A stretch of 38,568 nucleotides of DNA, from positions 1 through 38,568 of IMG/VR virus record IMGVR_UViG_3300020467_000003. The stretch is one strand, 5' to 3'. The stretch comes from a virus. The notes beneath the pieces were generated by a model. That model ran no database searches and was not told the origin of the DNA. It worked only from the letters and a program-made list of their open reading frames with translations. Position 1 is the first letter of the stretch; each line of letters opens with the position of its first letter. Positions 1-38,568 of the stretch are shown here, piece after piece. Position numbers and translations under genes: made by a program.

Positions 1-79
1 TTGCTTTACTGACTAAAGACAGACAAAGAAGTGATAACGCTAGTAGTCGTAATCGCATCTGTTTGTGTAATTTCTTCTA
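1..79. repeat. 79-bp terminal direct repeat, left copy (contig closure overlap)
   Basis: Bases 1-79 are identical to bases 38490-38568. An exact overlap of this short length at both ends of a contig is what a de Bruijn graph assembler leaves when it closes a circle, and 79 is a commonly used k-mer size. The repeat lies inside coding sequence: it holds the end of the 121-aa exported protein gene and the start of the 178-aa exported protein gene. A biological direct terminal repeat of a T7-like phage would be expected beside the terminase genes instead. I therefore read it as an assembly overlap. Confidence 0.93.
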
Positions 80-371
80 TTTTTGCACCTGCTGCTCTCG
101 TAGTTATTGAAAGTGACCAATCAGCAGTATCGGTCTTAGGAGTAAAAACTACATCTGAATCAGCTATACCACCACTAGATGCACTTGTGACAGCTATGTT
201 TGATGCTTCCCAAGTATTTAAAGCTGACCCATATTTCTGAGTAACTATGCTACGAGTTATAGTCTGAGTAGTATTCTCAGTTCTATTGCTAGAGCCAGTA
301 CTCCAAGTGGGTAGTCCGTTTGCGTAACAAGGTGCAACTAAAAATAAACCTAGTAAGAGTAGTTTTTTCAT
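6..371 (-). CDS. Small exported protein of unknown function (121 aa)
   Basis: A 121-residue protein with a clear N-terminal signal peptide: Met-Lys-Lys, a hydrophobic core (LLLLGLFLVAPC) and a likely cleavage site after CYA near residue 18. The mature part is rich in Ser and Thr and predicted beta-like, with no motif that I recognise. Its start overlaps the stop of the 79-aa membrane protein by four bases (ATGA), so the two are translationally coupled. Its end overlaps the start of the next exported protein by about 53 bases across the contig junction. Grouping with a holin candidate and another secreted protein suggests a role at the cell envelope, perhaps in lysis or superinfection control, but this is inference only. 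Confidence 0.75.
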   Translation of the reverse strand: MKKLLLLGLFLVAPCYANGLPTWSTGSSNRTENTTQTITRSIVTQKYGSALNTWEASNIAVTSASSGGIADSDVVFTPKTDTADWSLSITTRAAGAKIEEITQTDAITTTSVITSLSVFSQ

Positions 372-607
372 TTGATACCAACTTTAGAGTTCTTATTATC
401 TACTATAGTATCTTTTTTCTTTTTTATCTGAAACCCTAGTGAAGCAGTACTGGCTGAAAAAATACTTGCAATAAATGTCGGGTCAAAATCTACAATCTTT
501 TTGCCAGATGGAGGTTCATAGTATGAAAGAGATAATAGCGTTGCCGACCAAAGAAGAACGCAAACTTTGACAATGGTTTCGACTCTACTAGGTTCTTGAT
601 CTTCCAT
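368..607 (-). CDS. Small two-helix membrane protein, holin candidate (79 aa)
   Basis: This 79-residue protein has a short acidic N-terminus, a hydrophobic segment at about residues 13-30 (VKVCVLLWSATLLSLSYY), a second weaker one at about 44-61 (TFIASIFSASTASLGFQI), and a Lys-rich tail (KKKKD). Two membrane segments with a charged C-terminus in under 100 residues is the class II holin layout, as in T7 gp17.5. It is first in a leftward cluster with two signal-peptide proteins. No other holin candidate was seen in the genome, which supports the call by elimination. Homology was not tested. It starts 67 bases from the divergent rightward gene at 675. Confidence 0.6.
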   Translation of the reverse strand: MEDQEPSRVETIVKVCVLLWSATLLSLSYYEPPSGKKIVDFDPTFIASIFSASTASLGFQIKKKKDTIVDNKNSKVGIK

Positions 608-674
608 AAAAAGTTAAAACTCTTGTTTAATACTAACAATGTAGCTATGTTTGGAAAGTAACACAATAGTTATT

Positions 675-839
675 ATGCTAAAAATTTTAAAACCAGTACT
701 ACTAAAGTTCTTTACCACTACTGCTGTAAAGAGATTAGTAGTCGATCTGCTTAGAGCTATCTGCAAACAAACTACCAACACGTTAGATGATCGTGCTGTG
801 GATATGTTAGAGCAACAACTATTCCCAAAACTAAATTAA
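675..839 (+). CDS. Conserved small phage protein of unknown function (54 aa)
   Basis: A 54-residue protein starting at the ATG at 675; an in-frame TTG at 651 would add eight residues but lacks support. The N-terminal half is amphipathic and basic (MLKILKPVLLKFF), and the second half contains a DDRAVDMLEQ segment. I associate proteins of this style (LKP..L, VxDLL, NTxDDxAV) with the late region of marine T7-like phages, without a known function. The gene opens the rightward unit that continues into an unknown gene and TerS/TerL; the next gene starts two bases after its stop. Confidence 0.65.
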   Translation: MLKILKPVLLKFFTTTAVKRLVVDLLRAICKQTTNTLDDRAVDMLEQQLFPKLN

Positions 840-840
840 T

Positions 841-1149
841 ATGACGCATAAAGAGTTTTTTAAGGTACTTATTGGCAACCCACCGCCAGAAATAGAGTTT
901 GAAATTCTAATGAAACAACGTGAGACAGAACAAATGCCTGATGAAGCTATAAAAGCATATTGTTTAGACCTAGTTAAGTACACAAAGATGCAAGATATGC
1001 TGCTTACTTCTGCAATAATGCGTATATCAGAAATAGAAACGCAATTATATCGTTATGAAAAAGGTATGAAACTATACAAAAAAGTAAGAAAATTAGGTTT
1101 TTTTGGTAAAATAAAGTATCTTCTATCTGGCAAAACAGATAAGAATTAA
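841..1149 (+). CDS. Unknown late-region protein (102 aa)
   Basis: A 102-residue protein, mostly charged and helical. The N-terminal part contains a Pro-rich turn (GNPPPEIEFEI), the middle looks like an amphipathic helix pair (LLTSAIMRISEIETQL), and the C-terminus is strongly basic (YKKVRKLGFFGKIKYL). No catalytic motif is visible. It starts two bases after the previous gene's stop and lies 27 bases upstream of TerS, so it is co-transcribed with the packaging genes. A link with packaging or lysis is possible from position only. Confidence 0.7.
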   Translation: MTHKEFFKVLIGNPPPEIEFEILMKQRETEQMPDEAIKAYCLDLVKYTKMQDMLLTSAIMRISEIETQLYRYEKGMKLYKKVRKLGFFGKIKYLLSGKTDKN

Positions 1150-1176
1150 TTATATTACTTGTAAACACTAGTTACT

Positions 1177-1392
1177 ATGGACATAGAAAAACTAAATAAC
1201 TTACATAGTGCTTTAACTGATACATTATTAGATAAAGTAACTAGTGGAGATGCAAAAGCAGGTGATTTAAACGTAGCTAGACAGTTTTTAAAAGATAATG
1301 GTATAGAGTGCATACCAACAGAAAACAATAAAATGGACGATTTGATGAAAAATTTACCTGATTTAGAAGCAATACCTGTTGCTGAATTATGA
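1177..1392 (+). CDS. terS: Terminase small subunit (TerS, T7 gp18-like)
   Basis: A 71-residue protein with the features of T7-group small terminases: a helical N-terminus (NNLHSALTDTLLDKV), the segment SGDAKAGDLNVARQFLKDNG, which is characteristic of the small packaging protein of T7-like and related phages, and an acidic C-terminus. TerS recognises concatemeric phage DNA and brings it to the large subunit at the procapsid. T7 gp18 is 89 residues, so the size fits. It ends two bases before the chosen ATG of TerL, the usual gp18-gp19 order. Confidence 0.85.
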   Translation: MDIEKLNNLHSALTDTLLDKVTSGDAKAGDLNVARQFLKDNGIECIPTENNKMDDLMKNLPDLEAIPVAEL

Positions 1393-1393
1393 A

Positions 1394-3115
1394 ATGCAAC
1401 CGTTACCAACAAAACTGCAAGACTTTAGATATTTTTTAATTATTACTTGGAGACATTTAAACCTTCCAGACCCTACTCCTGTTCAATTAGACATTGCAGA
1501 ATATCTACAAAGTGGCACTAGACGTAAAATTTTACAAGGATTTAGAGGTGTTGGTAAAAGTTGGATAACTTCTACTTATGTTGTGTGGAAGTTACGAATG
1601 AACCCACAGCTAAAATTTTTAGTTGTAAGTGCAAGTAAAAATAGAGCAGATGATTTTACGACATTTACTATGCGTTTAATTAATGAAATGTCAATATTAT
1701 CTCCGTTAATACCACAAGAACACCAAAGAAATAGCAAAATTAGTTTTGATGTTGCACCTGCAACCGCTTCTCATGCACCTAGCGTTACCAGTAGAGGAGT
1801 TCTTTCACAAATGGCAGGTAGTCGTGCAGATGAAATAATTGCAGATGACGTAGAAGTACCGAATAATTCTTATACACAACCCATGAGAGACAAATTAGCG
1901 GAAGCTGTAAAAGAATTTGAAGCTATTTTAAAACCAAATGGCAACGTTACTTTTCTTGGGACACCACAAGTAGAAAATAGTTTGTATTTAACACTAGAAG
2001 AACGTGGTTATGAGACAAGAATATGGACAGCACGTTATCCAGAATTAAAAAACAATTATGGAGATAGACTTGCTCCATTTATAAAAGAAAGACTAACCAA
2101 TGAATTATCTAAACCTAAAGACCCTGTAGACCCACAAAGATTTACCTCTATAGATCTTATGGAACGTGAAGCATCTTATGGACGTTCTGGTTTTAATTTA
2201 CAATTTCAACTAGATACAACCTTATCTGATCAAGATAGATACCCATTAAAAATATCTGATCTTGTTATTTCTTCTATCAATCAAGAATATGCACCTGAGA
2301 AGATTATATGGTCGAATAATCCAGAATACGTTATACAAGATTTGTCTTGCGTTGGGTTTAATGGTGATAGGTTCTACCGCCCTGCTCAAGAATTTGGAGA
2401 TTTTATTGAATATACAGGTAGTGTGATGTTTATCGACCCCTCTGGGAAGGGAAAAGATGCAACAGGTTATGCTTGTGTAAAGATGTTAAACGGAAATCTT
2501 TTTGTTACTGATGCAGGTGGACTAACAGGTGGCTATTCAGACTTAGTTTTAGAAAAATTATCTAAAATTGCAAGATTTAATAAAATAAATACTATTTTGA
2601 TTGAACAAAACTTTGGTGGGGGTATGTTTGCTGAACTATTAAAACCTTTTCTTATGAGATTTCACCCATGCGAAGTGCAAGATGTAAGAAATAATAAGAC
2701 TAAAGAACTAAGAATTATTGATACTTTAGAACCTGTTATGAACTCTCATAGATTAATAATAGATCGCAAGGTAATTGAAAAAGATTTTAAGTCTAATCAA
2801 GATGAACCACCAGAAAGACGATTAAAATTACAGCTAGTTTACCAACTTAGTAGGATTTCTAGACACAGAGGTAGCTTAGTTAATGATGATATTATTGATG
2901 CTCTTGCAGGTGCAGTTGGTTATTGGACAGAATACATGGCTCAAGATGAAGATAGAAATATTAGATCTAGAAAAGATGAATTATTAATGACTCACCTTGA
3001 TAATTGGGGTGCTGCTGTAAACTCAACTATCACTCAAACTGCTATGGGAATGACTCCTCAACAAATAAGAAATTCTAATGTATCTGACAAGGGTTTTATA
3101 AGGGAATCTTATTAG
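1394..3115 (+). CDS. terL: Terminase large subunit, DNA packaging ATPase-nuclease (T7 gp19-like)
   Basis: About 573 residues, aligning by eye with T7 gp19 (586 aa) along its length. The Walker A motif GFRGVGKS lies at about residues 49-56, the Walker B region is SRADEIIADDVE near 150, and GTPQVENSLY resembles the coupling motif. The C-terminal RNase H-fold nuclease is marked by FIDPSGKGKDATGYA, the LIEQNFGGGMF segment and NDDIIDALAG, which carry the acidic metal ligands. It drives ATP-dependent packaging into the prohead and cuts concatemers. I chose the ATG at 1394, just after the TerS stop; an in-frame TTG at 1379 would overlap TerS. A strong hairpin follows about 45 bases downstream. Confidence 0.97.
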   Translation: MQPLPTKLQDFRYFLIITWRHLNLPDPTPVQLDIAEYLQSGTRRKILQGFRGVGKSWITSTYVVWKLRMNPQLKFLVVSASKNRADDFTTFTMRLINEMSILSPLIPQEHQRNSKISFDVAPATASHAPSVTSRGVLSQMAGSRADEIIADDVEVPNNSYTQPMRDKLAEAVKEFEAILKPNGNVTFLGTPQVENSLYLTLEERGYETRIWTARYPELKNNYGDRLAPFIKERLTNELSKPKDPVDPQRFTSIDLMEREASYGRSGFNLQFQLDTTLSDQDRYPLKISDLVISSINQEYAPEKIIWSNNPEYVIQDLSCVGFNGDRFYRPAQEFGDFIEYTGSVMFIDPSGKGKDATGYACVKMLNGNLFVTDAGGLTGGYSDLVLEKLSKIARFNKINTILIEQNFGGGMFAELLKPFLMRFHPCEVQDVRNNKTKELRIIDTLEPVMNSHRLIIDRKVIEKDFKSNQDEPPERRLKLQLVYQLSRISRHRGSLVNDDIIDALAGAVGYWTEYMAQDEDRNIRSRKDELLMTHLDNWGAAVNSTITQTAMGMTPQQIRNSNVSDKGFIRESY

Positions 3116-3160
3116 GTACTACTATAGGATAAGTGACTGAGCAACACGCACTCTCCAAAG

Positions 3161-3215
3161 AACCTACAGGGTGTCATTCTAAAGCGGTGGTACACCCTAT
3201 AGGTTCAACTTAATT
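3161..3215 (+). terminator. Intrinsic terminator downstream of terL
   Basis: The arms AACCTACAGGGTGT (3161-3174) and ACACCCTATAGGTT (3192-3205) form a 14-bp stem with one G-U pair and a 17-base loop. A run of T (TAATTTTT) follows within a few bases. It would stop transcription of the packaging unit. T7 also insulates this region from the early genes. Confidence 0.65.
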
Positions 3216-3249
3216 TTTCCCTACTTCTGCTTCTACTACAGAAAAATAT

Positions 3250-3278
3250 TTGACACAAAAATCTGAAGAGGTTACGCA
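3250..3278 (+). promoter_or_regulatory. Possible host sigma70 early promoter
   Basis: A consensus -35 box TTGACA (3250-3255) is followed after 17 bases by TACGCA, with TATATG just beyond; the -10 match is weak. It precedes the early region by about 480 bases, comparable with the T7 A1-A3 promoters, which lie well upstream of the first early gene. The perfect -35 is the main support. Confidence 0.35.
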
Positions 3279-3523
3279 TATATGGGAAATGAATTTTACC
3301 CCATAGGGTATAGAAAAAAACCAAAAAAAAAGGATAAAAACCTATAAATCATTGCAATAACTACATTTATAAATTACAAGTACTAATTTATGGGTTTTTT
3401 GGGGTGATTCTGGTAAAAATTTAGGCTATCTATATGTCTACATAATCGGTATTTTATGGGGTGGGTTAACTATGGATTTAATACAAAAAAGAGAATAAAA
3501 AAGAAATAAAGTGTATTAGTAAA

Positions 3524-3640
3524 ACTAGTACAAAAAATTGTTACTGTTTGTTAAGTTTTCGCTGAGATCTATTGGTATGACTGAACATAGTACAAATGAA
3601 CTAATCTACCTGATAAACGCTTTTTTCATTTTGTACTAGT
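3524..3640. repeat. 12-bp inverted repeat with an extra half-site (possible integrase, repressor or origin sites)
   Basis: ACTAGTACAAAA at 3524-3535 is repeated as its exact reverse complement TTTTGTACTAGT at 3629-3640. A third related site, TAGTACAAAT, lies between them near 3589. The arms are 93 bases apart, too far for a simple terminator, and the arrangement resembles iterated protein-binding sites. In an integrase-encoding phage, arm-type sites of attP, an operator or replication iterons are the likely readings. No tRNA-like core sequence could be recognised. Confidence 0.5.
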
Positions 3641-3714
3641 AAACAAACAACAAATAAAAACAAATTATTAGCAATATTAAAGACAATTAATAAAAAATAT
3701 GTAATACTACTAAT

Positions 3715-3743
3715 AGTAATTATTAATTAATTACTGTTGCTCA
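3715..3743 (+). promoter_or_regulatory. Palindrome plus TTGCTCA leader element before the first early gene
   Basis: A perfect hairpin, AGTAATTA then loop TTAAT then TAATTACT (3715-3735), is followed at once by TTGCTCA (3737-3743), 24 bases before the ATG at 3761. TTGCTCA is shared with three other early leaders at a similar distance from the start codon. The hairpin shares its loop and the GTAA/TTAC closing arms with the dyad at 4744-4764, so it may be an operator or an RNA structure. Confidence 0.45.
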
Positions 3744-3760
3744 ATTCACTTATTAAACAC

Positions 3761-4720
3761 ATGACAACTTCAGCACCTCGAAAATCTAAAAAAGAATTTG
3801 ACCCTAATAAAGGGTATGAAGAGTTAGCTAATGATCTAATTTCTATTATGGAAAAAGGGGTAAACCCATTCAGAAAGAGTTGGACTAGGGAAGCTCAACA
3901 TACAAATTTTGTTACGGGTGAAGCGTATAACAACGGCAACCTTATATGCCTAGAAATTGGTAGATTAACCAGAAATTACAAAAGTAATTATTGGTGCGGA
4001 TTTGCTCAAGCTAGGTCATTCGGTCTATCTATTATTAAAGGGTCTAAAGGCTCTATTATTCTACGTCCAGTAGCTATGAAAAAGCCTTTATTAGATGACA
4101 ACGGAAAACCAATTAAAGATGCTCTAGGCAACCCTGAGTTTTTTTGTTGGACTATATTTGTGCCTTGTAGAGTTTTTAATTTGGATTGTTTCAAGAAAAC
4201 AGAAAAATTAGAAAAAAGACTAAAGGAATTAAACAAAGAAGTATCTGTTAATTATTCACCTATTAGTAGTAGAGAATCAGCCGCAATAAAACAAATTCAT
4301 AATTATGTAAATACTCATAATATTGATTTTGGCGAGGGTGGTAATAGTGCATATTATGACCCTGATGCTGATTCTATAACCGTCCCTAATAAAGAAAGAT
4401 TTAGTAATTATGCTGAATTTATCGCAGTTGCTTTACATGAGTGTGTCCACTCATCAGGAAGTGATAAAAAGGGACGTTTAGCAAGAATTGGAATTACTGA
4501 TAAAAAAGCGGTATTTGGTTCTGAGCTATATGCAACAGAAGAGCTAATTGCTGAAGCGGGTGCATACCTCTTATGTAATGAACTACAAATAGATTCTAAT
4601 AATGAGAGTCACGCTTCTTATCTTGATTGTTGGATTAAACGATTAAAGAAAGAGCCAAAGCATCTATTAACAGTTATTGGTCATTCTGTAAAAGCTAAGA
4701 ACTTAATATTAGGTTCTTAG
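3761..4720 (+). CDS. ArdC-like antirestriction protein (ssDNA-binding domain plus zincin metallopeptidase)
   Basis: A 319-residue protein with the two-part ArdC layout. The N-terminal domain (about 15-150) has the DUF1738/ArdC pattern, including ANDLISIMEKGVNPFRKSW, the YNNGNLICL segment, and FGLSIIKGSKGS followed by an extended FVPCRVFNLDC strand. The C-terminal zincin-like domain carries HECVH (about residues 226-230) and the downstream ATEELIAEAGA segment, which supplies the third ligand or catalytic-side acid. ArdC binds single-stranded DNA and protects incoming DNA from restriction. As the first early gene it occupies the place of T7 ocr, which does the same job by DNA mimicry. The ATG at 3761 is preferred over an upstream in-frame TTG that lies in the leader element. 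Confidence 0.85.
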   Translation: MTTSAPRKSKKEFDPNKGYEELANDLISIMEKGVNPFRKSWTREAQHTNFVTGEAYNNGNLICLEIGRLTRNYKSNYWCGFAQARSFGLSIIKGSKGSIILRPVAMKKPLLDDNGKPIKDALGNPEFFCWTIFVPCRVFNLDCFKKTEKLEKRLKELNKEVSVNYSPISSRESAAIKQIHNYVNTHNIDFGEGGNSAYYDPDADSITVPNKERFSNYAEFIAVALHECVHSSGSDKKGRLARIGITDKKAVFGSELYATEELIAEAGAYLLCNELQIDSNNESHASYLDCWIKRLKKEPKHLLTVIGHSVKAKNLILGS

Positions 4721-4734
4721 TTCTTTTTAGATTC

Positions 4735-4802
4735 TCTCTTATTAGCAGTAATTAATTTACTGCTAGTAAAAGAGATTCTCAATTGAGATCTCTTGTTGCT
4801 CA
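4735..4802 (+). promoter_or_regulatory. Structured leader with two mutually exclusive hairpins
   Basis: Hairpin 1: TCTCTTATT plus the perfect stem AGCAGTAA/TTACTGCT (4744-4764, loop TTAAT) pair back onto AGTAAAAGAGA (to 4775). Hairpin 2: AAGAGATTCTC (4770-4780) pairs with GAGATCTCTT (4785-4794) over an AATT loop, with one bulged base. Both need bases 4770-4775, so they exclude each other. TTGCTCA (4796-4802) follows, 27 bases before the ATG at 4823. The arrangement looks like an attenuator or translational switch, but no U-tract follows either stem. Confidence 0.45.
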
Positions 4803-4822
4803 CGTTATCCCATTTTTTACTT

Positions 4823-5122
4823 ATGGAAACAAAAAAAACCTATCTAGCATTTATGCGTGTTGGTGGCGGTTCATCTTGGTATCAAGGTTCAATAGAACCA
4901 GAACACGCTGCACTTAAATGTGTAAAGCAAGCCAAGAAAGATTGGAGAACCATTTATAAATGGAAACCCGAAACAGAATGGCAAGTTGGTATTTATGACA
5001 TGACCAACCACAAATATGGTTGGGTTGCTGACGTGTTCGGAATATTCCCAAGACTTAAAAATGGGAATGTTTCTAGGAAACGTAAACTTAAGTACTTAAA
5101 AACTGTAAAACTTTACTATTAA
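4823..5122 (+). CDS. Unknown early protein (99 aa)
   Basis: A 99-residue basic protein starting at the ATG at 4823 with a T-rich leader and no Shine-Dalgarno sequence. It contains a Gly-rich start (RVGGGSSWYQGS), several Trp residues in a predicted beta-rich core (YKWKPETEWQVGIYDM), and a strongly basic C-terminus (SRKRKLKYLKTVKLYY). I do not recognise the family. It is the second gene of the early region, flanked by structured leader and intergenic hairpins, and so is probably a host-takeover factor of the kind T7 carries here. Confidence 0.7.
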   Translation: METKKTYLAFMRVGGGSSWYQGSIEPEHAALKCVKQAKKDWRTIYKWKPETEWQVGIYDMTNHKYGWVADVFGIFPRLKNGNVSRKRKLKYLKTVKLYY

Positions 5123-5137
5123 GTCCACTCAGAATCG

Positions 5138-5166
5138 CCTAGAACAGTCCTTAAATCTGTTCTAGG
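5138..5166 (+). other. Perfect intergenic RNA hairpin (possible RNase processing site)
   Basis: CCTAGAACAG (5138-5147) and CTGTTCTAGG (5157-5166) form a perfect 10-bp stem with a 9-base loop between the 99-aa gene and the next small gene. No T-tract follows, so it is unlikely to be a terminator. T7 early mRNAs carry RNase III hairpins in just such intergenic positions; an equivalent role is possible. Confidence 0.55.
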
Positions 5167-5203
5167 TATCTTTACACCCTTACAATTAACAACTTTTCTA
5201 ATT

Positions 5204-5377
5204 ATGGAAAAAACAACTTATGCCGATTATTTGGCAATATCCGAACCTTTTAACGATTGGTTAAAAGAAGTTCCCTTTGGTTTTTGGATTAAAGGTATGA
5301 AAGTAAACAAAGACAATTCTGTTACTTTCATATTTAAAAATTCTTTAGATACAGATAGGTGGCTAAAGAATGACTAA
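5204..5377 (+). CDS. Small unknown early protein (57 aa)
   Basis: A 57-codon ORF (begins MEKTTYADYLAIS, ends DTDRWLKND) with codon use like its neighbours. It is acidic at the N-terminus and contains an aromatic segment (VPFGFWIKGM), followed by a beta-like stretch. It starts 37 bases after the perfect hairpin and ends inside an ATGACTAA overlap with the next ORF, which indicates translational coupling. No family is recognised. Confidence 0.6.
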   Translation: MEKTTYADYLAISEPFNDWLKEVPFGFWIKGMKVNKDNSVTFIFKNSLDTDRWLKND

Positions 5378-5489
5378 AGAAAACAAAATTACTGATGCTT
5401 TTAATAAAGCTATCAACACTAAGGCTATTAATAAACTAGATATTAAAACCCTTAGAAAATTAAATAAAATCCTATCTAAAATAAAATAA
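5370..5489 (+). CDS. Small basic unknown early protein (39 aa)
   Basis: A 39-codon ORF (begins MTKENKITDAFNKA) whose start overlaps the previous gene by eight bases. It is Lys- and Asn-rich with a predicted helical C-terminus (LRKLNKILSKIK). It is followed 28 bases later by an intrinsic terminator, so it ends the first early transcription unit. The overlap and the terminator position are the evidence that it is translated. Confidence 0.5.
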   Translation: MTKENKITDAFNKAINTKAINKLDIKTLRKLNKILSKIK

Positions 5490-5516
5490 TTTATTAAAGC
5501 TAGGTTTACTTTAACT

Positions 5517-5547
5517 AACCCTTTAGTATTTACTAAGGGGTTTTTTT
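5517..5547 (+). terminator. Intrinsic terminator of the first early unit
   Basis: AACCCTTTAGT (5517-5527), loop ATTT, and ACTAAGGGGTT (5532-5542) form an 11-bp stem with one G-T pair. The stem runs directly into seven T residues (5541-5547). This is a textbook rho-independent terminator. A new promoter begins 23 bases later. Confidence 0.88.
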
Positions 5548-5569
5548 ATTGCCAATTTTTTTTATTTAC

Positions 5570-5609
5570 TTGCAATATTGCCAACATTCAGCTAGTTTAG
5601 GTTTGCTCA
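5570..5609 (+). promoter_or_regulatory. Host-type promoter with TTGCTCA start region
   Basis: A -35-like TTGCAA (5570-5575), an exact 17-base spacer and a -10-like TAGTTT (5593-5598) are followed by AGGT and TTGCTCA (5603-5609). The whole arrangement is repeated at 6314-6353: same -35 box, same spacer length, same AGGTTTGCTCA. It lies between a terminator and the 202-aa gene, so it probably restarts transcription by host RNA polymerase. Confidence 0.7.
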
Positions 5610-5627
5610 ATTACTTATTTTCTTATT

Positions 5628-6236
5628 ATGTCAGCACACTTGACCGATCAAGACTGTTTAAACGCCCTTGCAACTTTGTATGGGGAGTTTTATAAACCAC
5701 CTATTTATGTGGACTCACAAAGAGCAATAGATCAAGCCTATTACTTTGCATCAAGTTCAAAAAATTTAGAAAATTGGGAATGTGAAAACATTGCTAGGTT
5801 GCTTTTAAAAGAAGCATCTGAAAAACATAAGGGATTAGCACCACATAAAGTAGTGTTTGATCACTTGTTAGAAGCTAATGTTAACAGTCTTAAATATCGT
5901 TATCCAAAAGACGAGGAGCTAAAACCAGAAGATAGAATTTGGTTTAATAAATACCAATTCAAAAAGTCATCTACGGTTGCTAAATGGGTAGCAGAAAAAG
6001 ACGCAAAGGGTTTACTACAAGTCTACGGTATGCTCAAAGGGTGGGAGTATCAAAGTTGCGAAGACCCAACGTGGCGAAATGATGCAGTTTATCAAATGAA
6101 AGAGCAAATACAATACGCTATTTTGCACTTGTTAGAAGATAAAATTTGCGGTGAAGATAATGTTTGGACTACTTGGAAAGACCCACAACTAGATAGTCAC
6201 ATTGTCAACATTTCAGATATGTTTGCTCGCCATTAA
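5628..6236 (+). CDS. Unknown early protein (202 aa)
   Basis: A 202-residue, largely helical acidic protein with many Trp and Tyr residues. Recognisable stretches include LTDQDCLNALATLYGEFYKPP at the N-terminus and a WKDPQLDSHIVNISDMF segment near the C-terminus. No catalytic motif, zinc site or membrane segment is visible, and I do not recognise the family. It is a single-gene transcription unit: a host-type promoter ends 19 bases upstream, and a strong terminator starts 30 bases downstream. Tight, independent expression by the host polymerase suggests an early host-takeover function. Confidence 0.8.
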   Translation: MSAHLTDQDCLNALATLYGEFYKPPIYVDSQRAIDQAYYFASSSKNLENWECENIARLLLKEASEKHKGLAPHKVVFDHLLEANVNSLKYRYPKDEELKPEDRIWFNKYQFKKSSTVAKWVAEKDAKGLLQVYGMLKGWEYQSCEDPTWRNDAVYQMKEQIQYAILHLLEDKICGEDNVWTTWKDPQLDSHIVNISDMFARH

Positions 6237-6265
6237 TGTATAGTTAAACAAGAGCAACAGTAATT

Positions 6266-6291
6266 AAACCACTCGCAAGGGTGGTTTTTTT
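6266..6291 (+). terminator. Intrinsic terminator after the 202-aa gene
   Basis: AAACCACTC (6266-6274), tetraloop GCAA, and GGGTGGTTT (6279-6287) form a stable stem with one G-T pair and run into a stretch of seven T. It closes the single-gene unit 5628-6236, just before the next host-type promoter. Confidence 0.88.
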
Positions 6292-6313
6292 ATTGGTAAA
6301 TTTATAAATATAC

Positions 6314-6353
6314 TTGCAATATTATATACATACGGTTAAACTAGGTTTGCTCA
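6314..6353 (+). promoter_or_regulatory. Second copy of the host-type promoter with TTGCTCA start region
   Basis: TTGCAA (6314-6319), a 17-base spacer and TAAACT (6337-6342) are followed by AGGT and TTGCTCA (6347-6353). The start codon of the next gene lies 24 bases after the first base of TTGCTCA. The near identity with the promoter at 5570 shows a duplicated regulatory cassette. It probably drives the long run of small genes that follows. Confidence 0.7.
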
Positions 6354-6370
6354 GTTTATTTTATCTAACT

Positions 6371-6739
6371 ATGGCATTAAAAAAGACACGCAAGAATGAA
6401 AAAACTTGCGAACATATTGGAGTTAATGTACATTCTTTTGAACGTCATTTAACTTATGGGTTGCAATTTACTAATGTAAATATATTAGATTTTCACCCAA
6501 ATTTTATACAAGATAAGAGAACAGGTAAACATATAGGTTGGCTGTTCTTACAAGACAAGGAAAACCCAGAAACCTGCACAATGGTTTTTGAGGATAGAGT
6601 AGAGTTTCCTATTAGTGACCAAGTTATTTATTTTAACAATGAACAGTCACCATCAAAATTAGCAGCAGTTTTTCTTGCAGCAATTCTTACTAAAAATCCT
6701 TTTTTACCTATGTGTCCAAAGTGTCAGGAGGGTAATTAG
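6371..6739 (+). CDS. Unknown early protein (122 aa)
   Basis: A 122-residue protein with a basic start (MALKKTRKNEK), a single Cys-His cluster near the N-terminus (TCEHIGVNVHSFERH), a hydrophobic helix near the C-terminus (LAAVFLAAILTKNPF) and a final MCPKCQEGN. The CPKC pair plus the N-terminal Cys and His residues could bind one zinc ion, but the arrangement is not a recognised finger. It follows the second host-type promoter, has no Shine-Dalgarno sequence, and heads an operon of small overlapping genes up to the integrase. Confidence 0.75.
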   Translation: MALKKTRKNEKTCEHIGVNVHSFERHLTYGLQFTNVNILDFHPNFIQDKRTGKHIGWLFLQDKENPETCTMVFEDRVEFPISDQVIYFNNEQSPSKLAAVFLAAILTKNPFLPMCPKCQEGN

Positions 6740-6741
6740 TA

Positions 6742-6906
6742 ATGGAAACAAAAAACTTTAAAAAGAACCTAGAGTGGCAAACCGATCAACGTTTGATAGG
6801 TCAAAAGCAACTACTAGAAGAACATACAAAAGCAATAGAACAAATAGAAAAAACTATTGTTGAATTAAAAGAACTAAAAAAAGTATTAAAGGGGGTAAAC
6901 CAATGA
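6742..6906 (+). CDS. Small coiled-coil protein (54 aa)
   Basis: A 54-codon ORF starting two bases after the previous stop, with a GGAGGG-containing upstream sequence as ribosome binding site. The protein (begins METKNFKKNL) has heptad-like hydrophobic spacing in its second half (IEQIEKTIVELKELKKVL), suggesting a short coiled coil. Its stop overlaps the next ATG by four bases. Function unknown. Confidence 0.6.
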   Translation: METKNFKKNLEWQTDQRLIGQKQLLEEHTKAIEQIEKTIVELKELKKVLKGVNQ

Positions 6907-7064
6907 AAAAATTTTTAGTTGTAAATCACGTTACTACAGAAAAATTAATTGAAGCTGAAACAAGAGAAGAAGCTATAGAAGTATCACACACAACACCACC
7001 AGATACTCTAAGCGATAGGTTGGAGGTTAGCTTTGTAGTTGACAAGGGGGTGCAAAATGATTGA
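6903..7064 (+). CDS. Small unknown protein (53 aa)
   Basis: A 53-codon ORF coupled to its neighbours by short overlaps at both ends. The protein begins MKKFLVVNHVTTEKLIEA and has the pattern of a short beta-alpha-beta domain: strand, then a charged helix (AETREEAIEV), then a strand (VSFVVDKG). An AAGGGGG stretch upstream is a good ribosome binding site. I do not recognise the family. Confidence 0.6.
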   Translation: MKKFLVVNHVTTEKLIEAETREEAIEVSHTTPPDTLSDRLEVSFVVDKGVQND

Positions 7065-7164
7065 ATTATTTTTAATTGTTGGCGGTGCATACTCACTTTA
7101 TTTAGTGGGTATGGCTATTGCTACTCACCTAGATTATAGGAGGGTTAGCAATGAAAAAAGATAG
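7057..7164 (+). CDS. Single-span membrane miniprotein (35 aa)
   Basis: A 35-codon ORF overlapping both neighbours, preceded by AAGGGGG at suitable spacing. The protein starts MIELFLIVGGAYSLYLVG and continues MAIATHL, so residues 3-24 form one transmembrane helix, followed by a short basic tail. Such miniproteins are frequent in early regions of marine podoviruses. Its role is unknown. Confidence 0.5.
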   Translation: MIELFLIVGGAYSLYLVGMAIATHLDYRRVSNEKR

Positions 7165-7282
7165 ATACAAACAACTTTTATTTGAAGAAAGATTTAAATT
7201 TAATCTTGAACTATTAGATTTTCCAGAAGAAAATACTTTGGGTTGGAGATTAGCTTTAGAGATGACTGAGGTGGAACTATGA
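7151..7282 (+). CDS. Small unknown protein (43 aa)
   Basis: A 43-codon ORF (begins MKKDRYKQLLFEERF) with an AGGAGGG ribosome binding site about eight bases upstream of the ATG. It overlaps the membrane miniprotein by 14 bases and the next gene by four. It is highly charged, with an amphipathic helix and an LGWRLALEMTE segment. No family is recognised. Confidence 0.6.
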   Translation: MKKDRYKQLLFEERFKFNLELLDFPEENTLGWRLALEMTEVEL

Positions 7283-7491
7283 AAAAAGATAATAGAAAAT
7301 TTATTCCAATACCCAAAGATGAGTATTTCAAAAAGATTACTAAATACCAATGGGAGTGTCCTTTTGATCGGTCACTCTCATGTCAAAGTGTAATTAGAAA
7401 AGACCCATCTGACGGTCACTCATACTTCATTGCTTCAATAAAGATGCGTGTACCTATTAATAAAAGAGATTGGAGTGCAGAAGATGAATAA
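7279..7491 (+). CDS. Small unknown protein (70 aa)
   Basis: A 70-residue protein beginning MKKDNRKFIPIPKDEYF. It has a basic N-terminus, two Cys residues in the middle (WECPFDRSLSCQSV) and a C-terminal acidic end. The similar MKKD start to the preceding gene may reflect duplication of a 5' end, but the rest is not obviously related. It overlaps the genes on both sides by four and eight bases. Function unknown. Confidence 0.65.
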   Translation: MKKDNRKFIPIPKDEYFKKITKYQWECPFDRSLSCQSVIRKDPSDGHSYFIASIKMRVPINKRDWSAEDE

Positions 7492-7786
7492 AAAAATCTT
7501 TGCATACAAATCAGATTTACATGGTAGGTGGTTCTGGTTGACTGATGGGTTCGATCTTAGGTCGCACCCATTTATAGAACAAAAACTATTTACTGATGTT
7601 TATATGCCTATAGCAGAGACTACAGGCGATTTTGTTTGTGATTGGTCTTGCTTTGATGACCTCGACATGGAGCAACATCAAGAACTAATAAAGATACAAA
7701 AAACTTTATTTTGTTTTGAGCATATGCAGAAGCAATTGGACAATACAGAATTAAGACACATTCACTTAATACAAATGGAGGACTAA
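7484..7786 (+). CDS. Unknown early protein (100 aa)
   Basis: A 100-residue protein starting at the ATG at 7484, inside the end of the previous gene. It is acidic, Trp- and Asp-rich, with HGRWFWLTDGFDLRSHPF near the start and a helical C-terminus. No motif is recognised. A GGAGGAC sequence at its end serves the next gene. An in-frame TTG at 7448 was rejected because it lies deep in the upstream gene. Confidence 0.7.
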   Translation: MNKKIFAYKSDLHGRWFWLTDGFDLRSHPFIEQKLFTDVYMPIAETTGDFVCDWSCFDDLDMEQHQELIKIQKTLFCFEHMQKQLDNTELRHIHLIQMED

Positions 7787-7789
7787 TTT

Positions 7790-7993
7790 GTGGAATTAAC
7801 AGAAGAACAAAAAGCAACATCATTAAGGTTTGATGCTGATGCTGTTATGGAACAACTCATAACACAAGAGAGTAGCCACAGGAGAATGTCAGCGTTAGTT
7901 GAGTATCAACTTGTATATCCTGACATGACTATTAGAGAGTTCTTTGCTATGGCAAGTGAAGATGAAGATGAAGAAGAGGAGGACGAGGAGTAA
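7790..7993 (+). CDS. Small acidic-tailed protein, GTG start (67 aa)
   Basis: A 67-residue protein that uses GTG at 7790, supported by a strong GGAGGAC ribosome binding site and the lack of a nearby ATG. The helical body (TIREFFAMAS) ends in an almost purely acidic tail of Asp and Glu (DEDEEEEDEE), encoded by a GAT/GAA/GAG repeat. Acidic tails of this sort can mimic DNA or interact with DNA-binding proteins; the role here is unknown. Its stop shares a base with the next ATG. Confidence 0.7.
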   Translation: MELTEEQKATSLRFDADAVMEQLITQESSHRRMSALVEYQLVYPDMTIREFFAMASEDEDEEEEDEE

Positions 7994-8199
7994 TGCTTAA
8001 ATGTCCTTATTGTGATAGTACTAATAACATTTGTGTTAGTACTATTAATAGAGCCAATATCAACGGTAAACAACGCCAAGTTAATTACGTTTGGCGTAGG
8101 CGTAAATGTTCTAATTGTGGTGAAAAATTTACCACACATGAAAAAACAGAACAGGAGTGGACAAAAGAAAAATATTTAAATTTATTAGAAAAACTTTAA
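7993..8199 (+). CDS. NrdR-type zinc-ribbon protein (68 aa)
   Basis: A 68-residue protein made of one zinc ribbon: CPYC at residues 4-7 and CSNC near 39-42, followed by GEKFTTHEK. The pattern CPxC, then RRRKC, xxC, x(K/R)FTTxE is that of the N-terminal domain of NrdR, the ribonucleotide reductase repressor. The ATP-cone domain of real NrdR (about 150 aa) is absent. It is therefore a stand-alone DNA-binding ribbon rather than a nucleotide sensor. No ribonucleotide reductase gene is present in the phage, so its target may be host or phage promoters. It lies immediately upstream of the integrase. Confidence 0.75.
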   Translation: MLKCPYCDSTNNICVSTINRANINGKQRQVNYVWRRRKCSNCGEKFTTHEKTEQEWTKEKYLNLLEKL

Positions 8200-8211
8200 T
8201 TTTTTATTACT

Positions 8212-9069
8212 ATGCTCAGTCACAAATCTAAAGGTATGAAAGTGCCTACTCTTTCCCAAGCTACTCATACCTATTACAAGCGAAGGCTCAACGGTCTAAC
8301 TAGTGCCGATAATTATCTAAAAACTATGCGGATAATTATAAAAATATTAGGTGATAAACCAGTTAATAAAATTGGCGTTTCTGACGTTAATAAGCTGATA
8401 GATTACTTAGTACAAAACAAGAAAAAGAACAGCACTATAAACTCTTATAAAGGTAGATTAGAAACTACTCTTAGAGAGATGGTGCAAGCGGGTTACATTG
8501 AACCATTAGTAGCTACAAAAAATTTAAGAGAAGGTGATAAAGATATACATATATTAAATGATGATATGGAAGATAAATTAATATATAAATTTAAAGAATT
8601 AGATTTTTTATTACACAAAGAAATTTCATTAATAGGTTTAGAAACTGGTCTAAGATGGGGGGAAATGTTCGAGGTTAGAAAAAGAAATATAGATTTAAAT
8701 TATGGTCAAATGACTATTGAATCAAGAAAAAATTTTACACAATTAACAATACCTTTAACAGAAAAAGCAGCAAAATTAATATACGATCATCTAGGTTTTT
8801 GTGATGATAATGATAGGGTTTTTCCTTTTGATAGTAAATGGAAATATGGAGGGTGGAATATTGCTAGACGTGATCTAGGTTACGAAAAAACAAATTGGTA
8901 TGTACCACATATCACAAGACATACAGCGTGTACTCGAATGTTGCAGAAAGGCGTACCACTACCAGTAGTGTCTAATTGGTTAGGTCATAAAAGCATAGCA
9001 GTTACTATGAGATATGCACACTTTGTACCGTCAATAATGAACCAATATAAGGAGCTATTAAACAAATGA
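8212..9069 (+). CDS. int: Tyrosine recombinase (phage integrase)
   Basis: A 285-residue lambda-type integrase. The core-binding domain covers about residues 10-90. The catalytic domain contains all expected residues: Arg148 in ETGLRWGEM, His233 and Arg236 in HITRHTACTRML, His in the WLGHKS motif near 259, and the nucleophile Tyr268 in TMRYAHF. It should integrate and excise the phage genome by site-specific recombination. An integrase just upstream of the RNA polymerase gene is typical of potentially temperate marine T7-like phages. The start is uncertain: ATG at 8212 lies inside a TGCTCA element, and a second ATG at 8236 lies exactly 24 bases after it, the spacing seen in other early leaders. 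No adjacent attP was recognised. Confidence 0.93.
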   Translation: MLSHKSKGMKVPTLSQATHTYYKRRLNGLTSADNYLKTMRIIIKILGDKPVNKIGVSDVNKLIDYLVQNKKKNSTINSYKGRLETTLREMVQAGYIEPLVATKNLREGDKDIHILNDDMEDKLIYKFKELDFLLHKEISLIGLETGLRWGEMFEVRKRNIDLNYGQMTIESRKNFTQLTIPLTEKAAKLIYDHLGFCDDNDRVFPFDSKWKYGGWNIARRDLGYEKTNWYVPHITRHTACTRMLQKGVPLPVVSNWLGHKSIAVTMRYAHFVPSIMNQYKELLNK

Positions 9070-9296
9070 AAGTTAAATATGACGAGTACATAATTAAATG
9101 TACTTACAAAGAATTAATGATCATAAGATCAGCCTTGAGAAGTCTTGAATATGATTACAAAACACATAGGTTTAATCCTACTTATGAAACTGAAGTAACA
9201 AAGATATTAAAAAAATTACATGATGTTCAAGTAAAACACGCTGAACAATACAACAAACAAACCACAAAAAAAAGGAAAACAAATGAACCTAAATGA
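9066..9296 (+). CDS. Small unknown protein between integrase and RNA polymerase (76 aa)
   Basis: A 76-residue protein, overlapping the integrase stop by four bases and the RNA polymerase start by 14. It has a helical core (YKELMIIRSALRSLEYDY and a following helix) and a very basic C-terminus (TTKKRKTNEPK). No motif is recognised. The tight coupling on both sides suggests that it is co-regulated with integrase and polymerase; a role as an accessory or excisionase-like factor is conceivable but unsupported. Confidence 0.7.
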   Translation: MKVKYDEYIIKCTYKELMIIRSALRSLEYDYKTHRFNPTYETEVTKILKKLHDVQVKHAEQYNKQTTKKRKTNEPK

Positions 9297-11691
9297 CCTA
9301 CAAAAGCAACTAGAAAATGATGTAAAACAAGCAGCAATTACATCAAGAATTAATAAAAATAACAAGAATATTCAAAATAAAAATGAATCAGAAAATGATT
9401 ATGCAAGAGCCATTATGGTTACTAGTATTAAATATTTTACTGAGTCATTAAAAAAGTTTTGTGATCAATGTGTAAAAGGACAAGCAGGTGTTAAGGCAAC
9501 TAGTTCTAAAGTTTTAAATTTGTTTGATGATTTAGATCTAGTTAGCTTTATTGTTTTTAAAGTAATATTAGATCGAGCTAGTCATATTAGTACAGTCACC
9601 TCTGTTGCTATGGCTATTGGTCAAAGATTAGATGATGAGTTGAGATATATATATTACGAGCAAGAAGATAAAAAATACTTTCAAAATATGATTAAACATA
9701 TGAATGACACGCAACATAGTAAATACCGTAGATCTTTATTAGTTTATTCTTTTAATAAAAAAGGCTACAGATATTTAGGTTTGACTAAGGAAGAACGTCT
9801 TAGGTTAGGTTTTAAAATGATTGATATTATGACTATGGAAATTGGTCTTACAAAAATATCTAAGGGTAGAGGAAGTAAATATTTACAGTTAACTGACAAG
9901 ATGATTGAGTGGATAGATAGGCAGAAATATAATAAATTTGTAGCTCTACCTACATACTTACCTTGCGTAGTAAAACCAAAGCGGTGGACTAATCCATATG
10001 ACGGTGGTTTTCATTATAATTTTAAAAATTTAAAGATACTTAAAACAGAAAATGATTACCAACTTTTAAGATTAAAAGAAGAAAATCCAACGCATTTTTA
10101 TAAAGCTATTAATGGACTACAAGAAACAGGATTTATTGTTAATAAAAAAGTATTAAAGGTTGCCTTAAAACTATTTGAAATGAATGTTGAGGTAGGTTGT
10201 ATGGCAAGTGTAGAGCAAAGACCATTACCGCCTAAACCATTTGATATTAATACAAATGAAATATCTAGAAAAAAATGGAGAAAAGAAACAAAAGATGTAC
10301 ATGAATATAATCAACATACTTTGTCTAAAAGACTGCAAACATTATTGATTTTAAATACAGCAGAAAAATTTAAAGACAATGTTTTTTATCATGTAATGCA
10401 AGCAGATTTTAGAGGTAGGATTTATTCAGTAACAGCACACTTTAATCCGCAAGGTAATGATTTAGCTAGAGCCTTACATTTGTTTGAGAAGCCTAGCAAG
10501 ATAGCATCATATAAAGAACTAGAATATTTAAAACTACATGGTGCAAATTTACAAGGTATAACTGGTTCATTTTATGATCGTATAAATCTTGCTGATACTT
10601 ATTTTAAAGCTAATAAAAAAACAACTTATGAAATGTTATTTGATGGCGAACTTAGATATACAGTAACGCCTGAGATACAAGGTAAAAATCTTTTTGATTT
10701 GGTAGATAAAGACCCATTAGAACATTTAGATTTATGGGCTAATGAACCTAAACCATTTCAATTTTTAGCTTATTGTTTTGAACGTGCAGCTTATCAAAGA
10801 CACATAATAAAATTTGGTGAACCTAAATATAAATCACATTTACCAATTTATTTAGATGGTACTAATAATGCTTATCAACATATAGCGTGTCTTTGCAAAG
10901 ATCATAAATTAGCAAAGGCTGTAAATCTAGCACCACAAACTTTAAGACCAGAAGATTTATATACAAAAGTATTAGATAAACTAATGAATAATTTAACTTG
11001 TTATTTTTTATCTAAAAATGAATTAATAACTGATTGGCTGAATGAAAAAATTGACAGAAAATTTATAAAGAAACCTGTATTAATGATTCCCTACGGTGGT
11101 TCTGATTTTGGGATTATTAAATACATAGAAAATTACAAGTGGAAAGAACCAAAGACACAAGAGCATTGTCAAATTTTATGCAAATACATACGCATATCGC
11201 TATTACAGGTTGCACCAAGTATTGATCATGTAATTACATATTTGAAAGCAGCATTAGGTCTAGGTCTTACTGATGGTTGGACAACGCCAAGTGGTTTTTA
11301 TGTGCAACAAAAATATTTAAAAAATAAAAGTAAACAAGTAAAAACTAAATTAGGCAACAGTAGTATTAGATTGTCAGTATGTGAATATACAGATAAACCT
11401 GATATAAAAAAATCTAATAATTCTATTTGTGCAAATTTTGTACAAAGCTATGATGCAGCAAATGTACATCTTGCAATATCAAAGGCGTTAGATAAAAAAA
11501 TAAAACAGTTTATTACTGTACATGATAGTTATGCTACGACTTGTGGACAGATAGAAGAGTTTATTGAAGTAGTTAAAGAAGCCTTTGTAGAGTTATATAT
11601 TAATAACGATTGTCCACTATATAAGAACCTACCACCAACAGGTAATTTTGATGTCAAGGAAGTTTTGAAAGCGATATATATCTTTAGCTAG
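9283..11691 (+). CDS. Single-subunit DNA-dependent RNA polymerase (T7 RNAP-like)
   Basis: An 802-residue phage RNA polymerase (T7: 883), shorter mainly in the N-terminal part. The palm and fingers motifs are intact: YLDGTNNAYQH with the first catalytic Asp at residue 525, KKPVLMIPYGG with the Lys596/Tyr604 pair equivalent to T7 Lys631/Tyr639, and FITVHDSYATT with His747 and the second catalytic Asp748 (T7 His811/Asp812). QADFRGRIYSVT matches the T7 upstream motif, and the specificity-loop region lies at about 660-720. It transcribes middle and late phage genes from its own promoters. It overlaps the upstream small gene and is followed by an 83-base gap with a promoter candidate. Confidence 0.97.
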   Translation: MNLNDLQKQLENDVKQAAITSRINKNNKNIQNKNESENDYARAIMVTSIKYFTESLKKFCDQCVKGQAGVKATSSKVLNLFDDLDLVSFIVFKVILDRASHISTVTSVAMAIGQRLDDELRYIYYEQEDKKYFQNMIKHMNDTQHSKYRRSLLVYSFNKKGYRYLGLTKEERLRLGFKMIDIMTMEIGLTKISKGRGSKYLQLTDKMIEWIDRQKYNKFVALPTYLPCVVKPKRWTNPYDGGFHYNFKNLKILKTENDYQLLRLKEENPTHFYKAINGLQETGFIVNKKVLKVALKLFEMNVEVGCMASVEQRPLPPKPFDINTNEISRKKWRKETKDVHEYNQHTLSKRLQTLLILNTAEKFKDNVFYHVMQADFRGRIYSVTAHFNPQGNDLARALHLFEKPSKIASYKELEYLKLHGANLQGITGSFYDRINLADTYFKANKKTTYEMLFDGELRYTVTPEIQGKNLFDLVDKDPLEHLDLWANEPKPFQFLAYCFERAAYQRHIIKFGEPKYKSHLPIYLDGTNNAYQHIACLCKDHKLAKAVNLAPQTLRPEDLYTKVLDKLMNNLTCYFLSKNELITDWLNEKIDRKFIKKPVLMIPYGGSDFGIIKYIENYKWKEPKTQEHCQILCKYIRISLLQVAPSIDHVITYLKAALGLGLTDGWTTPSGFYVQQKYLKNKSKQVKTKLGNSSIRLSVCEYTDKPDIKKSNNSICANFVQSYDAANVHLAISKALDKKIKQFITVHDSYATTCGQIEEFIEVVKEAFVELYINNDCPLYKNLPPTGNFDVKEVLKAIYIFS

Positions 11692-11714
11692 GTTGGACAG
11701 ATTTTAGAAATTAT

Positions 11715-11745
11715 GTATTATTAATAAACCTCTATATGGGGTAAT
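11715..11745 (+). promoter_or_regulatory. Candidate phage RNA polymerase promoter upstream of the SSB gene
   Basis: In the 83-base gap after the RNA polymerase gene, ACCTCTATATGGGGTAA (11728-11744) matches the minus-strand candidate before the capsid gene (ACCTCACCATAGGTAA) at the ACCTC block, the AT-GG core with the same spacing, and the downstream TAA. T7 places phage promoters at the same point, after gene 1. The AT-rich flank and short length limit confidence. Confidence 0.4.
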
Positions 11746-11774
11746 AAAAAATCTATTTAATAGGACTAAACCAA

Positions 11775-12503
11775 ATGGCTGATTTTAAATTTGAAAAAAA
11801 TCTAACTACTTGCAGAGGTTATTTAACATACTGTTGGCTAGTAAAACCTGATACTAAGTACAACAATTATCAAGCAACATTAGTTGTCAAACCTGACATG
11901 GAGCATACCTTATCTGAAAAAGAGTGCAGAGAAAAAGGTGTTGCAAGTGGTACTAAAGTTAACTCAGTTGAGTATATGTGTGAAATCTTGATGAACATAA
12001 AACAAGAATTTCAAAACGCATTGCTTGAAGCGTACCCACAAAGAAAAGGTCAATTCAAATGGCAACCAAGCGTTAAAACTGGTAAGCCAGTTGAGTATTG
12101 GCGTATAGAAGAAGATGGTAGTTTAAGCATCAGATTTAAAAAAGTTGCTAGTGGTGTAAGAAAAAAAGATGGAGAGAAATTTACATCAACACCACCTAAA
12201 TTTTTTAAACAAGAAGAAGGTTTAATGGTTCTATGTACTGATGAAGAAAAACAAAAGTATGACAAGATCTCACCAGAAAGTATAGGTGAAATTAATATGC
12301 GTATTGTTGGATATGACTATGATTACATAGGTTTCAAACTAGAGCCGAGTGCAATATGTGTAAGACATTTTGTACCTTTTGTCGGAGGTATGCAAACAGC
12401 AGAGGAGTTTGGTTTTGAACCAGAAAAAGAAGCAGCAACCCCAAGCAGTTGGGAAGAACCGCAAGAAACAAAAATTGGTTCAGCAACAGGAGGAGACTTC
12501 TAA
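11775..12503 (+). CDS. Single-stranded DNA-binding protein (T7 gp2.5-like)
   Basis: A 242-residue protein (T7 gp2.5: 232) with the OB-fold arrangement of the gp2.5 family: TTCRGYLTYCWLVKPD followed by YQATLVVKPDME at the N-terminus, a central basic beta-rich region, and VGYDYDYIGFKLEPSAICV. The C-terminus is acidic and ends GGDF. In T7 gp2.5 an acidic tail ending in an essential Phe contacts the polymerase and primase-helicase, and the same ending (GDF) is kept here although no phage DNA polymerase is encoded. It coats ssDNA in replication and recombination. Its last codons contain an AGGAGG sequence and overlap the endonuclease I frame. Confidence 0.9.
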   Translation: MADFKFEKNLTTCRGYLTYCWLVKPDTKYNNYQATLVVKPDMEHTLSEKECREKGVASGTKVNSVEYMCEILMNIKQEFQNALLEAYPQRKGQFKWQPSVKTGKPVEYWRIEEDGSLSIRFKKVASGVRKKDGEKFTSTPPKFFKQEEGLMVLCTDEEKQKYDKISPESIGEINMRIVGYDYDYIGFKLEPSAICVRHFVPFVGGMQTAEEFGFEPEKEAATPSSWEEPQETKIGSATGGDF

Positions 12504-12849
12504 GTATAAAAGTAAATTTGAAGCTGCATTTGCTGAATCTTTACACAAGAAAAAAATTAAATTTACCTATGAAAGCATCAGCATTGACTATCAAATTCCT
12601 TGCACCTATAAGCCTGACTTTATCCTCAACGATTTTATTGTGGAAACGAAGGGCTATTTCTCAAAAGAAGATAGACGCAAACACATTATTATTAAGGAGA
12701 CAAGACCCGAATTAAGGATTAGATTTTGTTTCCAAAATAGTAAGACCCGATTAAGCAAAGCAAAGAAAAGCCTGACCTATGGTCAATGGTGCGATAGGCA
12801 TGGCTTTCTTTACTGCGATAAAACTATTCCTAATGATTGGTATGACTAG
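12475..12849 (+). CDS. Endonuclease I, Holliday junction resolvase (T7 gp3-like), no ATG start
   Basis: The protein aligns with T7 endonuclease I (149 aa) from SKYKSKFEAAFAESL to the C-terminal IPNDWYD. The active-site elements are present: Glu in the first helix, YES, YKPDF with the catalytic Asp, and FIVETKG with Glu and Lys. RRKHIIIKETRPELRIRF matches the T7 RKKHLLIREQHPELDIRI stretch. It resolves branched DNA and helps break down host DNA. The frame contains no ATG at all. I mark the TTG at 12475, which gives 124 residues; other TTG codons lie upstream at 12370-12415. An AGGAGG at 12488-12493 sits over the SSB stop without a normal start codon after it, so initiation could be unusual or could involve a +1 shift from SSB. 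Confidence 0.88.
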   Translation: MVQQQEETSKYKSKFEAAFAESLHKKKIKFTYESISIDYQIPCTYKPDFILNDFIVETKGYFSKEDRRKHIIIKETRPELRIRFCFQNSKTRLSKAKKSLTYGQWCDRHGFLYCDKTIPNDWYD

Positions 12850-12988
12850 ATTTTTTCCACAAAAAACAGATGACCCAGAACAGGGTGACGTTTGTTTTGA
12901 TGAAGAAAAAAACTGTTGGGTAATATACAACGGTGAAGAGTGGATTGAAATTACCAAGAAAGAATATTTTGGTTGTGATACATGGTGA
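12842..12988 (+). CDS. Small unknown protein (48 aa)
   Basis: A 48-residue acidic protein from the ATG at 12842, which overlaps the endonuclease I stop (TATGACTAG). It contains GDVCFDEEKNCWVIYNGEEW, a short beta-hairpin-like motif that I associate with small proteins in marine phage replication modules. It overlaps the primase-helicase start by seven bases. A longer reading from 12779 would run through the endonuclease gene and is less likely. Function unknown. Confidence 0.65.
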   Translation: MTRFFPQKTDDPEQGDVCFDEEKNCWVIYNGEEWIEITKKEYFGCDTW

Positions 12989-14616
12989 CGCAAAGTAAAT
13001 ACATTAAAAAAACTGCGTGTCCACAATGCGGGAGTAAAGATAATCTTGCGTGGTTTGATGATGGTCACGCTTATTGTTTTTCAGTTGATTGTGACTATAA
13101 ATTTTATCCAGAAAAAGAAAAATCTACACCATTAAAACTAATGCCAGAAACACCATTTAAAACAGAACAAGTGAAATTATTAAAAGTAACATATCAAGAT
13201 TTACCTAAACGTGGAATCACTAAAGAAACTTGTGAACTATATGGTTATGGGGTAGGTGTGTTTAATGGTCAGGATTGTCAGGTAGCAACATACAAAGATC
13301 AATACGGAAAAGATGTAGCCCAACATTTAAAATTTAGGGGAAAAAAATTTAGATGGATTGGTGATATGTCTAAGGTGCAATTATGGGGACAACATCTATG
13401 TAGGCAACAGGGTACAGGCGGTATATTCTTATCTGTTTTTGAAGGCGAAACTGACTGCATGGCAGCTAGTCAGATTTTTGATCACAAGTTCCCCTGTGTC
13501 TCTATCCCATCAGGCGTACAGTCAGCAGCTAAATTTATTTCTTTAAATTACCCTTTTTTAGATAAATATTATAGGGTGGTTATTTGTTTTGATAATGATA
13601 AAGCAGGTGAGCTAGGTGCAGAAAAAGCTATGGCTGCATTACCTAAAGGAAAAGCTGCTATTGCACGATTACCAGAAGGGATAAATGATGTTAATGATTT
13701 ATTATTAGCTAAAAGAAGTGGTGAACTAAGAGACATATTATGGAAGGCACAAAGCTGTAGGTCTGATCACATTATTAATGGTGCTGATGCGTGGGATATA
13801 TTTACTAAAAAAACTAGCGAACCTATTTGTGATTATCCTTATCCAACATTACAAAATCATTTACAAGGTATATATCCAAAACAAATGATTACTCTTGCAG
13901 CAGGTAGTGGTACAGGTAAGTCTACTTTATGTAGAGAATTTTCATATCATTTTTTACGCAACGGATTAAAAGTTGGTTACTTAGCTTTAGAAGAAAGTGT
14001 ACAAAGAACACTTATGGGACTAGTCGGTATAGATATGAATATACCTTTACATTTAGCTGCACAAGAATCATTAAATAAAGAAGAATTAAAATCATCTTTT
14101 GATAAGATTACTAGTAGCAGAAATTTATTTTTATATAATCATTTCGGAAGTATAGAACCAGATATATTAATTAATCAAATTAGAGAACTAGCTACTGTTG
14201 ATAAGGTAGATGTAGTTATACTTGATCATTTAACAATAGTTGTTAGTGGTGTATTAGATAAGATAGGTGATGAAAGAAAAGCATTAGATCTTATTACAAC
14301 AAAGCTGAGAAGTCTTGCAGAAGAAACAAACATAGCATTAGTCGTAGTAACTCATTTATCTAGACCGCAAGGCAAAGGACATGAAGAGGGTGCTGACGTT
14401 TCTTTAAGGGATATTCGAGGGTCACATGGGCTAGTCCAGACCTCTGATGTCTGCTTATCTCTTACTAGAAATCAGGTAGGTGATGCTGCTGAAAGATCAA
14501 GGTTGCAGTTAAAAATATTGAAATCTAGACATACTGGTATGACAGGCGAAGTGGATAAATTATTATATGACCAGAAAACTGGTCGGCTATTAGTTTATTC
14601 AGATGACTTTTTATGA
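12982..14616 (+). CDS. Bifunctional primase-helicase (T7 gp4-like)
   Basis: A 544-residue protein (T7 gp4A: 566). The N-terminal zinc-binding domain (CPQCGSKDNLAWFDDGHAYC and a following Cys) recognises the priming sequence. The TOPRIM primase core has FEGETDCMAA and VICFDNDKAG, with the acidic metal ligands. The C-terminal DnaB-like helicase has Walker A AGSGTGKST near residue 310, Walker B VVILDHLTIV, and RDIRGSHGLVQTSDVC with the arginine-finger region. It unwinds the fork 5' to 3' as a ring and makes RNA primers. In T7 it works with gp5 polymerase; here the next gene is the exonuclease, overlapping by four bases, so no polymerase gene lies in the usual place. Confidence 0.97.
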   Translation: MVTQSKYIKKTACPQCGSKDNLAWFDDGHAYCFSVDCDYKFYPEKEKSTPLKLMPETPFKTEQVKLLKVTYQDLPKRGITKETCELYGYGVGVFNGQDCQVATYKDQYGKDVAQHLKFRGKKFRWIGDMSKVQLWGQHLCRQQGTGGIFLSVFEGETDCMAASQIFDHKFPCVSIPSGVQSAAKFISLNYPFLDKYYRVVICFDNDKAGELGAEKAMAALPKGKAAIARLPEGINDVNDLLLAKRSGELRDILWKAQSCRSDHIINGADAWDIFTKKTSEPICDYPYPTLQNHLQGIYPKQMITLAAGSGTGKSTLCREFSYHFLRNGLKVGYLALEESVQRTLMGLVGIDMNIPLHLAAQESLNKEELKSSFDKITSSRNLFLYNHFGSIEPDILINQIRELATVDKVDVVILDHLTIVVSGVLDKIGDERKALDLITTKLRSLAEETNIALVVVTHLSRPQGKGHEEGADVSLRDIRGSHGLVQTSDVCLSLTRNQVGDAAERSRLQLKILKSRHTGMTGEVDKLLYDQKTGRLLVYSDDFL

Positions 14617-15353
14617 CCTTATTAATTGACGCAGATTATTTAATTTATTCATCTTGTGCTGCTTGTGAGTATGACAGAAGATGGACTTGTGGCAACCATA
14701 CTTTAGATAGCCATGAAGATGACGTTATGGTAGCTATTGAAAACAAACTTGCATACTATAAGAAAGTTGCAGAAGATGATCATGGTGTTGTCATGTGTTT
14801 TAGTTCATATCCCAATTTTAGACATGAAATATATCCTGACTATAAAATTAACAGAATAGGTAAAAGACCACCTATGGCTCTTAAAAATACAATAGCTTTA
14901 GTAAAAGAAAAATATACACATGAATGTTTTACTAATCTTGAAGGTGATGATGTGCTAGGTATCTTGAGTAATAGTAAAAAGTATGATGACCCAATAGTAG
15001 TCTCACCTGATAAAGATATGAGAACAGTACCATGTAAGCTAATTGCTAAAGATGATATTGAATTAATTACAAAAAGAAAAGCTAATAGATCATTTATGTG
15101 TCAGGTTTTAAGTGGTGACCCTGCTGACAATTACAAAGGTTTAGAGAAAGTTGGGTCTGTAACAGCAGATAAGATATTGGGAGATGCAATAGAGCTAGAG
15201 GATATGTGGTTGAAAGTGACAGAAGCATATAAAAAGAAAGGTCATACTATTAAAGATGCTATTCTTACAGCAAGACTTGCAAGAATATTACGACATGAAG
15301 ATGAGTATGACGGTTTAACAGGTGAAGTTAAACTTTGGAATCCTAAGTTTTAA
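14613..15353 (+). CDS. 5'-3' exonuclease (T7 gp6-like)
   Basis: A 246-residue FEN-like exonuclease, shorter than T7 gp6 (300). Acidic active-site motifs are visible: LLIDADYLIYSS at the N-terminus, LEGDDVLGIL, VVSPDKDMRTVPC and GDPADNYKGLEKVG, with a helix-hairpin-helix-like GLEKVGSVTADKIL and a C-terminal ARLARILRHEDEYD that matches gp6. In T7 it removes RNA primers and degrades host DNA to nucleotides. Start and stop overlaps join it directly to the primase-helicase. Because no DNA polymerase is present, primer gaps must be filled by a host enzyme. Confidence 0.93.
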   Translation: MTLLIDADYLIYSSCAACEYDRRWTCGNHTLDSHEDDVMVAIENKLAYYKKVAEDDHGVVMCFSSYPNFRHEIYPDYKINRIGKRPPMALKNTIALVKEKYTHECFTNLEGDDVLGILSNSKKYDDPIVVSPDKDMRTVPCKLIAKDDIELITKRKANRSFMCQVLSGDPADNYKGLEKVGSVTADKILGDAIELEDMWLKVTEAYKKKGHTIKDAILTARLARILRHEDEYDGLTGEVKLWNPKF

Positions 15354-15391
15354 GAACCAAAGGTGTGATATTTCGCAGTTGCACGTTATAT

Positions 15392-15397
15392 TATAAT
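15392..15397 (+). promoter_or_regulatory. Possible -10 element before the portal operon
   Basis: A perfect TATAAT (15392-15397) lies 19 bases before the ATG at 15416, in the 62-base gap between exonuclease and the portal-region genes. No matching -35 box is present at 16-18 bases, so it may be chance in AT-rich DNA. The gap is the only break between the replication and portal modules. Confidence 0.25.
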
Positions 15398-15415
15398 TAA
15401 GTCTTTTGTTATTTT

Positions 15416-15625
15416 ATGCCAGTAGAAGTGTTACCTATTATTTCTGATGAGATGATAGACGCTTTATCTGTTGCTTTTCCTAATCGTTGCCCTGATTTAT
15501 CTGATACAGATAGAGAAGTTTGGTACAAATCAGGACAAAGATCAGTTGTAGATTTTTTAATCGAACAACAAAAAAGACAAAAAGAAAATCTACTAACAAA
15601 TTCTGTAATCTCACAAGGAGTTTAA
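15416..15625 (+). CDS. Unknown small protein upstream of portal (69 aa)
   Basis: A 69-residue acidic, helical protein (begins MPVEVLPIISDEM). It has a Cys-Pro turn (FPNRCPDLSDTDREVWYKSG) and a polar helical C-terminus. In T7-like marine phages one or two small unassigned genes sit between the exonuclease and the portal, in the region where T7 has genes 6.5-7.7. No catalytic motif is visible. It is followed three bases later by the Pro-rich protein, with a GGAG ribosome binding site at the boundary. Confidence 0.7.
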   Translation: MPVEVLPIISDEMIDALSVAFPNRCPDLSDTDREVWYKSGQRSVVDFLIEQQKRQKENLLTNSVISQGV

Positions 15626-15628
15626 CCT

Positions 15629-15874
15629 ATGTGTTTCTTTGCTGCTCCAAAACCACCCGAACCCCCAGAAATACCAGAAGCTAGACCGTCAGCACCATTG
15701 CCAGAAGAAACTGCAAATGCACCTGTAACTGGTAGTAAAAGGCAAGCTGTAAAACTAAAGAAAAAAGTATCAGGTGGTGTTAATCAAGCAAGAAAAACAC
15801 TAGGTACTAAACTTCTTAGAATACCTCTACTTAGTGGTACTACTAGTGGCGGTAATCTAAAATATAATCCTTAA
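15629..15874 (+). CDS. Pro-rich small protein upstream of portal (81 aa)
   Basis: An 81-residue protein with MCFFAAPKPPEPPEIPEARP at the N-terminus and a basic, Gly/Ser-rich C-terminus (KLKKKVSGGVNQARKTLG). Pro-rich proteins with a Cys close to Met and a KTLLGT/KTLGTKLLRIPL-type tail are common immediately upstream of podovirus portal genes, with no assigned role; they may be virion or assembly factors. An AAGGAG ribosome binding site precedes the ATG. It ends five bases before the portal start. Confidence 0.75.
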   Translation: MCFFAAPKPPEPPEIPEARPSAPLPEETANAPVTGSKRQAVKLKKKVSGGVNQARKTLGTKLLRIPLLSGTTSGGNLKYNP

Positions 15875-15879
15875 GAAAA

Positions 15880-17457
15880 ATGCAAGCTGATACAGCAGAA
15901 GCTAGATACAACCGTATGGCAACTGATCGTTCAGCTTATGAACGTGACGGTGAGAAAGCTGCTGATCTTACGATACCTTCTCTTTATAGAAGGACTAAAT
16001 CTAAGAGCCAAAAAATCAGGCAACCCTTCCAAAGCGTAGGTGCAAAAGCTGTTAATACATTGGCTGCAAAGTTATTAAGTGTTTTGCTTCCACCAGAATC
16101 TAGTATGTTTCAACTTACGATTGATACTTTGAAACTAGCGGAAACTGGACAACCTGAGTTCATGTCAGAGATAGACAAATCTTTGCGTATGTATGAGTCA
16201 GCAGTAAACAATGAGATAGACATCAGTAATGATAGAGTTGCGTTATTTGAAGCATTAAAACATCTTATAGTTGTTGGTAATGTTCTTTTATATGTTGGTG
16301 AAAATGGTATTAAAGTTTATCACTTAGATAGATATGTATGTCAAAGAGATGATGTTGGTAATATTATTGAAATTATTACAAAAGAAACTGTACATATAAA
16401 TGCTTTTGATAAAGAGTTTATAGCTAATTTAAAAGAAAAAGCTACATATGATGAAGAACAAATGATAGATGAAGAGATAGATGTATATACAAGAGTTACT
16501 AGAAATGGCGATACACATAACTGGTATCAAGAATGTAAAGGTGAAAGAATACCTGATACAGAAGGCGTATCAAAAGTAGATGTATCACCTTTTATAGTTT
16601 TACGTTGGACAAGAAGAGATGGTATGGATTACGGTGAATCATATGTACATGAATACAGAGGTGATCTAGTTAGTCTTGAGTCATTAATGCAAGCAATAAT
16701 AGAAGGTGCAGCAGCTAGTGCAAAAGTATTATTTCTGGTAAATCCTAATGGTGTTACCAGAAGTCAAACATTATCATCAGCACCTAATGGTGCAGTAAGA
16801 GAAGGTCTTGCTAGTGATGTTAGTACATTACAAGTCAATAAAGGTAATGACTTTACTGTTGCATATCAAGCTATGGAAAGAATAGAAAGAAGATTGAATG
16901 ATGCTTTTTTAATGGCTAAAAGCGTACAAAGACAAGCAGAAAGAGTAACCAGTACAGAAATACAAATTATGGCGGGTGAGTTAGAACAAGCGTTGGGTGG
17001 CATATACAGTATTTTAAGTAATGAGTTCCAACTACCATATATCAAACGTAGAATACATATGCTTGTTAGAAGTAAAAAGCTAAAGAAACTACCTGATGAA
17101 TTAGTAAAACCAAAAATAGTAACAGGAGTTAATGGTCTTGGTAGAAACTCGGATAAGGCTAAACAAATTGAATTTATACAAACAATTGCACAGGCTCTAG
17201 GTGCTGATGTTATGCGTCAATACATCAATCTAGATGAAGCTATTAGACGCTTTGCAACGAGTGTTGGCATAGATACCATTAATTTAGTAAAATCAAAACA
17301 AGAGATACAACAAGAAATGCAAGCTATGCAGCAGCAACAACTTGTTCAATCTCTTGGTAGTGCAGCTTTAGGTTCAAAATTGGTTGATTCTAAGAACGTT
17401 GCCGAAGCTCAAAAAATTGCGGAGGAAACTCGAAATGCCACAACAGAAGAAATCTAA
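15880..17457 (+). CDS. Portal protein, head-tail connector (T7 gp8-like)
   Basis: A 525-residue protein (T7 gp8: 536). It starts with the family's ARYNRMATDRSAYERDG.KAADLTIPSL pattern and has GAKAVNTLAAKLLSVLLPP, where T7-like portals read similarly. The middle has VLRWTRRDGMDYGESYVHEY, typical of the clip/wing region, followed by the long helical stem and the crown (MAKSVQRQAERVTSTEI). The C-terminus is Gln/Met-rich (EIQQEMQAMQQQQLVQSLG). Twelve copies form the vertex ring through which DNA is packaged and the tail attaches. It precedes the scaffold as in T7. Confidence 0.95.
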   Translation: MQADTAEARYNRMATDRSAYERDGEKAADLTIPSLYRRTKSKSQKIRQPFQSVGAKAVNTLAAKLLSVLLPPESSMFQLTIDTLKLAETGQPEFMSEIDKSLRMYESAVNNEIDISNDRVALFEALKHLIVVGNVLLYVGENGIKVYHLDRYVCQRDDVGNIIEIITKETVHINAFDKEFIANLKEKATYDEEQMIDEEIDVYTRVTRNGDTHNWYQECKGERIPDTEGVSKVDVSPFIVLRWTRRDGMDYGESYVHEYRGDLVSLESLMQAIIEGAAASAKVLFLVNPNGVTRSQTLSSAPNGAVREGLASDVSTLQVNKGNDFTVAYQAMERIERRLNDAFLMAKSVQRQAERVTSTEIQIMAGELEQALGGIYSILSNEFQLPYIKRRIHMLVRSKKLKKLPDELVKPKIVTGVNGLGRNSDKAKQIEFIQTIAQALGADVMRQYINLDEAIRRFATSVGIDTINLVKSKQEIQQEMQAMQQQQLVQSLGSAALGSKLVDSKNVAEAQKIAEETRNATTEEI

Positions 17458-17596
17458 AAGGGAACGTGACGCTAATGGTCGCTACACAAAAGACGAGGTA
17501 GCAGTCGTTAGTCAGTTAGGTGTCAATGACACACCCGAACCAACTGAACCAGTTGTCAAAAAAACATTTAACGGTAATACTATTACAAAAAGCTAA
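17435..17596 (+). CDS. Small unknown protein between portal and scaffold (53 aa)
   Basis: A 53-residue protein starting at the ATG at 17435, with a GGAGG ribosome binding site nine bases upstream inside the portal gene. It overlaps the portal end by 23 bases. The sequence is basic at the start (QQKKSKRERDANGRYTKDE) and Pro/Thr-rich later (NDTPEPTEPVVKK). DANGRYTKDE-like segments occur in several phage virion-module proteins, but no function is known. It lies five bases before the scaffold ATG. Confidence 0.7.
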   Translation: MPQQKKSKRERDANGRYTKDEVAVVSQLGVNDTPEPTEPVVKKTFNGNTITKS

Positions 17597-17601
17597 AAAT
17601 T

Positions 17602-18453
17602 ATGAAAGCTGAATTAAACGTTCAAGAAACTACACCTCTTTCACAGGAAGATGTAGCAAAACTATCATCAGAAAATGTTGATGAAAATGGTAAAATTCTT
17701 GGAAAATTTAATAGCCAAGAAGAGTTAATAAAAAGCTATAAAGAGCTAGAAAAACTAAATACTGAAAAAAATCAAGAGCCATTAACAAAAGAGGAAGAAG
17801 AAGCAGAAAGCACTATTGATCTGGCGGGTGATTGGGATCAGTTTTATTTAGAAGACGGTACTGTTGATTATGGTAAAACAAAAGAAGCATACGGTGAAAA
17901 ATTAGGAGAATTATTTGAAGAAAATAATGTTGACCCTTTTAAAATTAGTAAGCATTTCCATGAAAACAACGGAACTATTACTAATGAAATGTATGACGAG
18001 TTAATGAGTACAGGATTAACAAAAGCAGTAATTGATACATATCTAAATGGTAGAGCAGATGAACAAGGCTATACACAGCAAGTAGACCCATATAATGATA
18101 TTGTTGCTATTGCAGGTGGTGAAGCACAATATAGAGAAATGCTTGAATATGTTGGTACATTGCCCTCAGATCAAATAGATGCTTTTAATACTATTGTTGA
18201 TGCAAAAACTCCTAACGTCCCAAAAATAGCTGTTACAGTACAAAATATGTTTAATCAATACAAACAAGCTATGGGTATTGAACCACAACTTATGTCAGGT
18301 AAAGCATCAAATACACCTTCAATAAAAACCTTTAGGTCAAATGCAGAAGTAGTTGCTGCAATGCGTGACCCTAGATATAAGAAAGATATAGCTTATCAAC
18401 ATGAAGTACAAAGAAGATTAAATGAAAGTGATGTTTTTGGCATAAAGGAATAA
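17602..18453 (+). CDS. Capsid assembly scaffolding protein (T7 gp9-like)
   Basis: A 283-residue acidic protein (T7 gp9: 307). It contains NGKILGKFNSQEELIKSYKELE, the short motif typical of T7-like scaffolds, a long acidic linker, LEDGTVDYGKTKEAYGEKL, helical segments in the middle, and a basic C-terminal end (AMRDPRYKKDIAYQHEVQRRL), which in the family contacts the capsid protein. It directs procapsid assembly and exits before DNA packaging. In T7 the major capsid gene follows directly; here that gene is on the other strand about 18 kb away. Confidence 0.88.
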   Translation: MKAELNVQETTPLSQEDVAKLSSENVDENGKILGKFNSQEELIKSYKELEKLNTEKNQEPLTKEEEEAESTIDLAGDWDQFYLEDGTVDYGKTKEAYGEKLGELFEENNVDPFKISKHFHENNGTITNEMYDELMSTGLTKAVIDTYLNGRADEQGYTQQVDPYNDIVAIAGGEAQYREMLEYVGTLPSDQIDAFNTIVDAKTPNVPKIAVTVQNMFNQYKQAMGIEPQLMSGKASNTPSIKTFRSNAEVVAAMRDPRYKKDIAYQHEVQRRLNESDVFGIKE

Positions 18454-18716
18454 TGCCTAAAAAAAAATCTGTTTCTTTAAGAAAAGAGCATAAAAGCAAA
18501 ACAGGTGGTCTTACAAAAAAAGGGCGTGAAAAAGTTAATAGAGAAACAGGTAGTAAATTAAAAGCACCAGTTACAGGCAAAGTAAAACGTGGCAGTAAAG
18601 CAGCTAAAAGACGCAAATCTTTTTGTGCCAGAATGAAAGGTGTTAAAGGTGCTACAAGTAAAGGTGGTAAATTGACTAGAAAAGGTTTAGCTCTTAAAAA
18701 ATGGAAGTGTAATTAA
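18453..18716 (+). CDS. Small Lys-rich protein (DUF6321-like)
   Basis: An 87-residue, very basic protein. The N-terminus is Lys/Arg-rich (MPKKKSVSLRKEHKSKTGG) with TKKGREKVNRETG, and the C-terminus has KRRKSFCARMKGVKG followed by LTRKGLALKKWKC. The SFCARM and KWKC pattern is that of the small domain that I know as DUF6321, found in many phages and viruses. Its role is unknown; it may bind nucleic acid in the virion. It overlaps the scaffold stop by one base (TAATG), and its own stop shares the TTAA at 18713-18716 with the stop of the convergent minus-strand gene. Confidence 0.8.
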   Translation: MPKKKSVSLRKEHKSKTGGLTKKGREKVNRETGSKLKAPVTGKVKRGSKAAKRRKSFCARMKGVKGATSKGGKLTRKGLALKKWKCN

Positions 18717-18970
18717 GTCCAATTAATTTCTTTTTTTGCTGCTGTTAATTTATCAGTATCAGTAATCTTAGTTAAAGTAACAGTACTGTTAACTAATAGT
18801 GTTGGGTCAAAACCTGTTTCTGCTACAACAACAGTACCTATCTTTAACCATTTTTTTAATTTACTAGAATCATTTGTGGTTTCACTCATACCAGAACCCC
18901 ATGATTCCTCTTTGCCTGTATAAGCTAAACGGTAAAATTCTGAATAATCAGTTGCTTTAAATTCTGCCAT
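18713..18970 (-). CDS. Small unknown protein at the end of the tail module (85 aa)
   Basis: An 85-residue protein (begins MAEFKATDYSEFYRLAYTG) with a mixed alpha-beta look and a Ser/Thr-rich middle. It follows the large fibre gene by four bases and is the last gene of the leftward virion unit. It could be a tail-fibre accessory or chaperone because of this position, but nothing in its sequence shows that. Its stop codon uses the same TTAA tetranucleotide as the stop of the convergent gene, and no terminator is visible. Confidence 0.7.
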   Translation of the reverse strand: MAEFKATDYSEFYRLAYTGKEESWGSGMSETTNDSSKLKKWLKIGTVVVAETGFDPTLLVNSTVTLTKITDTDKLTAAKKEINWT

Positions 18971-18974
18971 TAGT

Positions 18975-21900
18975 TTAATCTCCTGTGTATTGATTCCAAT
19001 TTGATCTTATCCAACAACCGTAGCTTGAGCTATGGTAATCTCCGATCATATACCAAGAGTTATCTCCTTGTCTAAACCACTCTCCTGATTTAGTAATAAT
19101 AGAACTAGCAGTTTCACTATTACCTGAGTGATGATGTGTAAATCCACCTTCAGCAATCATTTCGGGTGTACCCCACCAAGGCACAAAGTAATTTGTCCAT
19201 GAGTTGTTTTGTGCATAATAAGCGTTGTTACCGTCAGCTTCAAGATATGGAGTAGTCACATAGTTCCAATAACCTGCAACAAATAGCCTTCCTTCATCAT
19301 CTTCTAATACAACTCTGTTTGCATTATCTCCATCTCCACCTCTGGGGTGAATTTTTACAATAGTTCCTATTGCTAACTTTTTATAGTTTGCGTGTGATGA
19401 ATCATCTCTAAATGAATGTATAGTTCCAATTACTTCATTTGGTCTGGAATCATTAGAACCACCTGTATTTAAACTTGGGTCACCAAAATCTCTAAACTGT
19501 ATCTCTGCACCAAACCAATCTGTACTGTTGTTGTTAGCACTTGTAGTTCTACCAGTTCCCTGTTGTCCATAATCGTTGTAACCAGTAGCATATATTTTCT
19601 GGTTATAGCCAGTACTTCCTCCGTCAGTAATAAAGTATAAAGTTGAATATCTACAATTATTACAAGCCATATATATTACTTTTTGATTATTACTATTCCA
19701 CATAGTACTTGAGTTAGTAAGTAGTTCTGGAAGTGTACTATTAGTTGGACTACTTTGATAAACTCCACCACTTGCTCCATGTGCGTGACCTTTATAACCT
19801 GCAAAATAAACTTTACCTTCATCAGTTAATATCCAAACTTTATTTTCGTCATCTCCATCTTGGTTAGCAATAACATGAACTACTGTTTTACCATTAATAG
19901 GCGAACCTGTTACCCCTGTCATTTCTACAGGTGTATTTTGTTGTGTTGTATTACCTAACCCAAGCTGTCCATTGCCATTTCTACCCCAACACCATAACTT
20001 ACCTGACTCTGTTATTGCATAAACAGAAGTATAATAATAACCACTTGAAGCTATGTATATAATTTTTTCATTACCTACTCTACTCATAGGCATTTGTTTT
20101 GCGTAATAGTTATTGCTAGTAGTGTTATCTCCTAGCTGTCCATATCCGTTATAACCCCATGTATATAGCTTTCCGTTTGTATCTAACATTCTAGTAGAGT
20201 AATAACTGACGTTATCGCCAGTAAAGTTTTGAGCATTAGAAAATTCTATAAATTTGATTTTAGGGTGGTTTGCTCCTGTTAATCTTGCTCCTGAGTCATC
20301 AAAAAATACGACACCCATACCTGCTGCGTTTAAATCCCATGTACTACCGTTACCCCATATTCCATAACCTCCATAACCTGCTGCCATAACCATGCCATTT
20401 TCAAATAACTGGTAACCATGCTTACCTGATTTGTGCATTTGCATTAACTTAGGCCATAAGTATTTTAATTTTCCATTTTGGTCATACAAATCAAGAGCAT
20501 TACCATTTAGATCGGTTAACAAATGTGCATAGTCAGAGTGTCCCGCAAGTGCTTCTTCCCAGAATTTAGGTGTTCTATTGACCCCTTCAGCAGGGTAACT
20601 ATGAGTTCCGTTATAAGCACTTACACCATAAACTCCATAGCCACTACCATAAGTGTAGTCATAACTACTTGTATGATAGTGATTACCAAATTCAACATAC
20701 TTTCTTAAACCTAAAGCACCTCCTCTTCTATAACCTGCTGTGCAACAACCATATAAAAATCCTCTACCACTTTTTTTAAGATATGCAGGTAAAGCCCATA
20801 AACTTTCTGTATAGTTATTTATTGTTGCGTTGGGGAAATGACAAAATCCTTTTACTAAATCTTTTGGTACATCATAAGGTTGTTGAACAAGATCTTTTTT
20901 ATAAACAGTAGTACCAGACCAAGAAGGAACAGTTTTTAAATTTTTTAACGTTAAAGATATACTATCTGCTTGGTTTGCTTCATCACGAATAACAACGCTA
21001 GTTAATGTACTTCCCGAAGCGGGTGTATAAGTTATCGTTCCTCCGTTAGTCACAAATTGAGGTGCAGCACTACCGTCTGTTATTCTTCCACCGTTACCTG
21101 CTCCACTATATCCACTAGCAGCAGGGTCTTTAACTGAATAAGTTAAACCGTTAGCAGGGAAAGTAAATGAATATGATTTTCCTTTTGTAATATTGATGTT
21201 TGATGTTAAATTATTGTTTCTATATATTCTTGGTATTTCTGAACCTGCAGCAGCAGTAGTGTATGAAGTGTTTATCACACCATCTGACATACCAGAATGA
21301 ACAGAGCAACCATATCTCAAAATATATAAAGCAGGTGCTTTTGGAGTAAATGTAATTGTTGCTCCCGCTTGACCTGCTGTACCGCTTCTTACAATTCCAA
21401 AATCAGATTCACTATATCCAGTACCATTAACAAAAGCATACGCTGAACTTGTCCAATATTTAAAAGCAAAAACGTGACCTGTATTACTAGCATCACTAAC
21501 ATCAAAAACATATTGTGAGCCAACTTTAATAGTTATTGTAGGTCTTTCAACAGTTCCAGAAAGACTACCACCACTAAGATGAAATTGATTTTGACCGCTT
21601 ACTGCTGCTACTGTAACTGTATAATTAACAGATTCATAAGTTTCTCTTGCATCACCTGTTAACCATGCGTGTCTAGTTCCTCCAACAAGTATCGGATTAT
21701 ATTCATAGTTACCTTCATTTGGTATATCTTCTAAAGGTTTTTCTATAACACTTAGCTGAGAACCTACTTCGCCAATAGGCAACTGTACATTTGATACGTC
21801 ATCATTATCTCTAAATATCATTCCTCCTGACGCTGTTAATACAGATGCACTAGGAGCATTAACTAAGGTAGCAAAATTAGAATCAGTACTAGGGTTACTA

Positions 21901-22211
21901 GAACTAGAACTAATAATATAGTTTAAAACTGTGCCTTTATAAATATAAGTTGCGTTGTTGTATGTAACTAAATCTCCTTTTTTAAACCCTTGACCTTGCG
22001 AATAATTACCTCTGTAATTAAGACCACTAGCCATTTGGCTATAGTTAGTGCCATCTTGTGATGGTGCTATGTTTTGAGAAGTTGACAAATCCGTTAATAC
22101 TACATAACTTGTGCCTTCAAAATAAACAATGTCATCTACTTCATATGCTGTGTTAGCAGCCCAAGTTCCTTTCCATTGAAACTTTAGTTTACCTAAATCA
22201 ATTTGTGCCAT
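18975..22211 (-). CDS. Large tail fibre or adhesin with cupredoxin-like domain and RCC1-like beta-propeller (1078 aa)
   Basis: A 1078-residue virion protein immediately downstream of the T7-type fibre. Residues 11-100 contain two carbohydrate-binding-like beta repeats (WKGTWAANTAYEVDDIVYF and YSQGQGFKKGDLVTYNN). Residues about 195-320 resemble a cupredoxin: His246 in TGHVFAF and Cys302, His305, Met308 in YGCSVHSGM, the ligand set of type 1 copper sites. Residues 605-1057 hold seven RCC1-like units, starting near 605, 680, 737, 799, 871, 974 and 1043; the best are GKLYTWGYNGYGQLG and GKLWCWGRNGNGQLG. Seven units make a complete propeller. It probably forms the receptor-binding part of the tail; host-range variation would be expected here. 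Confidence 0.85.
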   Translation of the reverse strand: MAQIDLGKLKFQWKGTWAANTAYEVDDIVYFEGTSYVVLTDLSTSQNIAPSQDGTNYSQMASGLNYRGNYSQGQGFKKGDLVTYNNATYIYKGTVLNYIISSSSSNPSTDSNFATLVNAPSASVLTASGGMIFRDNDDVSNVQLPIGEVGSQLSVIEKPLEDIPNEGNYEYNPILVGGTRHAWLTGDARETYESVNYTVTVAAVSGQNQFHLSGGSLSGTVERPTITIKVGSQYVFDVSDASNTGHVFAFKYWTSSAYAFVNGTGYSESDFGIVRSGTAGQAGATITFTPKAPALYILRYGCSVHSGMSDGVINTSYTTAAAGSEIPRIYRNNNLTSNINITKGKSYSFTFPANGLTYSVKDPAASGYSGAGNGGRITDGSAAPQFVTNGGTITYTPASGSTLTSVVIRDEANQADSISLTLKNLKTVPSWSGTTVYKKDLVQQPYDVPKDLVKGFCHFPNATINNYTESLWALPAYLKKSGRGFLYGCCTAGYRRGGALGLRKYVEFGNHYHTSSYDYTYGSGYGVYGVSAYNGTHSYPAEGVNRTPKFWEEALAGHSDYAHLLTDLNGNALDLYDQNGKLKYLWPKLMQMHKSGKHGYQLFENGMVMAAGYGGYGIWGNGSTWDLNAAGMGVVFFDDSGARLTGANHPKIKFIEFSNAQNFTGDNVSYYSTRMLDTNGKLYTWGYNGYGQLGDNTTSNNYYAKQMPMSRVGNEKIIYIASSGYYYTSVYAITESGKLWCWGRNGNGQLGLGNTTQQNTPVEMTGVTGSPINGKTVVHVIANQDGDDENKVWILTDEGKVYFAGYKGHAHGASGGVYQSSPTNSTLPELLTNSSTMWNSNNQKVIYMACNNCRYSTLYFITDGGSTGYNQKIYATGYNDYGQQGTGRTTSANNNSTDWFGAEIQFRDFGDPSLNTGGSNDSRPNEVIGTIHSFRDDSSHANYKKLAIGTIVKIHPRGGDGDNANRVVLEDDEGRLFVAGYWNYVTTPYLEADGNNAYYAQNNSWTNYFVPWWGTPEMIAEGGFTHHHSGNSETASSIITKSGEWFRQGDNSWYMIGDYHSSSYGCWIRSNWNQYTGD

Positions 22212-22213
22212 AA

Positions 22214-23173
22214 TTAAAGATCAATAATTAGATGTCCATTAGAGTTCAATGTAATCTTTGGAGCATTGGGAGCATTGGAGTCAAGAATGTCATCACCTAA
22301 AAAATAGGCTAAAGTCTCTCCTTTTGCAACAAAATCAGAAGTCTTGTAGACAACTGAATTTGCGTCACTAGCTAAATTATATATCATTCGCAACATACCG
22401 CTAGTTAATCTTTTAAATCCTACAAATACCGTAGCTCTAGTTAGGTTCTGTGCTGTAGACGCTGCATTAGTTGCAGTAACAGCAGATGCAGCAGCTTGTG
22501 TTGCACTCGCAGCAGCTTGTGTCGCTGATGAAGCAGCAGCAGCAGCACTACTACTCGCTTGTCCAATAGCTGTATTTGCGTTTGCTATACCTGCATCTAA
22601 CTGTCCTTTGTTAACAGCATCAGTTGCAGCAGAACCATCACCAAGATTAGAAATTTTATTTGAATTTGCATTTAATGTACCTGCCATATTGACAGAACCA
22701 TCAGCTTTTATAAATGCCTGTGTATCTATAAAATTCTTTGTTACTGCGTCTTGTGCATCAACTGGGTCTGCAACATTTTTTAAAATTTTATTATTAGCAC
22801 TTAAATTTGTACCTAATGGGACAACTCCTGACGCTGTATCATCTGCGTTTTCTTGTAAAGCAAATAATATCTGTTCTGTATTAGTATCAAGATCTGATTC
22901 TGTTAAAACACTACCGTCTTGGAAATCAACTTTTTTTGCACTTATATCTGTATTTCTTTGTAATCTTATAGCAGCACCATTAACAGGTATTTCAGAACTA
23001 ATAAATTCTATAGTTTGTCCAGAAACAGTAAAATGTGTCCCTAATGTTTTAGTAACTCCATCTACAGTTACATTAACTTCTTCATCAGATAAAAAAGCAA
23101 ATGATATTGCAAAAGTATCTGATGTACCATTACCTTGATGTGTTACAAATGAGGGCGTATTATTAGTTGCCAT
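22214..23173 (-). CDS. T7-type tail fibre adaptor (gp17 N-terminal domain, 319 aa)
   Basis: A 319-residue protein whose first 130 residues match the T7 gp17 N-terminal tail-attachment domain: FVTHQGNGTSDTFAISF, FLSDEEVNVTVDGV, IRLQRNTDISAKKVDFQDGS and LTESDLDTNTEQILFALQE. A region of VTKNFID and KISNLGDG collagen-like/fibre-shaft repeats follows, then an Ala/Ser/Thr-rich coiled coil (AAASSATQAAASATQAAAS) and a short C-terminal domain. T7 gp17 has 553 residues with the receptor tip on the same chain; here the chain stops short. The 1078-aa protein directly downstream, two bases away, probably supplies the receptor-binding tip. Confidence 0.9.
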   Translation of the reverse strand: MATNNTPSFVTHQGNGTSDTFAISFAFLSDEEVNVTVDGVTKTLGTHFTVSGQTIEFISSEIPVNGAAIRLQRNTDISAKKVDFQDGSVLTESDLDTNTEQILFALQENADDTASGVVPLGTNLSANNKILKNVADPVDAQDAVTKNFIDTQAFIKADGSVNMAGTLNANSNKISNLGDGSAATDAVNKGQLDAGIANANTAIGQASSSAAAAASSATQAAASATQAAASAVTATNAASTAQNLTRATVFVGFKRLTSGMLRMIYNLASDANSVVYKTSDFVAKGETLAYFLGDDILDSNAPNAPKITLNSNGHLIIDL

Positions 23174-23175
23174 TT

Positions 23176-26100
23176 TTATCTACCACCATAGACGTTTTTA
23201 AATGTTTCATTTTCTTTAATAGTTTCCCTATATTGTAACTCTAATTTCATTTTATCTTTAATTACATTTTGTACAAATGGCTCATCTTGATGATCTATAA
23301 AGAATTTTTCTTTACCTGCACGTTTATAAAATCTAATAATATCATCTAAACCTAAAGTATGCCCTACTGTTGGGTCACCTTCTACTACAAAATTTCTTAG
23401 TTTTTCAAATTTTCCTTCATTTTTTATAACCTTATTATTACGTCTATATTTTTCTATTTCTTCCATATGAGCAATAATATGTGGTTGATCAAAATATGCA
23501 GATATTGCTTCTCTTATATTCATATCTCCAAACCTTTGATAGCCTTCTGTACCTTTTGGAAACGTAAAATTATTAATGTATCTTACTAATTTATTATATT
23601 TAGGACTAGTTAAACCAACATCAACACTTTCTATTCCATCAACAGGATTTAATAAGTCTACATTTTGTTTTAAGTTTGGATTTGGTGGTTCGGGTAAATA
23701 ATTTAAAATTTTAAAATTAGTAATTAATGGATTATTTCTACTTGTAGATTGATTGACCCAATTTAATAACCATAATCCCTCACTTTGTTTATACTTTTTA
23801 ACTTTTTCATCAGTAATAAATTCATACTCAAATGGATATTTTGCTTCGTTATCGTCATTAACTCCATCACCTGCACCAAATATATGTTCATCTAATAATA
23901 TTTTAAAGTTTCTTAACCACCCTAATTTATCAAATCTAGTACTTAACATTTTTTTGTTTCTTAAATTTTGATATTCACTCTCAGTCATAACTCCTGAGTT
24001 TCTAAGACCTAAACCAACATCATGTTTTAAATCTTTTAAAATTCTTGGTGCTATTGATGTAAGAATATTTCTTTGCAACCATGTTTTATTTTTTGCGGGG
24101 TCTTCAATAAATTTAAAGAAATCTTGTATGCCAAACATATTACCTTTATTTAAAATTGATCTTACGGTGTAATATGACAAACTAGTAACAAATTCACCAA
24201 ATGTTTGTTCTGGTAATTGATCTGCTACTTTAAATAAATTCATAGCATTTATTAATACTTGTGATATAGGGTCTAACTTTTGTATCGAATAATAGTCATA
24301 TACTGGTTTGTTATCTTCACCTATTACTGGTTGTCCATCTTTTTGACGCAAAATACCAATTGATTCTGGTAATTCACCACTCATTTTTTGTAATTTTACT
24401 TTAGTTTTTTCCCAATCACCGCCAAAATAATTATCTGATGTTCCTTGAAAAATTACTTTTGGTGGATTATCAGGGTCATTTTTTTTGTACATATTTAGTA
24501 CAGTTGCAAATGCAGGTAACAAAATAATATTGCCTAACATCAATTGACCTCTAGCCTGTCTTGCAACCATAGGGTCTAAACTTTTTAGATCTTGCCAAAG
24601 TTCTGGCATTAAAAAGTTAACTATAGGTGTTCTTCTCCAACCACGTTTCATTAAATTAACAGGTGATCGTAAGAAAAACATAAAACGTTTTGCTATTGGT
24701 GATGTTGACGTTATACGATTTGCACCATCAGCAACTTGTCCAAAAATAAATCCTTTATTAAATATTGGCTCAGTAAACGTTTGTCTTTTTGCAAACTCTA
24801 ATGATTGTTGCAATGCTTCTGCAAAATCATCATCTATAATTCCATTTTTTAATGCTTTTCTAGATTTACTAAGTAACAACTCTTGCATAGCTTTTAAATA
24901 ACCTTGTACATGATCAGTTAACTCTTGACCTGTTTTGCCTAATTTCATACCAGATCTAAATCCATGAAACGTCATAGACCCATTTAATGCACCTGCTTGA
25001 AACAAAGCGTCCATAGTAGTCATAACTTTACTACCACCTCTAAATGCTTGAGTTGGAAAATTAAAGCCTTCATCTAACAATGGCAACCTATCTGAAAAAG
25101 GTACTTTCATTTGACCATCAAGAAATGCTGCTGTTGCTTCTCCTAATGGTGTATTACGAAATTCAAAAGCAGGGATAGAAACTTTCTTACCGCCAAGATT
25201 ATATGTTTGTCCAGTAAACGGAAGTTGACCTTCAATCAATTGACTAGAAAAAGCTCTTTCACTTACGTTTTCTAATTTTGTATTTCTTGGGTTAATAATA
25301 TTAACATCAGTCAACCATGATTTTTTAGCAACTTCATTTATAAATTCTAAGTCAGTAAACATACCAGTAAATGCTTTTAAATTTTCTTGGTACATTCTTG
25401 TATCGCCTTTAAATGCTTTAAGCATTGCATAAGGGTCTAACATCATTTCAACACCAAAAAATAGTGACTCAAGACTATTAGAAACAAAGTTAACTGTTAA
25501 TGTTGTTGGGTGAAACAATAATAAGTTAATACTTAAATCAGTTAATGGGTGTAATATTTTATCGTTTAAAATTGCAGTTAATAAATTTTGTTCAAACAAC
25601 TTTTGTAGCTTTTGTGGGTCACCGTTTGCTCTATTTAAGACTCCAAATAAATTATCTAACTTTGTATAATCACCATCTTTCATAGCTTCTGCGTGTGCTT
25701 CATATATTTTTTCTTGAAAATCACTAAATCTTTTACTGTAATTTTTTGAGTTATAAATAACTTCTTCTTTTAACTTTGCCCTAAATTTAAATTTTTCTGA
25801 TTCTGGTAATTTAGCCCAATCTTCTGGATTAATACCCATAGTAGGTATTTGCATAGCTTTTAAACCTTGACCTGTTTTACTTCCAATAGGTACTGCGAGT
25901 TCTATCCATTCATCTATTTCTTTCATGTTATTCAGCACTTTTCCTATATTTGCATCAACAAAACTATAATCTTCATTTCTTATTGCCATTTTTAATCTTT
26001 TAGATAAGTCTGTATTTTTGTTAGCTAATAAAGTGATTTGTTCTGCTAACGCATAATTCATTTCATCTAAAGGTTCTAAGTTTAATATTTCTGCTAACGC

Positions 26101-28818
26101 TTGTCCTCTAGCTTTTAATTCATCAGTATCAGCTAACATTGCAATTGCATTTTCAATAGTAGATCTTACAGATTTAGATTTGCCTAATGTACCATCTCTT
26201 TTTAGAGATTTTATTCTATTTATGATGTAGCTATATTTATTAAATTGTTTTCTTGTATGTGGTAAGTTAAAGAAATTTTCTTCATCATCAAACATACTGT
26301 TAGGATTATTGGTTTGACCTCCACCGCCATCTCCTCCTCGACCATCTCCACTCTTTGCTCCTATACCACTCCTATTTGGTCTATTACCATTTTTTTTCAT
26401 TGTAATAAAATCAACCTTATTCATGTCAGTAGTATGTCTATATTCCAAAGGAATCTCACTTTTCTTAAATTGAAATCTACCGCTATTAAAATCATTAAAA
26501 ATTTTAGTTGCCTGATCTCCTCCAAACTTAGCTTTTATACTTGCCAACATACGTCTGAAATATTCTTGCATTTCTTGACCTAATCTTTTCCATGAACCTA
26601 TTGGAGCATTAGGTAATCTTCCATCAAACTGCAAAAACTCATCAGTCATAGTTTCTGCAAAGTATTCATCTATATTTTTGTATCTATATGTTTCTTCTGT
26701 AAATTTTGTATTTTCAAACCAACTTTCCTTTATTTTTTTAAATGAAGGTAAATCGTCCCATTCAATGCTTTTGCCTACTCTGTCATATTCTCTATCCATT
26801 CTTCTGCCGAAACTTTCCATTTGCTCAACAGTTATTAATTGTTTAAAATCTTCCCATTTTGTTTTTTCTATAAAATCTTTTTTATTAGCATCAAAATCTA
26901 TAAGATATTGTTTTCTTTTTTTTGCAAATTCGGTTCTTAGTTTATTTAAATCTTCTGTAGGTAAATATCTAGATAATGTATGCCAAATTTCATGTATATA
27001 TGTTCTACTAAAATCACCTTCTCGTAATGTTTTTGCATTGATAGATATTAATTTTTTATTAAAATCAAAATTACCTGCTGCTCCTATTTTACTGTTAATA
27101 CTAAAAGAAACATCTCTAAGCCTTACATCACCTATGCTATCAATAAACAGATTTAAAAGATCAGCATCACCATCTGATAACTGTTGAAATTTAATTGCAG
27201 GTAATACAACTTTATTACCTTCTCTACCTGTAATTGTCATCTCAGGCATAAATGTATTTTTAAAATTTAAAAACTTAAGCCTTTGTTTTAAATAATCTTT
27301 ACCTCTACTACCATATAATCCTTGACCTGACTCCACTTTTGTTTGGTAAGGTACTGATTTTTCTTCTACGTTTTTGATATTTAATAAAGTATTTAAATTA
27401 TCTTCAGTTAAATTACCGTTTACGTTTAATTCACCAATAGCTCTGTTTATATAACTTATATCAGCTAAATCATCATCAGATAGACTTTCTATAATAATAT
27501 CGTTTCTTTTAAATAATTCATCTAATTTTGAATCTAGACTTAATTCATTCCATTTAATTTCATCTAAATAATTAAAATCAATGTTTGGTGTAAATCCTCT
27601 TGTTTCTGCTAATTTATTTGTTATCGCAGTAACAAGATCAGGATTTTGTTTTATTGCTTTGAATTTATCCAGTACGCCATCTATTAAAAATCTACCTAAA
27701 TCAATAATTTCTCCACCTGCTGATTTAAATCCAATTTTGCCTGACCTGTTTAAACCTCTTACTGCTGAGTAACCAAACTGTATAGGCAATGCTTCTGATA
27801 AAGCAAATTTTAATTTAGCTTCTATAAACCCTTCTTCTTTGGGATTTGTAGCAGTTAACCATCTGTATAAACCTGTATCTAATTCTGGTATTGCTTTTAC
27901 TAATGGGTCAAAAGCATGAAAGAAATTTTCTGTTTCAGCATCAAGAAACAAAAAACCTGCTGTAAAATCTTCTAAACCACCTAAAGCTCTATTAAAGAAA
28001 AAGTTTTGTACATTTTTAGCATTTAATCCTTTTGTCAAAGAATAGTTAACAGGTCTATAACTAAATTTTCCTAAACCAGTTACAGGATTAACACCACCTG
28101 TTAACTTATTTCCAATTCCTCTTGTAGCATTACCACCGACTATAAACCTAGTTATAATACTGGTAGTATTAAATATATTTTTATTACCATCTTCGGGGTC
28201 TATATTAGTTAATTTTCTTGTAATATCATCTATATCAAATAATTCAAATTCTTGATAAGGTTTACCTGCTAGTTGCGTAAATATATTAACGCCAGTTTCA
28301 GAAAATTCATTAAGTGCCATTGGATAGGCAGCAAAAAATCCTCTTATAATTTGCCCTACAGCATTGTCTGCATTGTTTCTACTAAAGTCTATAGATTGGT
28401 TGTAATATTTTATTGCTTTTTGCTTTCTATTTTCTAACAGCTTATTCCATTTAGGTTTTAAATTTTCTGGAAGAATATTTCCTATTTTGTTATAAACGTG
28501 TTTATTAAAAAACTGGTCATCAAAACCTTCTGCATAATCTTTTTTTTTCTTTGCGTAAAAATCGTTGTCCTCTGTATTATCAAAACTCAATATACTTTCA
28601 TTACCTTTTTCAAAACTAAATAATCCATTTGGATTAAAATCTAAATTTAATTCTTCACTTATAGATGAAATATTTTTTTTATCAGTATTATATATATTAC
28701 TCAAGTCAAGAGTTTCTATATTAGGTTCTATGTCATTACTTATAAGATCATTATGCTCTGTATTAAAAGGTATCTTATTAATACCATCATCTACAAATTC
28801 TTCTGTTGGTTTACCCAT
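23176..28818 (-). CDS. Giant internal virion protein with zinc metallopeptidase motif (T7 gp16 counterpart, 1880 aa)
   Basis: The largest gene, 1880 residues against 1318 in T7 gp16, in the gp16 position between the gp15-like gene and the fibre. A zincin motif HEIWH lies at about residues 609-613 (YIHEIWHTLSRY), followed by an EYFAETMTDEF segment that may give the third ligand. A Gly/Asp-rich linker (GDGRGGDGGGGQ) near residue 830 separates it from a long helical C-terminal half with RSPVNLMKRGWRR and other membrane-proximal-looking helices. T7 gp16 is ejected into the cell and helps carry DNA across the envelope; its N-terminal transglycosylase was not seen here. The start overlaps the stop of the upstream gene by one base. 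Confidence 0.88.
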   Translation of the reverse strand: MGKPTEEFVDDGINKIPFNTEHNDLISNDIEPNIETLDLSNIYNTDKKNISSISEELNLDFNPNGLFSFEKGNESILSFDNTEDNDFYAKKKKDYAEGFDDQFFNKHVYNKIGNILPENLKPKWNKLLENRKQKAIKYYNQSIDFSRNNADNAVGQIIRGFFAAYPMALNEFSETGVNIFTQLAGKPYQEFELFDIDDITRKLTNIDPEDGNKNIFNTTSIITRFIVGGNATRGIGNKLTGGVNPVTGLGKFSYRPVNYSLTKGLNAKNVQNFFFNRALGGLEDFTAGFLFLDAETENFFHAFDPLVKAIPELDTGLYRWLTATNPKEEGFIEAKLKFALSEALPIQFGYSAVRGLNRSGKIGFKSAGGEIIDLGRFLIDGVLDKFKAIKQNPDLVTAITNKLAETRGFTPNIDFNYLDEIKWNELSLDSKLDELFKRNDIIIESLSDDDLADISYINRAIGELNVNGNLTEDNLNTLLNIKNVEEKSVPYQTKVESGQGLYGSRGKDYLKQRLKFLNFKNTFMPEMTITGREGNKVVLPAIKFQQLSDGDADLLNLFIDSIGDVRLRDVSFSINSKIGAAGNFDFNKKLISINAKTLREGDFSRTYIHEIWHTLSRYLPTEDLNKLRTEFAKKRKQYLIDFDANKKDFIEKTKWEDFKQLITVEQMESFGRRMDREYDRVGKSIEWDDLPSFKKIKESWFENTKFTEETYRYKNIDEYFAETMTDEFLQFDGRLPNAPIGSWKRLGQEMQEYFRRMLASIKAKFGGDQATKIFNDFNSGRFQFKKSEIPLEYRHTTDMNKVDFITMKKNGNRPNRSGIGAKSGDGRGGDGGGGQTNNPNSMFDDEENFFNLPHTRKQFNKYSYIINRIKSLKRDGTLGKSKSVRSTIENAIAMLADTDELKARGQALAEILNLEPLDEMNYALAEQITLLANKNTDLSKRLKMAIRNEDYSFVDANIGKVLNNMKEIDEWIELAVPIGSKTGQGLKAMQIPTMGINPEDWAKLPESEKFKFRAKLKEEVIYNSKNYSKRFSDFQEKIYEAHAEAMKDGDYTKLDNLFGVLNRANGDPQKLQKLFEQNLLTAILNDKILHPLTDLSINLLLFHPTTLTVNFVSNSLESLFFGVEMMLDPYAMLKAFKGDTRMYQENLKAFTGMFTDLEFINEVAKKSWLTDVNIINPRNTKLENVSERAFSSQLIEGQLPFTGQTYNLGGKKVSIPAFEFRNTPLGEATAAFLDGQMKVPFSDRLPLLDEGFNFPTQAFRGGSKVMTTMDALFQAGALNGSMTFHGFRSGMKLGKTGQELTDHVQGYLKAMQELLLSKSRKALKNGIIDDDFAEALQQSLEFAKRQTFTEPIFNKGFIFGQVADGANRITSTSPIAKRFMFFLRSPVNLMKRGWRRTPIVNFLMPELWQDLKSLDPMVARQARGQLMLGNIILLPAFATVLNMYKKNDPDNPPKVIFQGTSDNYFGGDWEKTKVKLQKMSGELPESIGILRQKDGQPVIGEDNKPVYDYYSIQKLDPISQVLINAMNLFKVADQLPEQTFGEFVTSLSYYTVRSILNKGNMFGIQDFFKFIEDPAKNKTWLQRNILTSIAPRILKDLKHDVGLGLRNSGVMTESEYQNLRNKKMLSTRFDKLGWLRNFKILLDEHIFGAGDGVNDDNEAKYPFEYEFITDEKVKKYKQSEGLWLLNWVNQSTSRNNPLITNFKILNYLPEPPNPNLKQNVDLLNPVDGIESVDVGLTSPKYNKLVRYINNFTFPKGTEGYQRFGDMNIREAISAYFDQPHIIAHMEEIEKYRRNNKVIKNEGKFEKLRNFVVEGDPTVGHTLGLDDIIRFYKRAGKEKFFIDHQDEPFVQNVIKDKMKLELQYRETIKENETFKNVYGGR

Positions 28819-31778
28819 TACTTACCTGAGATAGATTTACGAGCTATTTTAAGTGTATCTCTCAATACGTCTAAGTCTATATTAGCTTTATTTCCTCTTC
28901 CATCATCATCATAAAAACCTTTACCGTTTGCCATAGGTGCTGCTGCAAACTCCATTGCAATATCTTCTAATGCAGCATCTATGTCATCTGATTTACCTAA
29001 AATATAATTTTTTACGTTTGGTCTAATACTATTCATAATTCTCGCCCAGAACATTCTATCTTGTGCATCAATACTGAATTTAGTATTAGTTCCCAAACCT
29101 GCTGCTTTCATAGTTTCTTTAAATGTAGCAGCTTTAAATTGATAAGCACCAACTGCATAATATTTACCACTTTCTAAATCTTCTAATATTTCTCCGAGTG
29201 TTGCAGTTGTTAATCCTTCTATTGTTTCAGAATTACCTGTGTTGCCATGATTTACTACTTCATAATTATTGCTAGACTCACCATCTCTAATAACTCTTGC
29301 CAAATTACCAAAATCAGGGAATTTAGTTAGTTCTTGTGACTTGAAATCCATAACTTGATGCACTAAATTTTTTGGTATTTTAATTAGTTGATCTTTATAA
29401 ATTAATTTTGCATCTTTTATATCAGGATTAATTTCTAAAATATCCTCTACAGATACGTCATATCTTTCTGCTATAACAGATAAATTATCATTTTCTTGTA
29501 CTCTATAATCTATAGGTTGTACATCAAATGTATTTTCATTTAATAAACCATTTAATTCAGTAGACGCAATTTGTATTGGTTTTTCAAATAAGAAACTTGT
29601 TTTCTTGTCTAGATTTTCATTAGTTTTTTTATCTTTTTCATTAATCAATTCATCTAGTTTACTGTCATTTTTAATAACACCACCATTATTATCGTTGTCA
29701 TTATTTTTTTGATTAAGCTTTTTATTTAACTGTTTTTGTTCATTACTATCTTCTCTAAATGAAGACATATTATCAGACTTTTGGTTAAGATCTCTATCAT
29801 TAAAATATTGCTGATAGAATTTATCAGGAATTTTAAATTGTTTAAATAATTCTGGTGGTGGATTAATTGGTGTAAAGTCACCTTTTTGGAACTTATTATA
29901 TAAGTCTGCATTTTTAAATCTGTTAAGAGTAACTGTATAACTTGACCCATCTCTTGCAAATAAATCAAAGGTTATATTTTCTGGGTTAATAGCTTGTACA
30001 AGTGCTTTGTCTATAAATGGTACAATTACATCTTCATAGTATTCAGATATTTCAGCTTCAGTTGGTGGCTTCTCTAGTGATCTTCTCCATTCATTAAGTT
30101 TATTTCCCGCTTCTCTTATTACTTTTTGTCCAATAATATTTGCTTGTTTTCCATCTAATTCAAATGGATTTGTAGATCTATCATTATTATAGTAATCATT
30201 TAACGATACAATTGCACCTGTATCTGTCTCTGTAAGTTTTAAAATATTAAATATCTTAGTCTTAATTTGATTGCTGTAATATTTATATCCACCAATAAGT
30301 TGATTATCAGGAATAGCTCTTACATCTTTTGTAATGCTTGTTACAAGTTGTCTTTCTAATTTTGTAAGCCTACCATAACCGCCTAATTTACTTACTATTG
30401 CTAAGAAATCTGTACCTGCTCTTTCTGGGTCATCATCATAATCACCTTGATTTACAGATAATTGAAATTCTAATAATGTTTGTTTTCTATCGCCATTGTA
30501 TAAATCTACATACTCATCAATAAGATCTTTATACTCAGGTGAAATTTTATATAAAGCATCAAATACTTCTTGACCTTTCTCTGTCATAAAATAAATTTTA
30601 CCGTCTGGGCTAACTTCTAATGCTTTGTTTATTACAGCATTAACCTCTCTTCTTGCTTTATCTTCAGCGTCCTTACTTGCATCTTCTTTTTGTCTATCAT
30701 ATTCTTTTGATATTTTTACTTTTAAATTAAATTTTTTCATTGCAAAATCTTTATGTTGCAACAAAGTATTATTTCCATTACCATATTTTATTTTTTCAGC
30801 CCAATCTAAAAAAGCAAATGCTTCTTCTTTACCAAATTGACTGTTTATTTGTAGAGCTACACTTTCAACATTATTAAGTAAATTTTCATAATATTTCTTT
30901 GATTTATCAGACGTTAGACCCATCTGAAAATCTAAAGTAATTTTGCTATTAATTAAGTTATAACTTTTTTCTATTGCAGCAAGAGCTTCTTCATCTGACC
31001 CGAATGTGTCCCATCTTGGCGTAGAAAGATCACTATCTTTTGAAGCAACAAAACTTTGCAACAAAAAACTATTATTCATACTTGTTAAATTATTAAATTT
31101 AAAGTCTTTATTTTTTGTTATATGATCATTTTCAACTTTTAAAAATGCTTTTTCTTTTGCTTCCAAATATTTTAAATGATCTTTTGGGTCTAAACCTTCT
31201 ACTTCATAATCACCTATAGCATTAACTTTCTGTGTAAATTCTCTATATGCTTCTGAATTTTTATCAAACTCAAATAACGGTCTATCTTCATATACTGGTT
31301 CTTGATTTTCATTTAAAATAGGTAAACCATCTTTTGTAAAAAGTTGTTTTTTACCTGTTGAAGTTGCATATAAAGTTTGTATTTCTCTTTCAATTCTATT
31401 ACTTAACAAACCTGCTCTTGCTTCATTAAAAGCATCTTCAGCAAAAATACTACCTCCAATAAAACGGTTAGTAACACCATCTTCTTCATTTTTTCTTAAT
31501 TCATCTACAACACCTTTAAATCCACCTTCTTTTCTATTTTCTCTTACAGCTAATTCAAATCCTTTTTTCTTTTCTTCTTTTACAGCATCTTTTATTTGAT
31601 TACTAAAGATAGCATTTAAAGCAGGGTTTATTGCAACTAATGCTTCTGTCATTACATCTAATGCACCTCTTTTTTGCTCTACTACACTTGTTGGTTTTAC
31701 AAACGTTTCTTTATAGCCCTTTCCTTGAGGAGTAAACTCTTTGCCTTTGTACAGTCTGTTATTAGAAGGTGTTACCAT
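28818..31778 (-). CDS. Internal virion protein with LysM and lysozyme-like domains (T7 gp15 counterpart, 986 aa)
   Basis: A 986-residue protein (T7 gp15: 747) in the gp15 position. Residues 1-700 are helical and charged like the gp15 tube subunit, starting with a Lys-rich YKGKEFTPQGKGYKETF segment. A polar Asn-rich linker (KNNDNDNNGG) follows. Residues about 755-805 form a LysM domain (VQENDNLSVIAERYDVS with INPDIKDAKLIYKDQLIKIP), which binds peptidoglycan. Residues about 820-980 resemble a lysozyme or transglycosylase: VIRDGESSNNYEV with a candidate catalytic Glu, and AVGAYQFKAATFKE. The wall-degrading activity of the ejected virion thus seems to be here rather than in the gp16 counterpart. 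Confidence 0.85.
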   Translation of the reverse strand: MVTPSNNRLYKGKEFTPQGKGYKETFVKPTSVVEQKRGALDVMTEALVAINPALNAIFSNQIKDAVKEEKKKGFELAVRENRKEGGFKGVVDELRKNEEDGVTNRFIGGSIFAEDAFNEARAGLLSNRIEREIQTLYATSTGKKQLFTKDGLPILNENQEPVYEDRPLFEFDKNSEAYREFTQKVNAIGDYEVEGLDPKDHLKYLEAKEKAFLKVENDHITKNKDFKFNNLTSMNNSFLLQSFVASKDSDLSTPRWDTFGSDEEALAAIEKSYNLINSKITLDFQMGLTSDKSKKYYENLLNNVESVALQINSQFGKEEAFAFLDWAEKIKYGNGNNTLLQHKDFAMKKFNLKVKISKEYDRQKEDASKDAEDKARREVNAVINKALEVSPDGKIYFMTEKGQEVFDALYKISPEYKDLIDEYVDLYNGDRKQTLLEFQLSVNQGDYDDDPERAGTDFLAIVSKLGGYGRLTKLERQLVTSITKDVRAIPDNQLIGGYKYYSNQIKTKIFNILKLTETDTGAIVSLNDYYNNDRSTNPFELDGKQANIIGQKVIREAGNKLNEWRRSLEKPPTEAEISEYYEDVIVPFIDKALVQAINPENITFDLFARDGSSYTVTLNRFKNADLYNKFQKGDFTPINPPPELFKQFKIPDKFYQQYFNDRDLNQKSDNMSSFREDSNEQKQLNKKLNQKNNDNDNNGGVIKNDSKLDELINEKDKKTNENLDKKTSFLFEKPIQIASTELNGLLNENTFDVQPIDYRVQENDNLSVIAERYDVSVEDILEINPDIKDAKLIYKDQLIKIPKNLVHQVMDFKSQELTKFPDFGNLARVIRDGESSNNYEVVNHGNTGNSETIEGLTTATLGEILEDLESGKYYAVGAYQFKAATFKETMKAAGLGTNTKFSIDAQDRMFWARIMNSIRPNVKNYILGKSDDIDAALEDIAMEFAAAPMANGKGFYDDDGRGNKANIDLDVLRDTLKIARKSISGK

Positions 31779-31779
31779 T

Positions 31780-32478
31780 TTAAGCTGCCACTAATGTTGT
31801 GTAAGTACCTGCACTTTGACCTACAGATTTTAAGATTGACCCAAACAATGAAGGTGCATTATTTACAGAGTTTGTAGCCCTAGTAATTTGATCTTTAGCC
31901 AAATTATACCTATTATCTCTTGTTGCTCTAGCTCCATCTATATCTCTTTGTGTTTGTGCTATTAAACCGTCCCTTTCTTGTTCAATACCTTCTACTAGAT
32001 TAGCAGTTTGATTATCTATGTCTTGTAGCAATAAAGCAATAGTATTACCTGATCTTTCTGATGCTCTTAAAGCACCTTCTAACTGCAAACCTTGTATTTT
32101 TGTTGTCATAATTTTCTGTTTCTTGCTTGCATCTTTTTCTTTTTGCAATGCTAATATTGCTCTTTCTTGATCAGCTTTTGCTTTTTCAGCATTTTCTATC
32201 ATTTGTAATGAACTTCTATAAACACCTCTAGCTTGATCAAATATTAATTTTCTTTGTTGCAAAGTTGAAAATAAATTAGTTCCTAAATTTAAAGCTGCGG
32301 AAAATAAAAATGGTTTAGCTGCTGCACCAAGACCTAAAAAACTACTTGCGGTAACTGCCGAAGTCGTTGCTGCGGTGGCTGCGGTGGCTGCTGCGGTGGC
32401 TGCTGCTGTACCTGCTGTCGCTGCTGTGGCTGTTGCACCTGTTACTGCGGGAGCAGCTAAACCAAGACCCAAACACAT
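31780..32478 (-). CDS. Internal virion protein B (T7 gp14-like, 232 aa)
   Basis: A 232-residue protein (T7 gp14: 196). The N-terminus is a hydrophobic stretch of Ala, Thr and Gly, the middle contains FLFSAALNLGTNLFSTLQQ, and the rest is a long charged helix (ENAEKAKADQERAILALQ) with FDQARGVYRSSLQMI. In T7, gp14 is ejected first and sits in the outer membrane, and the alternating small hydrophobic N-terminus is consistent with that. It sits between the gp13-like and gp15-like genes. The Ala/Thr stretch is encoded by a short GC-rich repeat that stands out in this AT-rich genome. Confidence 0.85.
   Translation of the reverse strand: MCLGLGLAAPAVTGATATAATAGTAAATAAATAATAATTSAVTASSFLGLGAAAKPFLFSAALNLGTNLFSTLQQRKLIFDQARGVYRSSLQMIENAEKAKADQERAILALQKEKDASKKQKIMTTKIQGLQLEGALRASERSGNTIALLLQDIDNQTANLVEGIEQERDGLIAQTQRDIDGARATRDNRYNLAKDQITRATNSVNNAPSLFGSILKSVGQSAGTYTTLVAA
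32368..32408. repeat. GC-rich imperfect tandem repeat in the gp14-like gene
   Basis: GCTGCGGTG and GGCTGC units repeat several times here and, less regularly, to about 32440. They encode the Ala/Thr-rich N-terminus of the gp14-like protein on the minus strand. The segment is much richer in G+C than its surroundings and could change length by slippage. Confidence 0.7.
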
Positions 32479-32930
32479 TAAACTATCCTCATAAATTCAT
32501 AAAATGGTTTTTTATGTAAACCATATTCTTTATGTAAATTTATAAAGCTAAAATCCATAGAACGCAACCATTTAATAGATACTTCATTTTCAGCATATAC
32601 ATAATTATAAAGGTAATCATACTTTTGTAAAAGAGTAGTGACCCACTCCTTACCTTTTCTTATAAGTTGTATTTTATATTTTTTATTATTAAACAATTCA
32701 TCAGTTGCTACAAACCATATACACCCATTAGGCATAACACCGCATAAACCCATAGGTTGATCTTCATCACCTGCTGCTGTCATGGTTACTTGGCTATTTA
32801 CATATGTAAGTGCTAGTGCATCTTCTGGTTCACAACCACATTGATAATATGCTTCTATTTTATCCATAGTACGCATATTCTTCATAACATGACGTAGATC
32901 TTTGCTATTAGATTTTCTTAAATATCCCAT
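32478..32930 (-). CDS. Internal virion protein A (T7 gp13-like, DUF2833, GNAT-fold)
   Basis: A 150-residue protein (T7 gp13: 138) recognised by GLCGVMPNGCIWFVATDEL and LYNYVYAENEVSIKWLRSMDFSFI, which match the DUF2833 family of podovirus core proteins. These look like small acetyltransferases without a clear catalytic role. In T7, gp13 is needed for assembly of the internal core. It sits directly after tail tubular protein B, with one-base overlaps on both sides (TAATG-type junctions). Confidence 0.88.
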   Translation of the reverse strand: MGYLRKSNSKDLRHVMKNMRTMDKIEAYYQCGCEPEDALALTYVNSQVTMTAAGDEDQPMGLCGVMPNGCIWFVATDELFNNKKYKIQLIRKGKEWVTTLLQKYDYLYNYVYAENEVSIKWLRSMDFSFINLHKEYGLHKKPFYEFMRIV

Positions 32931-35398
32931 TATAATCTCCTACTTCTCATATAAAATAATCCTTCAAATTCTGCACTTGAAAGTTGCGTTGGTAAAAACG
33001 TATTATTTTTTACATCAATTGCTACAGTATCGGCTCTTGTCATTATTGGAAATCTAAAAGTACCAGTTGCTAAATTTATTTGACCAATAGAAGTAGAAGC
33101 TGCACCTAATAATCTGCCAGTAAATTTATGAATACTTGTATCTCTACTTTCTGGTGTGACTTCTACTTGAAAAAAACCTGTGTCCTCATATTTAATATAC
33201 CAATGATGTATTTGTAAACGACCACTAATTACTTCTCCTTGTTGATCACCACCTGCTGCTTGTAAAATTCTTTGTCGACTAAACCTATATAACATTTCAT
33301 ATGGTTCACCAATAATAAATTTAGAGTTTCTATAATCACCTTTTACAGCAATAGTATTTACTGTACCGTTTGTAAGATTAGTAGATTGTATAACTTGCCC
33401 TGCTTTTAATGTTTGCGTATTACCTTGCGGGTCAATGTATGTACTAGTTTCTGATGATGATAAATATCTACCGACTATATCCATTTTTCCTCTAAGTTGA
33501 TATGGCAAACTGAAAGTAGATGTATTAGTTACAGCGTTAAAACTTACTGCAACTCCTGTACTTGATTCTGTAACTTTATGATCTAAATGATATTCAAATT
33601 CTGAATATGGTTCTTTGTAATCAGCAGCAAAAGGCATTTTTTCTAAAGTTGTACCTGTATCTTGTTCTATAACCATGTATAAATCATTATTAATAAAGTC
33701 AATATTTTTAATTTTTCTTGCTTCGTTGATAGTAAAAGTTGACCAAGAATTTAATATTTTATTTCCTCTTTCACCTTCTAACCATCTATTCACATATAAG
33801 GTATTAGGTTTATCAGTTCCTAATAATATAAGGACATCTTCATTAGTTGATACTGCAAATTTAAATATATTTTTTTCTATAAGTCTAGGAACGTGAATAG
33901 TTATATTAGCTGCATCTTTTACTTGTACATCTCCCTGTGTAATATATTCTCTAACACCTGCAAAATCACCTTTGTCAGTTAAATAATAAATAGAACTACC
34001 AGAACCAACAGGTGCAGCTTTAGCACTACTTTCAAATTCAGTTGCAACAATAACGTTAGCAGTTTGTGGAGTTAAAGTATCGGAAGAACTAGCTAATACA
34101 AATTGCGTTTGATCAGAAAACAAAATTAATTGCTCACCCATAGATACAGCATTTTTAAGTATCGCAACTTTTGTATGTGACGCTGCAACGTCTATTGGGT
34201 CAGAATCAATAACAGTAATAACTGTCTCTGGAAAAAAATTAAAAAACTCAGAAACTCTAGATAGTATGACATTATCATCAGCTAGAAACCCTAACCTGTT
34301 TCTAAAGAAAAATACATTATTTATAGGAGCATCAATAAAAGAAGGATTAGGTGCTGACTCCTCATCTCCAACAGTTCTTTCACCCCATTTCGGTAATGTA
34401 TATGACTGTGTATTACTACCAACAGTAACGCTATAAGAATCACCATCTACTCTTGCAAATCTAAAATTACCATCTGCCTGACGTATTAAAACGTGTGGCA
34501 TAGTATCATAATTAAATTTAAATTTTATTCCATCTTTAACTGTTTCTTCCCATTGTCCCTCTTCTAATGCACCACCATTATTAGTAACAAACTTAACGTA
34601 ATAATTATCAAAGTTAGTTGATTCATCACCTTTAATTTCAACAACATAACCATTAGGAGAAACAGTAGGTAGATCTGTAAACCTTTGTACAGAGTCTTTG
34701 ACTATAGTTAATGTTGTATTTCCCTGTGTGTCACCACCATCTATAGAAAAATTAGAACCATCAGTTTTTTTAATATGCAATACAGCACCGTTTTGTGCAA
34801 TAGTAAAACCTGATAAATTTGAATTTAAAGAGTTTTTTATAGAGGTTGCAACTGTAGTAGTGCTTAACGGATTATCACTAGAGGTATCGTGAGTAACACT
34901 AGTTCCATCAACAGTAACGGTGTAAGTTGTATTATCTAAGACCTGATTTACAAATACAATTGCTTGAGTGTCACTACCTGCTGATAGTGCATTATCCATT
35001 TGTGTAACTATGCTTGTATTAACAACAAACGTGAAGTCAGCAATAGTTACAGTTTTGATTTGATCTCTTGGATTAGTTGTTGCCAAATAATTAACGCCAT
35101 CAGGTTTATGTACAGTAAGTTCTGTGCCATCAAGTTCAAAGACTTTGACATCACCATTACTAAAAATAGCTATATATCTTTCTGATAAATCTCTATTAAT
35201 AGTTTGTATATGAACATTACCTATTGTGCTATTGCTTATTGTTGCTAAATACTGAGTACCTGATCTTTTTGTTAAACCTTGTACTGGACTACTATTAGCA
35301 TTATTTTGTAAATCAGCGTGGTCAGCTTGCTTTGTTGCGTCAGCAGCTTGCGATATACCTCTAAGTAAAGTAGGTATTGATCTTGATATAACGCCCAT
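32930..35398 (-). CDS. Tail tubular protein B (T7 gp12-like nozzle)
   Basis: An 822-residue protein (T7 gp12: 794), starting with the typical ISRSIPTLLRGISQAADATKQADHADLQNNANSSP pattern (here residues 4-38) and QGLTKRSGTQYLA. The middle contains NNVFFFRNRLGFLADDNVILSRV and FEFSSAKAAPVGSGSSIYYL-like segments, and the C-terminus LSSAEFEGLFYMRSRRL, all found in gp12 homologues. Six copies form the tail nozzle that carries the fibres. It overlaps the tail tubular protein A stop by one base. Confidence 0.95.
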   Translation of the reverse strand: MGVISRSIPTLLRGISQAADATKQADHADLQNNANSSPVQGLTKRSGTQYLATISNSTIGNVHIQTINRDLSERYIAIFSNGDVKVFELDGTELTVHKPDGVNYLATTNPRDQIKTVTIADFTFVVNTSIVTQMDNALSAGSDTQAIVFVNQVLDNTTYTVTVDGTSVTHDTSSDNPLSTTTVATSIKNSLNSNLSGFTIAQNGAVLHIKKTDGSNFSIDGGDTQGNTTLTIVKDSVQRFTDLPTVSPNGYVVEIKGDESTNFDNYYVKFVTNNGGALEEGQWEETVKDGIKFKFNYDTMPHVLIRQADGNFRFARVDGDSYSVTVGSNTQSYTLPKWGERTVGDEESAPNPSFIDAPINNVFFFRNRLGFLADDNVILSRVSEFFNFFPETVITVIDSDPIDVAASHTKVAILKNAVSMGEQLILFSDQTQFVLASSSDTLTPQTANVIVATEFESSAKAAPVGSGSSIYYLTDKGDFAGVREYITQGDVQVKDAANITIHVPRLIEKNIFKFAVSTNEDVLILLGTDKPNTLYVNRWLEGERGNKILNSWSTFTINEARKIKNIDFINNDLYMVIEQDTGTTLEKMPFAADYKEPYSEFEYHLDHKVTESSTGVAVSFNAVTNTSTFSLPYQLRGKMDIVGRYLSSSETSTYIDPQGNTQTLKAGQVIQSTNLTNGTVNTIAVKGDYRNSKFIIGEPYEMLYRFSRQRILQAAGGDQQGEVISGRLQIHHWYIKYEDTGFFQVEVTPESRDTSIHKFTGRLLGAASTSIGQINLATGTFRFPIMTRADTVAIDVKNNTFLPTQLSSAEFEGLFYMRSRRL

Positions 35399-36012
35399 TA
35401 ATCTCTAATAAGTGCAGATGAAGGTGTATATGTATTAAATCTACCTGTTATAGAAGGGTCACCAATCAACATATTTGTATCGTTATTATTACTATCACTA
35501 TCTAATAAAATTGCTCTAGCTCTTACTTCGTCTTGTTGTGTATAAGTTCTTAAACTATCATCAGTTACAGAACGATCTACAAATACTCTAGCTGCTCTTA
35601 TATTTATGTATCTTCTAGCGGGTTCTGGCAACTCTTCAAACTTTAAAAAATATAAAACTTCGCATTTTAAATCTTCTTCAAAAATATCTGTATGTTTAAA
35701 CCTGTCATATAGTTTTAAACCTCTTTGTACTGCATCAATTTGTGGGTGATCTTGTATATTTACATCAACTTTTAAAACGTTTGCAGGTAAATTAATTTTA
35801 TTATTTGCACTTCTAGTTAATACAACATTATATTCAGTATTAAATGACCAACCTTCACCTTGTACTGATTTACTTTGTTCATTTAACAAGTTTTGTGCAA
35901 TTTTAACGTCAACAGGTAACGTGCCAGTAAGTTTATTTACTGGTGCTTCACCTATAGCAGCTAACATAATGTTAATTGCTTCTAATTCTGTTGTTGCTGC
36001 GGTAATACTCAT
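35398..36012 (-). CDS. Tail tubular protein A (T7 gp11-like gatekeeper)
   Basis: A 204-residue protein (T7 gp11: 196) with the conserved pattern ELEAINIMLAAIGEAPVNKL at the N-terminus, then LLNEQSKSVQGEGWSFNTE, KLYDRFKHTDIF, and YINIRAARVFVDR. Twelve copies form the gatekeeper ring between portal and nozzle. It overlaps the preceding Lys-rich miniprotein by four bases (ATGA) and the next gene by one, so the whole tail series is translationally coupled. Confidence 0.95.
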   Translation of the reverse strand: MSITAATTELEAINIMLAAIGEAPVNKLTGTLPVDVKIAQNLLNEQSKSVQGEGWSFNTEYNVVLTRSANNKINLPANVLKVDVNIQDHPQIDAVQRGLKLYDRFKHTDIFEEDLKCEVLYFLKFEELPEPARRYINIRAARVFVDRSVTDDSLRTYTQQDEVRARAILLDSDSNNNDTNMLIGDPSITGRFNTYTPSSALIRD

Positions 36013-36164
36013 TTTTTCTTAGCAGTTTTAGCTGCATCTCTAAAATTTTTTGCAGTAGGTCTACCTTTTTGACCTTTTTTTCTCATTTTTTCTTTACTAC
36101 CGCCTTTAATACGCTTTCTTTTTGCGTGAATGTTAGCGTATAATCCTAGTTTTTTTCTAGCCAT
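36009..36164 (-). CDS. Small Lys-rich conserved phage protein (51 aa)
   Basis: A 51-codon ORF (begins MARKKLGLYANIHAKRKRI, with GSKEKMRKKGQKGRPTAKNF). LYANIHAKRKRI and EKMRKKG are conserved in many podo- and myophages in small proteins near the structural genes, so I am confident that it is real. It is extremely basic, suggesting nucleic-acid binding in or near the head. It couples to tail tubular protein A by an ATGA overlap. Its function is not known. Confidence 0.85.
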   Translation of the reverse strand: MARKKLGLYANIHAKRKRIKGGSKEKMRKKGQKGRPTAKNFRDAAKTAKKK

Positions 36165-36166
36165 AG

Positions 36167-36274
36167 CTACATTTTTTTAGATTTTTTAGTAGTTTTTTTC
36201 TTTTTTACAGCAGCTTTAGATTTTTTTGGTCTGCCAACCTTTGAACCATAACTGCCCTTACCATAGGGAGACAT
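36167..36274 (-). CDS. Very small Lys-rich protein (35 aa)
   Basis: A 35-codon ORF (begins MSPYGKGSYGSKVGRPKK) ending in a run of Lys, Ser and Thr. The PYGKGSYGSKVGRP start recurs in small proteins of phage head modules. Its ATG directly abuts the T-tract of the capsid-gene terminator, with no Shine-Dalgarno sequence in between. It lies two bases upstream of the 51-aa gene. Whether it is translated at a useful level is uncertain for that reason. Confidence 0.65.
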   Translation of the reverse strand: MSPYGKGSYGSKVGRPKKSKAAVKKKKTTKKSKKM

Positions 36275-36304
36275 AAAAAAAGGGTATCTAATAATAGAAT
36301 ACCC
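36275..36304 (-). terminator. Intrinsic terminator after the capsid gene (T-phi equivalent)
   Basis: On the minus strand GGGTATTCTA, loop TTAT, and TAGATACCC form a nine-pair stem with one bulged T, followed by seven T (complement of 36275-36281). It lies 21 bases after the capsid stop. T7 has its main late terminator T-phi in exactly this place after gene 10, which keeps capsid mRNA more abundant than tail mRNA. Confidence 0.8.
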
Positions 36305-36325
36305 CATTTTATAGATTTAGGTAGA

Positions 36326-37312
36326 TTAAGTAGCAGACAATTTAATTGTTGCTGCTGCTTCTGGTCTAAGGATTCCATGTCCTAGTGCGTACTTCGCAAC
36401 TAGCAATGTACCTTGATACATAATCCCATAATCTGAACCTGAGATCTCAGTTGTCATATCCTGTAGTTTTACAGTTCCAACTGCTGATTTGTGAAATACC
36501 AAACCTATAGTCTTGCTGTCATCTCCTGCATAGCTGTTGTTTGTGCCACTTGGAGAAGAAGCTACGTTTGACTGAGGAACGTTATTACTCATCATTACAG
36601 GAATACCTGCAATCATTTGAATACGACCTGATGCAAATGAACCATTGCCTTGAGGGTTGAAGTCAGTATCAATAGTTCTTGTAGCTGTTTCTGCTAATTT
36701 ATAGTACTCAGCAGGTGGTAATACACAGAAACGATCTGTTGGAGGAATATCAGTTTCATCAAATGTTTGTGCAATGTCATAAATAGCTGCTGCTATCTCA
36801 TCACCAGTTACATTTGCTGAAGCTGTATTACCTGTAGGTAATGTCAAAACAGTACCGCCATTACCACCAGTTAGCGTTGCTGAAGCTCTAGAAGCATTAG
36901 CTATTACCTTCGCAACGTTCTGATCGTATGTGCGAGCAAGTGCCTTACCTAACTCAGCAGAATAAATCTGCCTAACGTCATAGTGGTTCTTCATTTCTTC
37001 TAGCGAACTTATGAACGCTTGAGAAATTAGGAGGTCATCAATACTTATGATTTTCTCATTAGCCTTGATTTGGTTTGCACCTACTAAAGGAGTCCCAATT
37101 GAGTGATACGCCGCCGTTGCAGTACCTAAAACTGGAAACTGTGCTGATTTTCCGCTTTCAATTGTGCGGACTGTGTGCATTGCTTCGTTAAAGATGTTGT
37201 TCTCAGCAAAAGCTGTTAGAACCTCTCCACTAAACGTTTTTAAAAACAACGCATCAAAACTTGTACCTGCATTATTGACAAGTCCAAGCCTACTTACAGT
37301 AGCATTAGCCAT
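36326..37312 (-). CDS. Major capsid protein (T7 gp10A-like)
   Basis: A 328-residue protein (T7 gp10A: 345). Family stretches include FDALFLKTFSGEVLTAFAENN, HTVRTIESGKSAQFPVLGTA and DDLLISQAFISSLEEMKNHYDVR in the N-terminal arm and E-loop region, and SAELGKALARTYDQNVAKVI in the spine. The C-terminus has SDYGIMYQGTLLVAKYALGHG. It builds the T=7 HK97-fold shell on the scaffold. In T7 it lies immediately after the scaffold on the same strand; here it opens the leftward block. The 84-base leader behind a phage-promoter candidate and the following terminator repeat the T7 gene 10 layout. Confidence 0.95.
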   Translation of the reverse strand: MANATVSRLGLVNNAGTSFDALFLKTFSGEVLTAFAENNIFNEAMHTVRTIESGKSAQFPVLGTATAAYHSIGTPLVGANQIKANEKIISIDDLLISQAFISSLEEMKNHYDVRQIYSAELGKALARTYDQNVAKVIANASRASATLTGGNGGTVLTLPTGNTASANVTGDEIAAAIYDIAQTFDETDIPPTDRFCVLPPAEYYKLAETATRTIDTDFNPQGNGSFASGRIQMIAGIPVMMSNNVPQSNVASSPSGTNNSYAGDDSKTIGLVFHKSAVGTVKLQDMTTEISGSDYGIMYQGTLLVAKYALGHGILRPEAAATIKLSAT

Positions 37313-37390
37313 TTTTTTGTTTTAAAAAATAGTGTGTAACATGGGTTGTTTACTCCCTGTCACAAGCGTTATCTGACGTATCAGGCACTT

Positions 37391-37415
37391 GTTACCTATG
37401 GTGAGGTAAATAACT
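37391..37415 (-). promoter_or_regulatory. Candidate phage RNA polymerase promoter for the capsid gene (phi10 equivalent)
   Basis: The minus strand reads TTATTTACCTCACCATAGG then TAAC. Against the T7 promoter (TAATACGACTCACTATAGGGAGA) it shares CTCAC-ATAGG in register, with 14 of 23 positions equal by eye. Initiation at the GG (complement of 37396) would give an 84-base leader to the capsid ATG. The first bases (GTAACA) can pair with TGTTAC near the leader end, comparable with the stabilising 5' stem of T7 phi10 mRNA. The orientation fits the inverted virion block. Specificity could differ because the polymerase is divergent. Confidence 0.55.
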
Positions 37416-37472
37416 TAGTTGTAGTATAACAAAATCTTATATAAGGTAAAGTAATTAATAATAATATTTAGT

Positions 37473-37958
37473 ATGGACACACTATATATAGAGTTGCCTG
37501 AGTTGCCTGACGCTAATAATATTTTAGTACCACCTAAAACAATTTTTTATCCACCTGTGGCAGACGTTCCGTACCTAGACCCTTTACTTCTTCCAAGTCT
37601 GGAACAGGTAGAGTCGGGTCTGGGAGATCAGGAATCTGCTGTTGAAGAAGAAAAAGCATCTTCAAAGGAGGGAGAGTTAGAACTAAAACCAGAGACAATA
37701 CCGACAAACCTGCCAAACACCAAAGAAATTTTATCAACTGAAGAACCTGTAGCTACATTTAATATACCTTTTTTTGGAGAAATGCCTATACCTGCACCAG
37801 AGGTCATAGCTTCTAGTGTTATAGCTAGTGGAGTATCAGCCACAGCAGCAGTAACAGGTTCAATCGTTTTGCAAAGCGTTATTAATCAGCTAAAGAAAAT
37901 AATGACAAAGATATTTAAGAAGGTACTTAAGAAAGAGATTGCAGATCAAAAGAAATAA
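37473..37958 (+). CDS. Pro/Glu-rich protein with C-terminal membrane segment (161 aa)
   Basis: A 161-residue protein that starts with YIELPELPDANNILVPP and continues Pro-rich for about 60 residues. A Glu/Ser-rich middle follows (EEEKASSKEGELELKP), then IPFFGEMPIPAPEVIA. A hydrophobic helix at about 115-140 (IASSVIASGVSATAAVTGSI) and a basic tail (KKIMTKIFKKVLKKEI) complete it. I associate proteins with this layout (Leu-Pro start, PAPEV, one membrane segment, basic tail) with cyanophages, where their function is unknown. It is the only plus-strand gene in the right half and is divergent from the capsid gene. Confidence 0.7.
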   Translation: MDTLYIELPELPDANNILVPPKTIFYPPVADVPYLDPLLLPSLEQVESGLGDQESAVEEEKASSKEGELELKPETIPTNLPNTKEILSTEEPVATFNIPFFGEMPIPAPEVIASSVIASGVSATAAVTGSIVLQSVINQLKKIMTKIFKKVLKKEIADQKK

Positions 37959-37974
37959 GGTATAGTAATATTAG

Positions 37975-38020
37975 CAATCTTCCCCTTAACCAAGTCTAAG
38001 ACCTCTGTAGTTAGGGATTG
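37975..38020. terminator. Weak hairpin between convergent genes
   Basis: CAAT..CCC-TTAAC (from 37975) can pair with GTTA-GGG..ATTG (to 38020) around a loop of about 20 bases, between the end of the Pro-rich gene and the end of the 178-aa gene. The stem is interrupted and no long T-run is adjacent. It could be a weak bidirectional terminator. Confidence 0.25.
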
Positions 38021-38547
38021 TTGATTGCCTTAAATTTTTCGGGATTAGCTTTTACATAACTTCGTATATTAATGACATCACTACAGATGTATGCGTATTT
38101 AGAAGCAGGGTTTATCATATAGCCACTTGCGTGAAGCTGACTACACTTCAAAACACGAACTAGCTGTTTATCATGCACTTGCTTGTCTAGTTCTTCTATG
38201 GCTAGGTCTAGCTTTACTTTTGCTAATTCGTTACAAGTTTTATTATCTCCTAGCGGTATCATAAAACTCATTTGCACTCCCCAACCTTCATTAATGCTAT
38301 AAGTTTCTTCCCCCTGTGCATCATTTCCTGTATAAAAGGGAGTTATTGCCATAGTTGGTTGACTACAAACTAAGTTTCCAAACTGCTGTTTACCTGTCAT
38401 TCCATTATTAATATTCATATTTTGGTTGATAATACTAGAATTACCAACAGCATTTGGTTGAGCCTGTACGTTTGTATCGCCTTCGGCTCTTGCTTTACTG
38501 ACTAAAGACAGACAAAGAAGTGATAACGCTAGTAGTCGTAATCGCAT
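38011..38547 (-). CDS. Exported protein of unknown function (178 aa)
   Basis: A 178-residue protein with a signal peptide (MRLRLLALSLLCLSLVS, cleavage likely after ARA near residue 21). The mature part has an Asn/Gln-rich segment (SSIINQNMNINNGMTG), a beta-rich part (WGVQMSFMIPLGDNKTC), a charged helix (KVKLDLAIEELDKQVHDK) and paired Cys residues. The pattern of a signal peptide, Asn-rich stretch, GxxMSFMIPLG and conserved Cys is one I associate with cyanophage exported proteins found next to Pro-rich membrane proteins. Its first codons lie in the terminal repeat and overlap the end of the 121-aa exported gene on the circle. Confidence 0.75.
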   Translation of the reverse strand: MRLRLLALSLLCLSLVSKARAEGDTNVQAQPNAVGNSSIINQNMNINNGMTGKQQFGNLVCSQPTMAITPFYTGNDAQGEETYSINEGWGVQMSFMIPLGDNKTCNELAKVKLDLAIEELDKQVHDKQLVRVLKCSQLHASGYMINPASKYAYICSDVINIRSYVKANPEKFKAINNP

Positions 38548-38568
38548 CTGTTTGTGTAATTTCTTCTA
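38490..38568. repeat. 79-bp terminal direct repeat, right copy
   Basis: Identical to bases 1-79. Joining the two copies yields a circle of about 38,489 bp in which the leftward cluster of the 79-aa, 121-aa and 178-aa genes reads through without interruption. That continuity is independent support for the closure. Confidence 0.93.

Follow-up and report, generated by a model that had tools for sequence, protein, structure and literature searches.

T7-like phages stop early transcription by means of proteins that act on the host polymerase. In T7 itself, the phi-OR promoter is located at the right end of the genome and follows the terminase gene, the same position as the promoter described below. 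This right-end promoter is thought to serve replication priming or genome packaging, and no regulatory small RNA is known from T7 phi-OR. Antisense RNAs have been described in several phages. The OOP RNA of lambda is antisense to cII, according to the account in PMC12197685. In the T7-like phage LUZ100, antisense RNA was detected by transcriptomics, as described in PMC10134795.

We analysed a 38,568-nt stretch of DNA from an ocean virus of cyanobacteria (IMG/VR record IMGVR_UViG_3300020467_000003; the window). In this window the heptamer TTGCTCA recurs in the leaders of early genes. At a probability of roughly two in three, we favour the reading that these elements are target sites of a candidate phage-encoded small RNA, and that the early mRNAs and the integrase are probably repressed by it. 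This reading was not part of the original prediction for this DNA. It draws on four features of the sequence: the sites, their complementarity to the RNA, the conserved structure of that RNA and the fact that RNA and sites occur together.

Results

TTGCTCA marks early starts that lack a Shine-Dalgarno sequence

TTGCTCA occurs on the plus strand at 3737, 4796, 5603 and 6347. Each copy precedes an ATG (3761, 4823, 5628 and 6371), at a distance of 24, 27, 25 and 24 nt, respectively. On the same strand, ATGCTCA at 8212 opens the integrase gene and lies 24 nt 5′ of an ATG at 8236. The original prediction had reported these elements 24–27 bases before ATGs without a Shine-Dalgarno (SD) sequence, and all coordinates and distances were verified. 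None of the starts bearing either form has an SD-like sequence. Six of the 16 early-region starts examined are SD-less (3761, 4823, 5204, 5628, 6371 and 8212). The site is present at 5 of these 6, compared with 0 of the 10 SD starts.

A simple count shows no enrichment of the heptamer: the window contains 9 copies, compared with 6.7 ± 2.6 in shuffles, and 22 of 100 shuffles had 9 or more. Its placement is unusual: of 15 early ORFs (≥45 aa, both strands), 4 have it 15–35 nt upstream, whereas 300 permutations of the heptamer, the heptamer itself included, averaged 0.04. The same placement recurs in relatives.

Two simpler explanations were rejected. Chance clustering is at odds with the permutation test and with the co-occurrence with the RNA in relatives. 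Use of the TTG as an alternative start codon is at odds with the reading frame, because several leaders have distances to the ATG (22, 23, 25 and 26 nt) that place the two in different frames.

A candidate small RNA behind the terminase gene

An antisense copy of the heptamer, overlooked in the original prediction, lies at 3144–3138, just behind a T7-like promoter. This phi-OR-type promoter (3104–3127, plus strand; ACTATAGGA, with the core TACTATAGG at 3120–3128) stands just behind the terminase stop codon and precedes a predicted RNA of ~80 nt. We take it to be a promoter from its match to the T7 promoter core and its position. A TATAGG core directly follows terminase in nearly all related loci, as in a T7-type late promoter. 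A search of the window gave no other exact copy of the motif. The predicted transcript start is G3127. The likely transcriber of the RNA is the T7-type single-subunit RNA polymerase encoded at 9283–11691 on the plus strand (PHROG RNA polymerase match, 2.6e-161).

The candidate RNA (3127–3206, plus strand) comprises a 5′ hairpin (3127–3156), followed by a second hairpin (3160–3206) and a T-run that resemble a terminator. The predicted fold has an energy of −28.3 kcal/mol (z −3.4); the 5′ hairpin by itself is modestly stable (z about −1.2). The seed TGAGCAA (3138–3144, plus strand), the reverse complement of TTGCTCA, occupies the apical part of the 5′ hairpin. It falls within the first 30 nt behind ACTATA and is invariant in 13 of 13 contigs aligned; for a 30-mer taken from these phages, the frequency of carrying this heptamer by chance is 0.0031.

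The candidate RNA is conserved in 13 contigs, with a length of about 80 nt in the window and about 65–70 nt in relatives. Its 5′ hairpin shows a compensatory change from G-C to A-U in 3 of 9 sequences, and its second hairpin keeps its structure while the sequence changes across relatives. When 77 sources were searched with a covariance model, 6 of 6 type-A sources were matched and nothing else scored below E 0.06. An Rfam search gave nothing near the gathering score. An exact pattern of the RNA had 0 matches, in host or prophage, among the genome contigs searched.

Leaders, promoters and proposed target sites

The features of the early leaders all lie on the plus strand. Target site 1 (3734–3755, TTGCTCA at 3737–3743) is in the leader of an antirestriction-like gene that starts at 3761. 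It adjoins an AT-rich inverted repeat (3711–3739) in which 5 of 10 sequences show compensatory changes, with both partners altered at two pairs. Target site 2 (4793–4811, TTGCTCA at 4796–4802) is in the leader of the gene starting at 4823. A 20-bp hairpin with compensatory pairs (4730–4778, z −6.6) lies between gene 1 and site 2; an alternative hairpin of the same region adjoins the TTGCTCA of site 2, and its helix shows an A-U to G-C change.

Target site 3 (5593–5620, TTGCTCA at 5603–5609), in the leader of the gene starting at 5628, is preceded by the host-type promoter TTGCAA-17-TAGTTT (5570–5598). Target site 4 (6344–6367, TTGCTCA at 6347–6353), in the leader of the gene starting at 6371, is preceded by TTGCAA-17-TAAACT (6314–6342). 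The gene starting at 6371 is the first of a gene run leading to the integrase. Both promoters were read directly and are conserved in relatives; a consensus scan for promoters did not pick them up. Terminator-like hairpins (5517–5542 and 6266–6287) end just 5′ of these two promoters, and another (4693–4722), located upstream of site 2, extends to the stop codon of gene 1. Thus each site opens a new unit. No recognisable promoter was found in front of leader 2 or the integrase site.

At 5603 and 6347, 4 nt separate the second hexamer of TTGCAA-17-TAnnnT from TTGCTCA, and the spacing holds in relatives, which bears out the fixed distance originally noted in two cases. These two sites coincide with the expected start point of the transcript. 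This would suit the original proposal, either a start signal belonging to a class of host promoters or a 5′-UTR element of host type for non-SD translation, but we regard such a host signal as highly improbable. TTGCTCA was found in 0 of 252 gene leaders from 280 kb of Prochlorococcus genome. The pattern GGTTTGCTCA had 4 matches in 7 Prochlorococcus genomes, compared with 4 for its reversed control; another reversed-pattern control creates CG and is hence unfair, and its count was not used. Moreover, 53 of the 55 related contigs without the RNA have no such leader. The host 16S gene does not contain TGAGCAA, so ribosome binding by direct 16S pairing is unsupported and was rejected. What survives of the proposal is a conserved leader element at SD-less early starts; the host promoter class is unsupported. 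The motif search suggested with it recovered the same placement in related phages and nothing in the 252 Prochlorococcus leaders.

Predicted pairing between the RNA and its sites

The predicted duplexes between the candidate RNA and the window's five sites range from −18.9 to −23.7 kcal/mol. We also performed a flank test, in which TTGCTCA or ATGCTCA was held fixed and the flanks alone were shuffled. Site 1 pairs with sRNA nt 1–21 at −23.7 kcal/mol (flank-shuffle p 0.004). Sites 2, 3 and 4 pair at −18.9 (p 0.19), −20.0 (p 0.13) and −20.3 kcal/mol (p 0.048), respectively. Over 41 sites of 13 loci, the duplexes range from −16.3 to −24.0 kcal/mol, with full-shuffle p ≤ 0.010 for all 41. The flank-shuffle p was below 0.05 at 22 of the 41, including 12 of 13 leader-1 sites (≤ 0.014) and all 6 sites at the integrase (≤ 0.002). 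Leaders 2 and 3 showed weak flank complementarity (p 0.03–0.27).

In an energy scan over the whole stretch (15,412 windows), only 3 of the 5 sites ranked in the top 14; coding stretches reached −27.8 kcal/mol, so the sites are not unique best partners. Swapping of RNA variants gave mixed results: for L012–L014, the own variant was the better partner at 2 of 7 sites and the poorer one at 5. The matching integrase variant in L105 sits on a contig without the RNA. The conserved seed is complementary to several mRNA translation start regions, as is expected of a trans-acting sRNA.

The same heptamers could also be read as a DNA-level element, bound by a phage regulator or host factor at early promoters and, inverted, at phi-OR. 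The fixed distance of sites 3 and 4 from their promoters would fit, as would the phi-OR copy just behind its promoter. We consider this quite unlikely: the site lacks palindromic symmetry, no promoter is recognisable before site 2 or the integrase site, and the five genic copies share one orientation with the phi-OR copy in the opposite one. In addition, the flank matches follow the RNA complement, and the 5′ hairpin has a compensatory change, which favours RNA.

The integrase start codon lies within a predicted target site

The tyrosine integrase gene occupies 8212–9069 on the plus strand (PHROG integrase match, 1.5e-43). Target site 5 (8212–8230, plus strand) consists of its start codon and the following codons (ATGCTCAGTCAC). 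The predicted duplex has 11 contiguous pairs and an energy of −23.1 kcal/mol (flank-shuffle p 0.000). The integrase had been predicted to start at 8236. This was refuted, because the corresponding codon is ACG, ACA or ATT in the 8 other contigs that include the start of the integrase, whereas ATGCTCAGT at 8212 is preserved. Among nine related contigs, the ATG at 8236 is unique to the window.

Site 5 also bears on the direction of the effect. With the same RNA and sites, pairing could activate or stabilise the SD-less early mRNAs, for example by protecting their 5′ ends. Most sites are at or near the expected mRNA 5′ end, 24–27 nt before the AUG, and they are confined to SD-less starts, as such protection would predict. 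A site 24 nt upstream of the AUG is at the edge of the range where pairing usually blocks initiation. However, the predicted pairing at the integrase covers the start codon itself and would hinder initiation, and the RNA, if the phage polymerase makes it, would arrive only after the time at which the early genes are required. Activation is thus unlikely.

RNA and sites co-occur in related phages

Where phi-OR carries TGAGCAA, leader sites were found in 13 of 13 contigs (41 of 82 starts). Where it does not, 2 of 55 contigs with starts had them (2 of 411 starts). All type-A phages may belong to one clade, in which case these counts represent few independent events. When leader sets were tested against 81 phi-OR RNAs, the five best RNAs were type A for each of the 9 type-A leader sets (8 contigs). 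For the 38 other sets, the own RNA ranked in the top five for L006, L027 and L062 only. A matching RNA-leader pair was sought in other phage groups and none was found, except for a weak lead in L006/L062. Sequences fetched by pattern contained many unrelated chance matches, which were dropped, and only L105 and L106 were used from that set. No L105-like record was found among phages, and searches of the phage collection gave no close isolate of a type-A phage.

The antirestriction gene offers a comparison within one gene family. In the gene tree, the genes of the site-less phages L008–L011 nest inside those of site-bearing phages, and starred branches force two label changes. The antirestriction leaders of L008–L011 lack TTGCTCA, and the phi-OR of L008 and L010 lacks TGAGCAA; leader site and RNA were thus switched together. 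Judged from these sequences, the antirestriction gene moved between two phage kinds, and the leader site goes with the RNA rather than with the gene.

The promoter is found in nearly all relatives, even those without UGAGCAA, so phi-OR probably has another role too. The phi-OR RNA might then serve replication priming or packaging, with the UGAGCAA match due to chance or shared repeat ancestry. We judge this very unlikely as the whole explanation, since it leaves unexplained both the co-occurrence (13/13 vs 2/55) and the joint switch with the antirestriction gene.

Discussion

We propose that the RNA starts at the T7-like promoter behind terminase, the place of phi-OR in T7, and that the phage RNA polymerase most likely makes it. 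The first 30 nt would fold into a hairpin displaying UGAGCAA, and the second hairpin would end or protect the RNA. In four SD-less early leaders, UUGCUCA would be the partner of UGAGCAA and its flanks, which would also pair with the integrase start codon and next codons. Pairing would most likely block ribosome entry, expose the mRNA to RNase, or both. Once the phage RNA polymerase is active, the host-transcribed first wave of genes and the integrase would be silenced, and the phage would be committed to lysis.

A bolder form of this proposal, to which we give even odds, is that in this T7-like, integrase-bearing ocean phage the phi-OR transcript has turned into a trans-acting antisense RNA with a shared 7-nt address, a one-RNA switch from early to late expression and between lysis and lysogeny. 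The RNA would recognise this address in nearly all SD-less early mRNAs and at the integrase start codon, so that the appearance of the phage RNA polymerase would end the first, host-transcribed wave and tip the balance from integration towards lysis.

If true, early expression would be brought to an end in a different and economical manner, by one antisense RNA that the phage polymerase transcribes and that addresses several early mRNAs and covers the integrase start codon. Such an RNA would also give a direct handle on how integrase-bearing cyanopodoviruses choose lysis; lysis times of the cyanopodovirus P-SCSP2 are erratic, as described in PMC9860041. The RNA reading predicts outcomes that can be checked by short-RNA sequencing of infected Prochlorococcus or in ocean metatranscriptomes. 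Among the papers listed in our literature searches, none showed such an RNA in cyanophages or T7-like phages, which is no proof of absence from print.

Compared with T7 phi-OR, the predicted transcript differs in being structured, terminated and complementary to early leaders. The MPP-C cyanopodovirus P-SCSP2 (OM416780) has a terminase 81% identical to that of the window. This virus, described in PMC9860041, has a similar order of early and replication genes, with the integrase before the RNA polymerase, no DNA polymerase gene and a phi-OR-like promoter behind terminase. An evident DNA polymerase is likewise absent from the window's ORF list, inspected by eye. P-SCSP2 differs in that its phi-OR lacks TGAGCAA and its early leaders lack TTGCTCA. 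LUZ100 is also T7-like with temperate features and an integrase before the RNA polymerase; in the account of PMC10134795, its antisense RNA lies in the structural region and the lysogeny control proposed is MarR-based.

We count the candidate RNA with known phage sRNAs such as OOP and sar, as a variant of them. The following comparisons rely on the descriptions in PMC12197685. CfrI of cyanophage S-PM2, antisense to psbA, is likewise a cyanophage antisense RNA, but it acts in cis, is about 225 nt long and has a proposed role in psbA intron control. P22 sar, which represses ant translation, similarly interferes with translation initiation of a phage gene through small-RNA pairing; one target is named for sar, whereas here several leaders share an address word. 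Lambda OOP is likewise a short phage-made RNA that pairs with phage mRNA and favours lysis. Unlike the RNA proposed here, OOP is transcribed antisense to its one target, in cis. The candidate RNA would come from the other genome end, has five imperfect predicted targets and is preceded by a T7-like promoter.

The phage and its probable host

The window, a virus contig of 38,568 bases, encodes a T7-type RNA polymerase, an integrase, a terminase and an antirestriction-like first gene (gene 1, starting at 3761). At the DNA level, its closest named relatives are the Prochlorococcus phages P-SCSP2 and P-SCSP1 and an uncultured marine phage, and its host is therefore probably Prochlorococcus. P-SCSP2 is described in PMC9860041 as a member of the MPP-C cyanopodoviruses, a group without DNA polymerase. 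The structural block (tail, MCP; 18713–37312) lies on the minus strand in the window and on the plus strand in P-SCSP2. Since a sister contig of the related phage contig L001 is arranged like the window (MCP minus, portal plus), an error in a single assembly is an unlikely cause of this orientation.

TTGCTCA in early leaders and at the integrase start

As the original prediction had described, TTGCTCA lies 24, 27, 25 and 24 nt upstream of the ATGs at 3761, 4823, 5628 and 6371 (sites 1–4). ATGCTCA opens the integrase gene at 8212 (site 5). The window shows no enrichment of the word itself (9 copies vs 6.7 ± 2.6 in shuffles); its placement is unusual. Among 16 early starts, the site was found at 5 of the 6 without a Shine-Dalgarno (SD) sequence and at none of the 10 with one, which agrees with the claim that site-bearing starts lack an SD. 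Relatives were retrieved with the integrase, 5628-gene, antirestriction and terminase proteins. Their corresponding leaders and integrase start keep the element wherever a contig covers them, except leader 3 of L001, which is missing as such.

An integrase start at 8236 had also been proposed. The codon there is ACG, ACA or ATT in L001–L005 and L104–L106, which refutes it. The same contigs keep ATGCTCAGT at the integrase start, L105 and L106 having been fetched by a pattern containing ATGCTCAGT and hence not being independent for that word. L105 has a different ATG, two codons past the place of 8236. By this comparison, the integrase starts at 8212, with the element overlapping its start codon.

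A host promoter or leader signal, one of the explanations first offered, is not borne out by the 252 Prochlorococcus gene leaders, none of which holds TTGCTCA. In 7 Prochlorococcus genomes, GGTTTGCTCA does not exceed control level. A ribosome element acting through 16S pairing was rejected because TGAGCAA is absent from 16S.

At 4730–4795, after gene 1, lies a 20-bp hairpin (z −6.6) with compensatory changes. A competing hairpin, likewise with compensatory changes, adjoins TTGCTCA. The two hairpins may mark a site of RNase III cleavage or act as a bistable leader.

A candidate small RNA behind the terminase gene

A minus-strand copy of TTGCTCA lies at 3144–3138, 11 nt past the inferred start of the T7-like promoter sequence ACTATAGGA, which directly follows the 3′ end of the terminase gene. 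We call this promoter phi-OR, after the T7 right-end promoter. A TATAGG core occurs at that place in nearly all terminase-linked loci. Phages whose phi-OR RNA carries the reverse complement TGAGCAA (the seed) were designated type A: the window, L001, L003–L005, L012–L014, L019, L022, L023, L024 (= L104) and L026. Their predicted transcript, at 3127–3206 (+) in the window, starts with GGATAAGTGACTGAGCAACACGCACTCTCC or near variants and continues into a strong hairpin of phage-specific sequence.

Folding predicts that UGAGCAA is displayed by a 5′ hairpin and followed by a second hairpin (whole-RNA z −2.95 to −3.39, five phages). Compensatory double changes preserve one pair in the 5′ hairpin and two in the second. 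A covariance model matched the candidate RNA in 6 of 6 type A phi-OR sources supplied, with no other match below E = 0.06 (77 sources). An exact-pattern search of the genome_contigs collection found no copy. By eye, a 5′ hairpin whose loop resembles AAGGUUCGU or AGGUCUGG seems to be present in the phi-OR transcript of several other groups (L027–L092, behind the terminase).

Coupling of the RNA and the sites

Leader sites are present in all 13 contigs whose phi-OR holds TGAGCAA. Such a seed is absent from 67 contigs, and only 2 of the 55 with examinable starts have a site; this count leaves out L104, the copy of L024. When 81 phi-OR RNAs were tried against every phage's leaders, type A leaders always favored type A RNAs, and in other groups the own RNA was mostly not preferred.

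Type A may be a single clade, in which case these counts hold few independent events. The antirestriction gene of L008–L011, with ≤82% identity to that of L003, nests among type A genes. Its leaders lack the TTGCTCA site, and the seed is absent from the phi-OR of L008 and L010, the two of these contigs in which phi-OR was seen. At least one separation of gene from site has thus occurred, and the site went with the RNA. Between L008–L011 and type A, the antirestriction gene was swapped independently of its leader.

In relatives without TTGCTCA (L006 at 2100–5450, L008, L010 and L011), a different recurring leader, AAACTTACCTTTnAGGAACCACA-ATG, precedes several early genes. The phi-OR RNA of L006 (1690–1720) and L062 has a conserved hairpin loop, UUUGUGUCCUAG, which by eye is a partial complement of their UAGGAACCACAAA leaders. 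For these leaders the own RNA ranked 5 and 2 of 81. They are possibly a second RNA–leader pair.

Predicted pairing and a proposed mechanism

Duplexes of the first 18–27 nt of the RNA with sites 1–5 have predicted energies of −23.7, −18.9, −20.0, −20.3 and −23.1 kcal/mol. Across 41 sites, many of them from close relatives and not independent, the energies run from −16.3 to −24.0. When only the flanks were shuffled and the heptamer was kept, p < 0.05 was obtained at 22 of the 41 sites, including 12 of 13 leader-1 and 6 of 6 integrase sites. Two results count against pairing: an energy scan across the whole window did not single out the TTGCTCA sites, and swaps of RNA variants between phages gave a mixed outcome. 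In L105 the integrase reads ATGCTCAGTTAC, which the GUAAC variant found in L012 would fit; the two contigs come from sample 3300030406 but are unlinked.

Sequence analysis shows the sites, their complementarity to the seed, the RNA structure and the RNA–site coupling. In the mechanism we propose, the phage polymerase, itself made in the early phase, would then transcribe the RNA, which would act in trans by pairing with the sites. By binding the leaders and the start codon of the integrase, it would lower translation or stability, and the early genes and integrase would be shut off in this way as infection advances.

Comparison with known phage RNAs

The papers listed by our literature search included no antisense RNA that a T7-like phage makes from phi-OR against several targets. 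Phage antisense RNAs such as OOP, sar, aQ and CfrI are described in PMC12197685 with single targets, mostly in cis. LUZ100 differs in that its antisense RNA lies within the structural region and its proposed lysogeny control is MarR-based, according to PMC10134795.

Follow-up and report, generated by a model that had tools for sequence, protein, structure and literature searches.

The region considered here lies in a viral record of 38,568 bases, the whole of which is called the window below. It encodes a terminase, an integrase, a T7-type RNA polymerase, a primase/helicase, a 5'-3' exonuclease and a portal, together with a T7-type nozzle and tube and internal virion proteins; the terminase, the portal and the scaffold were identified by similarity and position with respect to Prochlorococcus phage P-SCSP2. 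This phage, which grows on Prochlorococcus MED4, is the closest isolate (its nozzle is 72.7% identical), so that the host is likely a picocyanobacterium. P-SCSP2 is an MPP-C cyanopodovirus, and the MPP-C members are devoid of a DNA polymerase gene (PMC9860041). Besides the nozzle (73%), the two viruses have in common the presence of an integrase and, likewise, the window proteins that were examined did not include a DNA polymerase. On the other hand, the gp17-type protein of P-SCSP2 is 1103 amino acids long, its tail block is not inverted and its cupredoxin is carried by a separate protein of 437 amino acids; in the phage collection, this is the only close isolate, and its cupredoxin is thus on a different protein. 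As for the other tail genes of the isolate, P-SCSP2 g31 (L001 25387-28698), which has been guessed to be an internal virion protein (PMC9860041), carries a T7 tail-fibre N-terminal domain (PF03906, 5.7e-18) and, because of this domain, its sequence makes it more likely a tail fibre.

In the window, a block that begins with the fibre cassette and extends as far as the major capsid protein (18711-37500) is inverted if compared to P-SCSP2 and related contigs, in which portal, capsid and fibre are co-directional. The portal is 53-58% identical to that of relatives whose capsid protein is 84-87% identical, and a search of the two block ends for long inverted repeats gave none; the block may be a real inversion, a recombinant or an assembly chimera. 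An earlier note on this DNA, made from its letters, did not mention the inversion. Elsewhere in the window, the gene at 3737-4720 encodes ArdC N-terminal and zincin-like metallopeptidase domains and is a candidate anti-restriction protein, and that at 28818-31778, in the position of an internal virion protein, has a LysM domain at 758-802 and a C-terminal part matching PHROG 30077.

The fibre gene (P0001), its segments and its two neighbours are located as follows:

18713..18970, minus strand: 85-aa protein, third gene of the cassette, conserved 3' of the fibre
18975..22211, minus strand: P0001, the whole fibre ORF, 1078 aa, with full-length relatives 41-88% identical
18978..20447, minus strand: residues 589-1078, seven RCC1-type units, predicted closed propeller (Pfam, AlphaFold2, Foldseek, motifs)
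20448..20915, minus strand: residues 433-588, conserved segment ahead of the propeller (pLDDT mostly very low)
20916..21236, minus strand: residues 326-432, probable second cupredoxin fold without ligands (HMM, hhalign, Foldseek)
21258..21641, minus strand: residues 191-318, cupredoxin-type domain with the full type 1 copper ligand set (AlphaFold2, Foldseek, ligand conservation)
21288..21308, minus strand: C302-S-V-H305-S-G-M308, predicted ligand loop (codon check, conservation)
21474..21476, minus strand: codon of His246, predicted ligand (codon check; 119/119 pattern-selected domains)
21642..21851, minus strand: residues 121-190, conserved shaft segment, which varies with the adaptor C-terminus
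21852..22211, minus strand: residues 1-120, N-terminus MAQIDLGKLKF and two CBM5/12-like modules (Pfam, Foldseek, variability)
22214..23173, minus strand: short adaptor, 319 aa, T7 gp17 N-terminal domain and YadA-type stalk (PF03906 7.5e-28, PF05662 3.4e-7)

The minus strand of 18975-22211 translates into an uninterrupted protein of 1078 amino acids, and the plus strand contains many stops. The order of the cassette is gp17-type adaptor, P0001 fibre and 85-aa protein, an arrangement that is missing from the earlier note. The adaptor was found upstream of the fibre in 36 out of 36 loci with cupredoxin and propeller (viral contigs with enough flanking sequence), and the 85-aa protein, with no match in Pfam or PHROG, lies downstream of it in nearly all the complete loci of this type. 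Moreover, the N-terminus of P0001 is common to annotated tail fibre genes. The location in the tail block, the gp17-type adaptor as neighbour and the fibre N-terminus are those of a podovirus distal fibre and, together with the distinct domains described below, they make the view of P0001 as a modular adhesin, already put forward in the earlier note, a well supported one. In P-SCSP1u, trimers of gp17-type fibre N-termini dock on adaptor and nozzle (PMC10575957), from which a trimeric gp17-type adaptor carrying a distal P0001 would follow as the natural model.

The cupredoxin-type domain had been noticed for His246, Cys302, His305 and Met308, the last three in the C-x2-H-x2-M arrangement that amicyanin also uses. 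The codons were checked on the minus strand (C302, 21306-21308; H305, 21297-21299; M308, 21288-21290) and the spacing of the loop, C302-SV-H305-SG-M308, is the one seen in amicyanin 1aac (CTPHPFM) and in nitrite-reductase domains of 6hbe and 9cck (CSIHPYM, CTLHPWM), so that the observation holds as it was made. The order His, Cys, His, Met is kept, with Cys, His and Met on one loop. None of the four residues varies among the nine closest sequences or, in a wider set of 25 relatives (N-terminal half 36-88% identical), wherever the domain is present and sequenced. In an alignment of 14 remote phage domains, from cyanomyoviruses, pelagiphage Baldr, Methylophilales phage Melnitz and P-SCSP2 g33, four of the nine invariant columns are the H/C/H/M ligands; one of the remote domains has one extra residue ahead of the Met. 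To these we can add a scan of IMG/VR by the C-x2-H-S-G-M-G-G end alone, a pattern that leaves the upstream His outside and that returned at least 120 domains: the His was found in 119 of the 119 aligned domains among the matches listed. Given this co-conservation of the distant His, we rejected a chance occurrence of C-x2-H-x2-M. Residues 190-320 of P0001 contain one further His (H211), which is absent from the conserved columns of the remote-domain alignment, and no further Cys or Met. The domain is strongly predicted to bind copper at H246, C302, H305 and M308.

The fold was modelled by AlphaFold2 on residues 1-450 with 55 sequences, covering the cupredoxin region for which the earlier note had proposed a structure prediction. 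The cupredoxin-type domain was mostly at pLDDT 80-96; H246 lies ahead of the strand 248-253, C302 closes the strand 297-302, and H305 and M308 are in the loop that follows. This placement of ligands relative to strands is the cupredoxin arrangement. A Greek-key cupredoxin fold is thus predicted for residues 190-310, and most of the Foldseek matches in the PDB are copper nitrite reductases and laccases, with alignments spanning about 300-390 columns and probabilities mostly of 0.85-0.99; the TM-scores of these matches are low (about 0.15), which we attribute to several domains being freely oriented in the model. By sequence, the comparison with known cupredoxins stays below significance. In fact, Pfam and NCBIfam gave no cupredoxin or copper-protein match for P0001, no curated family above its cut-off being hit, and Copper-bind was matched by one remote member of the family (0.025). 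A profile-profile comparison with three blue copper proteins gave a probability of 25%, versus 0.1% for the reversed control, a match that is suggestive only. A profile search of the PDB gave weak matches, the best real cupredoxins having E 0.1; a SUMO match in the same search was judged spurious. Taken with the invariant ligands, the predicted fold and the Foldseek matches bear out a cupredoxin-type domain with a complete type 1 ligand set.

The Foldseek alignments of 300-390 columns are to two-domain cupredoxins and, in P0001, residues 326-432 are probably a degenerate repeat of the same fold, to which the earlier note made no reference. A cupredoxin HMM detects the counterpart of this segment in eight relatives at E about 1e-3 and left it undetected in P0001 itself; hhalign of residues 326-432 against the cupredoxin profile gave 68%. 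The homology is marginal. All four ligands are absent from this copy. If the homology is right, a second copy that holds the fold without the ligands would indicate that those of the first copy are kept for metal binding.

The C-terminal part was described in the earlier note as seven RCC1-like units, and this count is right. Pfam PF00415 matched at 6e-16 (59 bits, versus a cut-off of 21.7), and PF25390 at 1e-28, under its own gathering cut-off; the best solved relative by sequence is UVR8 (2e-27). From motif spacing and strand pattern, the units start at about residues 589, 652, 717, 777, 845, 951 and 1019. The prediction proposed for this region was run on residues 430-1078 and is of modest confidence (mean pLDDT 58.6, pTM 0.73); the Foldseek matches listed for the model are RCC1 propellers, with UVR8 as the best one (E 6e-16, TM 0.60 on the target). 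Motifs, strands and Foldseek all point to a seven-repeat ring, the closure of which is itself predicted. P0001 resembles the propellers of UVR8, HERC2, RPGR and RCC1 in repeat signature, predicted fold and number of units, but differs from them in its identity of about 16%, in a long insertion in unit 5 and in its phage fibre context; no exchange-factor or photoreceptor role is implied for it.

At the opposite end of the protein, also left out of the earlier note, Pfam CBM_5_12 (PF02839) matched at 0.0029 with 18.0 bits, below its cut-off of 26.2, and Foldseek aligned Vibrio chitin deacetylases with the model along about 104 columns (probability 1.00). These matches are consistent with two N-terminal CBM5/12-like modules in the model, the assignment to residues being our own; since the profile is under the cut-off, though the fold match is good, we use only the label CBM5/12-like. 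The pair is hypervariable from residue 39. Among seven close relatives it shows 48% identity and a pN/pS of 0.77, residues 121-190 show 89% identity, and the propeller 87% with a pN/pS of 0.30. Support for the propeller as receptor-binding tip is therefore weak: in close relatives it is one of the most conserved parts and the most variable module is the CBM5/12-like pair, which makes the propeller less plausible as a fast-evolving, specificity-determining tip. The adaptor C-terminus and residues 121-190 of the fibre co-vary (Spearman 0.77, uncorrected for shared ancestry), which hints, at the level of sequence, at a contact between them.

To follow the combination of modules, a scan for the N-terminus IDLGKLKF was added to the earlier loci, giving 92 unique fibres. 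Cupredoxin and propeller occur together in 48 of them, the propeller alone in 16 and the cupredoxin alone in 11; three have a cupredoxin with collagen-like repeats, and the other 14, mostly truncated, have neither. The ligand pattern is present in every complete first cupredoxin among these fibres, and the sole exception is at a contig end. In the propeller tree the cupredoxin-bearing fibres form one side of a single branch; one change therefore suffices, and frequent gain or loss of the cupredoxin among RCC1 fibres was rejected. Two fibres (L181 and L220) have a shaft like that of L185, 48% identical to P0001, and a propeller grouping with those of L197, L160, L165 and L166. As read from these sequences (L181 and L220 versus L185 and L197), shaft and propeller recombine inside the fibre gene.

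Cyanophage structural proteins do include some with cupredoxin domains, as the earlier note stated, and the same was found for proteins of pelagiphage, Methylophilales phages and SAR86. The marine phage tail domains of PHROGs 30742, 677 and 693 are homologous to that of P0001 and have identical ligands; examples are those of cyanophage S-TIM5, Synechococcus phage S-H9-2, pelagiphage Baldr, Methylophilales phage Melnitz and P-SCSP2 g33, which have other architectures, and none was seen with an RCC1 propeller in the same protein. Among phage records the domain is found in marine phages only (of Synechococcus, Prochlorococcus, Pelagibacter, Methylophilales and unassigned marine viruses). A strict DNA pattern, with more matches in viral contigs than the listing shows, gave only nine in prokaryote genomes (257 billion bases), all in marine-type single-cell or metagenome assemblies; at least one is a phage fibre with a T7-type N-terminus (L327), and several are SAR86 or gammaproteobacterial proteins ending in, or containing, a cupredoxin domain. 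Four SAR86/gammaproteobacterial proteins (L322, L324, L328, L330), up to about 1,700 amino acids long, have the same cupredoxin domain with C-x2-H-x2-M. It is possible that such proteins, at the cell surface, have given the module to phages or received it from them. In comparison with amicyanin (1aac) and the nitrite reductases 6hbe and 9cck, the likeness lies in ligand types, loop spacing and predicted fold; these, however, are an electron carrier and enzymes, while the P0001 domain is part of a phage fibre with a predicted site, its sequence match to them is non-significant, and Val or Pro, not Asn, follows the first His. No curated family in Pfam or NCBIfam covers the phage domain, and our searches of the open-access literature gave no earlier description of such cupredoxins in phages. 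The component folds, and fibres with borrowed modules, are already known; the novelty lies in recognising that the tails of marine phages contain a widespread and so far unnamed family of cupredoxins with all copper ligands in place, and that in one uncultured marine lineage this domain is joined to an RCC1 propeller.

With a probability of roughly 0.6, we propose that P0001 is a distal fibre made of a CBM5/12-like pair, a cupredoxin tandem with one metal site and an RCC1 propeller. The short gp17-type adaptor would dock on the tail of a T7-like marine phage related to P-SCSP2, and the conserved N-terminus of P0001 would join the adaptor and bear two fast-evolving modules of the sugar-binding CBM5/12-like type. 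The shaft would be the cupredoxin tandem, the first domain retaining its type 1 copper site and the second having lost it, and the C-terminal end a closed seven-bladed RCC1-type propeller. At H246/C302/H305/M308 the first cupredoxin would bind a single copper ion or, failing that, some metal, presumably selected since it locks or tunes a fibre module needing a stable shape in seawater, and the host surface would be contacted by the CBM-like pair together with the propeller. The model is built on sequence features, predicted folds, the conservation of the ligands and the gene context, which the analysis shows; metal binding, trimer assembly and the module that touches the host are the parts of it that we infer; we expect the copper-type site to hold a metal stabilising the fibre module.

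The state of the site can be looked at differently. The four residues could be kept for fold or packing, the domain being copper-free in the virion, either apo or with incidental zinc. There is very little free copper in the cytoplasm, in which phage proteins are synthesised, and the Pfam search, without a copper-protein match for P0001, goes in the same direction; but all of H-C-H-M persists across deeply diverged domains whose neighbouring positions have changed, and the probable second copy retains the fold without the ligands, so that we regard a copper-free domain as rather unlikely. It is quite improbable that the domain acts during adsorption as a metal lure for the host copper-uptake machinery or as a redox part in electron exchange at the surface: its restriction to phages of marine hosts living at scarce metal, and its occurrence in SAR86 proteins too, would suit such a role, but the position of the domain within the protein differs between phages and no partner is known.

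As to which module touches the host, it is almost as plausible as not that the CBM5/12-like pair makes the specific contact, the propeller being a conserved platform or binding a conserved receptor. The difference in variability between the two modules in close relatives (48% and pN/pS 0.77 versus 87% and 0.30) and the CBM-like fold match speak for it; the pair, however, is near the probable tail-proximal end, it may be hypervariable because it has to match an adaptor that itself varies (Spearman 0.64 with adaptor residues 151-250), and the family shows recombination between shaft and propeller. That P0001 is instead intracellular and acts on host chromatin or nucleotides is hardly credible. 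PHROGs 4219, 7220 and 16766 are indeed labelled 'regulator of chromosome condensation', but this label stems from the name of the fold and the gene is in the tail block, directly behind the gp17-type adaptor, and has a fibre N-terminus; we rejected the annotation as an artefact of the fold name.

The choice of the infected cell is made by tail fibres, and phages of Synechococcus, Prochlorococcus, Pelagibacter and Methylophilales strictly keep the ligand set of P0001 in their fibre and baseplate proteins. If the distal fibre with one metal site is the correct reading of P0001, metals would take part in oceanic phage adsorption or virion stability. We tentatively extend this to the idea, which we hold to be possible but doubtful, that the virions of many marine phages may be copper metalloprotein complexes with copper-loaded fibre domains, up to 18 per particle in the present virus if there are six trimers, and that their adsorption or stability would depend on the copper of seawater.
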